A stretch of DNA of 64,000 nucleotides from Beroe forskalii. Its lineage: Eukaryota; Ctenophora; Nuda; Beroida; Beroidae. The position numbers and the translations under genes are program-made. The DNA lies in assembly GCA_011033025.1 (NCBI GenBank), contig WFMF01000174.1:248001-312000 (forward strand), in the 5' to 3' direction. Below the pieces are notes generated by a model, which searched no databases, was not told where the DNA came from, and saw only the letters and a list, made by a program, of their open reading frames with translations. Shown in pieces: positions 1-64,000 of the stretch. Within the stretch, counting starts at the first letter, position 1. Each line of letters starts with the position of its first letter.

Positions 1-1365
1 TGTCCGGGGAAATTGATCCAAGATAAATTGGCGTGAGTTTTTAAGCCCCTGTTGACTTTGGGGGTTTGAAAGCAATTTTTAGTTGTTTCCTATTAAAAGA
101 TTTTTTTAAAAAACCTCAGTCGATCAAAAGTGGGAAATTCGATGGAAAGCCCCCTCTTTCGTTAAAACACTGGCCTTTTTTATTTTTAAAACTGCTCTTG
201 CTTCTGATTATTTCTGAGGCTTTTTTTGTGATTGTTTTGGATGTCTTTATTCCCTCTCAGCAACTTAAACTGGAAAATTCCAATCCCCCAAGTCTTCTGG
301 AAGACTCAGTTTTCTCCCACATCTAAAATTTTTTAAAAGGGTGGAAGGAAAAGTTCTCTAATACAACTTTCTAGAGGTGAAGAGGTTGCAGATAATCGGA
401 ATAGTAACGCTGAATGAGGTCCATCTGTGACACTGATTTTGAATATACTAAGAGCCAGTTGGCTCTTCTTTAACAATCTTGGAGAGGATCTCATCTTTTA
501 CCCAATTTGCTACTTTTTCAGTGACATAAAAATCTCTGAACTTGCAGTGGGTACCAAGAACTGCACCTAGATGCCTATCTCCATGCAGTGTCAGTTTGAT
601 TCTATTGCCATCAAAAGATTTCTTTTGCCTCCCTCAATAATGAGATTTATCTTTTTATTATAAGGACTGTCTTTTTGATGATTTAGGGAGTATCCATATT
701 TGGGGCCCTTTTTGTTCAGCTCATCCCACCATTTTCCTTATTTGAACAAAAAGTACCAGTAGCTGTAGAATCATCAGCATACCAAGACTGCTTGCATGAA
801 TCTCTATCAATGACCTGAGATAGTCTTTCTGTCAGTGGTTGAATCCCAGAGCATAGAATGCCATGGCTGCAACATCACCCTGAGTGCACCCTTCTTGTGA
901 CATAACATAATCTGTCTTGCTATCCCTGGGATTATCATCTTAGCTGGCTTTGATAGGTATTTGCTAAGTACCTGTGAAAGAGTGGACAAATCTGCCTTAT
1001 ATTATGGATTGCCAGAGAACGATTGAGTCTATTAAAAGCAATATCAGCATCTACAAGAAGGTCCCTGTGTATGAGTCTCTTCCCAAATTTCTCTAGTGGC
1101 ATGAATACTAGCTTCAATACCTGCTTGTAGTCCAGGCAGGTTTGAAGAGGCCCTACTGACTTGGATGTCTGATTTTTTTTAATAGATCAACAAATTACCT
1201 TTCTATAATACGTCTTAACACTTCACCAATACCAACTGGTCTAACACCAATATTACCATCACTATCACTGCCTTGTCTAGAGGAACGAGCCTACAGGAAA
1301 CAAATTTCTTTAGCAGTTCAGGCTGACTTCTTGTGTAGCTAAGATTTTGCTAACCCATATGGCTT
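1..1365 (-). mobile_element. Broken reverse-transcriptase element (fossil)
   Basis: Read on the minus strand from about 1330 down to 1, short stretches match one reverse-transcriptase family in the expected order: RPVGIGEVLRRII near 1200-1245, LVDADIAFNRLNRSLAIHNI near 1000-1060, QEGCTQGDVAAMAFYALG near 845-905, and WYADDSTATG near 750, which carries the YADD catalytic pair. A weak GGLGIP-like stretch lies near 270-300. This RT type is widespread in marine invertebrate genomes, but I cannot assign its clade. The copy has several breaks and is cut by the window edge, so it is an old fossil and not a gene. Confidence 0.65.
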
Positions 1366-1457
1366 CACATAGTTTTTCTGAATGTATTTCCATACACCTT
1401 GCTACATAGCACATGCTTCCAACCATCTGCATCAATTTGAGTGCTGTAAAAAATTGA

Positions 1458-1508
<51 letters not shown>
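1458..1508. repeat. (ATT)n microsatellite
   Basis: About 16 uninterrupted ATT triplets. They create spurious poly-Leu and poly-Ile reading frames on the two strands. The run abuts the start of the repeat element that follows. Confidence 0.95.
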
Positions 1509-2203
1509 TAGTGGTTCCCCGGCCCTACGGACGGCGAATGATAATCGCAACGCATGAGGTAACGGCCACGTGTCCTTTGACAGTGATTTGACCGAGCGAG
1601 TTTGGAGGGAAATTCGAAACTTTAATTTCAAGGAAAAAAGCTTCCACGCCCCCAACGTTAACCCAATATTGCTGACAATATTCTCAAAACCTTTACTCAT
1701 CATCAACAACTCCATAGCGAAGGAATTTTGAAAAAATTCCGAAAATCTATTTTTTTCTCCAAAAGGGCGTGGCCTCCCACGCCCCTTAGGATGACTTTAA
1801 TAATTCGGACAAAATTCTCAAAACTTTTATTCATCATAATAAATCCTTTATGGCGAAGGAATTTTGAAAAAATTCGAAAGTTTAATTTTTACGAAAAGGG
1901 CGTGGCCTCCCACGCTCCTCAAGACCCAATAATATTCGGACAAAATTCTCAAAATTTTATTCATCATAAGCAACTCGATGGCGAAAAGAATTTTGGAAAA
2001 ATTCGAAACTTTAATTTTTGAAAAAAAGGGCGTGGCCCACGCCCTCAGGGTACAACCGAAAAAATCTCATACTATTTTTCTGATTTATTATAAAGTTTTT
2101 GCAACACGATGAAAAAAGAATTTTGTTGCCTTCTTGAAAACGAATCGCCATAAATAAATAAATATATATATATTAACAACACGCATTATATATAGTAAGA
2201 TTA
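1507..2203 (+). mobile_element. Dispersed repeat R1, copy 1, with internal ~125-base tandem units
   Basis: It starts with ACTAGTGGTTCCC and a stretch including CTACGGACGGCGAATGAT. Several tandem units of about 125 bases follow, each containing GGGCGTGGCCTCCCACGC and CTCGATGGCGAAGGAATTTT. It ends in a conserved tail with TTGCAACACGATG and CACGCATTATATATAGTAAG. A second copy at 6108-8690 shares both ends. There are no terminal inverted repeats and no coding region. Conserved non-inverted ends around a tandem core resemble non-autonomous Helitron/DINE-like elements, but that class is an inference. Confidence 0.65.
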
Positions 2204-2271
2204 TACCAAAAAAACACAATCAAAATATGCACTTAGTATAGTAGTATGAATATTGAATATTGAATATTGAA

Positions 2272-2478
2272 AATATCGGAGCTCTTTGTTATACAGAAAA
2301 AATGCATTAGAGTTCTATTTGGAGACTATAATGCATTCATTGATAAGTTTAAAACCTGCCCAGAGCCCAGGCCTATTTGATCCCCAAGTACTTTGGAGTC
2401 AATTCTACTGCAAGGAACACACTAAACCCCTCTCTTTTAAAAAAATATGACATCCTTACTGTTAAAAACCTCCATAGT
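2272..2478 (+). mobile_element. LINE copy A, 5' piece (CR1/Jockey-like, 5'-truncated)
   Basis: Nearly identical to 33215-33418 of the fuller LINE copy at 31092-34470, in the region after the reverse-transcriptase core. The piece starts abruptly at AAAATATCGGAGCTC, as expected from 5' truncation during target-primed reverse transcription. It stops after CCTCCATAG and resumes at 9728, so the element was split by later insertions. Confidence 0.9.
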
Positions 2479-2569
2479 GCACCGGGGGGGTCAAAAAAGC
2501 CAAGCCTACCACTAACTTTTCCGATTTCTTGGGCCAGGTTTTTTGTTTTTGGTTTTTGGGTTACATTTT

Positions 2570-4479
2570 AGTAATTTCTAGCACCTTTCCAAACGATTTT
2601 TAAGTTAAAATGTGATTGTTTCATGATGTCTAATGTGTCTGTAGATCCACAGGAGCTTGGTATGTAAAGAATAAACGATATAATTGTGTAATTTTCAGAA
2701 TATAACTAAATATTTTCACTCATCTAATCGTTCTGAAATTGGTCCAATTATTCCAAATTCACGTTCATGACTGTTTTTTTGATTTGCAAAAAGACATTTT
2801 ACTATTGTTGGGATGTCACTACTAAAACTTGCAGAGATTTTTCGTCAAGTATATAGTATCATTTCCAATAGGTACCTTTACTCTTTCCTATAGTTTTTCA
2901 AATGCATTCTTAGGCATTCTTGTCATAAGGACTTCCAGTAGTAGTCATTCAAGTAAAAGCTGCCATTTATATATTAGAGCTGATCCCAGGGCCCTGTGTG
3001 AACCCCAAGTGACACGTTGCGGTTCTCTCAAGGGTCTCCCCTTGTCCCTGCTGACCCCTAGTTGAATTCCTAGTGCACCTTTCAAGGCTGATCCCTTGGT
3101 CAGTGGGTAACTGGTCACCCCGACTGATCCACTATGTTAACACTTAACACTATTTATGACTGTGTTTTAAATAAATTCTTTACAACTTAAACTGGATTCT
3201 GACCTCTTGTAAACATTGACTGACCCTACCTGGCACCTCAGTCCTCACACATATCACTTTAATGATGAACTTTTATAAATGTTTTGATGTTGATAATTTG
3301 AATAGCTTCTAATAAAGGTTAAATAATTCATATAACACTCATTAAAACACCCATTTATAAAGCACACACTGAAAGGCCTAATAGATTAACAAGATCATTT
3401 ATGGCTTTTTGTTGACCCCTTTGTTGGCCAGAAATAAAATGAATAGCCAATAGTCCTATGCTGAGAGGGGGTTCTGGGGTTATAAGGTGAGAATGGATTC
3501 CAAAGAGAAACGTTTATGAAGGCATTCACTAATGTCTAATGTATAACACCATCCCAACCTAACTAAGTAACTATGGGCCCCAGTTGTTAGTCTTCAAAGC
3601 ATTTTTGGGACCCCTTATCCCTAATACTAAATCTAAACCTGAAAAATCTCCCTAACTCCCTTACTCTGGGGTCTGGAGGGCACTTTTTCCAGGTCAGTCC
3701 CATATGAGCTTTGCCAAAGGGTCATACAACTGTTGTAGACCTACCTGTTTATCAAACTGTTTGAACATGGTCAGTATAATAAAGTTAAAAAGCTCATCTA
3801 TACAATGTACCCAATATGCACGGACTATAAAAACGATTGAAAAATAATAGAAAGGTCATTGGTCAGGTAGGAGAGGCCAGCCAATGATTAATAAAAAGTC
3901 AATACTACATGTCAAATCAGTTCACACATAGTGTCGTTAAATAATTATCAGTCTAGAGTGAGTCACTGATCCAGGATCATTCACCAGGCGACAGGTCAGC
4001 CAAAAGGGTCACACGAGAGTCAAATCGAAACCAGAGGTCATTTAAGTAGCAAGCCATTGTTAAGAGCTACCTGGGAGTCAGCAAGGGTCATCAGGGCCAG
4101 GAGGTATACGACATATTATATCAGGGAAATACTTATTTTCTTATCTTTCTATACTCTGATTGAATTCATAGAAGTTGGATTATTGATCCTGGAATTTCAT
4201 ATGTAACATATTTCGTCTTGTGAGGGGTGATGCTTAGGCCTAAGTGAGCTTCCTGTCAATTGTATTTTACGTACTTACTTAGGCTGCCTAGTAAGTTAGG
4301 CTGATTCTCAGCTTTATCGCTCTAATGAGTCCTGGGCCTTACATTTGCATTCCTCCCTGCTGAACCAAGGCCAATCATATCCTTATCTCAACTGACTAGC
4401 TGACCCCTGGGTATACTTTACAGACCCTTTCCAGCATATTACAACATTGCATATACATTGCAACATTATTACTTTATTA
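2570..4479. other. Non-coding stretch, rich in TGACC/GGTCA pentamers
   Basis: No gene seen. Reading frames are short and look random. TGACC or its complement GGTCA recurs often here and on to about 5470, for example near 3055, 3220, 3412, 3691, 3854, 3862, 3990, 4007, 4035 and 4086. Confidence 0.5.
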
Positions 4480-4647
4480 GGGATCGTTCACATATTACGT
4501 AATCAATTTTTTGCCGATTTCAACCCCCCCCCCCTCCCCCTCGTAATCAAGTTTACAGTAGTTGTATTTGTTACAATAACATGTAACGTAATCATTCGGA
4601 AACCCCCTCCCCCCCTCTAGGTGATTACATAATATGCGAACGATCCC
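4480..4647. mobile_element. 168-base MITE with ~27-base terminal inverted repeats
   Basis: The left end begins GGGATCGTTCACATATTACG; the complement of the right end begins GGGATCGTTCGCATATTATG. About 27 bases pair with two mismatches. TTA flanks both sides (4477-4479 and 4648-4650), fitting a short target-site duplication. The interior has C-rich runs and no reading frame, so it is a non-autonomous DNA transposon of unassigned superfamily. Confidence 0.85.
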
Positions 4648-5662
4648 TTACCAGAAGGTGTAGGGCTAACCCTGTATGGAGCCCTGCGGTTTCAGTTCCT
4701 TGTTTAATGAGCCATGCAGCTAGGACATCCACCGCATTGAGCCAGGCAAGACATATAGGTTCTCTCCACTCTTCCATGGACATAAGTTGCATATATACTG
4801 CCAGCACACAGGAAATATTTCCTTGTGCTTTGGAAGGTAGGTGAGTCAAGGGTGAAACTGCACTTGGTTGATCCCTGGTAAACCCTTACCTCCTTACCTA
4901 CCCCAAAGGAAATTTGACTGACCCTTTTCTGATACCTATTTGATATTTTACTGACCCCTAGCAAGTTAGCAAGAAGTAAAAAACCTGAGTGACCTTCTCT
5001 GACTGCAATAGTGGTCCCTTCATGACCATTGGCTGACTTCTCAAAGGAACCTTGGCTGAATGAGTGATGTCTTGATTGCTCTCACCCGACTTCTTCCCTG
5101 CCTCAAGCCTTTTGATCCCATGGTAGCATGGGGACCCATTGCCTGGCTCCTGGATCCTGCTGACATTTACCTGATATTGGGCAATCATAGGTGACTTACT
5201 CCCTGGCGACCCTTGGCTATCCTTTAACATGGTGACTCTTCCAGTGCAAAACACCTGTTAATCTCAGACGACACTAGTCCGAACTTTATCAGCCAGGAGC
5301 GAACCAGTGAGCCCTGAGAAACCACCTGGTTCACTAGCACCTGGCAGTTTGCAGGCCCCTATGTCCTTATTTCAGCACTGAGTGGCCTCCTGGCCTGGTG
5401 ATTCAAGTCTGACCCCTTATGAACCCCTGCTGATCCATGCTGGCTGACCCTCGGCAACTCTGGAGCAGTGGTTCACTGATAGTTCACCAAAAAAGGCCTT
5501 GACGTACTGATTTTGTCATATAAAAACACCATAAATCACCCAAAACATCTCTAAAAACTGCCGAATATTGTTCCAAACCATAGCAATATCAATAACAACA
5601 CATTAATAGCATCAACAATCCATATTGGCATGAAAAAGTCAAAATTTTTGAAAAAAATCTAA
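4648..5662. other. Non-coding stretch
   Basis: No gene, RNA or clear element end seen. The TGACC/GGTCA richness of the previous stretch continues, for example near 4916, 4950, 5021, 5407 and 5444. Three overlapping minus-strand frames of 74-98 codons have no recognisable family. Confidence 0.5.
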
Positions 5663-5815
5663 CCCAAAAAAAACCAAAAAATACCAAAAAAAACTAAAAA
5701 AACCCAAAAAAAATCCAAAAAAAACCAAGGCCTACCCTACTTTTCCGATTCTTGGGCTAGGTTTTTTTAGGTTTTTTTTGGGTTTTTTTGGTTTTTTTTG
5801 GGCTTCATCCCCCCC
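5663..5815. repeat. A-rich/T-rich inverted repeat
   Basis: Runs of AAACCAAAAAAAACC on the left face runs of GGTTTTTTTTGGG on the right, around a spacer containing CTTTTCCGATTCTTGGGC. A related spacer and arm occur at 2484-2555. This is a foldback-type repeat and could form a long hairpin. Confidence 0.6.
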
Positions 5816-5821
5816 GTTACC

Positions 5822-5870
5822 CAGGGGCGTAGCCAGGGGGGAGGCGACACAGGCGGTCGCCTCCCCCTTT
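5822..5870 (+). mobile_element. hAT-like terminal motif, partner not found
   Basis: CAGGGGCGTAGCCAGG is typical of hAT-superfamily inverted-repeat ends in invertebrates. A GC-rich hairpin with GAGGCGAC and GTCGCCTC follows. I saw no matching right end, so this is a truncated or diverged copy. Confidence 0.35.
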
Positions 5871-6107
5871 TCAGATGAGTAGAAAAAATAACTTCAGGTT
5901 GCCCAATTTTGTAAATCTGCTTTTCAACGCAGAAAATGTATTTCATTTAAATTTAATTAACTACTAGGTGCTAGGTTCTCAATTTAGTTCGTCCAATGAT
6001 GAGTGAAGTTTGTTTAAATAAGTGAGAGCAAAACAGTTCTGTTTCTTACATTTCTCTGGGGCGAAACTAGTATTGCAAAATCATATCACTGCTCGGTGAG
6101 TTAAATA

Positions 6108-8690
6108 TACTAGTCGGTTCCCGTCCTACGGACGGCGAATGATGGCAGCCGCATGAGCTAACGGCCACATGTCCCTTTGACAGTGATTTGATTGTGCGAG
6201 TTTGGAGGGGAAATTCGAAACTTTAATTTCTGCGAAAAAAAGCTTCCCACGCCCCCAACGGTAACCCAATATTGCCGACAATATTCTCAAAACCTTTACT
6301 CATCATAAGCAACTCGATGGCGGAATAATTTTGAAAAATTCGAATTTTAATTTTCTCGGAAAAAAGGGCGTGGCCTCCCACGCCCCTCAGGGCGACCCAA
6401 TCATGTGGACAAAATTCTCAAAAGCTTAACTGATCATAAGCAACTTGATGGCGAAGGAATTTCAAAAAAATTCGAAACTTTAATTTTTGTGAAATAAAAG
6501 GGCGTGGCCTCCCACGCCCCTCAGGGTGACCCAATAATTCGGACAAAATTCTCAAAATTTTTATTCATCATAAGCAACTCGATGGCGAAGGAATTTTGAA
6601 AAAAATTGAAAGTTTAATTTTGACGGAAAAAAGGGCGTGGCCCCTCACGCCCCCTCGGGGCGACTCAATATTGCGGGAAAAATCCTCAAAATTTTTATTC
6701 ATTATAAGCAACACAATGGCGAAAGAATTTTAAAAAAATTCGAAATTTTAATTTTGCGAAAAAAGGGCGTGGCCTCCCACGCCCCTCAGGGTAACCCAAT
6801 ATTGCGGACAAAATTCTCAAAATTTTTATTCATCATAAGGAACTCGATGGCGAAGGAATTTTGAAAAAATTCGAAACTTTAATTTTGACGAAAAAAGGGC
6901 GTGGCCCCCACTCCCCTCAGGGTGGCCGCAAAAAAAATTCTATATTTTTCTGATTCAATATAAAGTTTTTGCAACACGATGAAAAAAGAATTTCGTTGCC
7001 TACTTGAAAACGTACCGCCAGCCATAAATAAATATATATATGGGCAAATCCACGAAAACGAGGAAAAATTTTGAAATTTGAAATCATCAGTCCAGCAAAA
7101 AGTTTTGACTTCAAATGAAAGCTAAGACTTTCCTCTAAATGATGCAAAAAACCGCATCAAAAAATATTGAAAGACCTCGACGATTTGCGCGATTGAGTAA
7201 GGGCTACTTTTGGACAATGTTCAGCCCTCAATTAATGGCATTTTTGAATTATCATAAAGAATGCTTATATTTGTAATCAAGGGAATAATTTTTGCTTAAT
7301 AGTGGACTTTTGATCTAGTTTGATTCATATTTTAATATGAAAACTCGCTTTCTCTAACTATTTTGAAGTGACGTTAAAACTCTTTGGGGACAATTGATGT
7401 GTGCGTTACGTAACAAAATGATGCAAAAAGTTTTGTAAAAGCCTTAATTCATTTCCATTTATGCCGAAAACTCATTTTCAGCTGTTTTGGATACTTTTGG
7501 TCGTCATGGCACATGTGTGAAAGCTTAGACTGATCAAATTTAGACAATATGGCCTTGTGCGTTACGTAACGTTACGTAATGCACAAAACTTTTTCCAATT
7601 AATTTTCAATGAAAGAAACTGCAAGAAATAACCATTTCTAATCAGAAAATTCTGTAATAACTTACAGATAAATGTAAAGTAAATTTGAACTTAGAAAAGA
7701 ATTACAAAGAAAAAGTTAGTATTTAGTCATTCAATCCCACATACATTAGAAAATCAAAGCATAAATCGATAAATTTTCTTTTTCTAGAACCTAAATGCTA
7801 TCAAAAATGTATTCAGGGGTATAAGATATCAATGCCCTTGAGGAATTGTGCTTTAATGGCCTCAAAAAGTGATTTTCTCAAAAATTTGCCACTTTGTGAC
7901 ACATGAAAAAAACATCTTTTCTACTAGCAAACTCGAAAATCGTTGAATTTGGCCCTCTCACGATAGGAATCGGCCGTTATTCATCTTGGAAAGTTGCTGG
8001 GTGATACCAAGAGTTATCTTAACCCTGTCAGAAATGAAATATTCTAAGTATGACAGTAAAATCATAGAAAAATTGATCCAATTTTTTTGCTACACTTTGA
8101 TGGCCTAATATGGGACTGAAATTGATAGAACCACCAACATTTTTTTAGATTGAGGACCTTGATTGCTCCTGCATCTAATTGAGGCCTTACTATGCCAATA
8201 GAACAGTATAAAATAGGTCTATTCACAGTGAGGAAAATTTGTGCATTACGTAACAGGCAATTTGTGCATTACGTAACAAATTATGTGAGCCTGGTAAAAG
8301 AAAATGGAGTGCATCAACCAATAAAGCATTGTTAAACTTAAAGTTTATATATTCTTCTATCATTAGAAACTAGTGTGAACTCCCCATTCGCTCACATGGA
8401 ACTGACTTTTGTGATCAAATTCTGTCAATTGATTTTATTAGATCCAGTCCTGTGCGTTACGTAACATTTTTGATGGCTTGTGTAAAATTTTCTTTGCAAC
8501 CAATTCTCATTCAAAACATCAAATAGGCTCAACGAATGTTTGAAGTTTGTCTCTAAAGCAAGGAATAGTGCTGTGATGACTTCAATTTGGCTGCCTTGAC
8601 CTTTGAATCCTCAAAATCGAGTAAAAAGTGTGCGTTACGTAACGTGGATTTGGACATATATTAACAACACGCATTATATATAGTAAGATA
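6108..8690 (+). mobile_element. Dispersed repeat R1, copy 2, split by an inserted element
   Basis: Same ends as the copy at 1507-2203: ACTAGTCGGTTCCCG followed by CTACGGACGGCGAATGATGG on the left, and CACGCATTATATATAGTAAG on the right. About six tandem units of roughly 125 bases carry the GGGCGTGGCCTCCCACGCCC core. The copy is interrupted at 7041-8656 by an unrelated inverted-repeat element, and the first copy shows what the empty site looks like. No coding region. Confidence 0.7.
7041..8656. mobile_element. 1.6-kb non-autonomous DNA element with repeated TTACGTAA sites
   Basis: Its ends are TGGGCAAATCCACG and the complement of CGTGGATTTGGACA, pairing 12 of 14 bases. It sits in an AT dinucleotide run of repeat R1, so the target duplication (TA or TATA) cannot be read exactly. 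No long reading frame is present. The motif GTGCGTTACGTAAC, or a close variant, recurs near 7401, 7557 (as a double palindrome), 8241, 8264, 8452 and 8630, the last next to the right end. Such sub-terminal repeats may be transposase binding sites; they also fit the TTAYGTAA consensus of PAR-bZIP factors. Confidence 0.75.
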
Positions 8691-9070
8691 GGTTCCAACT
8701 TAAAAGAGGTTGAGGTGTAACTCATTCTGTTGATAAGCAAAATCATATGACGATCTATCAATGTGATTTGATTATCATCACATTTCATTAGCTGGGATTA
8801 TTAGTAAACATAGATGGTAAATTTGGGACTTAATCCGGTGAAATGCCCATCACCCATATCATATCTCATTCACAGTCTAATCAGTTCAAGATGCTTTTTT
8901 CGGCTATTTATTCGGTTATCAGTTAGTTTAATATTATGAATTGGAAAAATTTTCAACATTCACAAGCTATTATCTACCAAAACATAATTTTGACTTCCAA
9001 TTCTGTGTATATAACTTAACAATCAAATTCTTTATTTTGCTGCCTATTTCACTGGAAAATGCTCTAAGAC
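8691..9070. other. Non-coding stretch between elements
   Basis: AT-rich sequence with no reading frame, repeat end or RNA feature that I can support. Confidence 0.5.
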
Positions 9071-9616
9071 CGGGGGGGGATCATGGATTAAGTGCAAGAC
9101 ACGAGGGGTACTAAGTGATTTTTTGCCCAATTTTGAAATACCACCCACCACCCCTTCAGATAATCCCATTAACTAAGTGATATTTGGCACCATTTGTAGT
9201 GACCCACCCCAAAATTAGCATAAAAACCTATCCAAGCGGCAGATTGTCCCCTGTACTAACTGATATTTGTCACTATTTGAAGGTACCCACCCCTAAAGGA
9301 GCATAAAACGATGCAGATTGTCCCATGTACTAACTGAAATTTGTCATGTTTTGTAGGGACCCACCCCAAAATGAGCAGTTTGTCCCGTGTACTAACTGAA
9401 ATTTAATACAATTTGTGGGGACCCACCCCAAAATTATGACGTCATCTGGCAAAAAAGTGCCCAAATATGGAAAAATATGCCATTTGGACTAAGTGATTAT
9501 GATTTTCCCATAAGGTGACCACCTCAGTTAGTACAGTGGACTAAGTGATTTCGCCAAGGGCCAAACACCACCCACCCCGGCCTCGTGTCTTGCACTTAGT
9601 CCCTGATCCCCCCCCG
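9071..9616. mobile_element. 546-base element with ~36-base terminal inverted repeats
   Basis: The left end reads CGGGGGGGGATCATGG and goes on through TTAAGTGCAAGACACGAGG. The complement of the right end is nearly the same over about 36 bases. The interior holds about four loose sub-repeats containing GTACTAACTGAAATTTG and GGGACCCACCCC. No coding capacity and no clear target duplication. It is a MITE-like DNA element of unassigned superfamily. Confidence 0.7.
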
Positions 9617-9644
9617 CTAAAACACCGTGTTTTTTCCAAAAAAT

Positions 9645-9726
9645 TTCCGGGGGGCTCCGCCCCCCTAACCCCCCGGCCAGGGGCTCTGCCCCTGGACCCC
9701 GCTGGGGGCTGCGCCCCCAGACCCCG
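9645..9726. repeat. Cluster of three GC-rich hairpins
   Basis: Three adjacent perfect or near-perfect hairpins: GGGGGGCTCCGCCCCCC, CAGGGGCTCTGCCCCTG and CTGGGGGCTGCGCCCCCAG. They sit just before LINE copy A resumes. A related fragment, GAGGGCTGCGCCCC, occurs near 62949. Frames read through here are artefacts of the hairpins. Confidence 0.75.
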
Positions 9727-9727
9727 C

Positions 9728-10762
9728 CACATTTAAGATAATCAAATTTCAAAGTCCCATTGCCTTACACTCACTTTTTAATTTCTCAAAAAGATCTTCA
9801 TCAAATTCTATTATAACCCCCACCCTATCTAAACACTTTGTTTACCAATCTTCTGTTCTCTGGAATACACTTCATCAAAAGTTGCAGCTTGATTCCACTT
9901 CTAGCCTAGGTCAGGTAAAAACAAGGCTCAAAGATGCCATACTCAAAAACCAGCATAAGCATGAAGAAGTTGAATGGCTCCCCTCACATGACTTCAACTT
10001 CAAGTTAATAAAGCTTTGAAGCTCCATACTGATTAGAGTAGGTCTGCCCAAAATGTTAACATTGTAGCAGTCGCTAAATTTACAATATAACTATTATCGA
10101 TTAATTTCAAGCCTAGAGGCTTTTAACTTCTTTCCAGGTCCAGGTGGTGTTCTTGTTTGTTAATATACTGTGCTATTTGTTCATACAATAGCACTGTATT
10201 GAAGTTGTATCCATAACTAGGTAGCTGTTGTAAAGGCCAATCATAATTTTATTGAATTTTATATTATTTTAATTTGATTTAATAAAGATAACTTATAACT
10301 AAATTTAATTAAATTTGGAACTAATGGTTTATACCCACAAGCTGCATAATAATCCCATGTAAACAAATATTCTTTAAGGTGAATCTGACAGAGCAGCCAC
10401 TTATCTTCAACTCTTCATTCTTAATTTATCTGCTGGCTTCTCAAACCTCAGGCTTGCCTTAACTTTGCATATTTTGTTTTGGTTCATACAATAGCCCCAG
10501 CAAGTATGATTCCTATGCCCCGGAATATGCTATTATTGGCTGCATGTGAGATTACACCATGGGGTAGTTGTTGACCACTCAGCCTGAATTACTCGGAAAT
10601 TAACATTTATTGGTCCCAAAATCTGTTCTCAGGATAACAAGGCAGCAACTAACCATGATATTCCCATCCTTGATAATTTTATTTTACTTGTACGATCTCT
10701 ATGTTTGTAAAAATGGCATGAAATTTAAATATCTTGTTTTCTTCAAATATCTTGTTTTCTTC
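9728..10762 (+). mobile_element. LINE copy A, 3' piece
   Basis: Nearly identical to 33437-34470 of LINE copy C. It holds the C-terminal end of the ORF2-like protein (ending at the TGA at 10017-10019) and the whole 3' UTR. It finishes with two tandem copies of AAATATCTTGTTTTCTTC, an 18-base tail. A short tandem-repeat tail in place of poly(A) is typical of CR1/L2-type LINEs. Confidence 0.9.
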
Positions 10763-11102
10763 AACTTTCATTTCAATTTTCAATGATAGAAAAGCTTGGA
10801 TCAATGTAAAAATAATTGATGACTGATATTTTCAACTTTTTTGTTTTCCAAAATGTCCCATTTGTCCCAAAAACCAGTCCAAAACTCGAAGACCATTCCT
10901 GGCCTGGATCAATGTGAACAAAACAGAATTGTCCAATGTCAGTAAGTCAGTATAAGAATCAGTTGTCAGAATTGACACAATCTTGCAATCAACATGGAAC
11001 AAATGCACATGGTTTAGCACAACTAAGATTAACTGAACTACTTTTCACTCTGCTCCTTCATAAAATTAGATATTTAGTTAATAATTGGATTGTTACCTAT
11101 GG

Positions 11103-11207
11103 TTCAATCCATACTTTTTCAACATTTGCAAGCAAGGTGGCGCAAAGCACTGCCAAGTGAGCTATGTATCCATTTATTTATTTAGCAGGCCCAATGGGCC
11201 TGCTAGT
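11103..11207 (+). mobile_element. Helitron-like 3' end with two hairpins
   Basis: A first imperfect hairpin spans GGTGGCGCAAAGCACTGCC, followed by AAGTGAGCTATG. A second hairpin, AGCAGGCCCAATGGGCCTGC, is followed by TAGT. The same layout recurs at 29137-29203 and 29220-29282, and its first half at 63012-63056. A GC-rich hairpin close to a CTAGT end recalls Helitron/Helentron termini, but no RepHel gene is present. Confidence 0.5.
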
Positions 11208-11874
11208 AATTCATAATCTGACATTTTATTAATTTACAAGAAAACCTGTTGGTTGGACTTATAGTTAGTTGGACAAATGTCTTGTTACGAAATAATTATC
11301 ACTGATTTTCACAATGGATTAAAAATGTTCAAGTATTACCCTTTTCTCCTACAATAGTGATTAGATTTGATAGTCTTCTGTCGTAATCTTATTATCAAAC
11401 TCCAAAATTCCATTGAGAACATAAATTATGACTTAAAACAGTTGAAACATTTCCAAAGTACACAGTAATGAAATGGCAGATTCTTCGTTAAAATGCACAT
11501 GCAGTTTTTGCGCGCAATCACCAATAACCATAGCAACGCGCGCAACTGGTGAATTAAACCTTCAACTTGATCTTTTATTATGTGATTTCTTTTCCAACTT
11601 TGAGCATTAATGACAGAAAATCTAAAGCCTAAATTCAAATAAAAATAATGCTTCTCTTGAGGGAATTAATTTTTCTACAACCCTGCAAAAAATCGCAGGA
11701 TTTCAACTCCATTTTTAGCCGGCGTTTGGGTTGCGCTGAGCACAGTGCTTCAACTGCCTTAATCCTTTAAATAATAATGATTATTTTATAATTGTAATGA
11801 TACTCCAGTTGTTATAAACAGCTAGAGCTTTCTTAGCTATTTATTTAATAATTTTCAATTGAGGGCATGATAGG

Positions 11875-14800
11875 ATGGCAGATGAGTTCGCTGAGCATCT
11901 GCTCATCTCCTCCCTAGCACACATGTTTAAACAGCAAGGGTGGCATCAGGCTTCTCAGTCTGGTTTGTCTCTATTTTCAGAGCTTGCCAGGCACTATATT
12001 AGGAATATTGGGATCATCTCACTCAGATACTCTCTTCATGGTTGGTTGGTTTGTCAATTGTCTATTTGGGGTAAATTACTTGGGTAGTATTTTTATTCAT
12101 TTTGGTAGTCTTCGAAATTATGTTCTTTTGCCTACAAAAAGAGGCAGGTGCATGCTGTGTACCATGTAGATATAATATTCATTTATGTATTCATTTCTTC
12201 AGTGTAAAACAGTCCCTTAGATTTACAGTTTACAAATCTCAACAAGTGAAGTACATAACTTTGTTAAAATCTCAAAGAATTTTTAATATAATGTTGGCAT
12301 TTCAAGAACAGAGTTGGAGAAAAGTCATGTAGATTGATGTCTTGAAGAATTTTTCTTCGTGATATGAATACACTACATAAGTTATGAAAACTTCAATGTG
12401 AATCGTTTTCCTTGTATCCTCACAATTTCATTCATCAGCTGGAAGGTTTGACACAGACTTAGATGATCTTGGTAATGCCTTATCAGAACTTGGCATAAGT
12501 TTGCCTGAGCTCCAAAGATTTTGGTCAGAGACTGAACCACTTAGAGGACTGCCACAGGTTAACTTTAAAAATATTGTTAGGCATAGATTTACACCAAATT
12601 GGTACACCAATCACCACGACATAGTGTAATGTTCGTTGTTCTTTGCTCAGTTACTAGTATCATTGTTTAAATTCTGCCAATTCAACTCTGTCTATATGGT
12701 TGGGAAAGGTCAAATTCTTTCACTTTTAGATAGAAAATTAGATTGCCGTGTATCAGAGATCACATTTGCTTGCTCTGACGGCCTTTCTATCAAACCCTCT
12801 TATCATTGTACAATTGAAGTTCCATTTTATCAACTTTCAGGTATGCAATTTTCCTGCACAATTGCCTGTACAGTTGAACATCCCAGAAGTTCCTAATAAA
12901 GAAGCTTGTTATATTCCTGAGTATTTACCTGCACAGAAGGAGCCTCAGCCACCTCCTGTGCCAGGTTTGTATTCTACAAACTGATCGTGATTTTATCATT
13001 CTGAAGGATAGTTCAGGGGTGTAGAGGCTGTGCTATCCAGACCAAGAATGTTTATTTGAATTGAATTGAACTGTAATAATGTATGGTAGAGTGTTATCAA
13101 AATTGTCATATTATGAGTGATAAGCAAAAATTGTTTTTGAGCCATCAAGTGCTAATTTTTGCCACTTATATTTGTTGCTGCTCCCATTACCAAGTTCCAA
13201 GAACATTTATTAACATATTGCTCCTTCTTAATGTCATCAGTTCCCTTGGAGAATTATTGCTTCAATTTTTCATTGCTCTTACATAAAATTTTTTGTGTGG
13301 GCTTCATATAACAGGCCTAACTGTAGTTTTAAAGCAGTGTGATTTTTACACCACAATTAAATCCATTAGAGGGTGATAATTATAATTCAAATCTGTTTTT
13401 GGTTACATAAACAATGTTCATGAAATTTATTTTTTCAGAAAAACCAGAAAAAGAAGATACCCCAGTCGTCACTACGACAATCACTGACCATACTCCAGAT
13501 CCATTTGATGCAGCAGTTGCTGCTCCTGCTCCAACAGCACCCAACTTCCCCTTTGTTAACAAAACAGATTTGCCTGTTCCTAGTATTTCTAGTTGGGGTT
13601 TTCAACGAGTTAATATTGATACAAAAAAATCTTCGTCTCCACTGGAATGTACAGACACATCTGAAGCAAAACCTTCCACTCCACCAGACAATTTCCTGCT
13701 ATCAGAAAATTCAGATGACTTTGTATTTGCATCCAAGCATTATAAATCCATTGAAGATAAGAAGACCCCTAAATGTGATATTAAAGATGAAGGTGATGTG
13801 AGCAAGGCAGACGATTCAAATGTCAATGATACCTCTTGTATTCCTGAAACTTCTATCAATGATGCTACATTAGTTGAGAAAGACCCTGTTTCTGATTCTA
13901 AATTAGAAAATTCTAATCATGTACATTTGAATGCTTCTGAAGATGTTGTAATGGATGCACCATTGGTACTCCCACCCAGAACATCAACCCCATTAGTTAC
14001 CCCTAAAGAAAAGTCAAAAGTTGTTCAGAATGGATTATCTCTTTCAGTACCCTCACTGAAAGATTCACATGAGCCATTAGTGAAACCAGTTGAAGATTCT
14101 TCCGCCAAGTCTATTCCATCCACTGAAAAACCTATTTCAGCCACTGAAAATGACAAAAACCTTAAAACAAATGCCCCAAAGTCTAACTGTGTTCCAGAAC
14201 AGGATGTTGACGATTTCATAAATGATTTTGATTCTGATGGGTCTGGATTTGAAGATATGACTAGTAAAGAAAATGTGGAGCGCCTGATAAAACCTATCTC
14301 ACCCATGCCAAAACCTCAATCGCCTGTGATAAGTAACCTTGCAAAGTCCCCACCAAATAAAAGAAGAAAGTTGGATAGCCCTTCGTCATCACCCACTATC
14401 GACAGAACACTCCTTAAGAATCGACCTGATTTGATTAAGGAGGATGGTATTAAGAAGACTAAACCAGATTGCAAGTTAATTTCAAATTATCAGCCTTTAA
14501 ACAAGACCAGTCACAGTAAGCCTGTGAAGAATCACAAAAAGTCCAAGGCAAGCTCTATAAATGAATTGTCTAAGTCAAATTCTGACATTATAGACAACAA
14601 TCACAACCAGTCTCATAAAGTTCCTAAGAAGATAAAGAAGAAAGAAGTCTCTCAACCAATCGATCTGTTTAATGAGAGTCCTATAAAACTCACTGTGCCT
14701 AACAGTGAAAAGTCAAAGAGTTCTTCGGAAATTAAAGGAACTGCTGATTTCAAAAAAGATGTCGTTTTCCCTGTATCTGCTCAGAATTGTATCCAGAAAG

Positions 14801-17800
14801 TTGAGCCAATGAAAATTTCAATCCCTAAGAAAGAGACTGAAAGTGAAAAGGAAAAAGTTTCGAATGCAAAGAACTCAACAGCAGCAAAGTTTGATACCCT
14901 TAAAGTATCTGACATCAAAAAAGAGACAAAGAAGAATGATATTTCTACTAAATCATCCTCTAAGGAGACTTTGGATGAAAAAACGGTGAATCCTCTAAAG
15001 ATATCATTAAAAAATGTCAAAAACTCCAAATACAAATCAAAAAGTACAATAGATACTGAAGATGATCTGAGTTCCTTATCATCTGATTCACTTGAGGATT
15101 TCCGAGATCTGTTGCCCAAGAAGGTCAATAAAGTCAAAAAGTCTTCAGAGCATAAATCAAAAAGAACGTTCAAAACAAAAGCTGAACTTAAAAACCCATG
15201 GCCATCATCAATATCATCACCTAAGCAAGATATCGTTGTTGAGAAAGATTTGCAGCCATCTATCCCTCTCAAAGATGCTGATAAAAAGAAGAAATCTGGC
15301 AGTGTTACCACAAAAATAAAGATAGCAAAACCAGCTATGTCAGTATCCCCTCAATCAAATGCAGTGCCTCCTAAAACGACTGTGAAACTCAAACTACCTA
15401 ATCCTATATTGCATGATCCTCAAGAACAAAATTCTTCTGTATCTTCTGCAATCAGCCAACCATCATTGATGAAAGATGATACTTCAGAAAGGCCTTTACC
15501 AGAAGAGCCCACTGTCACAGCTGCGACTCTTAGAATTCCTAAGATTAAGATAAAAATCGGAGGAAGCCATGTTTCGAACGATGGACCTAGTTCGCCAAAC
15601 CTATCATTTTCATCTTCAATTTTAACCAATGCTGAAAGGCCTGTTGTCAAAGCAGAGAACTCAGATCCAGTGCCAGCGACAAAATCGATACCACCCTTAA
15701 AACTATCGGCACCACAGACCAAACCATTGGCTAGTTCGAAAGGGCAGAAAACTACTAAAACTCAAGAGACACTCTCTACTCCCAAATTAGTTCTCCCTGT
15801 GTCAAAGTCTCAACAAATCAAAGAGAACATAACATCTTCGGCATGTACTTCGTCAGACAATAAAAATGCTAAGAACCCGAAAGTATCTTTGCCGACTTCG
15901 ATCCCTGCATTGAAAATCAAGATTCCAGAAAAAGATCCCATCCCATTACAGGAAGTTGTATCAGAAACAAAATTACCTAAGGAAAAGAAGGAGAAGAAAA
16001 TAAAAAAGATAAAAGTTGAAAAGAAAGCTACGAAATCCGTTGAGAAGGCGTCTGCTAAGGTAATATTACATTAAAAGTTCACTGTTCAGTCCATTTAAAA
16101 ACTAATTCGTATTGGTGTCTTATGAGTAAGAGCTGGGATAAACAATGATTTTGCAGTGATTCAACCTCCAAATACGTTTTTATTTGATATTTATTTGATT
16201 GGGAAACCTGAAGAATGAGGAATATTTACCGATATTGTTTTATTTCACTGAAAAATTTTTTTGTTTCACTGAAAAAATTACAGGTCACAGCTAAAGAGAA
16301 AGTTAAAGTCATAGTGCCCCCTGAAATTCCCAGCCATACAGGTTAGTGAAAGCTTAATAAGGAGTTCGGTTGTCAGGTCTTAGTAAAATCTTGTAAATAA
16401 CTGAGCTGCAAATTTTTACTAGCTATATGATAGTCCTTATTTTTTACTTTGCTTCGTACACGAATAGTAACAGAAGACTTGAATCCAGAAACTTTTGCAA
16501 ATTTTAAGTGTTTTGCATGTTCCCAGATGCTTCACTCACTTTTCTACGTAACCATGTCTCCTCAGATGTAACAGTTTCGACTGAAGCGGAAGGTTTGGAA
16601 AGCACCTTGGTCAGTGAAACTGTGGTGTCAGAAACCGTCGCTCAGTCAGAGGTAACATATGTCGTGCCGTACTGATAAGTGCTTACTGATGACATGCAGT
16701 ACTGAGGAAGGGACATTTCACCTTCGACAATTGACCTTACAGCACCGTATCTCCTAAAATTTCACCTCTTAGGTTAGGGTAAGGGTCTGAGTTAGAGTAA
16801 CGTTAGGGTTATGAATAACTATCCGTTTAAATTCACTGTCGTTGAATAAAGCCTCCTATTTTCCCTCAGGATGCCGTCCCAATAAAGGTGTGGTATTGTC
16901 CCACCTGCATGTTGCCTGACGACGGATCCCCCATGGTGGGCTGTGATACCTGTGATGAGTGGTACCACTGGTAAGTCTCAAATACTCCTCAAGCACTTTC
17001 TCAGACATGAGACTTCTTTCTTGTATTACATAATCATTAATCAGCCAGGGGAGGAGACCTCACATACCCAGGATCCTTTAAATATTGGGTTTCCAAAGGT
17101 GTGGGCTCCATCATAGTGCGCTATGGCTACATAGTTTGAGGCAAACCCATGTCTAGGAGGCTACAGGTTCTGGCAAAATATACATCTCAATATTGAGTTT
17201 TAAACTTTTATTAAGCCCGCGTATCCAAAACGGATACATGGACTTCTATTCCTCTACTTGCCAGTCTCTATATTGCAGGCCGTACGTGGGTTTGGTACAA
17301 GCTCCCCCCTACTTGCCAGCCCCATTGCATTGAAACTATAACCCTGATGACCCATTTGCATGCCGTGTGTGGGTTTGGTATAAAAGTATAAGCCCCCCCA
17401 CCGCTGTTAACATGATCACCCCATTTACAGGCCGTGTGTGGGTTTGGTGCAAGCTTCCCCCCCCCTCTTTAAACCAGACCACCCCATTTGCAGGCCGTGT
17501 ATAGGTTTGGTATAAGCCCCCCCCCCACCGCTGTTTACATGATCACTCCATTTGCAGGCCGTGTGTGGGTTTGGTGCAAGCTTCCCCCCCCCCCTCTTTA
17601 AACCAGACCACCCCATTTGCAGGCCGTGTATAGGTTTGGTATAAGCCCCCCACCGCTGTTTACATGATCACTCCATTTACAGGCCGTGTGTGGGACACTA
17701 GCTTCCCCCCCTCTTTAAACCAGACCACCCCATTTGCAGGCCGTGTATAGGTTTGGTATAAGCCCCCCCCACCGCTGTTTACATGATCACCCCATTTGCA

Positions 17801-18552
17801 GGCCGTGTGTTGGTTTGGTTCAAGCTCCACCCTCCCGCTGTAAACCTGATCACCCCATTTGCAGGCCGTGTGTTGGTTTGGTGCAAGCCCCCCCCCGCTG
17901 TTAACATGATCACCCCATTTACAGGCCGTGTGTGGGTTTGGTGCAAGCTTCCCCCCCCTCTTTTAAACCAGACCACCCCATTTGCAGGCCGTGTATAGGT
18001 TTGGTATAAGCCCCCCCCACCGCTGTTTACATGATCACTCCATTTGCAGGCCGTGTGTGGGTTTGGTGCAAGCTCCGCCCGCTGTAAACCTAATCACCCA
18101 ATTTGCAGGCCGTCTGTGTGCTTGGTGCAACCCCCCCCCCCGCTGTAAACCTGATCACCCCATTTGCAGGCCGTATGTGGGTTTGGTACAAGCTTCCCCC
18201 CCCCCCCTGTAAACCTAATCACCCCATTTGCAGGCCGTGTGTTGGTTTGGTTCAAGCTCCACCCTCCCGCTGTAAACCTGATCACCCCATTTGCAGGCCG
18301 TGTGTTGGTTTGGTGCAAGCCCCCCCGCTGTAAACCTGATCACCCCATTTGCAGGCCGTGTGTTGGTTTAGTACTTAAGCTCCCCCCTCCCGCTGTAAAC
18401 CTGATCACTCCATTTGCAGGCCGTGTGTGGGTTTGGTGCAAGCTCCCCCAGAAAACATCGACTGGTACTGCCCTCCCTGCCTCAAACTAAAGAGCAAAAC
18501 GCCGTCCAAGGCTGGCCGGAAACCGGGTGCCAAGCGAAAACGCAAGACTTGA
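11875..18552 (+). CDS. TAF3: TAF3-like TFIID subunit 3 (histone fold + PHD finger), complete, 8 exons
   Basis: Exons by eye: 11875-12040, 12439-12557, 12841-12964, 13439-16059, 16284-16341, 16566-16651, 16870-16970, 18420-18552. Every junction is GT-AG, phases agree, and the total is 3408 bases (1135 residues; human TAF3 has 929). Residues 1 to about 85 match the TAF3 histone fold, which pairs with TAF10 in TFIID. The exon 4 middle is Ser/Lys/Pro-rich and disordered-looking, with a KRRKLDS nuclear-localisation-like motif near residue 443. Residues 1065-1112 form a C4HC3 PHD finger: VWYCPTC, PDDGSPMVGCDTC, WYHWPC, WYCPPC. The Trp before the first Cys and the Asp and Met positions used by TAF3 to hold H3K4me3 are kept, so it should read promoter chromatin. 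A basic tail (KRKRKT) ends the protein. Intron 7 is filled by the acceptor-derived minisatellite at 17262-18419. Confidence 0.93.
17262..18419 (+). repeat. Minisatellite of 18 copies of the TAF3 exon 8 splice acceptor and exon start
   Basis: Each unit (usually 57-69 bases) consists of a branch-like CTGATCAC, the acceptor CCCCATTTGCAG, and then a near-copy of the first ~30 bases of exon 8 (GCCGTGTGTGGGTTTGGTGC), ending in a C-rich run. Copies of the exon start lie at 17279, 17362, 17431, 17494, 17558, 17623, 17683, 17740, 17802, 17865, 17925, 17988, 18050, 18109, 18170, 18234, 18297 and 18355, with the real exon at 18420. All but the one at 17362 keep the AG. In the PHD frame, the copies I translated run into a stop within about one or two units. 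Confidence 0.93.
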
Positions 18553-19142
18553 GCCAGTTTTTAATATTATTTTTGTTTGTAAGCAGAGTTATAAATTCTA
18601 ATTAATAAGGTTAAATGAAGCCAGGTGAATGTGATTAGCAGCCTAATTAACCCTGTCATTCGCAGACCGCGCGCCTGTTCGTTTAACTTTTGTATTTTTG
18701 TGTCATTTTTATTATAGTGTCATCTTCTAGTTTTGTAAGTTTTCAATTTATTAATATACAACAGAGCTCAAATCTTTTTTCCATGGTTGTCACATAGAAA
18801 ACAGACTTTCGTATTTGAATTCTTGGAATGGTAATATTGGTAGCCGCGAAAAAAAACAAGATTGGCTTTCCTTTTTCTGTACTATACAAATTGCGGTATG
18901 GTTGTGGTGTTAAGATCAAGTCAACTAAGTAGCTGCTTCCTTCCCCGAGTTTACTACTTTCACATCCCCTCCAATCAGTAATCCTGCAAAAGCCAAAACT
19001 AACTTGTGGCCATTTTTAAATTTTTTTGTTCATTCTTTCAGAACGGGATGTTCTCTTACACAGGTGATTTAGTAATCCAAAAGATTTACCAAATTTACAT
19101 TTTACAAATTTAGTAACTATAAGCAGTCACTGCTCACAAATC
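18553..19142 (+). other. TAF3 3' flank, probable 3' UTR
   Basis: AT-rich sequence after the TAF3 stop codon. I saw no canonical AATAAA; variants such as AATATA near 18763 are possible signals. No reading frame of interest. Confidence 0.45.
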
Positions 19143-19420
19143 TTAACCCATATGTGTGCACATGCGTCGATCAAAAGATCCGTCGAAAGAATGCGCAAAT
19201 TTCAGCAAAAATTCAAAGCAAATTGAAACCTTGCGCGCGCACTGTAATTTGTGCGTTTTTTCGACGGGTCTTTCGATCGATCCATGTGCACACATACGCA
19301 TAATCACACGCCACGGTTGCTTATCAGACATTGTCTTCGGCGGACGCACGCGCACGCCGAAGGCGAGGGGGTCAGACAACGTCTGACAAACGGTTGCTGC
19401 ACGTCTGCCAATGATGTCGC
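19143..19420. repeat. Two adjacent inverted-repeat hairpins
   Basis: The first (about 19150-19305) pairs TATGTGTGCACATG and CGTCGATC...GATCCGTCGAAA on the left with the complement on the right, ending in CATGTGCACACATA. The second (about 19328-19398) pairs GTCAGACAACGTCTGAC-type arms around CTTCGGCGGACGCACGCGC. Arms rich in GTC(A/G)GAC recur at 50440-50550. These look like short foldback repeats. Confidence 0.6.
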
Positions 19421-19469
19421 TAGCCCCCTAATCCTATCAACTCTGAGTTTTTACTCCAATAATTCCCAG

Positions 19470-19624
19470 GATTAACGAAAGCACAGTGCGAAGTTCTTAT
19501 AGAGAACCACCACGTGTACCTCCTGAAGTCTGGTAGAATTAGCATCTGCGGGATTACAGAGGATAACGCGAAGTACGTGGCACTTGCCATGAAGGATGCC
19601 ATTGAAAATGCTAAGGAAAACTGA
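19470..19624 (+). pseudogene. Orphan terminal exon of cytosolic aspartate aminotransferase
   Basis: A good acceptor (TTACTCCAATAATTCCCAG) precedes an open exon coding for about 50 residues that match the C-terminus of GOT1-type aspartate aminotransferase: LTKAQCEVLIENHHVYLLKS, then GRISICGITEDNAKYVALAM, ending KDAIENAKEN before TGA. It enters in phase 1 at the Gly of the TGL motif. No other GOT exon is visible, and TAF3 lies directly upstream on the same strand. It may be a duplicated or transposed gene end, the last exon of a gene that encloses TAF3, or an assembly join. The frame is intact, so it need not be dead. Confidence 0.75.
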
Positions 19625-20184
19625 TACTGACAATGAACTAGAGATTGTAGATGACATTGTTGTAGTTTGTGAATTCGTTGCGGCAATGTTTTTATCATCA
19701 TTCATAGTAAAATTATGTCGCAATCTTAAAATTCAATTTCAATGTTCATGATTGACATTTTGTCGTCCGATAAATTTTTTGGTTTGTTACGGTGGTTCCA
19801 TGCAATTTGTAATAATATTTGTTGATGCTTGTTTAATTCGTAATGTATACGTATTATTGTATATAATTCTATTCATTCAGAAAGATGAATATGGTGTCCT
19901 CATTGTTGAATACCCTGGTATCTCCCATGTAAATAAAAAAAACAATATATCCCTGTTTGGTTCGCGTGGCGCGCTTCCCCAGGGAAGCGCGCAAACAGGG
20001 CTATACGTGTTTGGCAACTGGTTAGGGGAACGTTGCGCGGCTCGCTTCCCGTTTGCTAAACACGTATTTGCCCTAACCAGTTCCTTTCCTAATAGTAAGG
20101 GATTGATCCATAACCCCCCGTGAACCAAATCCTCCCAAAGATGCCAGAACGGAATTCGGCAGTCCATAGGCCCAAGAACCACCA
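19625..20184. repeat. Non-coding stretch with GC-rich hairpins at 19960-20095
   Basis: After the GOT-like exon comes AT-rich sequence. Two nested hairpins follow: GCGCGCTTCCCC with GGGAAGCGCGC, and CTGGTTAGGG with CCCTAACCAG around an inner TTAGCAAACGGG-type arm. Related GC-rich, CACGTAT-bearing sequence recurs near 49740-50100. Confidence 0.5.
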
Positions 20185-21130
20185 AAAAAAAGTTGCCCAA
20201 GAAAATCCTTGGGGAACCTTGATTCTTCACCCCTTTTTTACCCACGCGTAGGGTAAAACTTTAAGAGGTCATATCTCTGCTTCCTCTTGAGATAGAGAGG
20301 TCAACGACCAGTCTAAAATGTGTGCAATGGTCACATTTGGTTGGGCGGGTCAAGGTTTGAAGTCTTTATCTCGAACCGTTTTCGAGATAATCCCCAAAAA
20401 CCCCTTTTTCGCTAAGCGCAAAGGGGTAAAAAAGTGGTACTGCTAAATTTGGCTCTACTGCAGGCAAATTGACCATTTTTGTAATTGTAGAAACGTTTCT
20501 GAGTCGCATATAGTCTAAAGTTGCACCGAAAAAAAGTTGCCCAAGGTATTCCATAAGGAACCCCCATTTTTACCCCTTTTTCGTACCCCCGCGTAAGCGA
20601 AAATTTGAAATTGGGATATCTCCACTTCCTTTTGAGATAGAGAGGTCAACGACCAGTCTAAAATGAGCGCAATGGTCATATTTAGTGGGGCGGATCAAGG
20701 TTTGAAGTCGTAATCTCAAACCGTTTTCGAGATAATCCCCAAAAAACCCTTTTTCGCTAAGCGCAAAGGGGTAAAACAGTGGTACTGCTAAATTTGGCTC
20801 TATGCTGCAGGTAAATTGACCATTTTCATGATTGGAGACACATTTCTGAGTCGTTTACAGTCTAAAGTTGCACCAAGAAAAAGTTGCCCAAGATATTCCA
20901 TAGGGAAACTCCATTTTAACCCCTTTTTCATACCCCTGCATGAGCGAAAATTAGAAATGTGGATATCTCGGCTTCCTTTGGCGATACAAAGGTCAGCAAT
21001 CAATCTAGAATATGTGGAATGAGCATATATTTGGTGGGGTAGAGCATAGTTTGAGGCCGCTTTTTCCATCGGCTTTGAAGATAATTGATCAAAATTCCAT
21101 TTTTCGTCACTTCTATGGAGTCAGCTAGAT
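20185..21130. repeat. ~348-base tandem repeat, nearly three copies
   Basis: Units start at AGTTGCCCAAG near 20185, 20535 and 20882. Each contains GACCAGTCTAAAATG, TCTCGAACCGTTTTCGAGAT (a hairpin) and CCCCTTTTTCGCTAAGCGC. The third copy is partial. A piece in the opposite orientation lies at 22806-23007. No coding content. Confidence 0.85.
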
Positions 21131-21471
21131 TTTCCATCATCCCTAATTAGTGCGATTAAAATGGTCTTATCAAGGCTTTTAAATTTAGAAATGGTTTCAA
21201 TAATGGCATAAACCATCGTGGGCTGTCAATCTATGATCAACGTCAAATTATTGGTTAATTATTAATGGTGGCCAATCCTGTATCCAATATCGATTAATCG
21301 TCGTTGACTTGCCCCAGTTATTGTTAATTTGGGTAATGCAAGACTAGTCACAATTAAATCCATTATTTGTTTGTGAAATACAAGTCAACAAAAAACCTAT
21401 ATAACTGTCAAATTTTTGCTGCTTTTAGTTATTGCTGGTTGTTGGTTTTTCTGTAATGTCAATAATTTTAG

Positions 21472-21778
21472 ATCTTCGTAATAAAATTGTTGACCTGAAG
21501 TGCGGGCAGAAGAAAACGAAAGCCATTCTTCACGAGCTCAGTGATTCGGAAAAAGCCTTGACAGTATTTATCTATAGCTTTCGCAGTGTGAGTTCAATAT
21601 CATAGACCTATTTTCTGCCAAATATTCTGTCGACTGTCAGTGTCCCTACAATTCCGGGACAATCCAGATGAATTGCACTCGTGGTTTAATCCAAAGAATG
21701 CGAAAAGTTGGAACTTTTTGTCTCGAGACACGAAGACAGCGTTCTTTAAGGAAGTTTTCACTTTTATTTCTTTCTCAG
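21472..21778 (+). CDS. Two possible exons of an unrecognised gene
   Basis: A candidate exon at 21472-21587 (acceptor AATAATTTTAG, donor GTGAGT) reads LRNKIVDLKCGQKKTKAILH and then ELSDSEKALTVFIYSFRS. After a 53-base gap, 21641-21778 is open in two frames; the more protein-like reads FRDNPDELHSWFNPKNAKSW. The first frame enters the second exon in phase 0, which favours the other frame, so the model is unsettled. I recognise no family. It may be a degraded element. Confidence 0.25.
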
Positions 21779-21987
21779 GTTAGTCTTTTTACTTATATGT
21801 TAGCCACTGTTCGCCCGAAGAAATGCATATCTTGCTTGTCTGTTTATTAGGAATTGTGTAATTATCGTTGTTTAGAAATGAAAACGATCCTGGAACACTC
21901 GAAACACACATTGTTCCATTTTTCGCTTGATCCACAACCTTTATAAATAAATAAACACGCACCTATCGGGTTCATTTAAGGATACTT

Positions 21988-22070
21988 CCCGAGGGATGTA
22001 TCCGATTTAGGCCCGAGCCCGTGGGGCGAGGGTCTAAACCAATATGGATCCGATCAGGCAAGTGTCTTTG
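21988..22070 (+). repeat. Dispersed repeat F, copy 1
   Basis: CCCGAGGGATGTATCCG, GAGCCCGTGGGGCGAGGGTC and CCGATCAGGCAAGTGTC occur in the same order as in the arms of the foldback element at 55845-55940 and 56095-56200, and in part at 63107-63161. This short dispersed family links the MAP4K intron element to other sites in the window. Confidence 0.7.
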
Positions 22071-22805
22071 TAGACTTCAGAGGGTTCTATGCTCAACTAC
22101 TACAGAATGGTTAAAATGCATCTTTACAGGGTTTCAGGATCAAACAGTTTGTGTACAATAGCATTGTCACATTGAAAGCAGCTGTCAAATTTTATAATGG
22201 ATGATGGCATTTTGCTCACTAGCAATCATCAAGTATTTTCTGTCAACATAACTTGGCATCGGTGGAAGTTTGCTCACAATGGATCTGTCTTTATAGCCTG
22301 GTCTGGTTTGTCTCGAATTGAAGTAGAAGGGCAATCCCCCAGCTCGTATCATAAGACACTCTACCCACCTTTGAAAAATGTGACCTTTAAAGCAGAGATT
22401 TTCCGAACTCAGACAAGGGGGAAACGAGATATAATTGGTTGGATATACCATGCTAACCACTCACTAGAGAATGACTATATGAGGATGACAGTCAATGAGG
22501 CGCAACTGATAAAAAGAAGCAATGCCAATGAAAACTCACATCTTTGTTTGGGCTTCGTTGGCAATCTTGATCGTTTTTATTGTGATTCTCTTTGCTGTCT
22601 GTATGAGAATTACGTTTAGAAACACTGTGTTTATTCAAACATCTACAGTATAAACAGAAGCAACTATCATTACCTTTGCTGATTACATTGTAAATGATAA
22701 TAATCTATGGCTTTGTTTACGAATCAAGGCTTCAGTTTTTTTTGAATCTTTTCTACAAATAGTACAACAAAAGTATTAAAATTTGCTGAGATTTCTAATT
22801 TTCGC

Positions 22806-23007
22806 TCATGCAGGGGTATGAAAAAGGGGTTAAAACGGAGTTCCCTATAAAATATCTTGAGCAACTTTTTCTTGGTGCAACTTTTGACTGTAAACGACTC
22901 AGAAATGTGTCTCCAATCATGAAAATGGTCAATTTACCTGCAGTATAGAGCCAAATTTAGCAGCACCACTTTTTTACTCCTTTGCGCTTAGCGAAAAAGG
23001 GGTTTTT
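22806..23007 (-). repeat. Fragment of the 348-base repeat, inverted
   Basis: The complement of part of the 20882-21130 unit and the preceding unit end: it contains GGGGTATGAAAAAGGGGTTA, CAATTTACCTGCAG and CGCTTAGCGAAAAAGGGG. It stops exactly where the inverted LINE copy B begins, so LINE B probably inserted into this repeat. Confidence 0.75.
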
Positions 23008-25126
23008 GAAGAAAACAAGATATTTGAAGAAAACAAGATATTTAAATTTCATGCCATTTTTACAAACATAGAGATCGTACAAGTAAAATAAAATTATCAA
23101 GGATGGGAATATCATGGTTAGTTGCTGCTTTGTTATCCTGAGAACAGATTTTGGGACCAATAAATGTTAATTTCCGAGTAATTCAGGCTGAGTGGTCAAC
23201 AACTACCCCATGGTGTAATCTCACATGCAGCCAATAATAGCATATTCGGGGCATAGGAATCATACTTGCTGGGGCTATTGTATGAACCAAAACAAAATAT
23301 GCAAAGTTAAGGCAAGCCTGAGGTTTGAGAAGCCAGCAGATAAATTAAGAATGAAGAGTTGAAGATAAGTGGCTGCTCTGTCAGATTCACCTTAAAGAAT
23401 ATTTGTTTACATGGGATTATTATGCAGCTTGTGGGTATAAACCATTAGTTCCAAATTTAATTAAATTTAGTTATAAGTTATCTTTATTAAATCAAATTAA
23501 AATAATATAAAATTCAATAAAATTATGATTGGCCTTTACAACAGCTACCTAGTTATGGATACAACTTCCAATACAGTGCTATTGTATGAACAAATAGCAC
23601 AGTATATTAACAAACAAGAACACCACCTGGACCTGGAAAGAAGTTAAAAAGCCTCTAGGCTTGAAATTAATCGATAATAGTTATATTGTAAATTTAGCGA
23701 CTGCTACAATGTTAACATTTTGGGCAGACCTATTCTAATCAGTATGGAGCTTCAAAGCTTTATTAACTTGAAGTTGAAGTCATGTGAGGGGAGCCATTCA
23801 ACTTCTTCATGCTTATGCTGGTTTTTGAGTATGGCATCTTTGAGCCTTGTTTTTACCTGACCTAGGCTAGAAGTGGAATCAAGCTGCAACTTTTGATGAA
23901 GTGTATTCCAGAGAACAGAAGATTGGTAAACAAAGTGTTTAGATAGGGTGGGGGTTATAATAGAATTTGATGAAGATCTTTTTGAGAAATTAAAAAGTGA
24001 GTGTAAGGCAATGGGACTTTGAAATTTGATTATCTTAAATATTTCCATAAAACAGTGGTAACTATGGAGGTTTTTAACAGTAAGGATGTCATATTTTTTA
24101 AAGAGGGGTTTAGTGTGTTCCTTGCAGTAGAATTCGACTCCAAGTACTTGGGATCCAATAGGCCTGGCTCTAGAGCAAGTTTTAAACTTATCAATGAATG
24201 CATTATAGTCTCCAAATAGAACTCTAATGCATTTTTTCTGTATAACAAAGAGCTCCGATATTTTTGTATCAGGAATACCACCCCAGACAGATATACAATA
24301 CGCTAGGTGAGACTCAAATAGCGTATGATAAAGGCTTGGGTGGAGTACCTCTGGAATACACTTTTTGATTCTTGATAGAGTTGCAATAGCATAGTTGAGT
24401 TTACGCTTACATTCTTTGATATGAGTGTCCCAGTTTAGATTTTCATCAATATTGATACCTAAGAATTTAGTGCTACTTACTTTTTTGACTTTATGCTTGT
24501 TGATAAATAGATTAAGATTACCATCATGTGTGGTGCCAGCCTCACTTTTCTCCTAGGGTTGAAGTACATGTAGCAGCATTTGGATTGATTGATATGGAGT
24601 TTATTAAGAATCATATACTGATGTACTGACTTAAGTAGTAAGTTTGCTTTTGAATAGGCATCCTGTGCAGTTTTTCCTGTAACAAAGATGTTGGTGTCAT
24701 CTGCAAAAAGTACGAACTCACCCAGTTTAGAGCAGTTAGATATATCATTTATGTAAATTAAGAAAAGCAAGGGGCCAAGGACAGAGCCCTGTGGTACTCC
24801 ATATTGTATTTTTAGTTTCGAGGATTGGTGGCTCAGCACATCAGTATATTGACTTCTATTTGACAGATATGACTTAATGAGTGAGTGAGTGGTTCCATGA
24901 ACTCCATAGTTGATAGTTTATGCAGGAGAGTCTCGTGATCAATAGTATCAAAGGCCTTACTCAAGTCAATAAATATGCCAAGTATATGTTCCTTCTTTGA
25001 AGGGCAGATTCTATATATGATACTGAATAATTCAATGCATGACTGGTTGAATGAGATTTTCTGAAGCCATACTGGTTATGATGGAGAATGTTCTGGGAGG
25101 TGAAAAAGTTGTACAGGCGTGAATAG
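23008..25126 (-). mobile_element. LINE copy B (CR1/Jockey-like), 5'-truncated, inverted
   Basis: The complement of 32355-34470 in LINE copy C, nearly identical by eye. It has the tandem 18-base tail at 23008-23043, the 3' UTR, the C-terminal coding part and the reverse-transcriptase core around 24600-24840 with YGVPQGSVLGPLLFLIYIND and FADDT. The coding frame is broken: the C-terminal part and the RT core lie in separate frames. It is truncated at the 5' side within the reverse-transcriptase domain. Confidence 0.93.
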
Positions 25127-25954
25127 TTTTAAACTTAACAACACTACTTATTGCAATCAAATTTGAGGATGTCGATTTATATGGCTAAGTCCTGGCAAAG
25201 AATGCAGATGCAGTTGTAAATTGAATCAGGCACAGGGGGTGTTTTGCACATGGGGGTGAATCCACTGCTAGAAGCTGACAACAGCGCATGAAAAGATGAG
25301 TAGTCTGTGTATATGGTGTTGCATTGTCATCATGACCCACAACATCATCAAAATCATCTAAACTAACCCCAACTCCAACTCTGCATTCTGCTGGGACGGC
25401 TTATCTGGATTGTCATTCTCAAATTGCATTGTGTAACTTTTTGTGGATGTTGTGAAGTTTATTTTCAAATTATTATTGAAAATTGATTAATTGATGTCTT
25501 GAAGTTATATTGTATATTGTTTGAGTGAAATAAAATTTTTCGTTTCCTTATAACCTTTCAAAGACCAGAATCTATCGAAAATTTGGATTCCATTAACTGA
25601 ATGAATAGGATATCAATTGATGAGACCCATCCTGACAAATTGGTTTCCATGCTAGCCAAACAAAATATTCAAACAAAACAACAAATAATTAACACTTGCA
25701 ACTAGTTGGAGCATGAATTCTAATAGCATGAATTCATGATATGCAGCATGAATTCACAATTATAACTAGTGAGTATTTGGTGCCATTTTGTCTGGCCCCA
25801 TGTCACCATTTCCCCAATTTGCAACCTCTTTCCCCATACATGTATTATTGTGAAAGTCAGGATTTGTATTGATGCTCATAGTATTATAGATACAATCGAA
25901 ATTCTGCTAAGCTGTTCATGATATATAGGAAGTGTCACTGTCCCAATTGTCCTT
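25127..25954. other. Non-coding stretch between two LINEs
   Basis: AT-rich. GAATTCATGATATGCAGCATGAATTC-like short inverted repeats occur near 25715-25755. No gene or RNA that I can support. Confidence 0.5.
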
Positions 25955-27600
25955 GTCCCAATTTACTTTGACTTTGCCAAAGCCTTTGACAGTGTCTCAT
26001 GACTTGATATTACGTAAACTAAAGGATAAATTTAATATAAATGGACCCATGCTCAGATTTATTCGTGCATATTTGAAGGACAGGAAACAGCAGGTAGTAA
26101 TTGGTGGATCACTGTCGACCCAGATACCAGTCAACTCAGGAGTTCCCCAAGGTTCTATTCTAGGTCCCCTGCTATTTGTTTTATTTATTAATGACATGTT
26201 CGACTGTATAAGCCCTGAAACCAACATCGCCCTTTATGCAGATGATACAAAAATCTGGAGAGAAATTGAGATATCGGCTGATCATTTTGCCCTACAAGCT
26301 GACATAGATAATCTTCATAACTGGTCTGTACTAAACAGATGAAATTTCATCCTTCGAAATGTAAAAGCTTTAGCTGTAACAAACCAAAGAAACATACTCC
26401 ATAATCTACCATGTACAATCTTCCAGTACAAGCTTCACAATACTTACATAGATTATGTTGCATCTCAAGTAGATCTGGGAGTCACAGTAAACTCTAGACT
26501 TTTATGGTCAGAACAATGCAACAGTCTCTTATCTAAAGCAAAGCTCCCGTCTAGGACTTGTAACACGTATTTGTCATTTCACCTGTGATAAAAACAAAAA
26601 GAACCTTTTTACCTTACACTAGTTAGGTCTTTATTTGAGCATTGCTCTATCATTTGGCATCCAGTCAGCCCCAACCAGCTCAGTGGTTTTGAGGCCATCC
26701 AAAGCGGGCCATTAAGTGGATTGAAGGCCGTCCCCATGACCATATCTGTGATACTGAATACCATAATAAACTGAAAACCCGCATATCCCTCCAATAAAAC
26801 ACAAATTTATCATAACTGACCAAATCCATGATGTTCAAAAATCATACACTCTCTTATCTCCATCACCTTACCAGAAGGCTTTCATATCATTAAACATACT
26901 GAAGTAAGGAGCACCAGAAGTACACATGATATTGTGAGCAAAGAGGATTGTTCAAGATTAAAATGTACCATAAGGCCCAACTGTGATAATTTTAGGAATT
27001 CATTTTTCTATAGAACAATGGTCATATGGAACAAAATCCCTTATAGTATTAGGCAAGTTAAAAGCATCTCCACCTTTAAATCACAACTCAAAACTTTCCT
27101 TTGGAAAGCAGATCTAGACTGGCCCGATTAATTCAATTTACTCAGTCCGTGAACTAGATGGTCATTAAGTTGTAAGGCAAGAGCAAAATACCCTTATTTA
27201 AAGAAATTATTAATAAATTTGTATTTTCGAAATGATGGTCTTGATGCAGAAAAGTAATTTCTTTGTGGCCTAGGACTTTAAGTGTGACAATTTAAATACC
27301 AATCTATGATTACAATTGACAACCATATTATTTGTGAGTTTGTGATTTAATTTTATCAGATGACATAATTATTTATTATTATTGTTATTATTTATTCTAT
27401 ACCTATTTATTGATTGATGTTTTTGACGGGCCTCCCTGTAATAATGGTTAACGCTGTGTTGGGAGTTTAGCCCAGATTTTGCACTTGATTTATATTTTCT
27501 GTGCTATTTTGGTTAAGTAGGAATGACAGAATATTTTAACCTGAATGACATTGTAAAATATATTTCATGTAAAATTTGAATTTTGAAATAAAAAAAAAAT
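25955..27600 (+). mobile_element. Second LINE family, 5'-truncated and decayed
   Basis: The reverse-transcriptase part begins FDFAKAFDSVSHDLILRKL and contains NSGVPQGSILGPLLFVLFIN and ALYADDTKIW (YADD). Downstream pieces read WSEQCNSLL, FEHCSIIWHPVSP and, near 26995-27130, SFFYRTMVIWNKIPYSIRQV ending KADLDWPD, the usual C-terminus of such LINEs. The frame is broken several times after the RT core. The 3' end runs to a short A tract near 27590. The sequence differs clearly from LINE copies A-C, so this is another Jockey/CR1-like family. Confidence 0.85.
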
Positions 27601-28510
27601 GCCAAATTGAAAACTTATCCTGTGGTTGCATGGTCACGTGCTAACAAGGATCATATTTTGATAAACAGGAATTTCTACGACAATGTTACTTTCAAGAAAG
27701 ATTTACTTAACATGGCCATGAATAACATTAAGACAGGACATCAAGTTGCCATTGACTTATCCTAATATGTCAGAGAACCTGTTCCTAAAACTTTTCACTG
27801 CAAAACTGCTCCTCCTATGGCTGATCTTGTTGAAAAGCAAAATTCTAGAATGGGTTAATTAGCTATTTGAACAGGCTAAAATAAAAGGGTACCATGTTGT
27901 ATTTACACAGCTTACTGAACTCACTATCTTACTGATACCATTCTACTCACTGACTATGAATATGAACACATTGAACTATTGAAGGCTAGTTTTATACTTT
28001 ATATCAAACTAATCTGGCATGATTTTATTGTTATTATTAAATTTATACATTTAATATTAATAGAAATTTTCTAATTTGTACATATCGAGTATGAAATAAA
28101 CAAAACAAAGGCGGAACTGTACAATCATAAACAAAGAATGATGTCGCACACATGAAAATACATGATATAGCGTAGTGTTACACATTCCTCTTCCTGGCGC
28201 GTGGTAAATAGTGACGTAGCAGCATGATCGAATTACGCACACTTTATATCGCTGTAACTCAGTGTAGAAAGCAGATAGAGAGCTCGGGTTTTCACTAATC
28301 TTAATTATTTGATGAAACAAAGGGGGTAGTCAAAATAAAATGGGGGACTTCAGTACAGTGTAATGGTCCTTTAACTAATTTAGTAATTTATGGAAGAAAA
28401 TGTTTCTTCAAATTTAGCTCCTGAAATCTTATTTTCCCTGAGGTCGGTTATTGTTTGGAAATAAGTCTGCATTCTGCAAGGTAGGTTCAAGAAGTTCAAA
28501 CTTTCAAAAG
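27601..28510. other. Non-coding stretch
   Basis: AT-rich, with short broken frames near 27610-27860 that resemble nothing I recognise. No RNA gene seen. Confidence 0.45.
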
Positions 28511-28860
28511 TGTTTTATCAAAGGGGCCACCCATAAAATCATAAAGGACGTCCGCAAAGAGGGGGGAGGGGGGAGTCTGGGCAATGCGGGCGTTTGCAGA
28601 CGTAGGGGGGAGGGGGGTGTTTGGCTAAATGCGGACGTCCGCATTTATGAAAATTTTGGTCAATTTGAATAGTTTTCCATTTGAAAATATTCGATTTTTA
28701 AATATAGTTGATTTTGTCACCACTCACCATATTCGAGAAAAAGGGCATGAAAGTGATGACCCAAAAGATTTTGAAAGAAAAATGCGGACGTCCGGAGGGG
28801 GAGGAGGTATTTCAGGTTGCGGACGTTTGCAGACAAGGGTGGAGGGAGGGTTCTAAAGTA
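28511..28860. repeat. Two degenerate copies of a GGACGTCCGC repeat
   Basis: ATGCGGACGTCCGCATTTAT, a palindrome, and GGACGTCCGCAAAGAGGGG occur with purine-rich GGGGGGAGGGGGG runs at 28545-28650. ATGCGGACGTCCGGAGGG and TTGCGGACGTTTGCAGAC recur at 28780-28840. This is probably a decayed MITE family. Confidence 0.5.
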
Positions 28861-29136
28861 GTCAAAATTTTGCGGAGGTAACATAATAACTGAATTAAAG
28901 CAAATGCAGTAAATGTATATAATTCGCAACCTCTGTACTATTATTTTTTTGTACCTAGTAACATCTTTTGTCCTTTTGTAGACACATTTTAGGGCGTGCA
29001 CGTGCAGTTCTAGTAGAAGCGCGCGCATTGCACGCGGTTCATTTCTGTTTAATGCTGTTTTGACTACGTTGCTGCATAACTTTTGATGTGATTGGAATAT
29101 TTTGATGCGGTAAAAAGTTTTATTTGATTTGAAAAT

Positions 29137-29294
29137 TTGCAAACGAGGTGCTGCGTAGCAGCGCCGAGTGAGCTGTCTATTAGCAGGCCCAACGGGCCTG
29201 CTAGTCTTATTTGATTTGAAAATTTGCAAACGAGGTGCTGCGTAGCAGCGCCGAGTGAGCTGTCTATTAGCAGGCCCAACGGGCCTGCTAGTCT
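29137..29294 (+). mobile_element. Two tandem Helitron-like 3' ends
   Basis: A unit with GAAAATTTGCAAACGAGGTG, hairpin GGTGCTGCGTAGCAGCGCC, GAGTGAGCTGTC and hairpin AGCAGGCCCAACGGGCCTGC followed by TAGT occurs twice in a row (29126-29203 and 29206-29293), nearly identical. The same layout is seen at 11103-11207. Tandem end duplications are known in Helitron-type elements. No coding part. Confidence 0.6.
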
Positions 29295-29418
29295 TATATA
29301 TAAAGTAAAGTCACAGGTGAATAATGTTTGTATGTGCCGCCATACACAATTAAATTTGAGCTTGCCAAGAAAATATCAAGAGATACGAAAGCTAAGCTGG
29401 GCTAAGTCGCGCCATTGC

Positions 29419-30245
29419 CAGGGGTGCCGAAGCCGGGGGGGTTGGGGGTTTATAACCCACCCAATATTTTGACCTCAACCCCTCCAATAATTTAGAAATT
29501 ATATTCCGACCTACCGAAATGACAATTTTTCCCAATGTTTGTGCCCGAAACTCTGTTCAAAACTTCCACAAATTACTTCTATGTTGTTGTTTCGATAACT
29601 GATTTGTCAAGTTACTTCTGTCTGCTTCTGTCTGTGTGTTGAAACTTGAACTGTCCAATCAGAACTAATGTAAACACAGGTAAACCACATTCATACATTA
29701 CCAAAGGGACGACTACAGCTGTCTATTGCTATATTGGGGCTTATTTGCCTTCAACCTTTAATCCTTTGACTGCCAGAAATATCTCGTTGAAGGTTAATTT
29801 GTGATTATCCATAGTGTGTAAAATTTCTATACATAGCTTACCATTTACTCATTTACCAATCACCGGGCAAGCAATTATATATCCATCGAAAGATTGAAGT
29901 ATTATTATACAGACTTAACAGTAGATGCTCAAACGTATAGCTAGTCTCAATTAACTAATTACGTTTTTCTTTTTACGTTAGCCGTGATTTGTCAATTGTT
30001 GTCCTACTTTCTAGAAATTTCAATTGTTTAAATATTATAAGAGGCTAAATTGGATATTTTATAAATGCCAATATGTGTTGTCATGTTTATTGAGTTAAAG
30101 AATTAAATGTACATTAAAATCCGAATTGTCAGAGCTTCTAAAAACGCGATTCTCATAACAACCCCCCCAAATTTGAAATATGCTAAAATATTTGGAAAAT
30201 TGCAAAATCAAACCCCCCAATATTCAAGAGGCTTCGGCACCGCTG
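29419..30245. mobile_element. 827-base hAT-like non-autonomous transposon
   Basis: Its ends are CAGGGGTGCCGAAGCC and the complement of GGCTTCGGCACCGCTG, giving 16-base inverted repeats with one mismatch and CAG...CTG termini. The flanks are GCCATTGC (29411-29418) and GCCGTTGC (30246-30253), an 8-base target duplication with one difference. Both marks are typical of the hAT superfamily. The sub-terminal parts carry CCCCCCCAA / TTGGGGGGTT-type runs. No transposase frame is present. Confidence 0.88.
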
Positions 30246-30253
30246 GCCGTTGC

Positions 30254-31091
30254 TATGGATAGGTACAGGTATTCTGCACGTGCAGATTGTAATCAGTTCT
30301 ATGTGAGTGCTTTCTGATAGTTGTTGATTGCTGCATTTAAGCGTTTGAAAGAACGACATGTTTATTGTTTTGTATTTATAATGGAGAACGGGTATGGCTG
30401 GCATCGTGGAGGCTATATTCCATAGCATCTTCTCATATATCTGTGATAGACGTCGGTCGATTTAAATCAATGCTGAGTTGAAAATTAACAATAAAATTTG
30501 AATTAAGAGCAATTTAAGATTGGCCAAAAGCAAAATCACATTAAGTCGAAAATTGGGCATAAAACATTGCGAATTTGGAAGTCTGCTCGGTTATAATGAA
30601 ATATTATGACTTCCTGCTCACATTACGATCCCCAATCTCATCTAACTAGTCACCATTATCCTTCTATAGTATTCAAAAATTGGCCCATTTTTTTTGTATG
30701 CTTTCGTCTGCTCGAATCAGTACGCTGATGACTTTTCACCAAATCAATTCCAATCACCAAAATACATCACCAAATCACACTATCATCCCCGATTAACATA
30801 ATATTACAGAATTGTGTGCGATTTGAATTACATTGCTTTTGTCACAAATTATATTTTAAAATTCTTGTAAATTCTTGTAAAAAAAATTCTTGTAAATTCT
30901 TGTTCAGTGCGTGATATCACAGATTGGCGCACAATATTGAAGCTCTGTGGTGTGTCAAAAGTGGTAAAAACGATAGCAATGAAAATTTTGCAATTCTCAT
31001 GATGGACCAAAACTCAAAAAGTATAAGTTCAGATATTCGAATTGTGATGAAACATTGAAAACCCTTGACATTGCCATTGTGTAAGTTTACT
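30254..31091. other. Non-coding stretch upstream of LINE copy C
   Basis: AT-rich. A short local repeat of AAATTCTTGTAAATTCTTG lies near 30859-30902. No gene that I can support. Confidence 0.5.
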
Positions 31092-34000
31092 TACAAATGA
31101 TGGCAACAAGGATAACTTCTGCGACAAACTTGAAAAAATTTTTGAATTTTTGCCCAATGATAATGTATTTATCATGGGGGACTTCAATTTAAATCTGATC
31201 AATAAAAAGATTTTTAGCAAATATGAGGACACTTTCTTATCTGCAGGCTTTACTCCACTCATATCCACATACACACACGAAAGACCAGGCACTAGCAAGT
31301 CATGTATTGATAACATCTTCACAAATGGTATCCATAATATTCTTGTCTCTGGTACTATAAGTGATAAAATGAGCCACCACCTCCCTGCATTCCATTTTTC
31401 CGATATAACCCCAAAAATACATAGTGGAACTGAAAAGCAAACCCAATATTATGACTTCAGTAACAAAAATCTAAACAATTTCGTAAGTGAGCTTGAAAAA
31501 ATTCTGGACAATGAACCAACAAATTTCAGTGACTTTTTTAAGAAATACAACCTTTGCCTTGACAAAAACTGTAAGTTATCCACACCTAAGACAACAAAAA
31601 GAACAATTCTTAATAATCCTTGGATAACTGAAGGCATAATTGAATCAATCAATCGAAAGTACGAATTAAAAGCTGAGTGGGCTAACACTATCACTAAAAG
31701 TAGTCCAGATGGTAATGGTGAATTATATAGAATATTTAGTAATTATCGTAGAACCCTCAAACATGTTATATATCAGGCTAAACAATCTTACAAATGCTCT
31801 CAGTTCCAGGAATGCAGGGAGGACCCTAAGAAAACTTGGCGTTTAATTAATGAGCTCAGGGGCTCTAACAAAAAGCAAATAAAGCCCCCCTTTATCATCA
31901 ATAATGAGAAAATTCTTGACCGGCGAAAAATTGCCAATGCCTTTAACAAATACTTCATCTCAATTGCCTCAGAGCTCAACTCTGAATTGCTTGGAATAAA
32001 CCTTAACGGATCCCACTTCCAATCTTTCTCTGAATTCCTCATGCCAGCAAACATAAATTCCATATTCCTGGAAGAGTGCACAGACCTTGAAATCAATGAA
32101 ATTATTGCTGAGTTCCAAAATGGAAAATCAAGTGATATCCCTATCAAAGTTATTAAAAAGTCTTCCCATATCATTGCTAAGCCTCTATCAACAATTTTCA
32201 ATGATCTTATGTCCCTGGGCTCATTTCCTGATGAACTGAAAGTTGGTAAAATAACACCAGTATATAAGAAAGGAAGTCCAGACCTCATAGAAAACTATAG
32301 ACCTATCTCAACACTCCCAATATTTGGCAAGATATTTGAAAAACTTATCTATTCACGCCTGTACAACTTTTTCACCTCCCAGAACATTCTCCATCATAAC
32401 CAGTATGGCTTCAGAAAATCTCATTCAACCAGTCATGCATTGAATTATTCAGTATCATATATAGAATCTGCCCTTCAAAAGAAGGAACATATACTTGGCA
32501 TATTTATTGACTTGAGTAAGGCCTTTGATACTATTGATCACGAGACTCTCCTGCATAAACTATCCCACTATGGAGTTCGCGGAACCACTCACTCACTCAT
32601 TAAGTCATATCTGTCAAATAGAAGTCAATATACTGATGTGCTGAGCCACCAATCCTCGAAACTAAAAATACAATATGGAGTACCACAGGGCTCTGTCCTT
32701 GGCCCCTTGCTTTTCTTAATTTACATAAATGATATATCTAACTGCTCTAAACTGGGTGAGTTCGTACTTTTTGCAGATGACACCAACATCTTTGTTACAG
32801 GAAAAACTGCAAAGGATGCCTATTCAAAAGCAAACTTACTACTTAAGTCAGTACATCAGTATATGATTCTTAATAAACTCCATATCAATCAATCCAAATG
32901 CTGCTACATGTACTTCAACCCTAGGAGAAAAAGTGAGGCTGGCACCACACATGATGGTAATCTTAATCTATTTATCAACAAGCATAAAGTCAAAAAAGTA
33001 AGTAGCACTAAATTCTTAGGTATCAATATTGATGAAAATCTAAACTGGGACACTCATATCAAAGAATGTAAGCGTAAACTCAACTATGCTATTGCAACTC
33101 TATCAAGAATCAAAAAGTGTATTCCAGAGGTACTCCACCCAAGCCTTTATCATACGCTATTTGAGTCTCACCTAGCGTATTGTATATCTGTCTGGGGTGG
33201 TATTCCTGATACAAAAATATCGGAGCTCTTTGTTATACAGAAAAAATGCATTAGAGTTCTATTTGGAGACTATAATGCATTCATTGATAAGTTTAAAACC
33301 TGCTCCAGAGCCAGGCCTATTGGATCCCAAGTACTTGGAGTCGAATTCTACTGCAAGGAACACACTAAACCCCTCTTTAAAAAATATGACATCCTTACTG
33401 TTAAAAACCTCCATAGTTACCACTGTTTTATGGAAATATTTAAGATAATCAAATTTCAAAGTCCCATTGCCTTACACTCACTTTTTAATTTCTCAAAAAT
33501 ATCTTCATCAAATTTTATTATAACCCCCACCCTATCTAAACACTTTGTTTACCAATCTTCTGTTCTCTGGAATACACTTCATCAAAAGTTGCAGCTTGAT
33601 TCCACTTCTAGCCTAGGTCAGGTAAAAACAAGGCTCAAAGATGCCATACTCAAAAACCAGCATAAGCATGAAGAAGTTGAATGGCTCCCCTCACATGACT
33701 TCAACTTCAAGTTAATAAAGCTTTGAAGCTCCATACTGATTAGAGTAGGTCTGCCCAAAATGTTAACATTGTAGCAGTCACTAAATTTACAATATAACTA
33801 TTCTCGATTAATTTCAAGCCTAGAGGCTTTTTAACTTCTTTCCAGGTCCAGGTGGTGTTCTTGTTTGTTAATATACTGTGCTATTTGTTCATACAATAGC
33901 ACTGTATTGAAGTTGTATCCATAACTAGGTAGTTGTTGTAAAGGCCAATCATAATTTTATTGAATTTTATATTATTTTAATTTGATTTAATAAAGATAAC

Positions 34001-34470
34001 TTATAACTAAATTTAATTAAATTTGGAACTAATGGTTTATACCCACAAGCTGCATAATAATCCCATGTAAATTAATATTCTTTAAGGTGAATCTGACAGA
34101 GCAGCCACTTATCTTTAACTCTTCATTCTTAATTTATCTGCTGGCTTCTCAAACCTCAGGCTTGCCTTAACTTTGCATATTTTGTTTTGGTTCATACAAT
34201 AGCCCCAGCAAGTATGATTCCTATGCCCCGGAATATGCTATTATTGGCTGCATGTGAGATTACACCATGGGGTAGTTGTTGACCACTCAGCCTGAATTAC
34301 CCGGAAATTAACATTTATTGGTCCCAAAATCTGTTCTCAGGATAACAAGGCAGCAACTAACCATGATATTCCCATCCTTGATAATTTTATTTTACTTGTA
34401 CGATTTCTATGTTTGTAAAAATGGCATGAAATTTAAATATCTTGTTTTCTTCAAATATCTTGTTTTCTTC
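31092..34470 (+). mobile_element. LINE copy C: partial endonuclease and intact reverse transcriptase frame
   Basis: An open frame runs unbroken to the TGA at 33724-33726, with 858 codons from the first Met at 31150. It starts inside an apurinic-type endonuclease (FIMGDFNLN, then SCIDNIFTN) and continues through the reverse transcriptase: ENYRPISTLPIFGKIFEKL, NQYGFRKSHSTSHAL, GIFIDLSKAFDTIDHETLLH, QYGVPQGSVLGPLLFLIYIN and LFADDTNIFV. The 3' UTR ends in two AAATATCTTGTTTTCTTC units. This fits the CR1/Jockey superfamily (L2/Daphne/Crack-like; clade not settled). The N-terminal endonuclease and any ORF1 are missing, so the copy is 5'-truncated and non-autonomous, but recent. Confidence 0.93.
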
Positions 34471-35464
34471 AAATGTATCTTTGCATGTAAATTACAAAAT
34501 GATTATTGTATACTGCAATAAAACTCAAGGTCAAAAAGCTATAAAGTACTACAAAACTTACTTCTCAGCTTTGCAATAATTCCTGGGACATTCTTGATGA
34601 GACTACCCATGTCAATCACCCTAATAAAAGATGAGAAAGAAATCAATCTGTGGTTAAACTAATATTTCAACAGTGCATAGCCCAGTTATGAAATTCAAAA
34701 ATCATAAATGAAATTTTGTTATGTTATGTCACATTTTCACAAAAGGAATGTTATTTCATGCATGATCATGTTTTAAATTACAAATTTAATATTATCTTTG
34801 GTGTATAATATATAATGCAATAGATCTATTTCAGCACATTGTCAAATCTCAAAGTGGATTCATGAGCAAAAACTAAGTTCATTTTCCAAAAAGATAATTG
34901 AAGAAATTAATACAGCATTTTCATGTGAAAACGAGAACAAATCAACAACATTGAAATCAATAATTTAACACAAACAAAGAGAAAAATCATTGTATCTTAT
35001 TCTATATGAGTGCAAATAATCCTATTTTGAATGTTTATAAGCACTCAGCACAAGTGAGGTAGCCAAGCATGCTAGTACCTTGTGTGCAGTTCAAGGAAGA
35101 ACGCCAATTCATCGATAATGCTGCCCAATTTGACACATTAAACTTTGTATTTGAGTATTAGGGCCGGGACCATTGAATAGGTACGCTCAGGACTCAGATA
35201 CTCCCAGTGGGTCGGGAGTCATGTTAATAAACACTAAACAGAAACATGATATCGAAAATAAATCTATGATCAATGGTCAGTATAAAATTTTACCTTCTTT
35301 TGTTTTGCAAAAGTTTAAAGATGTAGAAATTCAAATAGTACATCACAATCAGATCACAGAAATATTGAAATATTCGGACCGAAATTCTTCCATGGGAGAA
35401 TCCCCATTTGATTTCTGAAAAAGATAAAGATGACAAAGATGTATATGCAAAACTAGAGGTCCTA
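34471..35464. other. Non-coding stretch
   Basis: AT-rich sequence after LINE copy C. A frame of 81 codons near 35173 matches nothing I recognise. No RNA gene seen. Confidence 0.5.
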
Positions 35465-35700
35465 AATGGTGCTGTCGTGGCTTCATTGTGGCTCTACCAT
35501 GGCTTTCTTGTGGCGTTTCCAGGCCAGCATCATGGTGGCATCACAGTGGCTTCACCATGGCACTGCCCTGGCGCCTTAGTACTTTAGTAGCTTCCTTGTG
35601 GCGTCCTCGTGGCTTCACAGTGGTACTACCATGGCATCCTCGTGGCTTCACCATGGCACTGCCATAGCGTCACCATGGCGTTACCGTGGCGCTGCTGTGG
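35465..35700. repeat. Degenerate 15-base minisatellite
   Basis: Loose tandem copies of a unit like CACCATGGCGTCCTCGTGGCTT, with GTGGC or ATGGC recurring about every 7-8 or 15 bases. GC content is clearly above the flanks. The frame of 60 codons through it (ASSWLHHGTA) is an artefact of the repeat. Confidence 0.8.
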
Positions 35701-36867
35701 TGTTCTCTGATCTATGCCCTATTTATTTTTGCTTTTATGATGAGGTTTATATAATATATGGTTCTTATTTTGATACCTAGTTAGGTACTAATCTATTTAT
35801 AATTCATCACATTCATATGTTACCTAATTTTTATTGATGATGAAATGGTGTAAAATATAACATTCTATTTAATTGTTTTATTTACATTCTATTGTTTTAT
35901 TTATTCTTTTCAAAGGCCCAAATACTCAAACTCGAAGATTGGTGTGTCAAATTGGGCAGTATCTTTGAAGAATTGGTGTTTTTCAGTAAACTACACAAAA
36001 GTCACTAGCTTGTTGGGCAACCTCATTTGTACTGGGTGATCAGGATTTAGGCATCAACAGGTTTATTCAACTTGTAAAAAACATGTATATTTATAGTCAA
36101 TATTTGACAAAGCTTTACAAATAATTTCATTGATTAGAACAAAAATCTCATTAAGCAACCCTGTGAGAGGTGAATAAGTGAATAAAAGATAAAATGATTT
36201 ACAGATTGATGATACTTACAAAATATGTGCCATATACAAAACAATCATTATTAAATATAACATTGTGACAATCTTAGAAAATTAAAATAATTTATTAAAT
36301 TTCACCAAGTTGAGCTGTTTCAGGCATAAACCTAGAGACAATTATTAATGATATTTTTCTGTAGGAAAATTGAACAAGGGCAAAATGTCACTTTAAAAGT
36401 TTATGAAAGGGATTATTGATAAAAGGAGTTTTATTATACTAAAATGCTAGTAAGTAGGCATTCATGGATGGTGAGACAGTTATAGAGAAGCAGCTCAACT
36501 ATGCAAATAATCATTAATAACTGAATTAAACCCTTGCCATTCCAACCAATTCCATAAATATCTAGGGAACAATCAATGAGATAACAATGACCAATTAAAG
36601 ATTTCCTTTTCATTTCATCATGCTATATGATCAAGCAGCATACACATGGAACTACTTAGTAACTAAGTTATACTATATCATAGTATTACCTTATTTGCAA
36701 ACTCAAAGTAGTGCTTAACTTGTGAATAACATCTAAAAACATGAATGATTATTTGTCTAGTTCTATTTCATGATCATATACAATCATACTTGAACAATTA
36801 ACATTATCATTCATTTTCAAACAATCACCTCAACTACTGATCACAAGCAAGATATTGTAATGTCTCA
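35701..36867. other. Non-coding stretch, probably including the SFT2 gene 3' UTR
   Basis: AT-rich with no reading frame of interest. It lies downstream of the minus-strand SFT2-domain gene, so its right part is probably that gene's 3' UTR. Confidence 0.45.
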
Positions 36868-37341
36868 TTAGCATGGGCATTCCATGCCAGTGACATTTGA
36901 GAAACATGACTTCACTGCTGTTCTGGCATAAGGAATGTATGATATTGTGTACCAGGCAAATGCTAAGAATTGAATGATACAACAAAGAAGGGCCAATATG
37001 GCAATTTTGATAACAACTCCACACACAATGGTTAGAATGATAGAGACAAACAAAACTATGGTAGCCACCAGACGGTCCTTTTCAAACATTTTCTTGATTT
37101 GAGAAACAGGGCCTCTTAAAAATAGCGAACCACAAAGTGCTGTAATGGTACCAATGGAATACAACAGAGCAAATGCAGTGTATTTGCCAAGCCATAATTC
37201 TACAGTACCAAATATTGATAAAAATATCCCAATGATAAAACATGCACCAAAGGCATACAGCCTATTTTCCCAGGACAAGTTACACATGTTGTCTGGTTCA
37301 TCTGCATCAGGCTCACCCATCATCCTTGACATTAAACTCAT
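36868..37341 (-). CDS. SFT2-domain vesicle transport protein
   Basis: A 157-residue frame, close to the ~160 residues of human SFT2D2. SFT2 proteins are four-pass Golgi membrane proteins linked to retrograde endosome-Golgi vesicle fusion. The N-terminus is acidic and cytosolic (GEPDADEPDN); then come LSWENRLYAFGACFIIGIFL (membrane segment 1), a second segment around YTAFALLYSIGTITALCGSL, the family loop FLRGPVSQIKKMFEKDRLVA, a third segment, and a fourth ending QFLAFAWYTISYIPYARTAV. These match SFT2D1/2 along the whole length. The coding region has no intron, unlike the multi-exon vertebrate genes. A likely 5' UTR intron ends at 37361 (TTTTTACAG on the minus strand). Family certain; exact paralogue not. 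Confidence 0.88.
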   Translation of the reverse strand: MSLMSRMMGEPDADEPDNMCNLSWENRLYAFGACFIIGIFLSIFGTVELWLGKYTAFALLYSIGTITALCGSLFLRGPVSQIKKMFEKDRLVATIVLFVSIILTIVCGVVIKIAILALLCCIIQFLAFAWYTISYIPYARTAVKSCFSNVTGMECPC

Positions 37342-37515
37342 TGTAGAATACCTGCCTTAGCTGTAAAAATAGTGGAAAACGTTATTATTGATTAATTTAT
37401 TACATCTCACTTCCTGCCCTGGCTAGGGTGGTAACCCTCTGCATTATCAGAAAAAGCAAGAGAAATAGAGAGTCAGGACCTATCTAGAATATTCATTGTA
37501 AAATTTTTCTTATTT

Positions 37516-38560
37516 TTGATATGTTTATACTACACCTTTTCAGTTCTTGAGGTAAGCCCCAGGAATCTGGACCTGGCTGAGCAACAGTGGGTGAACAGAT
37601 TACTTACCATTCAGCCATTTGGGTTGAACAAAGAAAAACCTGGTGGTGTACTTGATTCATTCAGAGTGATGGAAAATAGGTCATTTACTCCCATATCTTG
37701 TTGTAGAGATAAAAATACAATTTGAAATTTGATTTTTACCCATAAGGCCAGTTCTTAATATTCTAACTTAGCTTTCACCCTTTAGTTTCAGGAGTTTCGA
37801 TAAATTTTTATTCATCAGTAATTTATCAAATTTGTTTTACACTCAGTTTATTCTATAATCATATTTGTAATCATGTTCCTCGGTGCTCTGGGATTCCCCA
37901 ACATCAATTTACATTATATGACATTCATATACGTTGCTTTTATATATTGATATTCGTCAGACTGTTGAAAATAGTTTGACTTCAGATAATATTATCGTTT
38001 CTTAATCATTGTAATTGTGATACACCTCTCATTACAAATGTTGGGTGCTTTCTCAACCTGTATTTTATAATATTTGACTCTCTTCGGAGATTTTTACTAC
38101 AATAGGTCACTGGGTCTCAAGATCCAGTGCTTATAATTTTTTTTAATATATTTTGGTTTATTGATTCTCTTTGTCAAGTCAGTGCCATTATTGTGTTAAG
38201 TGTGAACTTTTATGAATTATGATTTTGATATATTTACCAGTTAGTTGTATTTTATATTTGATATTAAAGTTTATTTTCCCATGGTTGCACATAATATCAC
38301 CTTTGGTTAATTTATCATGTTCATTTTTCATTCACTGTGGCATGCTTTTATAGATTTTATATACTTTTGAATGGTTTTCACATTTCCATTTCACCACACT
38401 ATCATAAACTCAGAATGTTGTGTCACACTTTGTGGAGTTCCTGAAGAAGAGATATTTTATCTCGAAACTGACAGTTGAATAGTGGTGCAAAGTGTATGGG
38501 TTCGATTTCATATTTGAGAATTTTTGTGTTTCACTGAAATGATCAATCACTTCAAACATT
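37516..38560 (+). mobile_element. Penelope-like element remnant (fossil)
   Basis: A short coding remnant near 37555-37660 reads NLDLAEQQWVNRLLTIQPFG followed by LNKEKP. It resembles the WI..L.T..P.GLN end of the GIY-YIG endonuclease of Penelope-like elements. About 770 bases downstream lies the hammerhead-like fold with CCTGAAGAAG and CGAAAC (38426-38494), typical of the ends of these elements. Only the 3' part survives, and it is old and broken. Confidence 0.6.
38426..38494 (+). ncRNA. Hammerhead-ribozyme-like fold
   Basis: The core CTGAAGA (38441) and CGAAAC (38463) flank a perfect hairpin GAGATA-TTT-TATCTC. Outer stem arms CACTTTG (38426-38432) and CAAAGTG (38488-38494) pair exactly, with TTC and GAA pairing next to the core. 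A short third stem ACT-GAC-AGT follows GAA. This is the three-stem plan of the type I hammerheads known from Penelope-like elements. The fit is imperfect, and whether it cleaves is unknown. Confidence 0.5.
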
Positions 38561-38716
38561 TATACTTAAATTGCATGCTACAGTAATGTAACTGGCCAGG
38601 GGTATAAGTAAGAGAATTCAGTGTCACAGGAGTTTAATAATAAGACATATGATGGAGGTCAGTTTTGTTGAACTAAGATGAACATTTGTAAAAGGCTATT
38701 AGAGACGTTCTGGTGA

Positions 38717-38761
38717 AATAAGATAAGATAAGATAAGATAGATAAGATAAGATAAGATAAG
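38717..38761. repeat. (AGATA)n microsatellite
   Basis: About nine units of AGATA, with one shorter unit in the middle. Confidence 0.9.
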
Positions 38762-39488
38762 CATTATGGTATATAACCATCTCTAATCTCATACCCAATT
38801 GATCAATATCAAATATTAACAATAATCTAGCACCATTTCATTATGATGTCATTATGACATCATCAATTTAGCAAAATTTTACTGCTTTTTTAGCAACAAC
38901 AGGTTATCTTTAATACTCTAGTAGCCAGGTAGGGTTGAGTATGCATTTTGGACGGCGTTTGTTTTGAGGGTTGGAATAGCTTCGTATGGTGGATACAAAA
39001 AAAGTTGGTGGGGACTCGTTAACTGTAAGTGTGGCGTTTGGCCCAAATTTGGCCCAAATCCAAAATTGGGCCATACGCAAACTTTGAGTTGGGCTATCTC
39101 AGCTTCCTTTTGGATTTGGGAGCAAACGTTGGTGTTTAAAATGACTGCAATGGTCGGATTATGCCAGGCGGACGATGGTTCTAAGACGATTCGAGCTTTA
39201 CTTTCCGAGATATTCACGATTTTGTTCATGCGCTGTAAGCGCATTGGCCCAATAACCACGAAATTTCTATCTTTCTACAAACTGAGTAAATTAAAATTGA
39301 AAAATCATCATGAATTGTCTTTTTACATGTCAGATCGATGAACCTGAACTCTTGTGATCAACATTAGATCTATTTATAGCCTTAAAAGCCTCATAATAGT
39401 TGACTTTCACCCCATTTCTATGCTATCGCATGGGCAAAATCAAGTTTTTAATGGTATATTTGATGCATATATCCTTGAACACATCTAG

Positions 39489-39642
39489 TGTTAACTTAGT
39501 AAATGATGACTAGTGATACAACAGGATTATGAATATATAAATATAACAAACAATCAAATCAGCCTCTTGGAGATCTTCTCTTCTATCTTCTTATATACCA
39601 CCAGACATATCCTAGAAGGAGTAGATAAATCAGAGATCAACA
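39489..39642 (-). repeat. 3' LTR of the copia element
   Basis: 154 bases, TG...CA ends, identical by eye to 47484-47637. On the minus strand it is preceded by a purine-rich tract (complement of TCTTTTCTTTTCTTC, 39649 onward). Confidence 0.93.
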
Positions 39643-39807
39643 TCAATCCTCTTTTCTTTTCTTCTTCTTCTTTCAGGCATCAGGTAGGAGTTCATTCTCA
39701 AGTCCTTGTGAAAAGTTTCTCTGTTCTCAGTGATCAGCATTACATCTAATCTTCTTCTCTTCTCTTTTTTCTTCTGCTTTTTCTTCTTATACATAAAAGC
39801 CATGATA

Positions 39808-42533
39808 TGTTATATCTCAATATCATACTTTATAGTTTCTAGATCTCTCCTAACCTCAGTTATATCTAGTTTAGGTTATGGCTTAAATAGTGATATATCC
39901 CTTGTGCTGAAGTGTTGTGATTCACCACCTTTCAGTGGTGAGTTATTAAGTAGTTTTATATTCTATTTGTTATATTGGTGTATTCTATTATATACTTGTA
40001 TTCTGAGATTTATGTCGAGACTTCTCTTGATATTATTGTTGATAAGTTGATATGATTCTGATTACAGTATATCTATATTTCAGATTGGTTTTACCTGTTA
40101 TCAACTACCAATTGTGTTTCATTGCTCACCATCTGTTTTCATTTAACAATGGTAGCAGATCAAGCACATCAAGGAATGACAGAGCTGGAGCAAGTTGATA
40201 GGGAAATTGCTGAAGCATTGGATAAGTTAGCTGAAGACCATGGACTGGACACAGATGATCTTGCTATACCAGAATACCTTATCTTTTATGGGGAGCATCA
40301 GGATTATTACAGCTGGAGATTTTCTGTTGAACATTGGAAAAACCACACTATAATAAAAGAGGAGAAACAGGGCCCCTTATTGATTGTGAAGATGCTAAGA
40401 GGAGATCCACAGCTAGATGCCCTGTGTTTAGATGATCATAACATCAATATGATATTGTATGAACTAGATATTGCATATGGGAACATATTGTGGATCAAGA
40501 AAGTGGAATGTCAGTGCAAGGAGTGTACAGATTTCTACGCAGTCATTGTTGAAAAGGAGCTTAAGATGGATGAAAGTTTGATGCATGAGTCAGATTCTGC
40601 TTTGGAATTGGAATTTCGTGAAAACTGTAAGGATGTGGATGCTCATCAGATCTTTGCTCATGATCCACTGTGTGAAGGCCATAAAAATGAAGTAATGAAT
40701 GAAAAAGAGGAATCTACTCATGATCCTGATAGTGGTTCAGATTTGTTTTGTTACGAGAATGAATCGATCAAAATGGAAGATGATTCCAAGACTAATATGG
40801 TAAAAGAAAATAATGCTGGACTCCATGCCTCATTTTACCAAAAGATCTTACCAGGGAGAACCTCAGAATTGCACGTGAATAAACCTCAATTGCCTGGAAC
40901 TATTCTGCATGATAATATGATAAAAGCTGGGAAATCATGTCTAACTCTCCTCACAAATGATGCTGGTGGGAATGACTATATCAAGCTTGGTCATGCTGGA
41001 CTGTGTAATGGTAAAACTAGCATGATTCATATGTGTGAGGAAAGATGGAAGATTGGATATGGTATGAAAAAAGGACTTGGTTATCATGACTCCCTCTCCC
41101 CAATGGAACTGCCTGACACAGCAATTACACCTCGTCCTTTTTGTAAAATGTTAGGTGGTTCAGAATTTCCTATTCAGAAATACCTACACTGCATGATATT
41201 GCATCTCTTCAATAATTGGCTTACTGTCCAAATTGAAGACCTTTCATCCAAAGTAATCAAATGTGGGGGGAAACAACATCTTATTTTGGGGCCAAATTTG
41301 ATTCAATGCTAGAATTACCCCAAACTGTAGAGTTGTGTAATCAATGAATTCACTTGATGTCCCTTACATTTTTCTATGTTCTGCGGAGGTGCTTCTTTGT
41401 TTTCTTTTTCATGCTATGTGGTTTGAAGGGATGGGGACATTGTTCAAAGTTTCAGTCTATTCCAATACCTGAATAAAATGAGCTGTTTGTTCAAAATAAA
41501 GTTGCTGAGGTTTGAGAACCACAATGAGGAAGTGAGGAATTGAGGAGGTGTTAACATTCTGCCCATGGAAGTATGGTGAAGAAGATTCTGTGGCTAAGGA
41601 CAATTACCTTTTCAGTCAGATTACTGGTGTGTAATTGGGAATTTTCTGGTATCTCAGCATCATATTTGGGAATTGTAAGGTAAAATGACAGTGAATTTGA
41701 TATTTCAGCTATTTTTATGGAATGCAATTTTATATAGTGTTATTTGAATATTGATTGAAATTGATTTGAAATTGATTGATATTATACTATTAAAATTACC
41801 TAACTAAGATCCATGATGAATAGTTATTAACTCATGATTTAATTAATTTATTACTATTTTTAATCAAATGAGTTTTGAATTTTAATTTCATAATTATTTA
41901 TAATATTTATTTATATTGCCAATCACTGATATCTGGGTATTTGGGCCGAGATCAGCACAGTTTGTAACTTTATGCTAGTGGATATGTGACATTTTAAAAC
42001 TTGTTATCGTACGATTTTGGATTGTAGATCAAAATGGGAGATTCTTATTTGATTGTTTTTATATTTCTTGTAGTTAGGTGGGAGATTGTTCTATTATTTC
42101 ATATTTCTATATTTGTATATTTCTTGCTAGTTAGGTGGGAGATTGTTCTATCATTTTATATTTGTATATTTCTTGCTAGTTAGGTGGGAGATTGTTATAT
42201 CTCAATATCATACTTTATAGTTTCTAGATCTCTCCTAACCTCAGTTATATCTAATTTAGGTTATGGCTTAAATAGTGATATATCCCTTGTGCTGAAGTGT
42301 TGTGATTCACCACCTTTCAGTGGTGAGTTATTAAGTAGTTTTATATTCTATTTGTTATATTGGTGTATTCTATTATATACTTGTATTCTGGGATTTATGT
42401 CGAGACTTCTCTTGATATTATTGTTGATAAGTTGATATGATTCTGATTACAGTATATCTATATTTCAGATTGGTTTTACCTGTTATCAACTACCAATTGT
42501 GTTTCATTGCTCACCATCTGTTTTCATTTAACA
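39808..42533 (+). mobile_element. Short gag-only LTR element inserted in the copia element
   Basis: Two 341-base LTRs (39808-40148 and 42193-42533) begin TGTTATATCTC and end CATTTAACA. They differ at about two positions by eye, so the insertion is young. TGATA flanks both sides. Right after the 5' LTR, TGGTAGCAGA matches a primer-binding site for initiator methionine tRNA. Before the 3' LTR, GGTGGGAGATTGTT is repeated three times as purine-tract-like units. The ~2-kb interior has a single gag-like frame and no pol, so the element depends on another for its enzymes. It looks whole for its type. Confidence 0.9.
40122..41312 (+). CDS. Gag-like protein of the short LTR element
   Basis: An open frame of 396 codons from the first Met, which lies in the LTR; a second Met at 40149 just after the LTR may be the true start. 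Residues 50-130 carry YYSWRFSVEHWKNHTIIKEE, KQGPLLIVKMLRGDPQLDAL and ILYELDIAYG, which line up with the Gag pattern of the host copia element (NFKKEVRLW, EKQAGTLLLKL, LLEMLDKIY). The C-terminal half is acidic and has no zinc knuckle that I can see. No protease, integrase or polymerase is present. Confidence 0.65.
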   Translation: MLTICFHLTMVADQAHQGMTELEQVDREIAEALDKLAEDHGLDTDDLAIPEYLIFYGEHQDYYSWRFSVEHWKNHTIIKEEKQGPLLIVKMLRGDPQLDALCLDDHNINMILYELDIAYGNILWIKKVECQCKECTDFYAVIVEKELKMDESLMHESDSALELEFRENCKDVDAHQIFAHDPLCEGHKNEVMNEKEESTHDPDSGSDLFCYENESIKMEDDSKTNMVKENNAGLHASFYQKILPGRTSELHVNKPQLPGTILHDNMIKAGKSCLTLLTNDAGGNDYIKLGHAGLCNGKTSMIHMCEERWKIGYGMKKGLGYHDSLSPMELPDTAITPRPFCKMLGGSEFPIQKYLHCMILHLFNNWLTVQIEDLSSKVIKCGGKQHLILGPNLIQC

Positions 42534-42796
42534 TGATACTAAGGGAGTAAGCAGGGCCAAGACAAAGTGATTAGGATGCTAAAAAGCCCAAACTTCACAA
42601 CTATACAAAATGCATTATGCACTAGATTTCTTGAAAACAAAGCACCTCCAGTGAGGATTTTCACAAAGCCCTATAAACATGGAATTTAAGTACGCTACCC
42701 ACAGCATACTTTCAAGCATTAAAATTATGCAGCTAAAACCCATGGATTATGCAATGGGTTGTGGCCTTTTATGTATTAGGCATGTGATTGATGTTG

Positions 42797-42915
42797 TTTT
42801 TTTTTTTTTTGTTTTTTTTTTGTTTTTTTTTGTTTTTTTTTTCAATCACAAAGTTGTTGTTGTTGTTTTTGTTTTTGTTTTTTGTTTTTTTTTTTTTTTT
42901 TTATTTTTTATTTCA
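42797..42915. repeat. T-rich low-complexity tract
   Basis: Long T runs broken by single G or GTT(GTT) units. On the minus strand this lies in the 3' non-coding part of the copia element. Poly-Phe frames here are artefacts. Confidence 0.9.
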
Positions 42916-43188
42916 ATAAATAAATGTAATAAATTATTTAATCACACTTACAACACAGTGCAGTGTCAAATGCTAAAAATATTTAGAAAATATTACTGTA
43001 ATAAATTATGAAGGTAAAAATACCCATTCCATGATGAAATAAAATTGCAAAATTTCAATACTGTGCTCTTTGCAGTCAAATCATCTGAAATTGCCAAAAC
43101 CCAAATAAAAGTCATGATAGAGAAAAATAGCCAGTATTAAACTTCATTGCCACTAGCAAAATCCATAAAAACAACCATCAATAGAAAT

Positions 43189-46100
43189 TCAGTTCAAGTG
43201 TGATCGAATTATAAGTCCACTTGGTCCTCTCTTTGTCAGGACATCAGCAGGCATCTGTTTTGATGCAATGAATGTAACAGACAGTTCTCCTCTTTCAATC
43301 ATTTCCCTGATAGAAGCAACAGTACATATTAGCCTTTTTTCAACAGGGTCCTTGGTTTTATACAACAGTTCTAAAAGACCTTTATTGTCTACAAAACATT
43401 GCATACTGATAGTATGGTGTATTCCAAGAATCTCCTTCAGGGTCTTTTCTATAAATATTGTATGATCAATGGCATTCAAGAGTCCAAGGCTTTCTGCAGC
43501 TATTGTGCTTTGACATACACGATTTAGCTTCACTGATTTCCACACTATAGGGTTTTTCACAGAACTGTCTTCATTAGTAATAAATATGATGTACCCAGAT
43601 TGGCTGCCATTATTTGGCAAGTTGCAAATGCTGCATCTGAGTAAGAGACTAGTCTGGGATGACTCATTAGTCTTGGAATTTCCTTGAAAGTTAGGCAAAT
43701 ATCATTATTATCCTTCACGTTTTTGACAATTTTGTTGTATGTAATGATATCCTGGACATTTGGATCTGAAAGATGATTACTCAACTGGCAAACTTCAAAA
43801 GATATGTCAGGTCTTGTTTGGATTGATAACCACAATAGTTGACCAACTCCAGTTCTCAGCAACCTATATTCATTGGAATTAACAGCAAATGTTTTTTGAG
43901 CTTTTCGTTTTGGAGTAATCTGTACTTGACTGAGCTCACTTATATACTTTGTTTGAGACACTGTTATTGAGAAATCATTTGGATTTTGAGTTACTTCCAG
44001 ACCAAGAAAAGTGAAAGCTAATTCATCATTGGATTTTATTTCAAAGCCTTCCAGCAAAGAGTTCACTAATTTATTCTCAAAACTTTGAGTTCCAGCAAAC
44101 ACGAAGTCATCAACATGAATCGTCATCATACCATCAAGTTCTCCATTTGAATGATGGTAAAATAATGCATCATCATAGGGACATCTTATGAGACCTGATT
44201 GCTGGATCTTTTCTTTCACATTTTCATACCACATTCGTGCTGCATCAGATAAACCATAAACACATTTCTTTAACTTCCAAACAACATTTGGTTTTGCAAA
44301 TTCTTTGGGTGGTATAATGAAGACCTTCCTTTCAATTGGCTTTCCTTGCAAAAATGCTGAGGCAATGTCAATACTTTGCAGTTTCCATTTGTTTGTAGCT
44401 GCTATGCTGAACAATAATCTCAAGGATTCTTTCCTACATGTTGGGCTCACAGTGTCAGTACTTTGTAGCTGATCCTCTTCGAACCCCCTAGCAACAAGTC
44501 TGGCTTTCTTCTTTCCTTTATTCTCTGTAAGAACCCACCTCGTTGATATTGGGTAATCATCATCTTCCATTTCATTCGTAGGAAATTCTTCAAACACTTC
44601 ATTTGCTTTCCATTTCTTTATCTCATCTCTCTTTTCAGAACCATATGGATCATTGTTCACAGGAGTCACAACCAGCTTCTTCTTTTCAACTTCAGATTTC
44701 TTTGAGCATAGTTTTTGTATTTTATTCTGTATGTTTGTTTCAGCTTCAATGTCAACCAGATTTTCCTCACTTACTTGGGTTTCAACATTGGGTTCATTTC
44801 TGACTGCTTCAGGATCATTTGGAGTTGACAGGATATCTTTTCTCATCATGTTCAGTGCATCTGAAAACTCATTGGTGGAGCTTTCCTGCACATGTTCTTC
44901 ATTTGGTGGATTGTTGCCACTGTTGGAGTCTGAAACTTTACCATACAAGTCATTTACTTTTACAAGTCTGGCTCTATGACATCGTATAAGATATCCTCCA
45001 TGTCTTACAAATATGACCTTACCATCAATACCAGCAATGCTACCTGGACCTTTCCAGCGTTTATCATTGTCTCTCTTGTAGTAAACAAGATCACCAAAAT
45101 TCAAATCTTCAGAATATACATCTCTAGTTTTGGCTCTGATTGCACGGCGAATCTTTTCACTTGCCTCTGATTCCATCTGTGCACGCCTAGCAACATAAAT
45201 TGCTCTTATCTGATGAGCCACTTCTTCACTTGGGCTTTCATCTTCCACAATGGTAGGGCTTGAATATGGATCATTTATGGATGGTAGATTTGGATTTTTA
45301 CCAAACATCAATTGGTAAGGAGAGAAACCATTGATGTTGGATAGAGAGTTTTTTGCATGTGTAGCCCAAGCAAGTGCTGTTTCAACTGAACATCCTGTTT
45401 CCTCAATAATCTTATCAACATTACTTGCTATCATTGCATGATGTCTCTCAACTAAACCATTACTCCATGGTGCTTCTGCACCTGTTGTTGCCACATGTAC
45501 ATTCAGCTTTTCACACATATCCATACAACTGCTGTTGACATATTCTCCACCATTATCAAACATCAATTTTTTGGGTGTTCCAAAAATTGCAAACCAATGT
45601 GTAAAAATGCTATTGACAATCACATCTTTGTTCTTGGACCTTACAACTTTAGATGAGGAAAAACGTGACTTGTGGTCAATCATATGTTGGAAATAGATAT
45701 TTTTCTCAGCATCATATACTTTGATATCCATGGCAACTGTATCATTGCAATCCTTTGCAAGAGGCATGCAAACTATAGGTCTGTTCTTTGGATGAGTATA
45801 TCTTCTACAAACTTCACAAGAAGAAGAAACTGTGTCAATCTCTTGTGATAGCTCTTTGCTCAATTTTCCACTTGCTCTCACTAATGACTTTAGACTGTCA
45901 CTGGTAGGATGAGCAAATTGTTTATGCAACTTCTTGGCTATAACAGAAAGCTTTTCTTCCTCTTCAATATTCAAAAATACATTTCCTGCACTGCAGACAC
46001 AAACTTCATTATGAACTGACATTTTGCTAATAGGAATGCTACAATGACCAGTCTCAGTGAAAATTATATTTTCTTTATTCCCAAAAGCTTCAACAGTATC

Positions 46101-46553
46101 TTCATTGAAATCCAACACCATCTTTGCTGACTTCATTGTCTGCTTACTGATTAACAGAGGAATTTGATCATGAACTACTTGAGCAGCAATAGTGATAGGC
46201 ATTTTGCAAACTAAAGCAGGAAAACTGCATTTTTCTGATGATTCTGTTGGAACATTATCTCCAAAGCGAAATGAAACCTTATTTTTCTCATATTTGACCT
46301 TATCCCTATCAGTTGGGCTCAAAGAATCAAGATAAGCATCTAGCCAATCTTTTCCACAAACAGTTATATTGCAGCCACTGTCAAGAACAGCAAGTCCAAA
46401 GTTCTGTTTAGTAAAATCTTTCATGACATCTTCATTTGTTGACTGGATATGTGGAGCATTTTGAAATAATGTTATGTCATTTGGATAAAAATGCTTATCA
46501 GGACATTCTGCTGCAAAATGATATATTGATCGGCAGTTATTACATACCATCAC
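43189..46553 (-). CDS. copia pol: protease, integrase, reverse transcriptase, RNase H (fossil element part)
   Basis: Domains in copia order: zinc knuckle CNNCRSIYHFAAEC; aspartic protease VLDSGCNITVCG; integrase with HKQFAHPTSDSL, CEVCRRY, FDNGGEYVN and WSNGLVERHHAMI; reverse transcriptase with RWVLTENKGKKKARLVARGF, SIDIASAFLQGK and HVDDFVFAGT; RNase H with AAESLGLLNAIDHTIF. Integrase before RT is the hallmark of Ty1/copia. About one break. The sequence resembles copia elements of marine invertebrates, but I do not assign a clade. Confidence 0.92.
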
Positions 46554-47470
46554 ATTGCCAAATCTGTCTTTAGGGTTAGTTTCTTTTCTTTTTGAGCTGT
46601 CATTTGTGGTAACATCATTCCTCCAGTTTGATCTGTTTTTCTTGGACCATTATTGTAGGAGCCTCTGCTACGAAAATTCTGAAATTGTCTTCTATTATTG
46701 TAGTTTTGTTGTCTTGGGTTTCCTCTATATCTCGAATTACCACGACTGTAATATGTTTGATATCCTGAGCTATCACTTTCAGTAGGGTCATCATTGTATT
46801 CATCAAAAGATGAATAATACATATTTTCTTCTGGTTCAGTCTTCACTTTAATATCAAATGACTTCTTTTCCACACTATCATCCTCAGATTTGACTGATAC
46901 AGGTTCTTCTAGCTCAGTGATTCTTTTGAGGGTATCTTTCATATTCTCATAAGTCAAATCTCCAACAATTGCTACAGCTACTGAGTACTTATATTCACTA
47001 ACATTAGCACTTCGAAGTAATTCATATGCAAGGACTGGAGATGGCAAATTAATTTCATGATCTTGCAGACGTTTCACAAGTTTCTCAAAATCCAAAACAT
47101 AATCCTTGATACTCTGCTTATTCTTTCTTGTAAGTTTACGAAATGAGTCATATGCATTAAACTTTTCCTTTGCCAAATCATCCATGTAAATCTTGTCAAG
47201 CATCTCCAAGAGGCAATCCACACCAGTTAGCTGTTTTGGTTGATCATCAATGGTAACAGTTTTTCCTTTTTGCAAGTCATCTATTGACATATCTAACGCA
47301 ACACTCTTTGCTTTCTCAGGGAGCTTCAATAGCAAGGTCCCTGCCTGCTTCTCAGCATCAACATTTGTTATTGAGGTCCATAGCCTGACCTCCTTCTTGA
47401 AATTCACATAACTCTCTTTTATCACTGGGATTGGTGGCCCATGTTTTGATTCAGTTTCTGTTTCAGACAT
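46550..47470 (-). CDS. copia gag (fossil element part)
   Basis: A 306-residue frame next to the 5' LTR. The N-terminal half has the copia Gag pattern: SYVNFKKEVRLWTSI, AEKQAGTLLLKLPEKAKSVA, LLEMLDKIYMDDLAKEKFNA. The C-terminal part is rich in Arg, Asn and Tyr (RGNSRYRGNPRQQNYNNRRQ), fitting RNA binding. The zinc knuckle lies at the start of the pol frame, which follows immediately. Confidence 0.88.
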   Translation of the reverse strand: MSETETESKHGPPIPVIKESYVNFKKEVRLWTSITNVDAEKQAGTLLLKLPEKAKSVALDMSIDDLQKGKTVTIDDQPKQLTGVDCLLEMLDKIYMDDLAKEKFNAYDSFRKLTRKNKQSIKDYVLDFEKLVKRLQDHEINLPSPVLAYELLRSANVSEYKYSVAVAIVGDLTYENMKDTLKRITELEEPVSVKSEDDSVEKKSFDIKVKTEPEENMYYSSFDEYNDDPTESDSSGYQTYYSRGNSRYRGNPRQQNYNNRRQFQNFRSRGSYNNGPRKTDQTGGMMLPQMTAQKEKKLTLKTDLAM

Positions 47471-47483
47471 TTCCTGCTATCAC

Positions 47484-47637
47484 TGTTAACTTAGTAAATG
47501 ATGACTAGTGATACAACAGGATTATGAATATATAAATATAACAAACAATCAAATCAGCCTCTTGGAGATCTTCTCTTCTATCTTCTTATATACCACCAGA
47601 CATATCCTAGAAGGAGTAGATAAATCAGAGATCAACA
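47484..47637 (-). repeat. 5' LTR of the copia element
   Basis: 154 bases with TG...CA ends. Just inside on the minus strand, TGATAGCAGG resembles a primer-binding site for initiator methionine tRNA, as used by copia elements. Confidence 0.92.
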
Positions 47638-49326
47638 TCTAGTGCAATTTTATGTCGTCTACTGCTACTCAGTATTTAGGTCATCTTTCTAAGTCTCCAC
47701 GACAATATCGTTCAGCTCACATCTTGATCTACACTTACAGTAGATACAGCCCACCCCTTCCATCAGCTCTGACCGGATGTTATCAGAAATCAATCAAACA
47801 ACTATCAAACAACTGCAAGAAATTCATTAATAACACCAGAGCAGAGTGTCCTGGCTGGGAAGAAGCATTTCTTCAAGATATTTCTCACCCTGATCTACCA
47901 CCCTGAGCTCCATTCCTCACCAATGTGAAAGTTGCAGCTATCGCTGTGATGAGTCAGAAAAGTGTTGGGGAGTGGAGAACCATCTTGATGCCGAGAGGAG
48001 GAGAGGGGGCTCCTCTCAGGAGTCGAGGCAAAGTAGTGGGGGTGAATAAGACCATGAACAACAGACACGAGGGAAGTCATGGCATCTTTCCTTGGTTATA
48101 ACTTAGAAGCCACATTATTGTATTTTGTGATAAAAATTAAAATGTATCATCCATCGATAGCTCTCCACTCCCCAACTCTTTTCTGACTAATCACAGTGAT
48201 AGCTGAAACTTTTACATTGATGAGGAATGGAGCTCAGGGTGGTAGATCAGGGAGAGAAATATCTTGAATAAAAGCTATTTCCCAGCCAGGACACTCTGCT
48301 CTGGTGTTGTTGAATTTCTTGCAGATGTTGGAAACAACACAGGAGATGAGGACCATCTGTGAAGCATATCCACAGCATACTTTCTATGATCTGATAACAT
48401 CCGGTCAGAGCTGATGGAAGGGGTGGGCTGTATCTACTGTAAGTGTAGATCAAGATGTGAGCTGAACGATATTGTCGTGGAGACTTAGAAAGATGACCTA
48501 AATACTGAGTAGCAGTAGACGACATAAAATTGCACTAGATGTGTTCAAGGATATATGCATCAAATATACCATTAAAAACTTGATTTTGCCCATGCGATAG
48601 CATAGAAATGGGGTGAAAGTCAACTATTATGAGGTTTTTCAGGCTATAAATAGATCTAATGTTGATCACAAGAGTTCAGGTTCATCGATCTGACATGTAA
48701 AAAGACAATTTATGATGCTTTTTTAATTGTAAATTGCTCAGTTTGTAGAAGGATAGAAATTTCGTGATTATTGGGCCAATGCGCTTACAGCGCATGAACA
48801 AAATCGCGAATATCTCGGAAAGTAAAGCTCGAATCGTCTTAGAACCATCGTCTGCCTGGCATAATCCGACCATTGCGGTCATTTTAAACACCAACGTTTG
48901 CTCCCAAATCTAAAAGGAAGCTGAGATAGCCCAACTCAAAGTTTGCGTATGGCCCAATTTTGGATTTGGGCCAAATTTGAGCCAAACGCCACACTTACAG
49001 TTAACGAGTCCCCACTAACTTTGTTTTTATCCACAATACGAAGCCATTCCAACCCTCAAAACAAACGCCGTCCAAAATGCATACTCAACCCTACCTGGCT
49101 ACTCGAATATAAGCTAATTTTTCGCCTTGTTAGACTACATGATGAGTGAATAAGAGTGGTGGGCAATTGTATCCACTTGTAGTGTTTTATGACAAAAGGG
49201 CAATCTTTGGCAACCATGGAAAACTTTGGGAAACACTTTTTTGGCAAACTCCAAAAAAGTGGAAGCATTTGCCAGAGTTTGCCAAAAATAAAACACCTTT
49301 TTGGGTATTTCTCCCATATAAACGGC

Positions 49327-50232
49327 TCTGAGTGACGTCACAGATCTAAACGTCAATTTTTCTGTATCCTAAACCTAACCATAACCCCAACCAAAACCCT
49401 AACCTTAATCCTAACCCTAACCCTAACAAATCTTGACCCTAATCCTGACCCTAACCCTAGTCCTTAAAGCGCTAGGTGCGCTTAATTATATTTTTCTGAG
49501 TGACGTCATTGTCATAGATAATGAAGGCTCCAGTTTATATGGGGGACAATGCTTTAGGTACCCATAATATGCTTTTCAAGGATTCTGAATCGATTCCCAT
49601 TTCCCAAGGTCTGTTTTACATTCTGATGTTACATAGATGTTATATAGTTTGGGGGAGAGACCACATCCACTTTGATTAGAGTAGAAGGCTACAGTAAAAG
49701 AAGAAGAATAAAACTTTATTATTGGAATTTAGCATCGCTAAACACGTATGTATATCCCTGTTTGTGTTTTGCGGCGCGTAGGGAAGCGCTGGGCTGGTGT
49801 CCCGTATAATTTCGGAGCCTTCATTATCTATGATGATGTCACTCGGAAGAATAAAGTATGCGCATTTAGCGCTTTTCCAGTTTTCCTAGGCCCGCACGGG
49901 TGTGTGTGTAGGCGCCGCGCGCTTCCCTGTTCTGAGGAAGCGCGCCGCGCGACGACAACAGTGAACAGGGATGTAGTGATATACGCGTGTTTAGCAAGAT
50001 CAGGATTAGGGTTCCTAAGCCCGCATAGGTGTGTACGCGCCGCGCTTTCCTTGGGGAGGACACACTGGGGAATCGCGCCGCGCGAGCCACACAGGGATAT
50101 ACGTGTTGAGCAAGGATTAGGGTCAGGATTTTTTAGGTTTAGGGTTAGGATTAAGGTTAGGGTTTCTGTTAAAGCAATAATTTGGTTAACGATACCAAAA
50201 GATTGACGTTTAGGTCTGTGACGTCACTCAAC
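49327..50232. mobile_element. ~900-base inverted-repeat element with telomere-like repeats
   Basis: The left end TCTGAGTGACGTCACAGATC and the stretch TAAACGTCAATTTTT are mirrored on the right by AAAGATTGACGTTTAGGTCT and GTGACGTCACTCAA. Inside each end lies a degenerate telomere-like array: CCCTAACCCTAACCCTAAC near 49399-49460, and TTAGGGTTAGGATTAAGG near 50130-50165. The middle has GC-rich hairpins related to 19960-20095, with GGAAGCGCGCCGCGCG. No coding part that I trust. Confidence 0.7.
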
Positions 50233-50439
50233 CAGAGTCCAGAACTATATGACACATTCTGAGCACCCATGGAGGCTCAGAAATTGATGGATTTCTCCCA
50301 TCCCTAGCGTGCAACACTCGGAAATTCGGAGGGTCGTGTTGCATACGGAAAACGCTGTGTGGGCAGCGGAGGGTAGGGTAACATCCTACACGCTTAAAAA
50401 CCGTCTGCATTTTCACATTAATTTACCCGTAGGTCGTTG

Positions 50440-50550
50440 TCTAACGCCTGGCAACGTTGTCAGGCGTTGCCTGACTCCCTCGCGCGCGCGAAGCGCGCGC
50501 GCCACGACTCGCAGAGTCGTCAGACAATGGCAACGCCTGACAAGTAGGTC
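50440..50550. repeat. Nested GC-rich palindrome
   Basis: GTTGTCAGGCGTTGCCTGAC, GCGCGCGCGAAGCGCGCGCG and CGACTCGCAGAGTCG are three nested or adjacent hairpins, closed by CAACGCCTGACAA. Related arms are seen at 19328-19398. Confidence 0.7.
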
Positions 50551-50857
50551 GCGCCAATTCTTAACCATCTGGTAAGACAAAGCCGAAGGTGTATCCGATG
50601 CCGGACTGTCGGAGAACCTTTGTAACGTACAGTCAGTGCATCTCAGCTGCAGCTTCAACCAATGATGTTGCACCACTCATTCTGTGCCATGGTCATTACT
50701 GTTACCCGAACCCCTTTTTGGAACCCAATATATGATTGCCATATATGGTTGCCATAACTTACAAGACAACACATATTAAATTTACTGAGGAAGGTGCTTA
50801 TCACCATATGGAGTTTTCTGAAGACAAGAGATAATATTATCATTTTCAATGTTGAAT

Positions 50858-51420
50858 TAAAAAGAAATCTTTCTTCAAGACATCAATCTGCAAGACTTTT
50901 CTCCAACTCCGTACTTGAACACCAACATGATCCCTTTCGGTAATCCAATGTGGAGAGCAGCAGGATCCAAGTGAGTCACACCAAGATGAGTGGTGTGCAG
51001 GCATCTTCAGTCCAATACCTACCTCAGCTTTCGGGGTGTTTAAATTGCGAGAGCTTTTTATGAGGTAGGCCCCCAAGCAGTCACCCCCTGGTACCAGGGT
51101 ATAGCACCGTCAAGTGCAGTGACCACCTGCCTGAATGAAACTGAAACTTGCTCTTTGGTCTTTGTTTGTACTCCAAGCATCAAGAAATTAAGCAAAACAC
51201 TTAGTGAAGAGAAGCAGAGGACCGGTGGATGGATCCGGGTTATTTGTGTCCTTTTACGTTGCACATTAATAAAATTAATGAGAAGTGGCATGCATCCTGA
51301 TCCAATACTTCATCTTGAGAGATGCTTCTCCTGAAAATCAGGGTTAAAACATTTTTGTATTCTCAAAACTGGCAGTAAATCAGTGGTGAAAAGTATATCT
51401 GATTTGAATCCATTATTGAA
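50858..51420. mobile_element. Direct duplication, copy 1, ending in a Penelope-like tail
   Basis: Shares about 400 bases with 51738-52150 (AAGAAATCTTTCTTCAAGAC, CAGTCACCCCCTGGTACC, GAGGACCGGTGGATGGATCC). Its right part, CTCCTGAAAATCAGGG and AAAACTGGCAGTAAATCAGT, is similar to the hammerhead-like tail at 38440-38490 but more diverged. These may be the terminal repeats of an old Penelope-like element. Confidence 0.5.
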
Positions 51421-51737
51421 TTCTTAGTGTTTTACTATGGGGTCCCCCTCAGTCAATGCTATAAGCAATCAAGTTCAACTATTAAATACTTTGCTATTAT
51501 TGTTCATAAGAGAGAGTTCTGTGGGAGAGTTCTGTGGCTTGACTACAAAGATGACTGTATTTGTTCTACAAAGAAGATTGTTCATAATCTGTTTTAAAAA
51601 CACAATATATTTAATTAACTAACTTTTTATAACCCATGTCTTAGGGCACTTCAAAGTGCTTCTATAATTCAATCAGTATGTTCTAGTTTTTGAGGGTACA
51701 TTTTATTATGTCATACTGACTATATTTATATTTGAAT

Positions 51738-52150
51738 TGAAAAGAAATCTTTCTTCAAGACATCAATCTGCAAGACTTTTCTCCAACCCCATACTTGAAC
51801 ACCAACATGATCCCTTGAGGTAATGCAATGTTGAGAGCAGCAGGATCTAATTGAGTCACACCAAGATGAGTAGAGTGCAGGCATCTTCAGTCCAATACCT
51901 ACCTCAGCTTTTGGGGTGTTTAAATTGTGAGAGCTTTTTATGAGGTAGGCCCCCAGCAGTCACCCCCTGGTACCTGGGTATAGCACCGTCAAGTGCAGTG
52001 ACCACCTGTCTGAATGTAACTGAAACTTGCTCTTTGGTCTATGTTTGTACTCCAAGAATCAAGAAATAAAGCAGAGGACCGGTGGATGGATCCTGGTTAT
52101 TTGTGACCTTTTATGTTGCACATTAATAAAATCATTGCAAGTGGCATCTG
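51738..52150. repeat. Direct duplication, copy 2
   Basis: A near-copy of 50858-51280 in the same orientation, about 880 bases away. It lacks the Penelope-like tail. No coding content that I trust. Confidence 0.65.
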
Positions 52151-52724
52151 GCAAAAGATGGTTAGTAAATACAGATATTGCTGCCACACAACTTGCTTCA
52201 TCATTACACCCAATATCATGGAAACTTTTCTTACAACTCCATCACTGAATGGCATGGGTTACAATAGTCTATAGCACACTTACATGTATTACAATTTCCA
52301 TCCACGATTTTGTTGGAAGCAGTAATCTCTGTGGAAATATCTGAAGAGGATGCTGCAGCTGAAGATGCTGTAGCTGTTTATGTTGAGCCACACTTTGTAA
52401 CCACTACTTGCATTGGTTTTCAAACCAGGACAATATTTACATCGACCTGTAACAATGCTGAGGACTCATTAACCCCCACCTTTGTATTTCAAAAGGAAAC
52501 ACAGCAAGTTGTCAAATGAAGGTGAACTCAGGATGTGGATTTCAGAGTCCTCAGTTAGTTAGTTTAATGTGTTGTGTTGTAGGTTTAAAACTATCTACCC
52601 TGAGATTGATTATTTTTTAAATATGATAATTAATTGTTTTGAATATACCAGTGTTTGCATGGAGATATGATGAGTGCACCAGATGAAAGCTTCCTCAAAG
52701 AAATAGAGTGATCTTTCTTTAGTC
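52151..52724. other. MAP4K upstream flank
   Basis: AT-rich, with a 69-codon frame at 52310 that I do not recognise. It includes the likely MAP4K 5' UTR and promoter; no specific promoter element could be supported. Confidence 0.4.
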
Positions 52725-55700
52725 ATGTCATCAGCCATACCAAATGCCATCAACAGTAACTTGGTTTATTCCAAAAAGAATCCCCAACAAGATATTGAAC
52801 TCCTGAAAAAATTGGGAGTGGAACATATGGTGATGTGTACCATGTAAGTCCTTCCATTCCTCAAAAAAATATTTATTTATATAATTTGATCGAATTGATT
52901 GATTAATTAAGTAATTTTTAAAAGCACAGTTTCATTGTCAGTCCTCCCCATTATAAGTCTACTCTAAACCATTTCAGGCAAGATATATTGAAGGAGGAGC
53001 TGAGACTGCAGTAAAAATTGTTAAAATTGATGCTGGAGATGACTGGGCAGCTATCCAGCAAGAGGTTTCTATACTTCCTATTGAAGATTACATCAATTAG
53101 TAACTTTTATATTCTTCATAATTTGATGCTGGGCTCTATTTATATCTTGATTATGTGAATGAACTTTTCAGGTTATCATTTTACAAGAATGTAAACACCC
53201 AAACATTGTTGCTTACATGGGCAGTTATCTCAGCAAAGAGAAATTATGGATTACCATGGAATACTGTAGTGGAGGTTAGTTCTTATGCCCTTCATACAGC
53301 TGCCCTGATTTGTGTTTTAACTTGTTCTGTGCTTGCCAGCACCCTGATGAAGCAATGTTGTGATTTCCAATAGGCAAAATTTAATTGGCATTAGGTGTCA
53401 GCCAAGTGACAGTATCACTTTCGTGGCATTAAATTAACATATTGTACCATGATCAGTTATACTCCACTAGAAATTGCACAGTAGCAATTCACTTTAATTT
53501 AATGTAATTTGTGCAGGAAGTGTACAGGATTTGTACAGAGTGAATGGTCCTCTGTCAGAGAACCAGATTGCATTTGTAAGCAGAGAAACACTCAAAGGGT
53601 TGTCCTATCTACACCAGCGCTCAACTGTCCACAGGGATATTAAGGTCAGAGAGTTTGTATATCTAATTTCCATTGTCCATTGTCCATTGACCATAAATAT
53701 CTCAAATACAGTACTGAAGTTAGACTTAGTTACATTAGTGGGGAAAGTCTAATTTTTCTCTAAATGCGCATATGGTAACATAATATTAAACTTTTCCAGG
53801 GTGCAAATATTCTATTGTCTGTTATGGGATGTGTGAAATTGGCTGATTTCGGTATTTCTGCAACAATCACTGAGACGTTGGGCAAGAGAAAATCGTTCAT
53901 AGGCACTCCTTACTGGTAAGCAGCAGGCATTGGACATTGTGTAATGAAGATTGTAAATCAATCAACGCTGTAATGAAGTAATATGCAGAATGAAGATTCT
54001 AAATAACCACTAGATAGATATGGGGCCCAAAAACGGTGTGTGGTGCACTTTGTACTGCACAATCACCCTACCCAACTGATGGCCCGTTTCTGAGCCCAGA
54101 GCATATCTTACCTTCTCATATAAATTACTTGCAAGTTGAATGCATGAATGACCAAAATTGACCTATTTGTAAAAATAACCTAGAATATTTGTCCTTGAAT
54201 GCATGATTTTTATTTAATTTTGATATCCATACCTATAAATATATTATTTTTTTAGATATAAAATTACTCAAAAACCCTCAAGACATGAGTTTGTCTAATC
54301 GCTGCCACTTTGTACTGTGTTTTGTAGATTACAATAATAGGGTGTAATAGAATTTTGTAAATTTGCCAAGTATTATTCTATTTAGCCTTATTTCACGTCT
54401 TGTTTTTCCAAAATGAAGTTCACTGGCTCCCCACAGGATGGCTCCAGAGGTAGCTGCAGTTGAGACAAAGGGTGGATACGATCACATGTGTGACATCTGG
54501 GCAGTAGGTAATTGCCATGTTGTTATCAAAGGCTAGAGCATATTCTATAATTCTAAATAATTAAGAACTAATTCGAATTACTGCTAAGGAGTGCACTGAG
54601 ATATAAACTGCTCACCCCACCCAGGAATAACTGCTATTGAGTGCGCTGAGATGCAACCCCCATTTTACGAGATGCACCCCATGAAGATGCTGTACATGAT
54701 GACCAAAAGCAGTTACAGATCTCCAACTCTGAAACAGAAGAGCAAATGGTTTCTTGGATCAAGTTATATGTCTATGTAGTGTGTACAGTGTGTACAGTGT
54801 GTACAGTGTGTAGTGTGTGCAGTGTGTACAGTGTGTACAGTGTGTACAGTGTGTACAGTGTGTGGCAGTGTGTGACAGTGTGTGGCAGTGTGTGGCAGTG
54901 TCTGGCAGTGTGTGGCAGTGTGTGACAGTGTGTGACAGTGTGTGACAGTGTGTGGCAGTGTGTTACAGTGTGTGATAGTGTGTTACAGTGTGTACAGTGT
55001 GTACAGTGTGTACAGATAGTGATCAAATCACCATCTCGTGTTGATTGAAACAGTAGAATGAAAGCATATAATATGATGTTATACAATCTATTGACAGGTC
55101 TCAGAAGTTCCACACCTTCCTAACTCAAGCGCTCACTAAGAACGCCAAGAAGCGTCCCACAGCTGACAAACTCCTTTCTCACCCCTTCGTGAACCAGTTC
55201 CTATTGGGTGATCTCCTCAAACCACTCATAGAGGGGACTCAGGCCCAGGTACAAGGGAATGTGTTTGTGTGGGTCTGCGGTGGTTTTGTAAGCCTTCGTT
55301 ACTATAGATTCTGTGATATGAGAAAGAACGTGGCGGCTAAACTTAAAAAGAACGAGCGAATTACTGCGGGAGACTCCCGGGAGTCCTCCGGGAGCCCTCC
55401 GGGAGTACTCCGAGAGTCCTCCGAGAGTACTCCGAGAGTCCTCCGAGAGTCCTCCGGGAGTACTCCGGGAGTACTCCGGGAGTACTCCGAGAGTCCCCCG
55501 GGAGTCCCCCGGGAGTCCCCCGGGAGTCCTACGGGAGTCCTACGGGAGTACCACGGGAGTGCCACGGGAGTACCCCGGGAGTCCCCCGGGAGTCCTACGG
55601 GAGTACCCCGGGAGTCCCCCGGGAGTCCTACGGGAGTACCCCGGGAGTCCCCCGGGAGTCCTACGGGAGTACCACGGGAGTGCCACGGGAGTACCCCGGG

Positions 55701-58700
55701 AGTGCCACGGGAGTACCACAGGAGTCCTACGGGAGTACCCCGGGAGTCCTACGGGAGTACCCCGGGAGTCCCCGGGAGTCCTACGGGAGTCCCACGGGAG
55801 TCCTACGGGAGTACCCCGGGAGGATTACCACGTGAGAAATTTTTTATAGAACACTTGCCTGATCAGGGCCATAGCGGTTTAAATCCTCACTTGCCTTGCG
55901 GGCTCTGGCCAAACCGGATACATCCTCGGGCAGTATGCCAAAATGGACCTGATAGGCGTGTCTATGTATTCAGATGTAGTGATTTTTTAGTACGATCAAA
56001 GGAGGTGGGAGGAGGTGGCGAGGAAGCGGGTAGTGATGGAGGTGGGGATGCTGATGAGGGAGACAAATTCGGTGAGGAGAACATCATCTGTATTCTGCCC
56101 GAGGATGTATCCGGTTTTGGCCAGAGCCCGCAAGGCAAGTGAGGATTTAAACTGATATGGCCCTGATCAGGCAAGTGTTCTATAAAAAATTTCTCCCGTG
56201 GTAATCCTCCCGGGGTACTCCCGTAGGACTCCCGTGGGACTCCCGGGGTACTCCCGTAGGACTCCCGGGGGACTCCCGTAGGACTCCCGGGGGACTCCCG
56301 TAGGACTCCCGGGTGACTCCCGGGGTACTCCCGTAGGACTCCCGGGGTACTCCCGTAAGACTCCCGTGGCACTCCCCGCACTCCCGGGGTACTCCCGTGG
56401 CACTCCCGTGGCACTCCCGGGGCACTCCCGTGGCACTCCCGTGGCACTCCCGTGGTACTCCCGTGGTACTCCCGTAGGACTCCCGGGGGACTCCCGGGGG
56501 ACTCCCGGGGTACTCCCGTAGGACTCCCGGGGGACTCCCGGGGTACTCCCGTAGGACTCCCGTGGTACTCTCGTGGCACTCCCGGGGCACTCCCGTGGTA
56601 CTCCCGTTGTACTCCCGTAGGACTCCCGGGGGACTCCCGGGGGACTCCCGGGGGACTCCCGGGGTACTCCCGTGGCACTCCCCGCACTCCCGGGGTACTC
56701 CCGTGGCACTCCCGTGGCACTCCCGGGGCACTCCCGGGGTACTCCCGTAGGACTCCCGGGGGACTCCCGGGGTACTCCCGTAGGACTCCCGGGGTACTCC
56801 CGTAGGACTCCCGTGGTACTCCCGCTTACCTTCCAAAAGTGGGTAGCAGGAGTAGCACTGCTACCGAGGGGATTTTTTTCAAAACCGAGGGGATTTTCAA
56901 GTCAAGATGCACGCACGCGCAGCGTGCGTGCCTCGCCAAAATCTCGAAAAAAAATTGATAAAAATTGTATTCATTTGCAACTAATGCGTTCTAATACGTA
57001 ACAACGTAGATCAATTGTAACTGTAAAGATGCATATGTGAAGGGAATACAATCATACAAAGGGACGTGAGGGGAAGTGATCATAAGGTGAGGGGAAGCGG
57101 CTAGTGAAGCAAGGGGAAGTGAAGTAGAGGGGAAGATGGTGTGATGGTCAGATGGACTGAGGGGAATAAAGTGACGTTAACTGAATGAAAGTAAGGGGAC
57201 TTTAGCAACTAAGATGAGGGGAAGTGTGGTGAGGGGAATTTACTAATTAAGGTTAGGGGAAGTATGGTGAGGGGAATTAACTAATTAAGGTGAGGGGAAG
57301 TATGGTGAGGGGAATTATGGTGAGGGGAATTAACTAATTAAGGTGAGGGGAAGAATGGTGAGGGGAAGTATGGTGAGGGGAATTATGGTTATTTGTGATG
57401 AGATGTAAGGTGAGGGGAAAAGAGGTGAGGGAAAAGCGATATTCCACACACGAGGTAAGTACTGACCATTTTAAACTTTTGTAATAGTTCAATGATAAAT
57501 AATCAATAGAAAACACCTTTGGCAAGAAAAGGAATGTTAATCAAATTAAACATTACCAGATTGATCTCAGAGGCAGACTCACGCACAAAACCTTAAAAAT
57601 TTTTAGCCTGCGGCGGGCTGTTTTAACTCAGTAATGTCACTAAATTGATCCTAGCCGCAATCTAAGGCATAAAGAAACCTTCACAATTTTTACCTACCGC
57701 TGGCTGTTTTTTAATCACATTATACAATAAATAGATTGATGTTAGAGGCAGATTCAGGTGGAAAACCTTTAAAATTTTCGCCGGCGGCGGGCTGCACTGA
57801 TAGAATTTTGCCACTTAATTGATCCTACACAATCTCAGGTGTAAAACTTTCACAATTTTGCCTATGGCTGGCTTTTTAATCACATTATCTATTAACTAAA
57901 TTGATCTTAGAGGCAGATTCATGTGCAAAACCCTGAAATTTCGCCTGCGGCGCGGGCTGTTGTGATCCTATTATGCCACTAAATTGATCCTAGACACAAT
58001 TTAGGGTATGAAACCTTCACAATTTTTGCCTACCGCTGGCTGTTTTAATCACATTATACAATAAATAGATTGATGTTAGAGGCAGATTCAGGTGCAAAAC
58101 CTTAAAAATTTTCGCCTGCAGCAGGCTGCACTGATAGAATTTTGCCACTTAATTGATCCTACACAATCTCAGGTGTAAAACTTTCATAGTTTTTGCCTAT
58201 GGCTGGCTGTTTTAATCACATTATACATCAACTAAATTGATCTTAGAGGCAGATTCATGTGCAAAACCTTGAAAATTTTCGCCTGCGGCGGGCTGTACTT
58301 AATTGCCACTTAATTGACTCTTGGCTCCGAGCAAGCTTGAAACCGAGGGGATTTTGAAATCTGCTACCGAGGGGATTTTCCTTTTTGGAAGGTAAGTACT
58401 CCCGTGGCACTCCCGGGGTACTCCCGTGGCACTCCCGTGGTACTCCCGTAGGACTCCCGGGGGACTCCCGGGGTACTCCCGTAGGACTCCCGTGGCACTC
58501 CCGTGGTACTCCCGTAGGACCCCCGTAGGACTCCCGGGGGACTCCCGGGGGACTCCCGGAGGACTCCCGGGAGTCTCCCGCAGTAATTCGCTCGTATGAC
58601 CGACCATGCTTCATGGTCATGAAGCATGGTCATACTGAAGCATGGTGTCATGCTTCATTCATGAAGAAATTACGTAGCGGCAGTTTTTAGTTTATTTGCC

Positions 58701-61700
58701 GCATTCTTTCTCATATCACGGGTTTCATAGCAAAGACTTAAAGAACGCTAAAAAACCGCCGCAAATCAACACAACCAGATCCTTTTTGTACTGTACTGTA
58801 GATATCGAAATTTATTCAAATATCAGGCGAATCATGGTGTACTTGCTGGGCTTTCACCCCCTTTTGGTGACTTCAATAGTTGGATTTAGTATGTACTGTG
58901 AAGGTAAGTACTGATTAGAAGCAAATATTTCTTTTTTCGCGAAATCATTGTTCTATTTCTAACGTGATAAATTAGAAGAACCCTTACAAACGTTTCTCAC
59001 ACTCCCATCTTAATCTCCCATCTTCTCCTTTATCAGGTAGAGCCTGAGCAGCCGGAAGAAGAACCTGAACCCCCGGCCCCCGAACCAGCCAGGCCTGCTG
59101 CTCCTAAACGTATTGCCAGCAAGAAGAACGTGAGAAAAGACAGACCCAAGGGCAAGGAACCCAGGCCTGAGAGCATCAGTAAGTGGATTCAGTGTTAAAT
59201 GCATCGCATTGAATTACAAAACTAAAGAAACTGCTATTCAAACTTGTCTTCAAAACTGACTCGAAATGTATACCTAGCAAACTCCTGTGAACATATAAGT
59301 CCTCTTTTCCCTGTGCCCTGATATCTCTAAGAAATCCACTAAGTCCCTTACCTCATTTAAACCCTTCAGTTGATCAGGTAGCAATCTCTTCTGCCTCCGA
59401 TTGATCAGATAATTTGCCATTCCCTTAATACCTAAAACCTCGTATAAACTATAACCCCAACATATTATGACTACACAATTCGTGCTAGCCTCTTATCTTT
59501 TCAAATCAACCATTTGACTACTTGATGCCCCAAAGGGTTACCACCTGGTACCCGGTAAGGGGTTGTTGCAGACTAGTAGACTGTAGACTAGTAGACTAGC
59601 AGACTAGTAGACTAGTAGACTAGTAGACTAGTAGACTAGCAGACTAGAAGACTAGTAGACTAGTAGACTAGTAGACTAGTAGACTAGTAGACTAGTAGAC
59701 TAGTAGACTAGTAGACTAGCAGACTAGTAGACTAGTAGACTAGTAGACTAGTAGACTAGTAGACTAGACTAGTAGACTAGTACTCAAGTAGACTAGTAGA
59801 CTAGTAGACTAGTAGACTAGTAGACTAGTAGACTAGTAGACTAGCAGACTAGTAGACTAGAAGACTAGTAGACTAGTAGACTAGTAGACTAGCAGACTAG
59901 TAGACCAGCAGACTAGTAGACCAGCAGACCAGTAGACTACAACTAGAGACTAGAAGACCAGCAGACCAGCAGACCAGCAGACTAGTAGACTAGTAGACTA
60001 GTAGACTAGTAGACTAGTAGACTAGTAGACTAGTACTCAAGTAGACTAGTAGACCAGTAGACCAGTAGACCAGCAGACCAGTAGACCAGCAGACTAGCAG
60101 ACCAGTGAAAACAGGCAGACCAGCAGACCAGACTAGTGAACTAGTAGACCAGTAGACCAGCAGACCAGCAGACCAGCAGACCAGCAGACTAGTAGACCAG
60201 CAGACTAGCAAGACCAGCAGACCAGCTAGACCAGTAGACCAGTAGACTAGCAGACTAGTAGACCAGGCAGACAAGTAGACCAGTAGACTAGTAGACTAGA
60301 CTAGTAGACTAGTAGACTAGTAGACTAGCAGACTAGAGACTAGTAGACTAGCAGACTAGTAGACCAGTAGAACTAGTAGACCAGAAGACTAGTAGACTAG
60401 AAGACTAGTAGACTAGCAGACCAGCGTTAAGACCAGTGGGACCAGAAGACTAACAGGACCAGTAGACCAGTAGACTAGTAGACTAGTAGACCAGTCTACT
60501 AGTAGACCAGTAGACCAGTAGACCAGCAGGTGCAGCAGAACACTCCCATGGAGATTAAATACAACACCCCTGCAAAGTGTTGTGATGGTCTGTGGATATT
60601 ACGCGACCCCCACCCCCTCCAGTTGACCAGGTAGCAAAGTGTCGTGATGGTCTGTGGATATTGCACTAAAACCCCACCCCTCACTTGACCAGGTAGCAAA
60701 GTGTCGTGATGGTCTGTGGATATTGCACTAAAACCCCACCCCTCACTTGACCAGGTAGCAAAGTGTCGTGATGGTCTGTGGATATTGCACTAAACCCCAT
60801 CCTCACTTGACCAGGTAGCAAAGTGTCGTGATGGTCTGTGGATATTGCACTAAAACCCCATCCCTCACTTGACCAGGTAGCAAAGTGTCGTGATGGTCTG
60901 TGGATATTGCACTAAAACCCCATCCCTCAGTTGACCAAGTAGCAAAGTGTCGTGATGGTCTGTGGATATTGCACTAAAACCCCACCCCTCAGTTGACCAA
61001 GTAGCAATTCCTCAACCGCCTCCTCGCTCCACCTCCCAAGTAAGCTCTACAAGGGGAGAGAGTGCTGGGGCTTCTGGGGCGTCAGACAACAACTCAGGGG
61101 ATGATAACATCTACGATGACCCCTGGCATTCAGTGGATATGCTGCCTCAGCCTCCACCGCCCGGTAGCTTTTCTTTTGTTTGTATTTCAATCTACAAACT
61201 ACAGTACAGAATTGCTCTAGTTTGTACCGTTAGGGTTAGGAGAGAAGCCCTTGCGGTTTTGGGTTCCCATAAGGGCTTTGAAGTTAAATGAAATGAATAA
61301 GTGGAGGATTTGATGCTTTGATGTGACATTAATAGAACAGTGAGGAATAAACAGGGATCTTGTGATATATGAAACAATGGAATAAGCGAAAAATTGTAGG
61401 GTTGAGAAATATAAAAATTTGTTTCATTGTGTGTCTGTTTTAATAACCTTCATGTTAATGGTATTCCTCATTTACTCGTTTAATAACTGAGTGCCTTGTT
61501 AGATAAGATTAATCCAAATATTATTGATGGTGGTCGGAGGTCTCTCTTACTTTTCCCAATGATTTGTACGTTGTTTTGTGTTTCATTTGATATACTCGAC
61601 GCACCGTGACATCACTGATATCACGAGACTGCTCCACGTCATCAATCCCGGGACAACCTTTGAGAGAAAATGTTGAGGCACATTCCATTAGATGAGCCTG

Positions 61701-63794
61701 ATATATTTAATGTATATGTTATTATATATGTTATTTGAATTGAATGTTGTAAACCCGTGATGGAAGTTATTTACTGAAACACGTACTAAGCTCTTGCTGA
61801 GAAGAGTGAAGGATTTAGGTAGATCTCTACCCCTGCTCAAGAAGAATCTCCTCCACCGTGATTCTTAGCTACTCCTTGTTCTTGCCCATTCTGGGATGCT
61901 TCACTACCAATATGAATTTCAAATGTAAACTGAACAATGAAAGTTTTCTCTCGCAGAAATATCACTTCCACGAAATTTTTTCCCTCCCCATTGGCATTTT
62001 TGTGTATACAAAAAGGCAAATGAGAGGGTTGGCAGAGATCGTGGTTTGGGAAGGTGAGAAATAGGATATGTGTATATCAGGTCGAGGTTTGCAATACAAC
62101 TACTGTAATTTCTTGAAAGTGCCCGGATTGCTCCTTTATAATATCAGTCGCGAAAATGTCCCTCCGTCCGTCCGTCCCCTTTTCACACAAATCTTCAAAA
62201 TCACGAATTTCCTAATTCATGAAGCTTTCGGTTGTCAAAAATTTTAATCTCATACGTTGACCAGGCCCATCCGTGCCACATTCCTAGTCACTAAAGTTTC
62301 CATATCGACCAAATCTAATGTCCTGGAAATTGATTTTCATTTCGACTATTTCAAACACAAAACACGATTTTTTCGCCAAAAAGATATTGACTGAGTAAAT
62401 GTGAAGAAGGCTTGCCAAATTTGACTATTCTTTGAGAAATTATGTGGAAAATTGAATCAATATCACAATAAAAAACTGAAATTTTACACGTATTGTTACA
62501 CATTATTAACATGTCATTTCACGACTTCGTAGCGTAATCGGTTAGCGCGTCCGACTTTGTAGTACTGGCACGCTAGAGTTCACGGGTTCAAGCCCCACTA
62601 TAGTCAAATTTCAAATTTTTATTTTCTTAGCTTATCTTCAGTTTTCTGATAGCAAAAAATGATCCTGTATAGCCCAACCAGTTCATCAGAAAGGTTTTAA
62701 ATCAGGTCACAGAAAATCTTCAGTAATAAGTTTAATTCAGCAGTTAGATTTCGAAATACACGATGGCACGATACTCAAATAAGCATGTTGCCCAGGTCTT
62801 TAAGACTAGAATTTCCAAAATGTTGAGTTACAAGACATCAAGCTTCGCGGGGGAGGGAAATTAAGCGCCTGCATACGGTCCACGGGAACAACAATAATTG
62901 CGTCGGTGCAGGCGCAATTCTTGTTAAATGTTTGGAACCTCTGGCTTCTGAGGGCTGCGCCCCAAGACCCCTTCCCTGTAGAAAATGCCCAACCTATTAA
63001 TCTGCTACTAGCATTTTCAAACGAGGTGGCGTGAAGCGCCGCCGATCAGTGAGCTACAATTAAACCAAACTGAAGGAAATTTCTCGGTAAAAAAATATTA
63101 TCTGCAGCCCGTAGGACGAGGGTCTAAACAGATTTGAAACCGATCAGGCAAGTGTCTATGTAATATAGGGTCAGTGGTGTAGTGGTATCGAGTTGAGCAC
63201 AGGATCGAAGGATCCCGGGCTCGATTCCCGGCCAGCGCCACTGAGCTAAGGGTGAGAGATTCATCTTGAGCCTATGCAGCCCGACGGTTCACTCAGCCGA
63301 GCGTACAGGTAACTGTGCGGGAGGGTTTAATGAGGAGCTGCCCATTGCAACGAAGTCTCGAGCGAAGAAAGTATGGATTACACTTCCTTAACCGTCACTG
63401 GCTTCATTTCACTTGAATCCTTCGATTCCTGTCATTGGCCGTACGGCTGTTGGAATAGAAGTAAAACCTTCAAAATAAGATGAAAACTTCAGATCCCAGA
63501 AGATTCTATAAAGCTATAATATTTCCAAACACTACTCTATCTCCCTTTGAACAACATATAAACTTTCAGAAGAGACGTATGATAACGACAGTAGTGGCGA
63601 GGACCCGGCAGGGGCGGAGGACGACGCCACTCTGCGGAGCGACGCCGCGCCGCCGCACCGGCCGCCACGCAGCGAGCCACCCCGGAGCCCCGCTGAGCCG
63701 CCCAAGAAACCGCCGGCGCCGCCCCGGAGACAGCCCCAGCAGCAGCAGCAGTCTCCTCAGCCACCCCCTCACCTGCCCCCACCCAGCCCGCCAA
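52725..63794 (+). CDS. GCK-I family kinase (MAP4K3/5-like), first 11 exons; continues past the window
   Basis: Exons by eye: 52725-52843, 52978-53064, 53172-53274, 53517-53644, 53800-53915, 54437-54507, 54625-54748, 55098-55248, 59037-59178, 60993-61163, 63570-63794, all GT-AG with agreeing phases. Kinase motifs: invariant Lys in [85 protein letters not shown]. These match MAP4K3/5, Ste20-type kinases that feed stress signals to JNK. Exons 9-11 code a proline-rich linker ([33 protein letters not shown]) suited to SH3 partners; the CNH domain is not in the window. Exon 1 is one base short: the Gly loop should read [10 protein letters not shown], but the sequence ATTGGGAGTGG drops the frame, most simply a G-run shortened in assembly. 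Exon 11 is far more GC-rich than its surroundings. Confidence 0.9.
54575..54624 (+). repeat. Partial upstream copy of the MAP4K exon 7 start
   Basis: GAATTACTGCTAAGGAGTGC resembles the exon 7 start at 54625 (GAATAACTGCTATTGAGTGC), exactly 50 bases upstream. The copy lacks an AG acceptor in front and meets a stop after eight codons. It is the third splice-acceptor-adjacent duplication in the window. Confidence 0.7.
54780..55016. repeat. Minisatellite of TGTGTACAG / TGTGTGGCAG units
   Basis: About 24 units of 9-10 bases in MAP4K intron 7. Minus-strand frames rich in [11 protein letters not shown] are artefacts. Confidence 0.95.
57060..57435. repeat. GAGGGGAA-based minisatellite
   Basis: Units such as GGTGAGGGGAAGTATGGTGA and GGGGAATTAACTAATTAAGG recur with variable length, purine-rich on the plus strand. 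Confidence 0.9.
57565..58330. repeat. ~168-base tandem satellite with a two-unit higher order
   Basis: AGAGGCAGATTCA recurs near 57570, 57746, 57910, 58079 and 58247, a spacing of 164-176 bases. CAGGTG and CATGTG variants alternate between units, and CTACCGCTGGCTG alternates with CTATGGCTGGCTG, so the true repeat is a ~336-base dimer. Confidence 0.85.
59370..59415 (+). repeat. Isolated upstream copy of the MAP4K exon 10 acceptor and start
   Basis: CCCTTCAG followed by TTGATCAGGTAGCAATCTC resembles the exon 10 junction at 60993 (CCCCTCAG, then TTGACCAAGTAGCAATTCC), including the following CTGCCTCC. In the exon 9 phase it would code [11 protein letters not shown] and then stop. Confidence 0.7.
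59568..60525. repeat. ~950-base minisatellite of CTAGTAGA / CCAGCAGA units
   Basis: Hundreds of bases of 8-base units, mostly ACTAGTAG in the left half and shifting to ACCAGCAG and ACCAGTAG in the right half. Long minus-strand frames rich in LLVYWSTG are artefacts. It abuts the exon 10 acceptor array. Confidence 0.95.
60555..60992 (+). repeat. Minisatellite of six copies of the MAP4K exon 10 acceptor and exon start
   Basis: Units of 60-62 bases each begin with a near-copy of the first 15 bases of exon 10 (TTGACCAGGTAGCAA), followed by AGTGTCGTGATGGTCTGTGG and a CCCCACCCCTCA(G/C) end. Exon-start copies lie at 60623, 60685, 60747, 60807, 60869 and 60931; the real exon starts at 60993. The copies at 60623 and 60931 keep AG, while the four between have AC. 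In the exon 9 phase a spliced decoy copy would hit TAA after about 15 codons. A partial unit precedes at about 60572. Confidence 0.93.
61164..62522. other. MAP4K intron 10, left part
   Basis: AT-rich intron sequence. A short CCGTCCGTCCGTCC run lies at 62165. No nested gene that I can support. Confidence 0.5.
62523..62605 (+). tRNA. tRNA-like sequence (degenerate gene or SINE head)
   Basis: TAGCGTAATCGGTTAGCGC fits a Pol III A box and D arm, and GGGTTCAAGCC fits the B box (GGTTCRANNCC). The outer GACT/AGTC pair, but the acceptor stem is only about four base pairs and the anticodon arm folds poorly, so this is more likely a tRNA pseudogene or SINE head than a working tRNA. Confidence 0.4.
62944..63056 (+). 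repeat. GC-rich hairpin fragment and partial Helitron-like end
   Basis: GAGGGCTGCGCCCCAAGACC resembles the hairpin cluster at 9645-9726. AAACGAGGTGGCGTG and GCGCCGCC form the first hairpin of the Helitron-like family seen at 11103 and 29137; the second hairpin is absent. Confidence 0.45.
63107..63161 (+). repeat. Dispersed repeat F, partial copy
   Basis: GCCCGTAGGACGAGGGTC and ACCGATCAGGCAAGTGTC match the right half of the copy at 21988-22070. Confidence 0.65.
63168..63475 (+). mobile_element. tRNA-derived SINE
   Basis: The head TCAGTGGTGTAGTGGTATCG (A-box-like) and GGGCTCGATTCCCGG (B-box-like, in a CCGGG/CCCGG arm) is closed by pairing of TCAGTGG with CCACTGA. A non-tRNA body of about 230 bases follows, with no poly(A) tail seen. 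It lies in MAP4K intron 10, just before exon 11. Confidence 0.6.
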
Positions 63795-64000
63795 GTACGG
63801 GGAGTTGTTTGAAGTTCCAGTGATATATCTTATTGGCCCTTATTTGACCGGCCCTTAAGGACAAAACGACTTTGAGATTTTTGTCCAAAGGGCCGGTTTA
63901 AAAATGGCCGGTTAAAATGGGGCTGATTAAATTAAAGGCCAATTAATTAAAGCCAAATGAAACTATTATTACTTGGCTTATGCACTGTTAAATTCATTTT
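63795..64000. other. Start of MAP4K intron 11
   Basis: Begins with donor GTACGG. Short GGCCGGTTTAAAAATGGCCG-type repeats lie near 63890-63930. No exon before the window end. Confidence 0.5.

Follow-up and report, generated by a model that had tools for sequence, protein, structure and literature searches.

Tandem repeats of intron/exon boundaries, named "mirages", have been described in the Adh3 gene of amphioxus and in its globin genes BflGb6 (6 and 3 units in two haplotypes) and BflGb9, with units ranging from 10 to 160 bp (PMC3087553). According to the available text of that paper, regular splicing is suggested by RT-PCR and by the Adh3 data, and the clusters, which are unstable in length, are offered as a route to new introns. 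In amphioxus PGBD5 the repeats number 2 versus 7 and 3 versus 6 in two public sequence versions and, in the available portion of PMC3902484, none of them is covered by cDNA; the Adh and TnC mirages are cited there as free of aberrant mRNAs. These two papers confirm the phenomenon of junction-spanning minisatellites in amphioxus, which had been mentioned in the initial annotation of the locus considered here. A minisatellite of human IFI6 (6-16) gives multiple splice donors, as reported in the available text of PMC4526556, which cites Turri et al. 1995; two downstream repeat units are said to act as donors, resulting in three mRNA species.

The array discussed below is located in the window, i.e., the whole stretch of 64,000 nucleotides of Beroe forskalii DNA that was analysed (contig WFMF01000174.1, positions 248,001 to 312,000), and it is a new and large case of the mirage kind. 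Among the open-access titles and abstract openings listed, none dealt with this TAF3 boundary array, and in the available part of an open-access paper naming both amphioxus and TAF3 the passage is unrelated to the array. Judging from the DNA, it is probably a mirage minisatellite derived from the boundary between intron 7 and exon 8 of TAF3, in which repeat turnover would coexist with normal splicing.

The TAF3 Gene and Its Exon Model

TAF3 is a subunit of TFIID and its PHD finger is a reader of H3K4me3. In the window, the gene is on the + strand and its predicted coding model (11875..18552) comprises eight exons (11875-12040, 12439-12557, 12841-12964, 13439-16059, 16284-16341, 16566-16651, 16870-16970, and 18420-18552), whose borders were set by eye on the basis of frame, GT/AG, and homology, and which encode 1135 aa with a single terminal stop. 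The identification as TAF3, already proposed in the initial annotation, is borne out by the N-terminal histone fold (PF07524, Bromo_TP, 27.3 bits with a cut-off of 24.6, obtained with joined pieces of exons 1 and 2 that are not letter-identical to the final model), by the C-terminal PHD finger (PF00628, 37.4 bits), and by the best PDB matches; in particular, TAF3 accounts for the top four of 67 matching sequences (E 2.7e-24 to 4.4e-23), the next being BPTF (6.6e-10).

Exon 7 (16870..16970, + strand) encodes the first half of the PHD finger and ends in the donor CACTG/GTAAGT in phase 2. Exon 8 (18420..18552, + strand) encodes the second half and the basic C-terminus, and contributes its first 30 bases to the repeat unit as the exonic half; the Cys codons at 18469 and 18478 are those of the last two zinc ligands, which we take to be such from the known PHD pattern. 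Splicing at 18420 is a prediction placed by frame and homology: the donor at 16970 and the acceptor at 18420 join in frame in the 1135-aa model, in agreement with what had been proposed before. Intron 7 is thus 1449 nt long, compared with 218-474 nt for the other six TAF3 introns.

Architecture of the Array

Upstream of the true copy at 18420 there are 18 tandem copies of a unit of ~63 bp, which falls within the range reported for mirage units and straddles the intron 7/exon 8 boundary (19 copies in total). The regular unit consists of the last ~32 nt of intron 7 and the first ~30 nt of exon 8. On the + strand, the first exonic base after the acceptor is at 17279, 17362, 17431, 17494, 17558, 17623, 17683, 17740, and 17802 in copies 1-9, at 17865, 17925, 17988, 18050, 18109, 18170, 18234, 18297, and 18355 in copies 10-18, and at 18420 in the nineteenth copy, the one that continues in frame into the PHD exon. 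The spacing is 57-83 bp across the array and 57-65 bp for copies 3-18.

All the upstream copies except copy 2, which reads AT, keep the AG (17/18), as had been counted in the initial annotation. Its description of 18 upstream near-copies is correct for the number and for the boundary-spanning arrangement and is less suited to the 5' edge: in fact, the exon part of copy 1 (17243..17308, + strand, AG at 17277-17278) is identical to the true exon at 27/30 positions and its intron part at only 14/36, and the intron part of copy 2 (17309..17391, + strand) matches at 15/36, so that the term fits best copies 3-18 (17392..18383, + strand), which are 16 regular units with CAG at each acceptor and mostly C-rich joints. 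The true end of intron 7 (18384..18419, + strand) is composed of a C-run, a CTGAT branch-like motif, and CATTTGCAG.

The repeat is confined to this place in the window. Tandem Repeats Finder returned a period of 63 with 17.1 copies and also periods of 125 and 432; a 20-base core of the unit occurs 18 times in the array with at most 3 mismatches (copy 1 has 5) and is absent from both strands of the window outside it, and blastn of the consensus unit against the window gave 19 matches, none outside the array. Searched in viral_contigs, a 21-base core had no match, a result that says nothing about animals, and the PHD query found one weak locus (55% over 19 residues); Rfam at gathering scores gave no match.

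Divergence and Origin of the Copies

The identity to the true copy over 66 bases is 74-94% for copies 3-18 (19-29/30 in the exon half and 28-34/36 in the intron half), 62% for copy 1, and 53% for copy 2; the most diverged copies are therefore these two at the 5' edge, and the true copy at the 3' edge departs little from the consensus. Over the same 66 bases copies 10 and 17 do not differ at all, and the pairs flanking them are less alike (91% for 9/16 and 79% for 11/18), as block exchange would give. A second unit type is represented by copies 4, 6, 8, and 12, which carry CCAGACC where the branch-like motif would stand. Copy 1 may derive from a copy-2-like unit by a deletion between ATTGCA and TTTGCA, since CTACTTGCCAG is common to copies 1 and 2 in their upstream part. 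A zinc-ligand Cys codon is lost in three of the 18 upstream copies (1, 14, and 15), indicating that the pseudo-exons are not maintained for encoding a PHD finger, and this drift fits non-coding repeat turnover.

The divergence also bears on the quite unlikely case of an assembly error that multiplied or reshuffled a short real array. C-runs of up to 12 and near-identical units are hard to assemble, and the BflGb6 mirage seemed aberrantly assembled in the draft genome (PMC3087553); however, an assembly that wrongly repeats one stretch would tend to yield identical units, and here the units differ by many substitutions and indels, with a mean pairwise identity of 0.83 for copies 3-19. Moreover, re-examination and new data upheld the original sequence of the amphioxus PGBD5 repeats (PMC3902484).

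The origin of a genuine array can be outlined from its joints, since a C-run of at least 4 is present at 15 of the 18 and a CCCCC occupies the corresponding position of the true exon. The first tandem copy would have been generated by exchange or slippage between the C-run at the intron end and the CCCCC of the exon, an event that would duplicate exactly the ~63-bp unit. The array could then have been amplified and reshuffled by unequal exchange involving blocks of one, two, and about seven units, and the three periods detected indicate that blocks of two and about seven units were probably copied too. The repeat copies lie within the enlarged intron 7.

Quality of the Acceptors

Acceptors were scored with splice-site matrices that are approximations and not MaxEntScan. 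With the approximate acceptor matrix, the true site scores 9.0, copies 5 and 13 are equal to it, and copies 1 and 7 are higher, so that 4/18 upstream copies score at or above the true acceptor; about 1.1% of the 3737 + strand AGs in the window, those of the array included, reach the same value. Base -3 is C and base +1 is G in 19/19 copies. Of the 17 AG-bearing upstream copies, 12 contain a yUnAy motif, the A of which lies 16 or 21 nt from the exon start; copies 1, 4, 6, 8, and 12 have none in the interval searched, 14 to 45 nt before the exon. Local sequence does not single out 18420, because its score does not exceed that of several decoys.

The equal strength of some decoys argues against the preferred reading of a mirage with normal splicing and is consistent with a length-dependent splicing switch, in which decoys would compete with 18420 and the array length would set how much of the TAF3 has a complete PHD finger. 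The retained AGs, the constant bases at -3 and +1, and the frequent yUnAy motifs point in the same direction, and regulatory tuning by copy number, as suggested in the initial annotation, is possible; nevertheless, a switch of this kind is unlikely, five of the 17 AG-bearing decoys being devoid of the branch motif and amphioxus mirages being reported, in the available texts, as not disturbing splicing (PMC3087553; PMC3902484).

Both readings are touched by the rate of change along the unit, which was estimated from the changes counted on a tree relating the copies, over a gapless alignment anchored on the junction core. The changes per column are 0.62 in the eight columns up to the AG and 0.83 in the first 12 exon columns, 2.05 in the branch region, and 1.92 in the later exon part, and the lowest-changing 8-column window is CAGGCCGT. 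Compared with random columns, the eight columns up to the AG give p 0.009 for all 19 copies and 0.03 without copies 1, 2, and 7, and contiguous windows are equally low in 10/45 and 6/45 cases, respectively. These slow columns around the junction could hint at selective constraint, which would favor the switch over normal splicing; however, selection as their cause is weakened by the core-anchored gapless alignment, by indels that inflate the flanks, by the relatedness of the copies, and by the equally low windows, and the slow columns may reflect alignment anchoring and shared descent.

Three candidate causes for the choice of the last site were rejected. Acceptor strength fails because two copies (5 and 13) equal the true site and two (1 and 7) exceed it. 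Predicted RNA accessibility was derived from local folds with flanks of 60, 100, and 150 nt for the 18 upstream copies and the true site, and the folds did not separate the latter: the upstream copies at or above it were 4, 13, and 11 of 18 for the AG region, 7, 10, and 14 for the branch region, and 3, 9, and 4 for the exon part. A purine-rich enhancer past the repeated 30 nt is not apparent, since the purine share of the following 40 nt, 0.45 in the true exon, ranges over 0.33-0.45 after the 18 decoys, with no clear difference.

The array could also be a source of exons, with decoy units spliced in as microexons or giving new introns, as proposed for intron gain from mirages in amphioxus globins (PMC3087553). 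The GTs in copy 15 (18177, score 0.9) and in copy 1 (17286, score -0.5) outscore two donors (-0.7 and -1.2) among the seven of the TAF3 model; in contrast, the remaining 10 of the 12 best listed GT sites of the array region score -1.4 with the approximate matrix, and this use of the array is highly improbable.

Protein Consequences of Upstream Acceptors

Translation from any of the 18 upstream copies, with or without AG, would miss the last two zinc ligands, in keeping with the proposal of the initial annotation that only the last copy continues into the exon completing the PHD finger. Reading from copies 1-17 meets a stop no later than 18331 and never reaches the ligand codons; copies 9-12, 16, and 17 are in frame by distance, yet each of them meets a stop. 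Copy 18 is read through the ligand codons out of their frame, as far as a stop at 18488. The claim that an earlier acceptor puts a stop before the final ligands is therefore valid for 17/18 copies (16/17 with AG) and fails for copy 18, which stops past them. The loss of the last two ligands from 18/18 decoys counts in favor of a splicing switch.

A stop that lies in a lengthened terminal exon would make junction-dependent decay less effective. The early stops would be of this type, given that exon 8 closes the coding sequence and has no known exon after it, and truncated TAF3 is conceivable.

Choice of the Acceptor

The rules for competing 3' sites, as given in the available text of PMC9225289, lead to different expectations. 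The upstream site is preferred overall among 3' sites at least 20 nt apart, and classical work on duplicated 3' sites favored the site nearer its intron partner. For sites of like strength, this upstream preference is strong when the intron is short and falls significantly when it is long; long introns prefer the sites closest across the exon, with a change near 250 nt. The overall preference counts against normal splicing of the array and in favor of the switch, and the gain of the exon-nearer site in introns over ~250 nt supports normal splicing. The distance from the donor at 16970 is 308 nt for the first decoy and 1449 nt for the true site; every acceptor is thus on the long side of ~250 nt, which favors 18420, only narrowly for the first copies. 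The 3' site data of PMC9225289 refer to internal exons and exon 8 is terminal, so that they do not transfer directly to the array.

The preferred reading of a mirage with normal splicing is also sustained by amphioxus mirages of like architecture, for which regular splicing has been suggested (PMC3087553), by the Adh, TnC, and PGBD5 cases (PMC3902484), and by a second array (7 x ~62 bp) that abuts an apparent exon in the same window. Under normal splicing, most transcripts would be spliced to the last copy at 18420, presumably since it is the sole copy with a real terminal exon behind it, and the decoys would be used rarely or never.

A bolder version of the switch, which appears quite improbable, considers the array as a heritable and perhaps somatically variable rheostat in which copy number would select the proximity rule and hence the share of H3K4me3-reading TFIID: growth from 1 to 19 copies would have taken intron 7 from ~300 to 1449 nt, starting near the ~250-nt range at which exon definition takes over from intron definition, and in this way copy number would set the rule.

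Since the intron-centric and exon-centric rules predict opposite ends of the array, the TAF3 locus is a good test of them; it represents a natural titration of 3' splice-site choice, with 17 AG look-alikes before one real exon and a clear protein read-out, the presence or absence of the PHD finger. Normal splicing, if it holds, would show that the choice is not made by acceptor sequence alone, and if 18420 is in fact used, it must be made by something past the repeated 30 nt or by the whole exon. If splicing is not normal, repeat length would control the chromatin-reading domain of TFIID.

Other Features of the Window

Other repeats of the window resemble splice sites or abut exons. At 60572-61007, downstream of pieces of a MAP4K3-like kinase, seven units of ~62 bp lie directly 5' of an apparent proline-rich exon (beginning somewhere between about 60994 and 61006), forming the second boundary-abutting array; CTCAG is present in its last two copies, compared with CTCAC in copies 2-5. 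An array of AGGTGAGG-type donor-like units at 57050-57460 ends before a strong donor-like CGAG/GTAAGTACT, and GTAAGTACT recurs at 58392 and 58904. At 9157-9438, ~2.4 kb upstream of the TAF3 start, two to three copies of an acceptor-like repeat (Tandem Repeats Finder periods 74 and 62) contain ACTAAC followed by TTTGTAG, and no exon was recognised there. Long 11-bp arrays (CGGGAGTCCCC / CTCCCGTGGGA) occupy 55367-55822, 56207-56824, and 58398-58580, downstream of the final piece of kinase sequence recognised in the MAP4K3-like gene.

Among the open frames, 43560-46649 (- strand) is of a Copia-type retrotransposon (RVT_2 117.9 bits; rve 32.4 bits, just under the cut-off of 32.6), 31069-33723 (+ strand) and 24480-24917 (- strand) are non-LTR-like reverse transcriptase frames (RVT_1), and 36871-37356 (- strand) is a single, possibly intronless frame of the Got1/Sft2 family (PF04178, 109.6 bits).

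Comparison with Known Boundary Repeats

Like the amphioxus mirages described for Adh3, TnC, BflGb6, BflGb9, and PGBD5, the TAF3 array is made of boundary repeats with splice signals beside a real boundary (PMC3087553; PMC3902484), and the authentic boundary is the end copy (the nineteenth), continuous with the gene. Mirages are also characterized by normal mRNA, by copy numbers that vary between haplotypes or tissues, and by homogenised inner copies with the edges left out; as for the last feature, the TAF3 array has two identical inner copies (10 and 17) and diverged copies 1 and 2 at its 5' edge, but its 3' edge is near the consensus. The IFI6 minisatellite shares with it units that carry splice signals, which are donors in IFI6 and acceptors in TAF3 (PMC4526556). 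In contrast to the 6 or 3 units of BflGb6 and the 2 or 7 and 3 or 6 of PGBD5, as given in the available texts, the TAF3 array has 18 extra copies of ~63 bp, and it differs from the amphioxus mirages in its host gene, which encodes a TFIID subunit, and in a boundary that splits a zinc finger, thus extending the mirage phenomenon to a general transcription factor.
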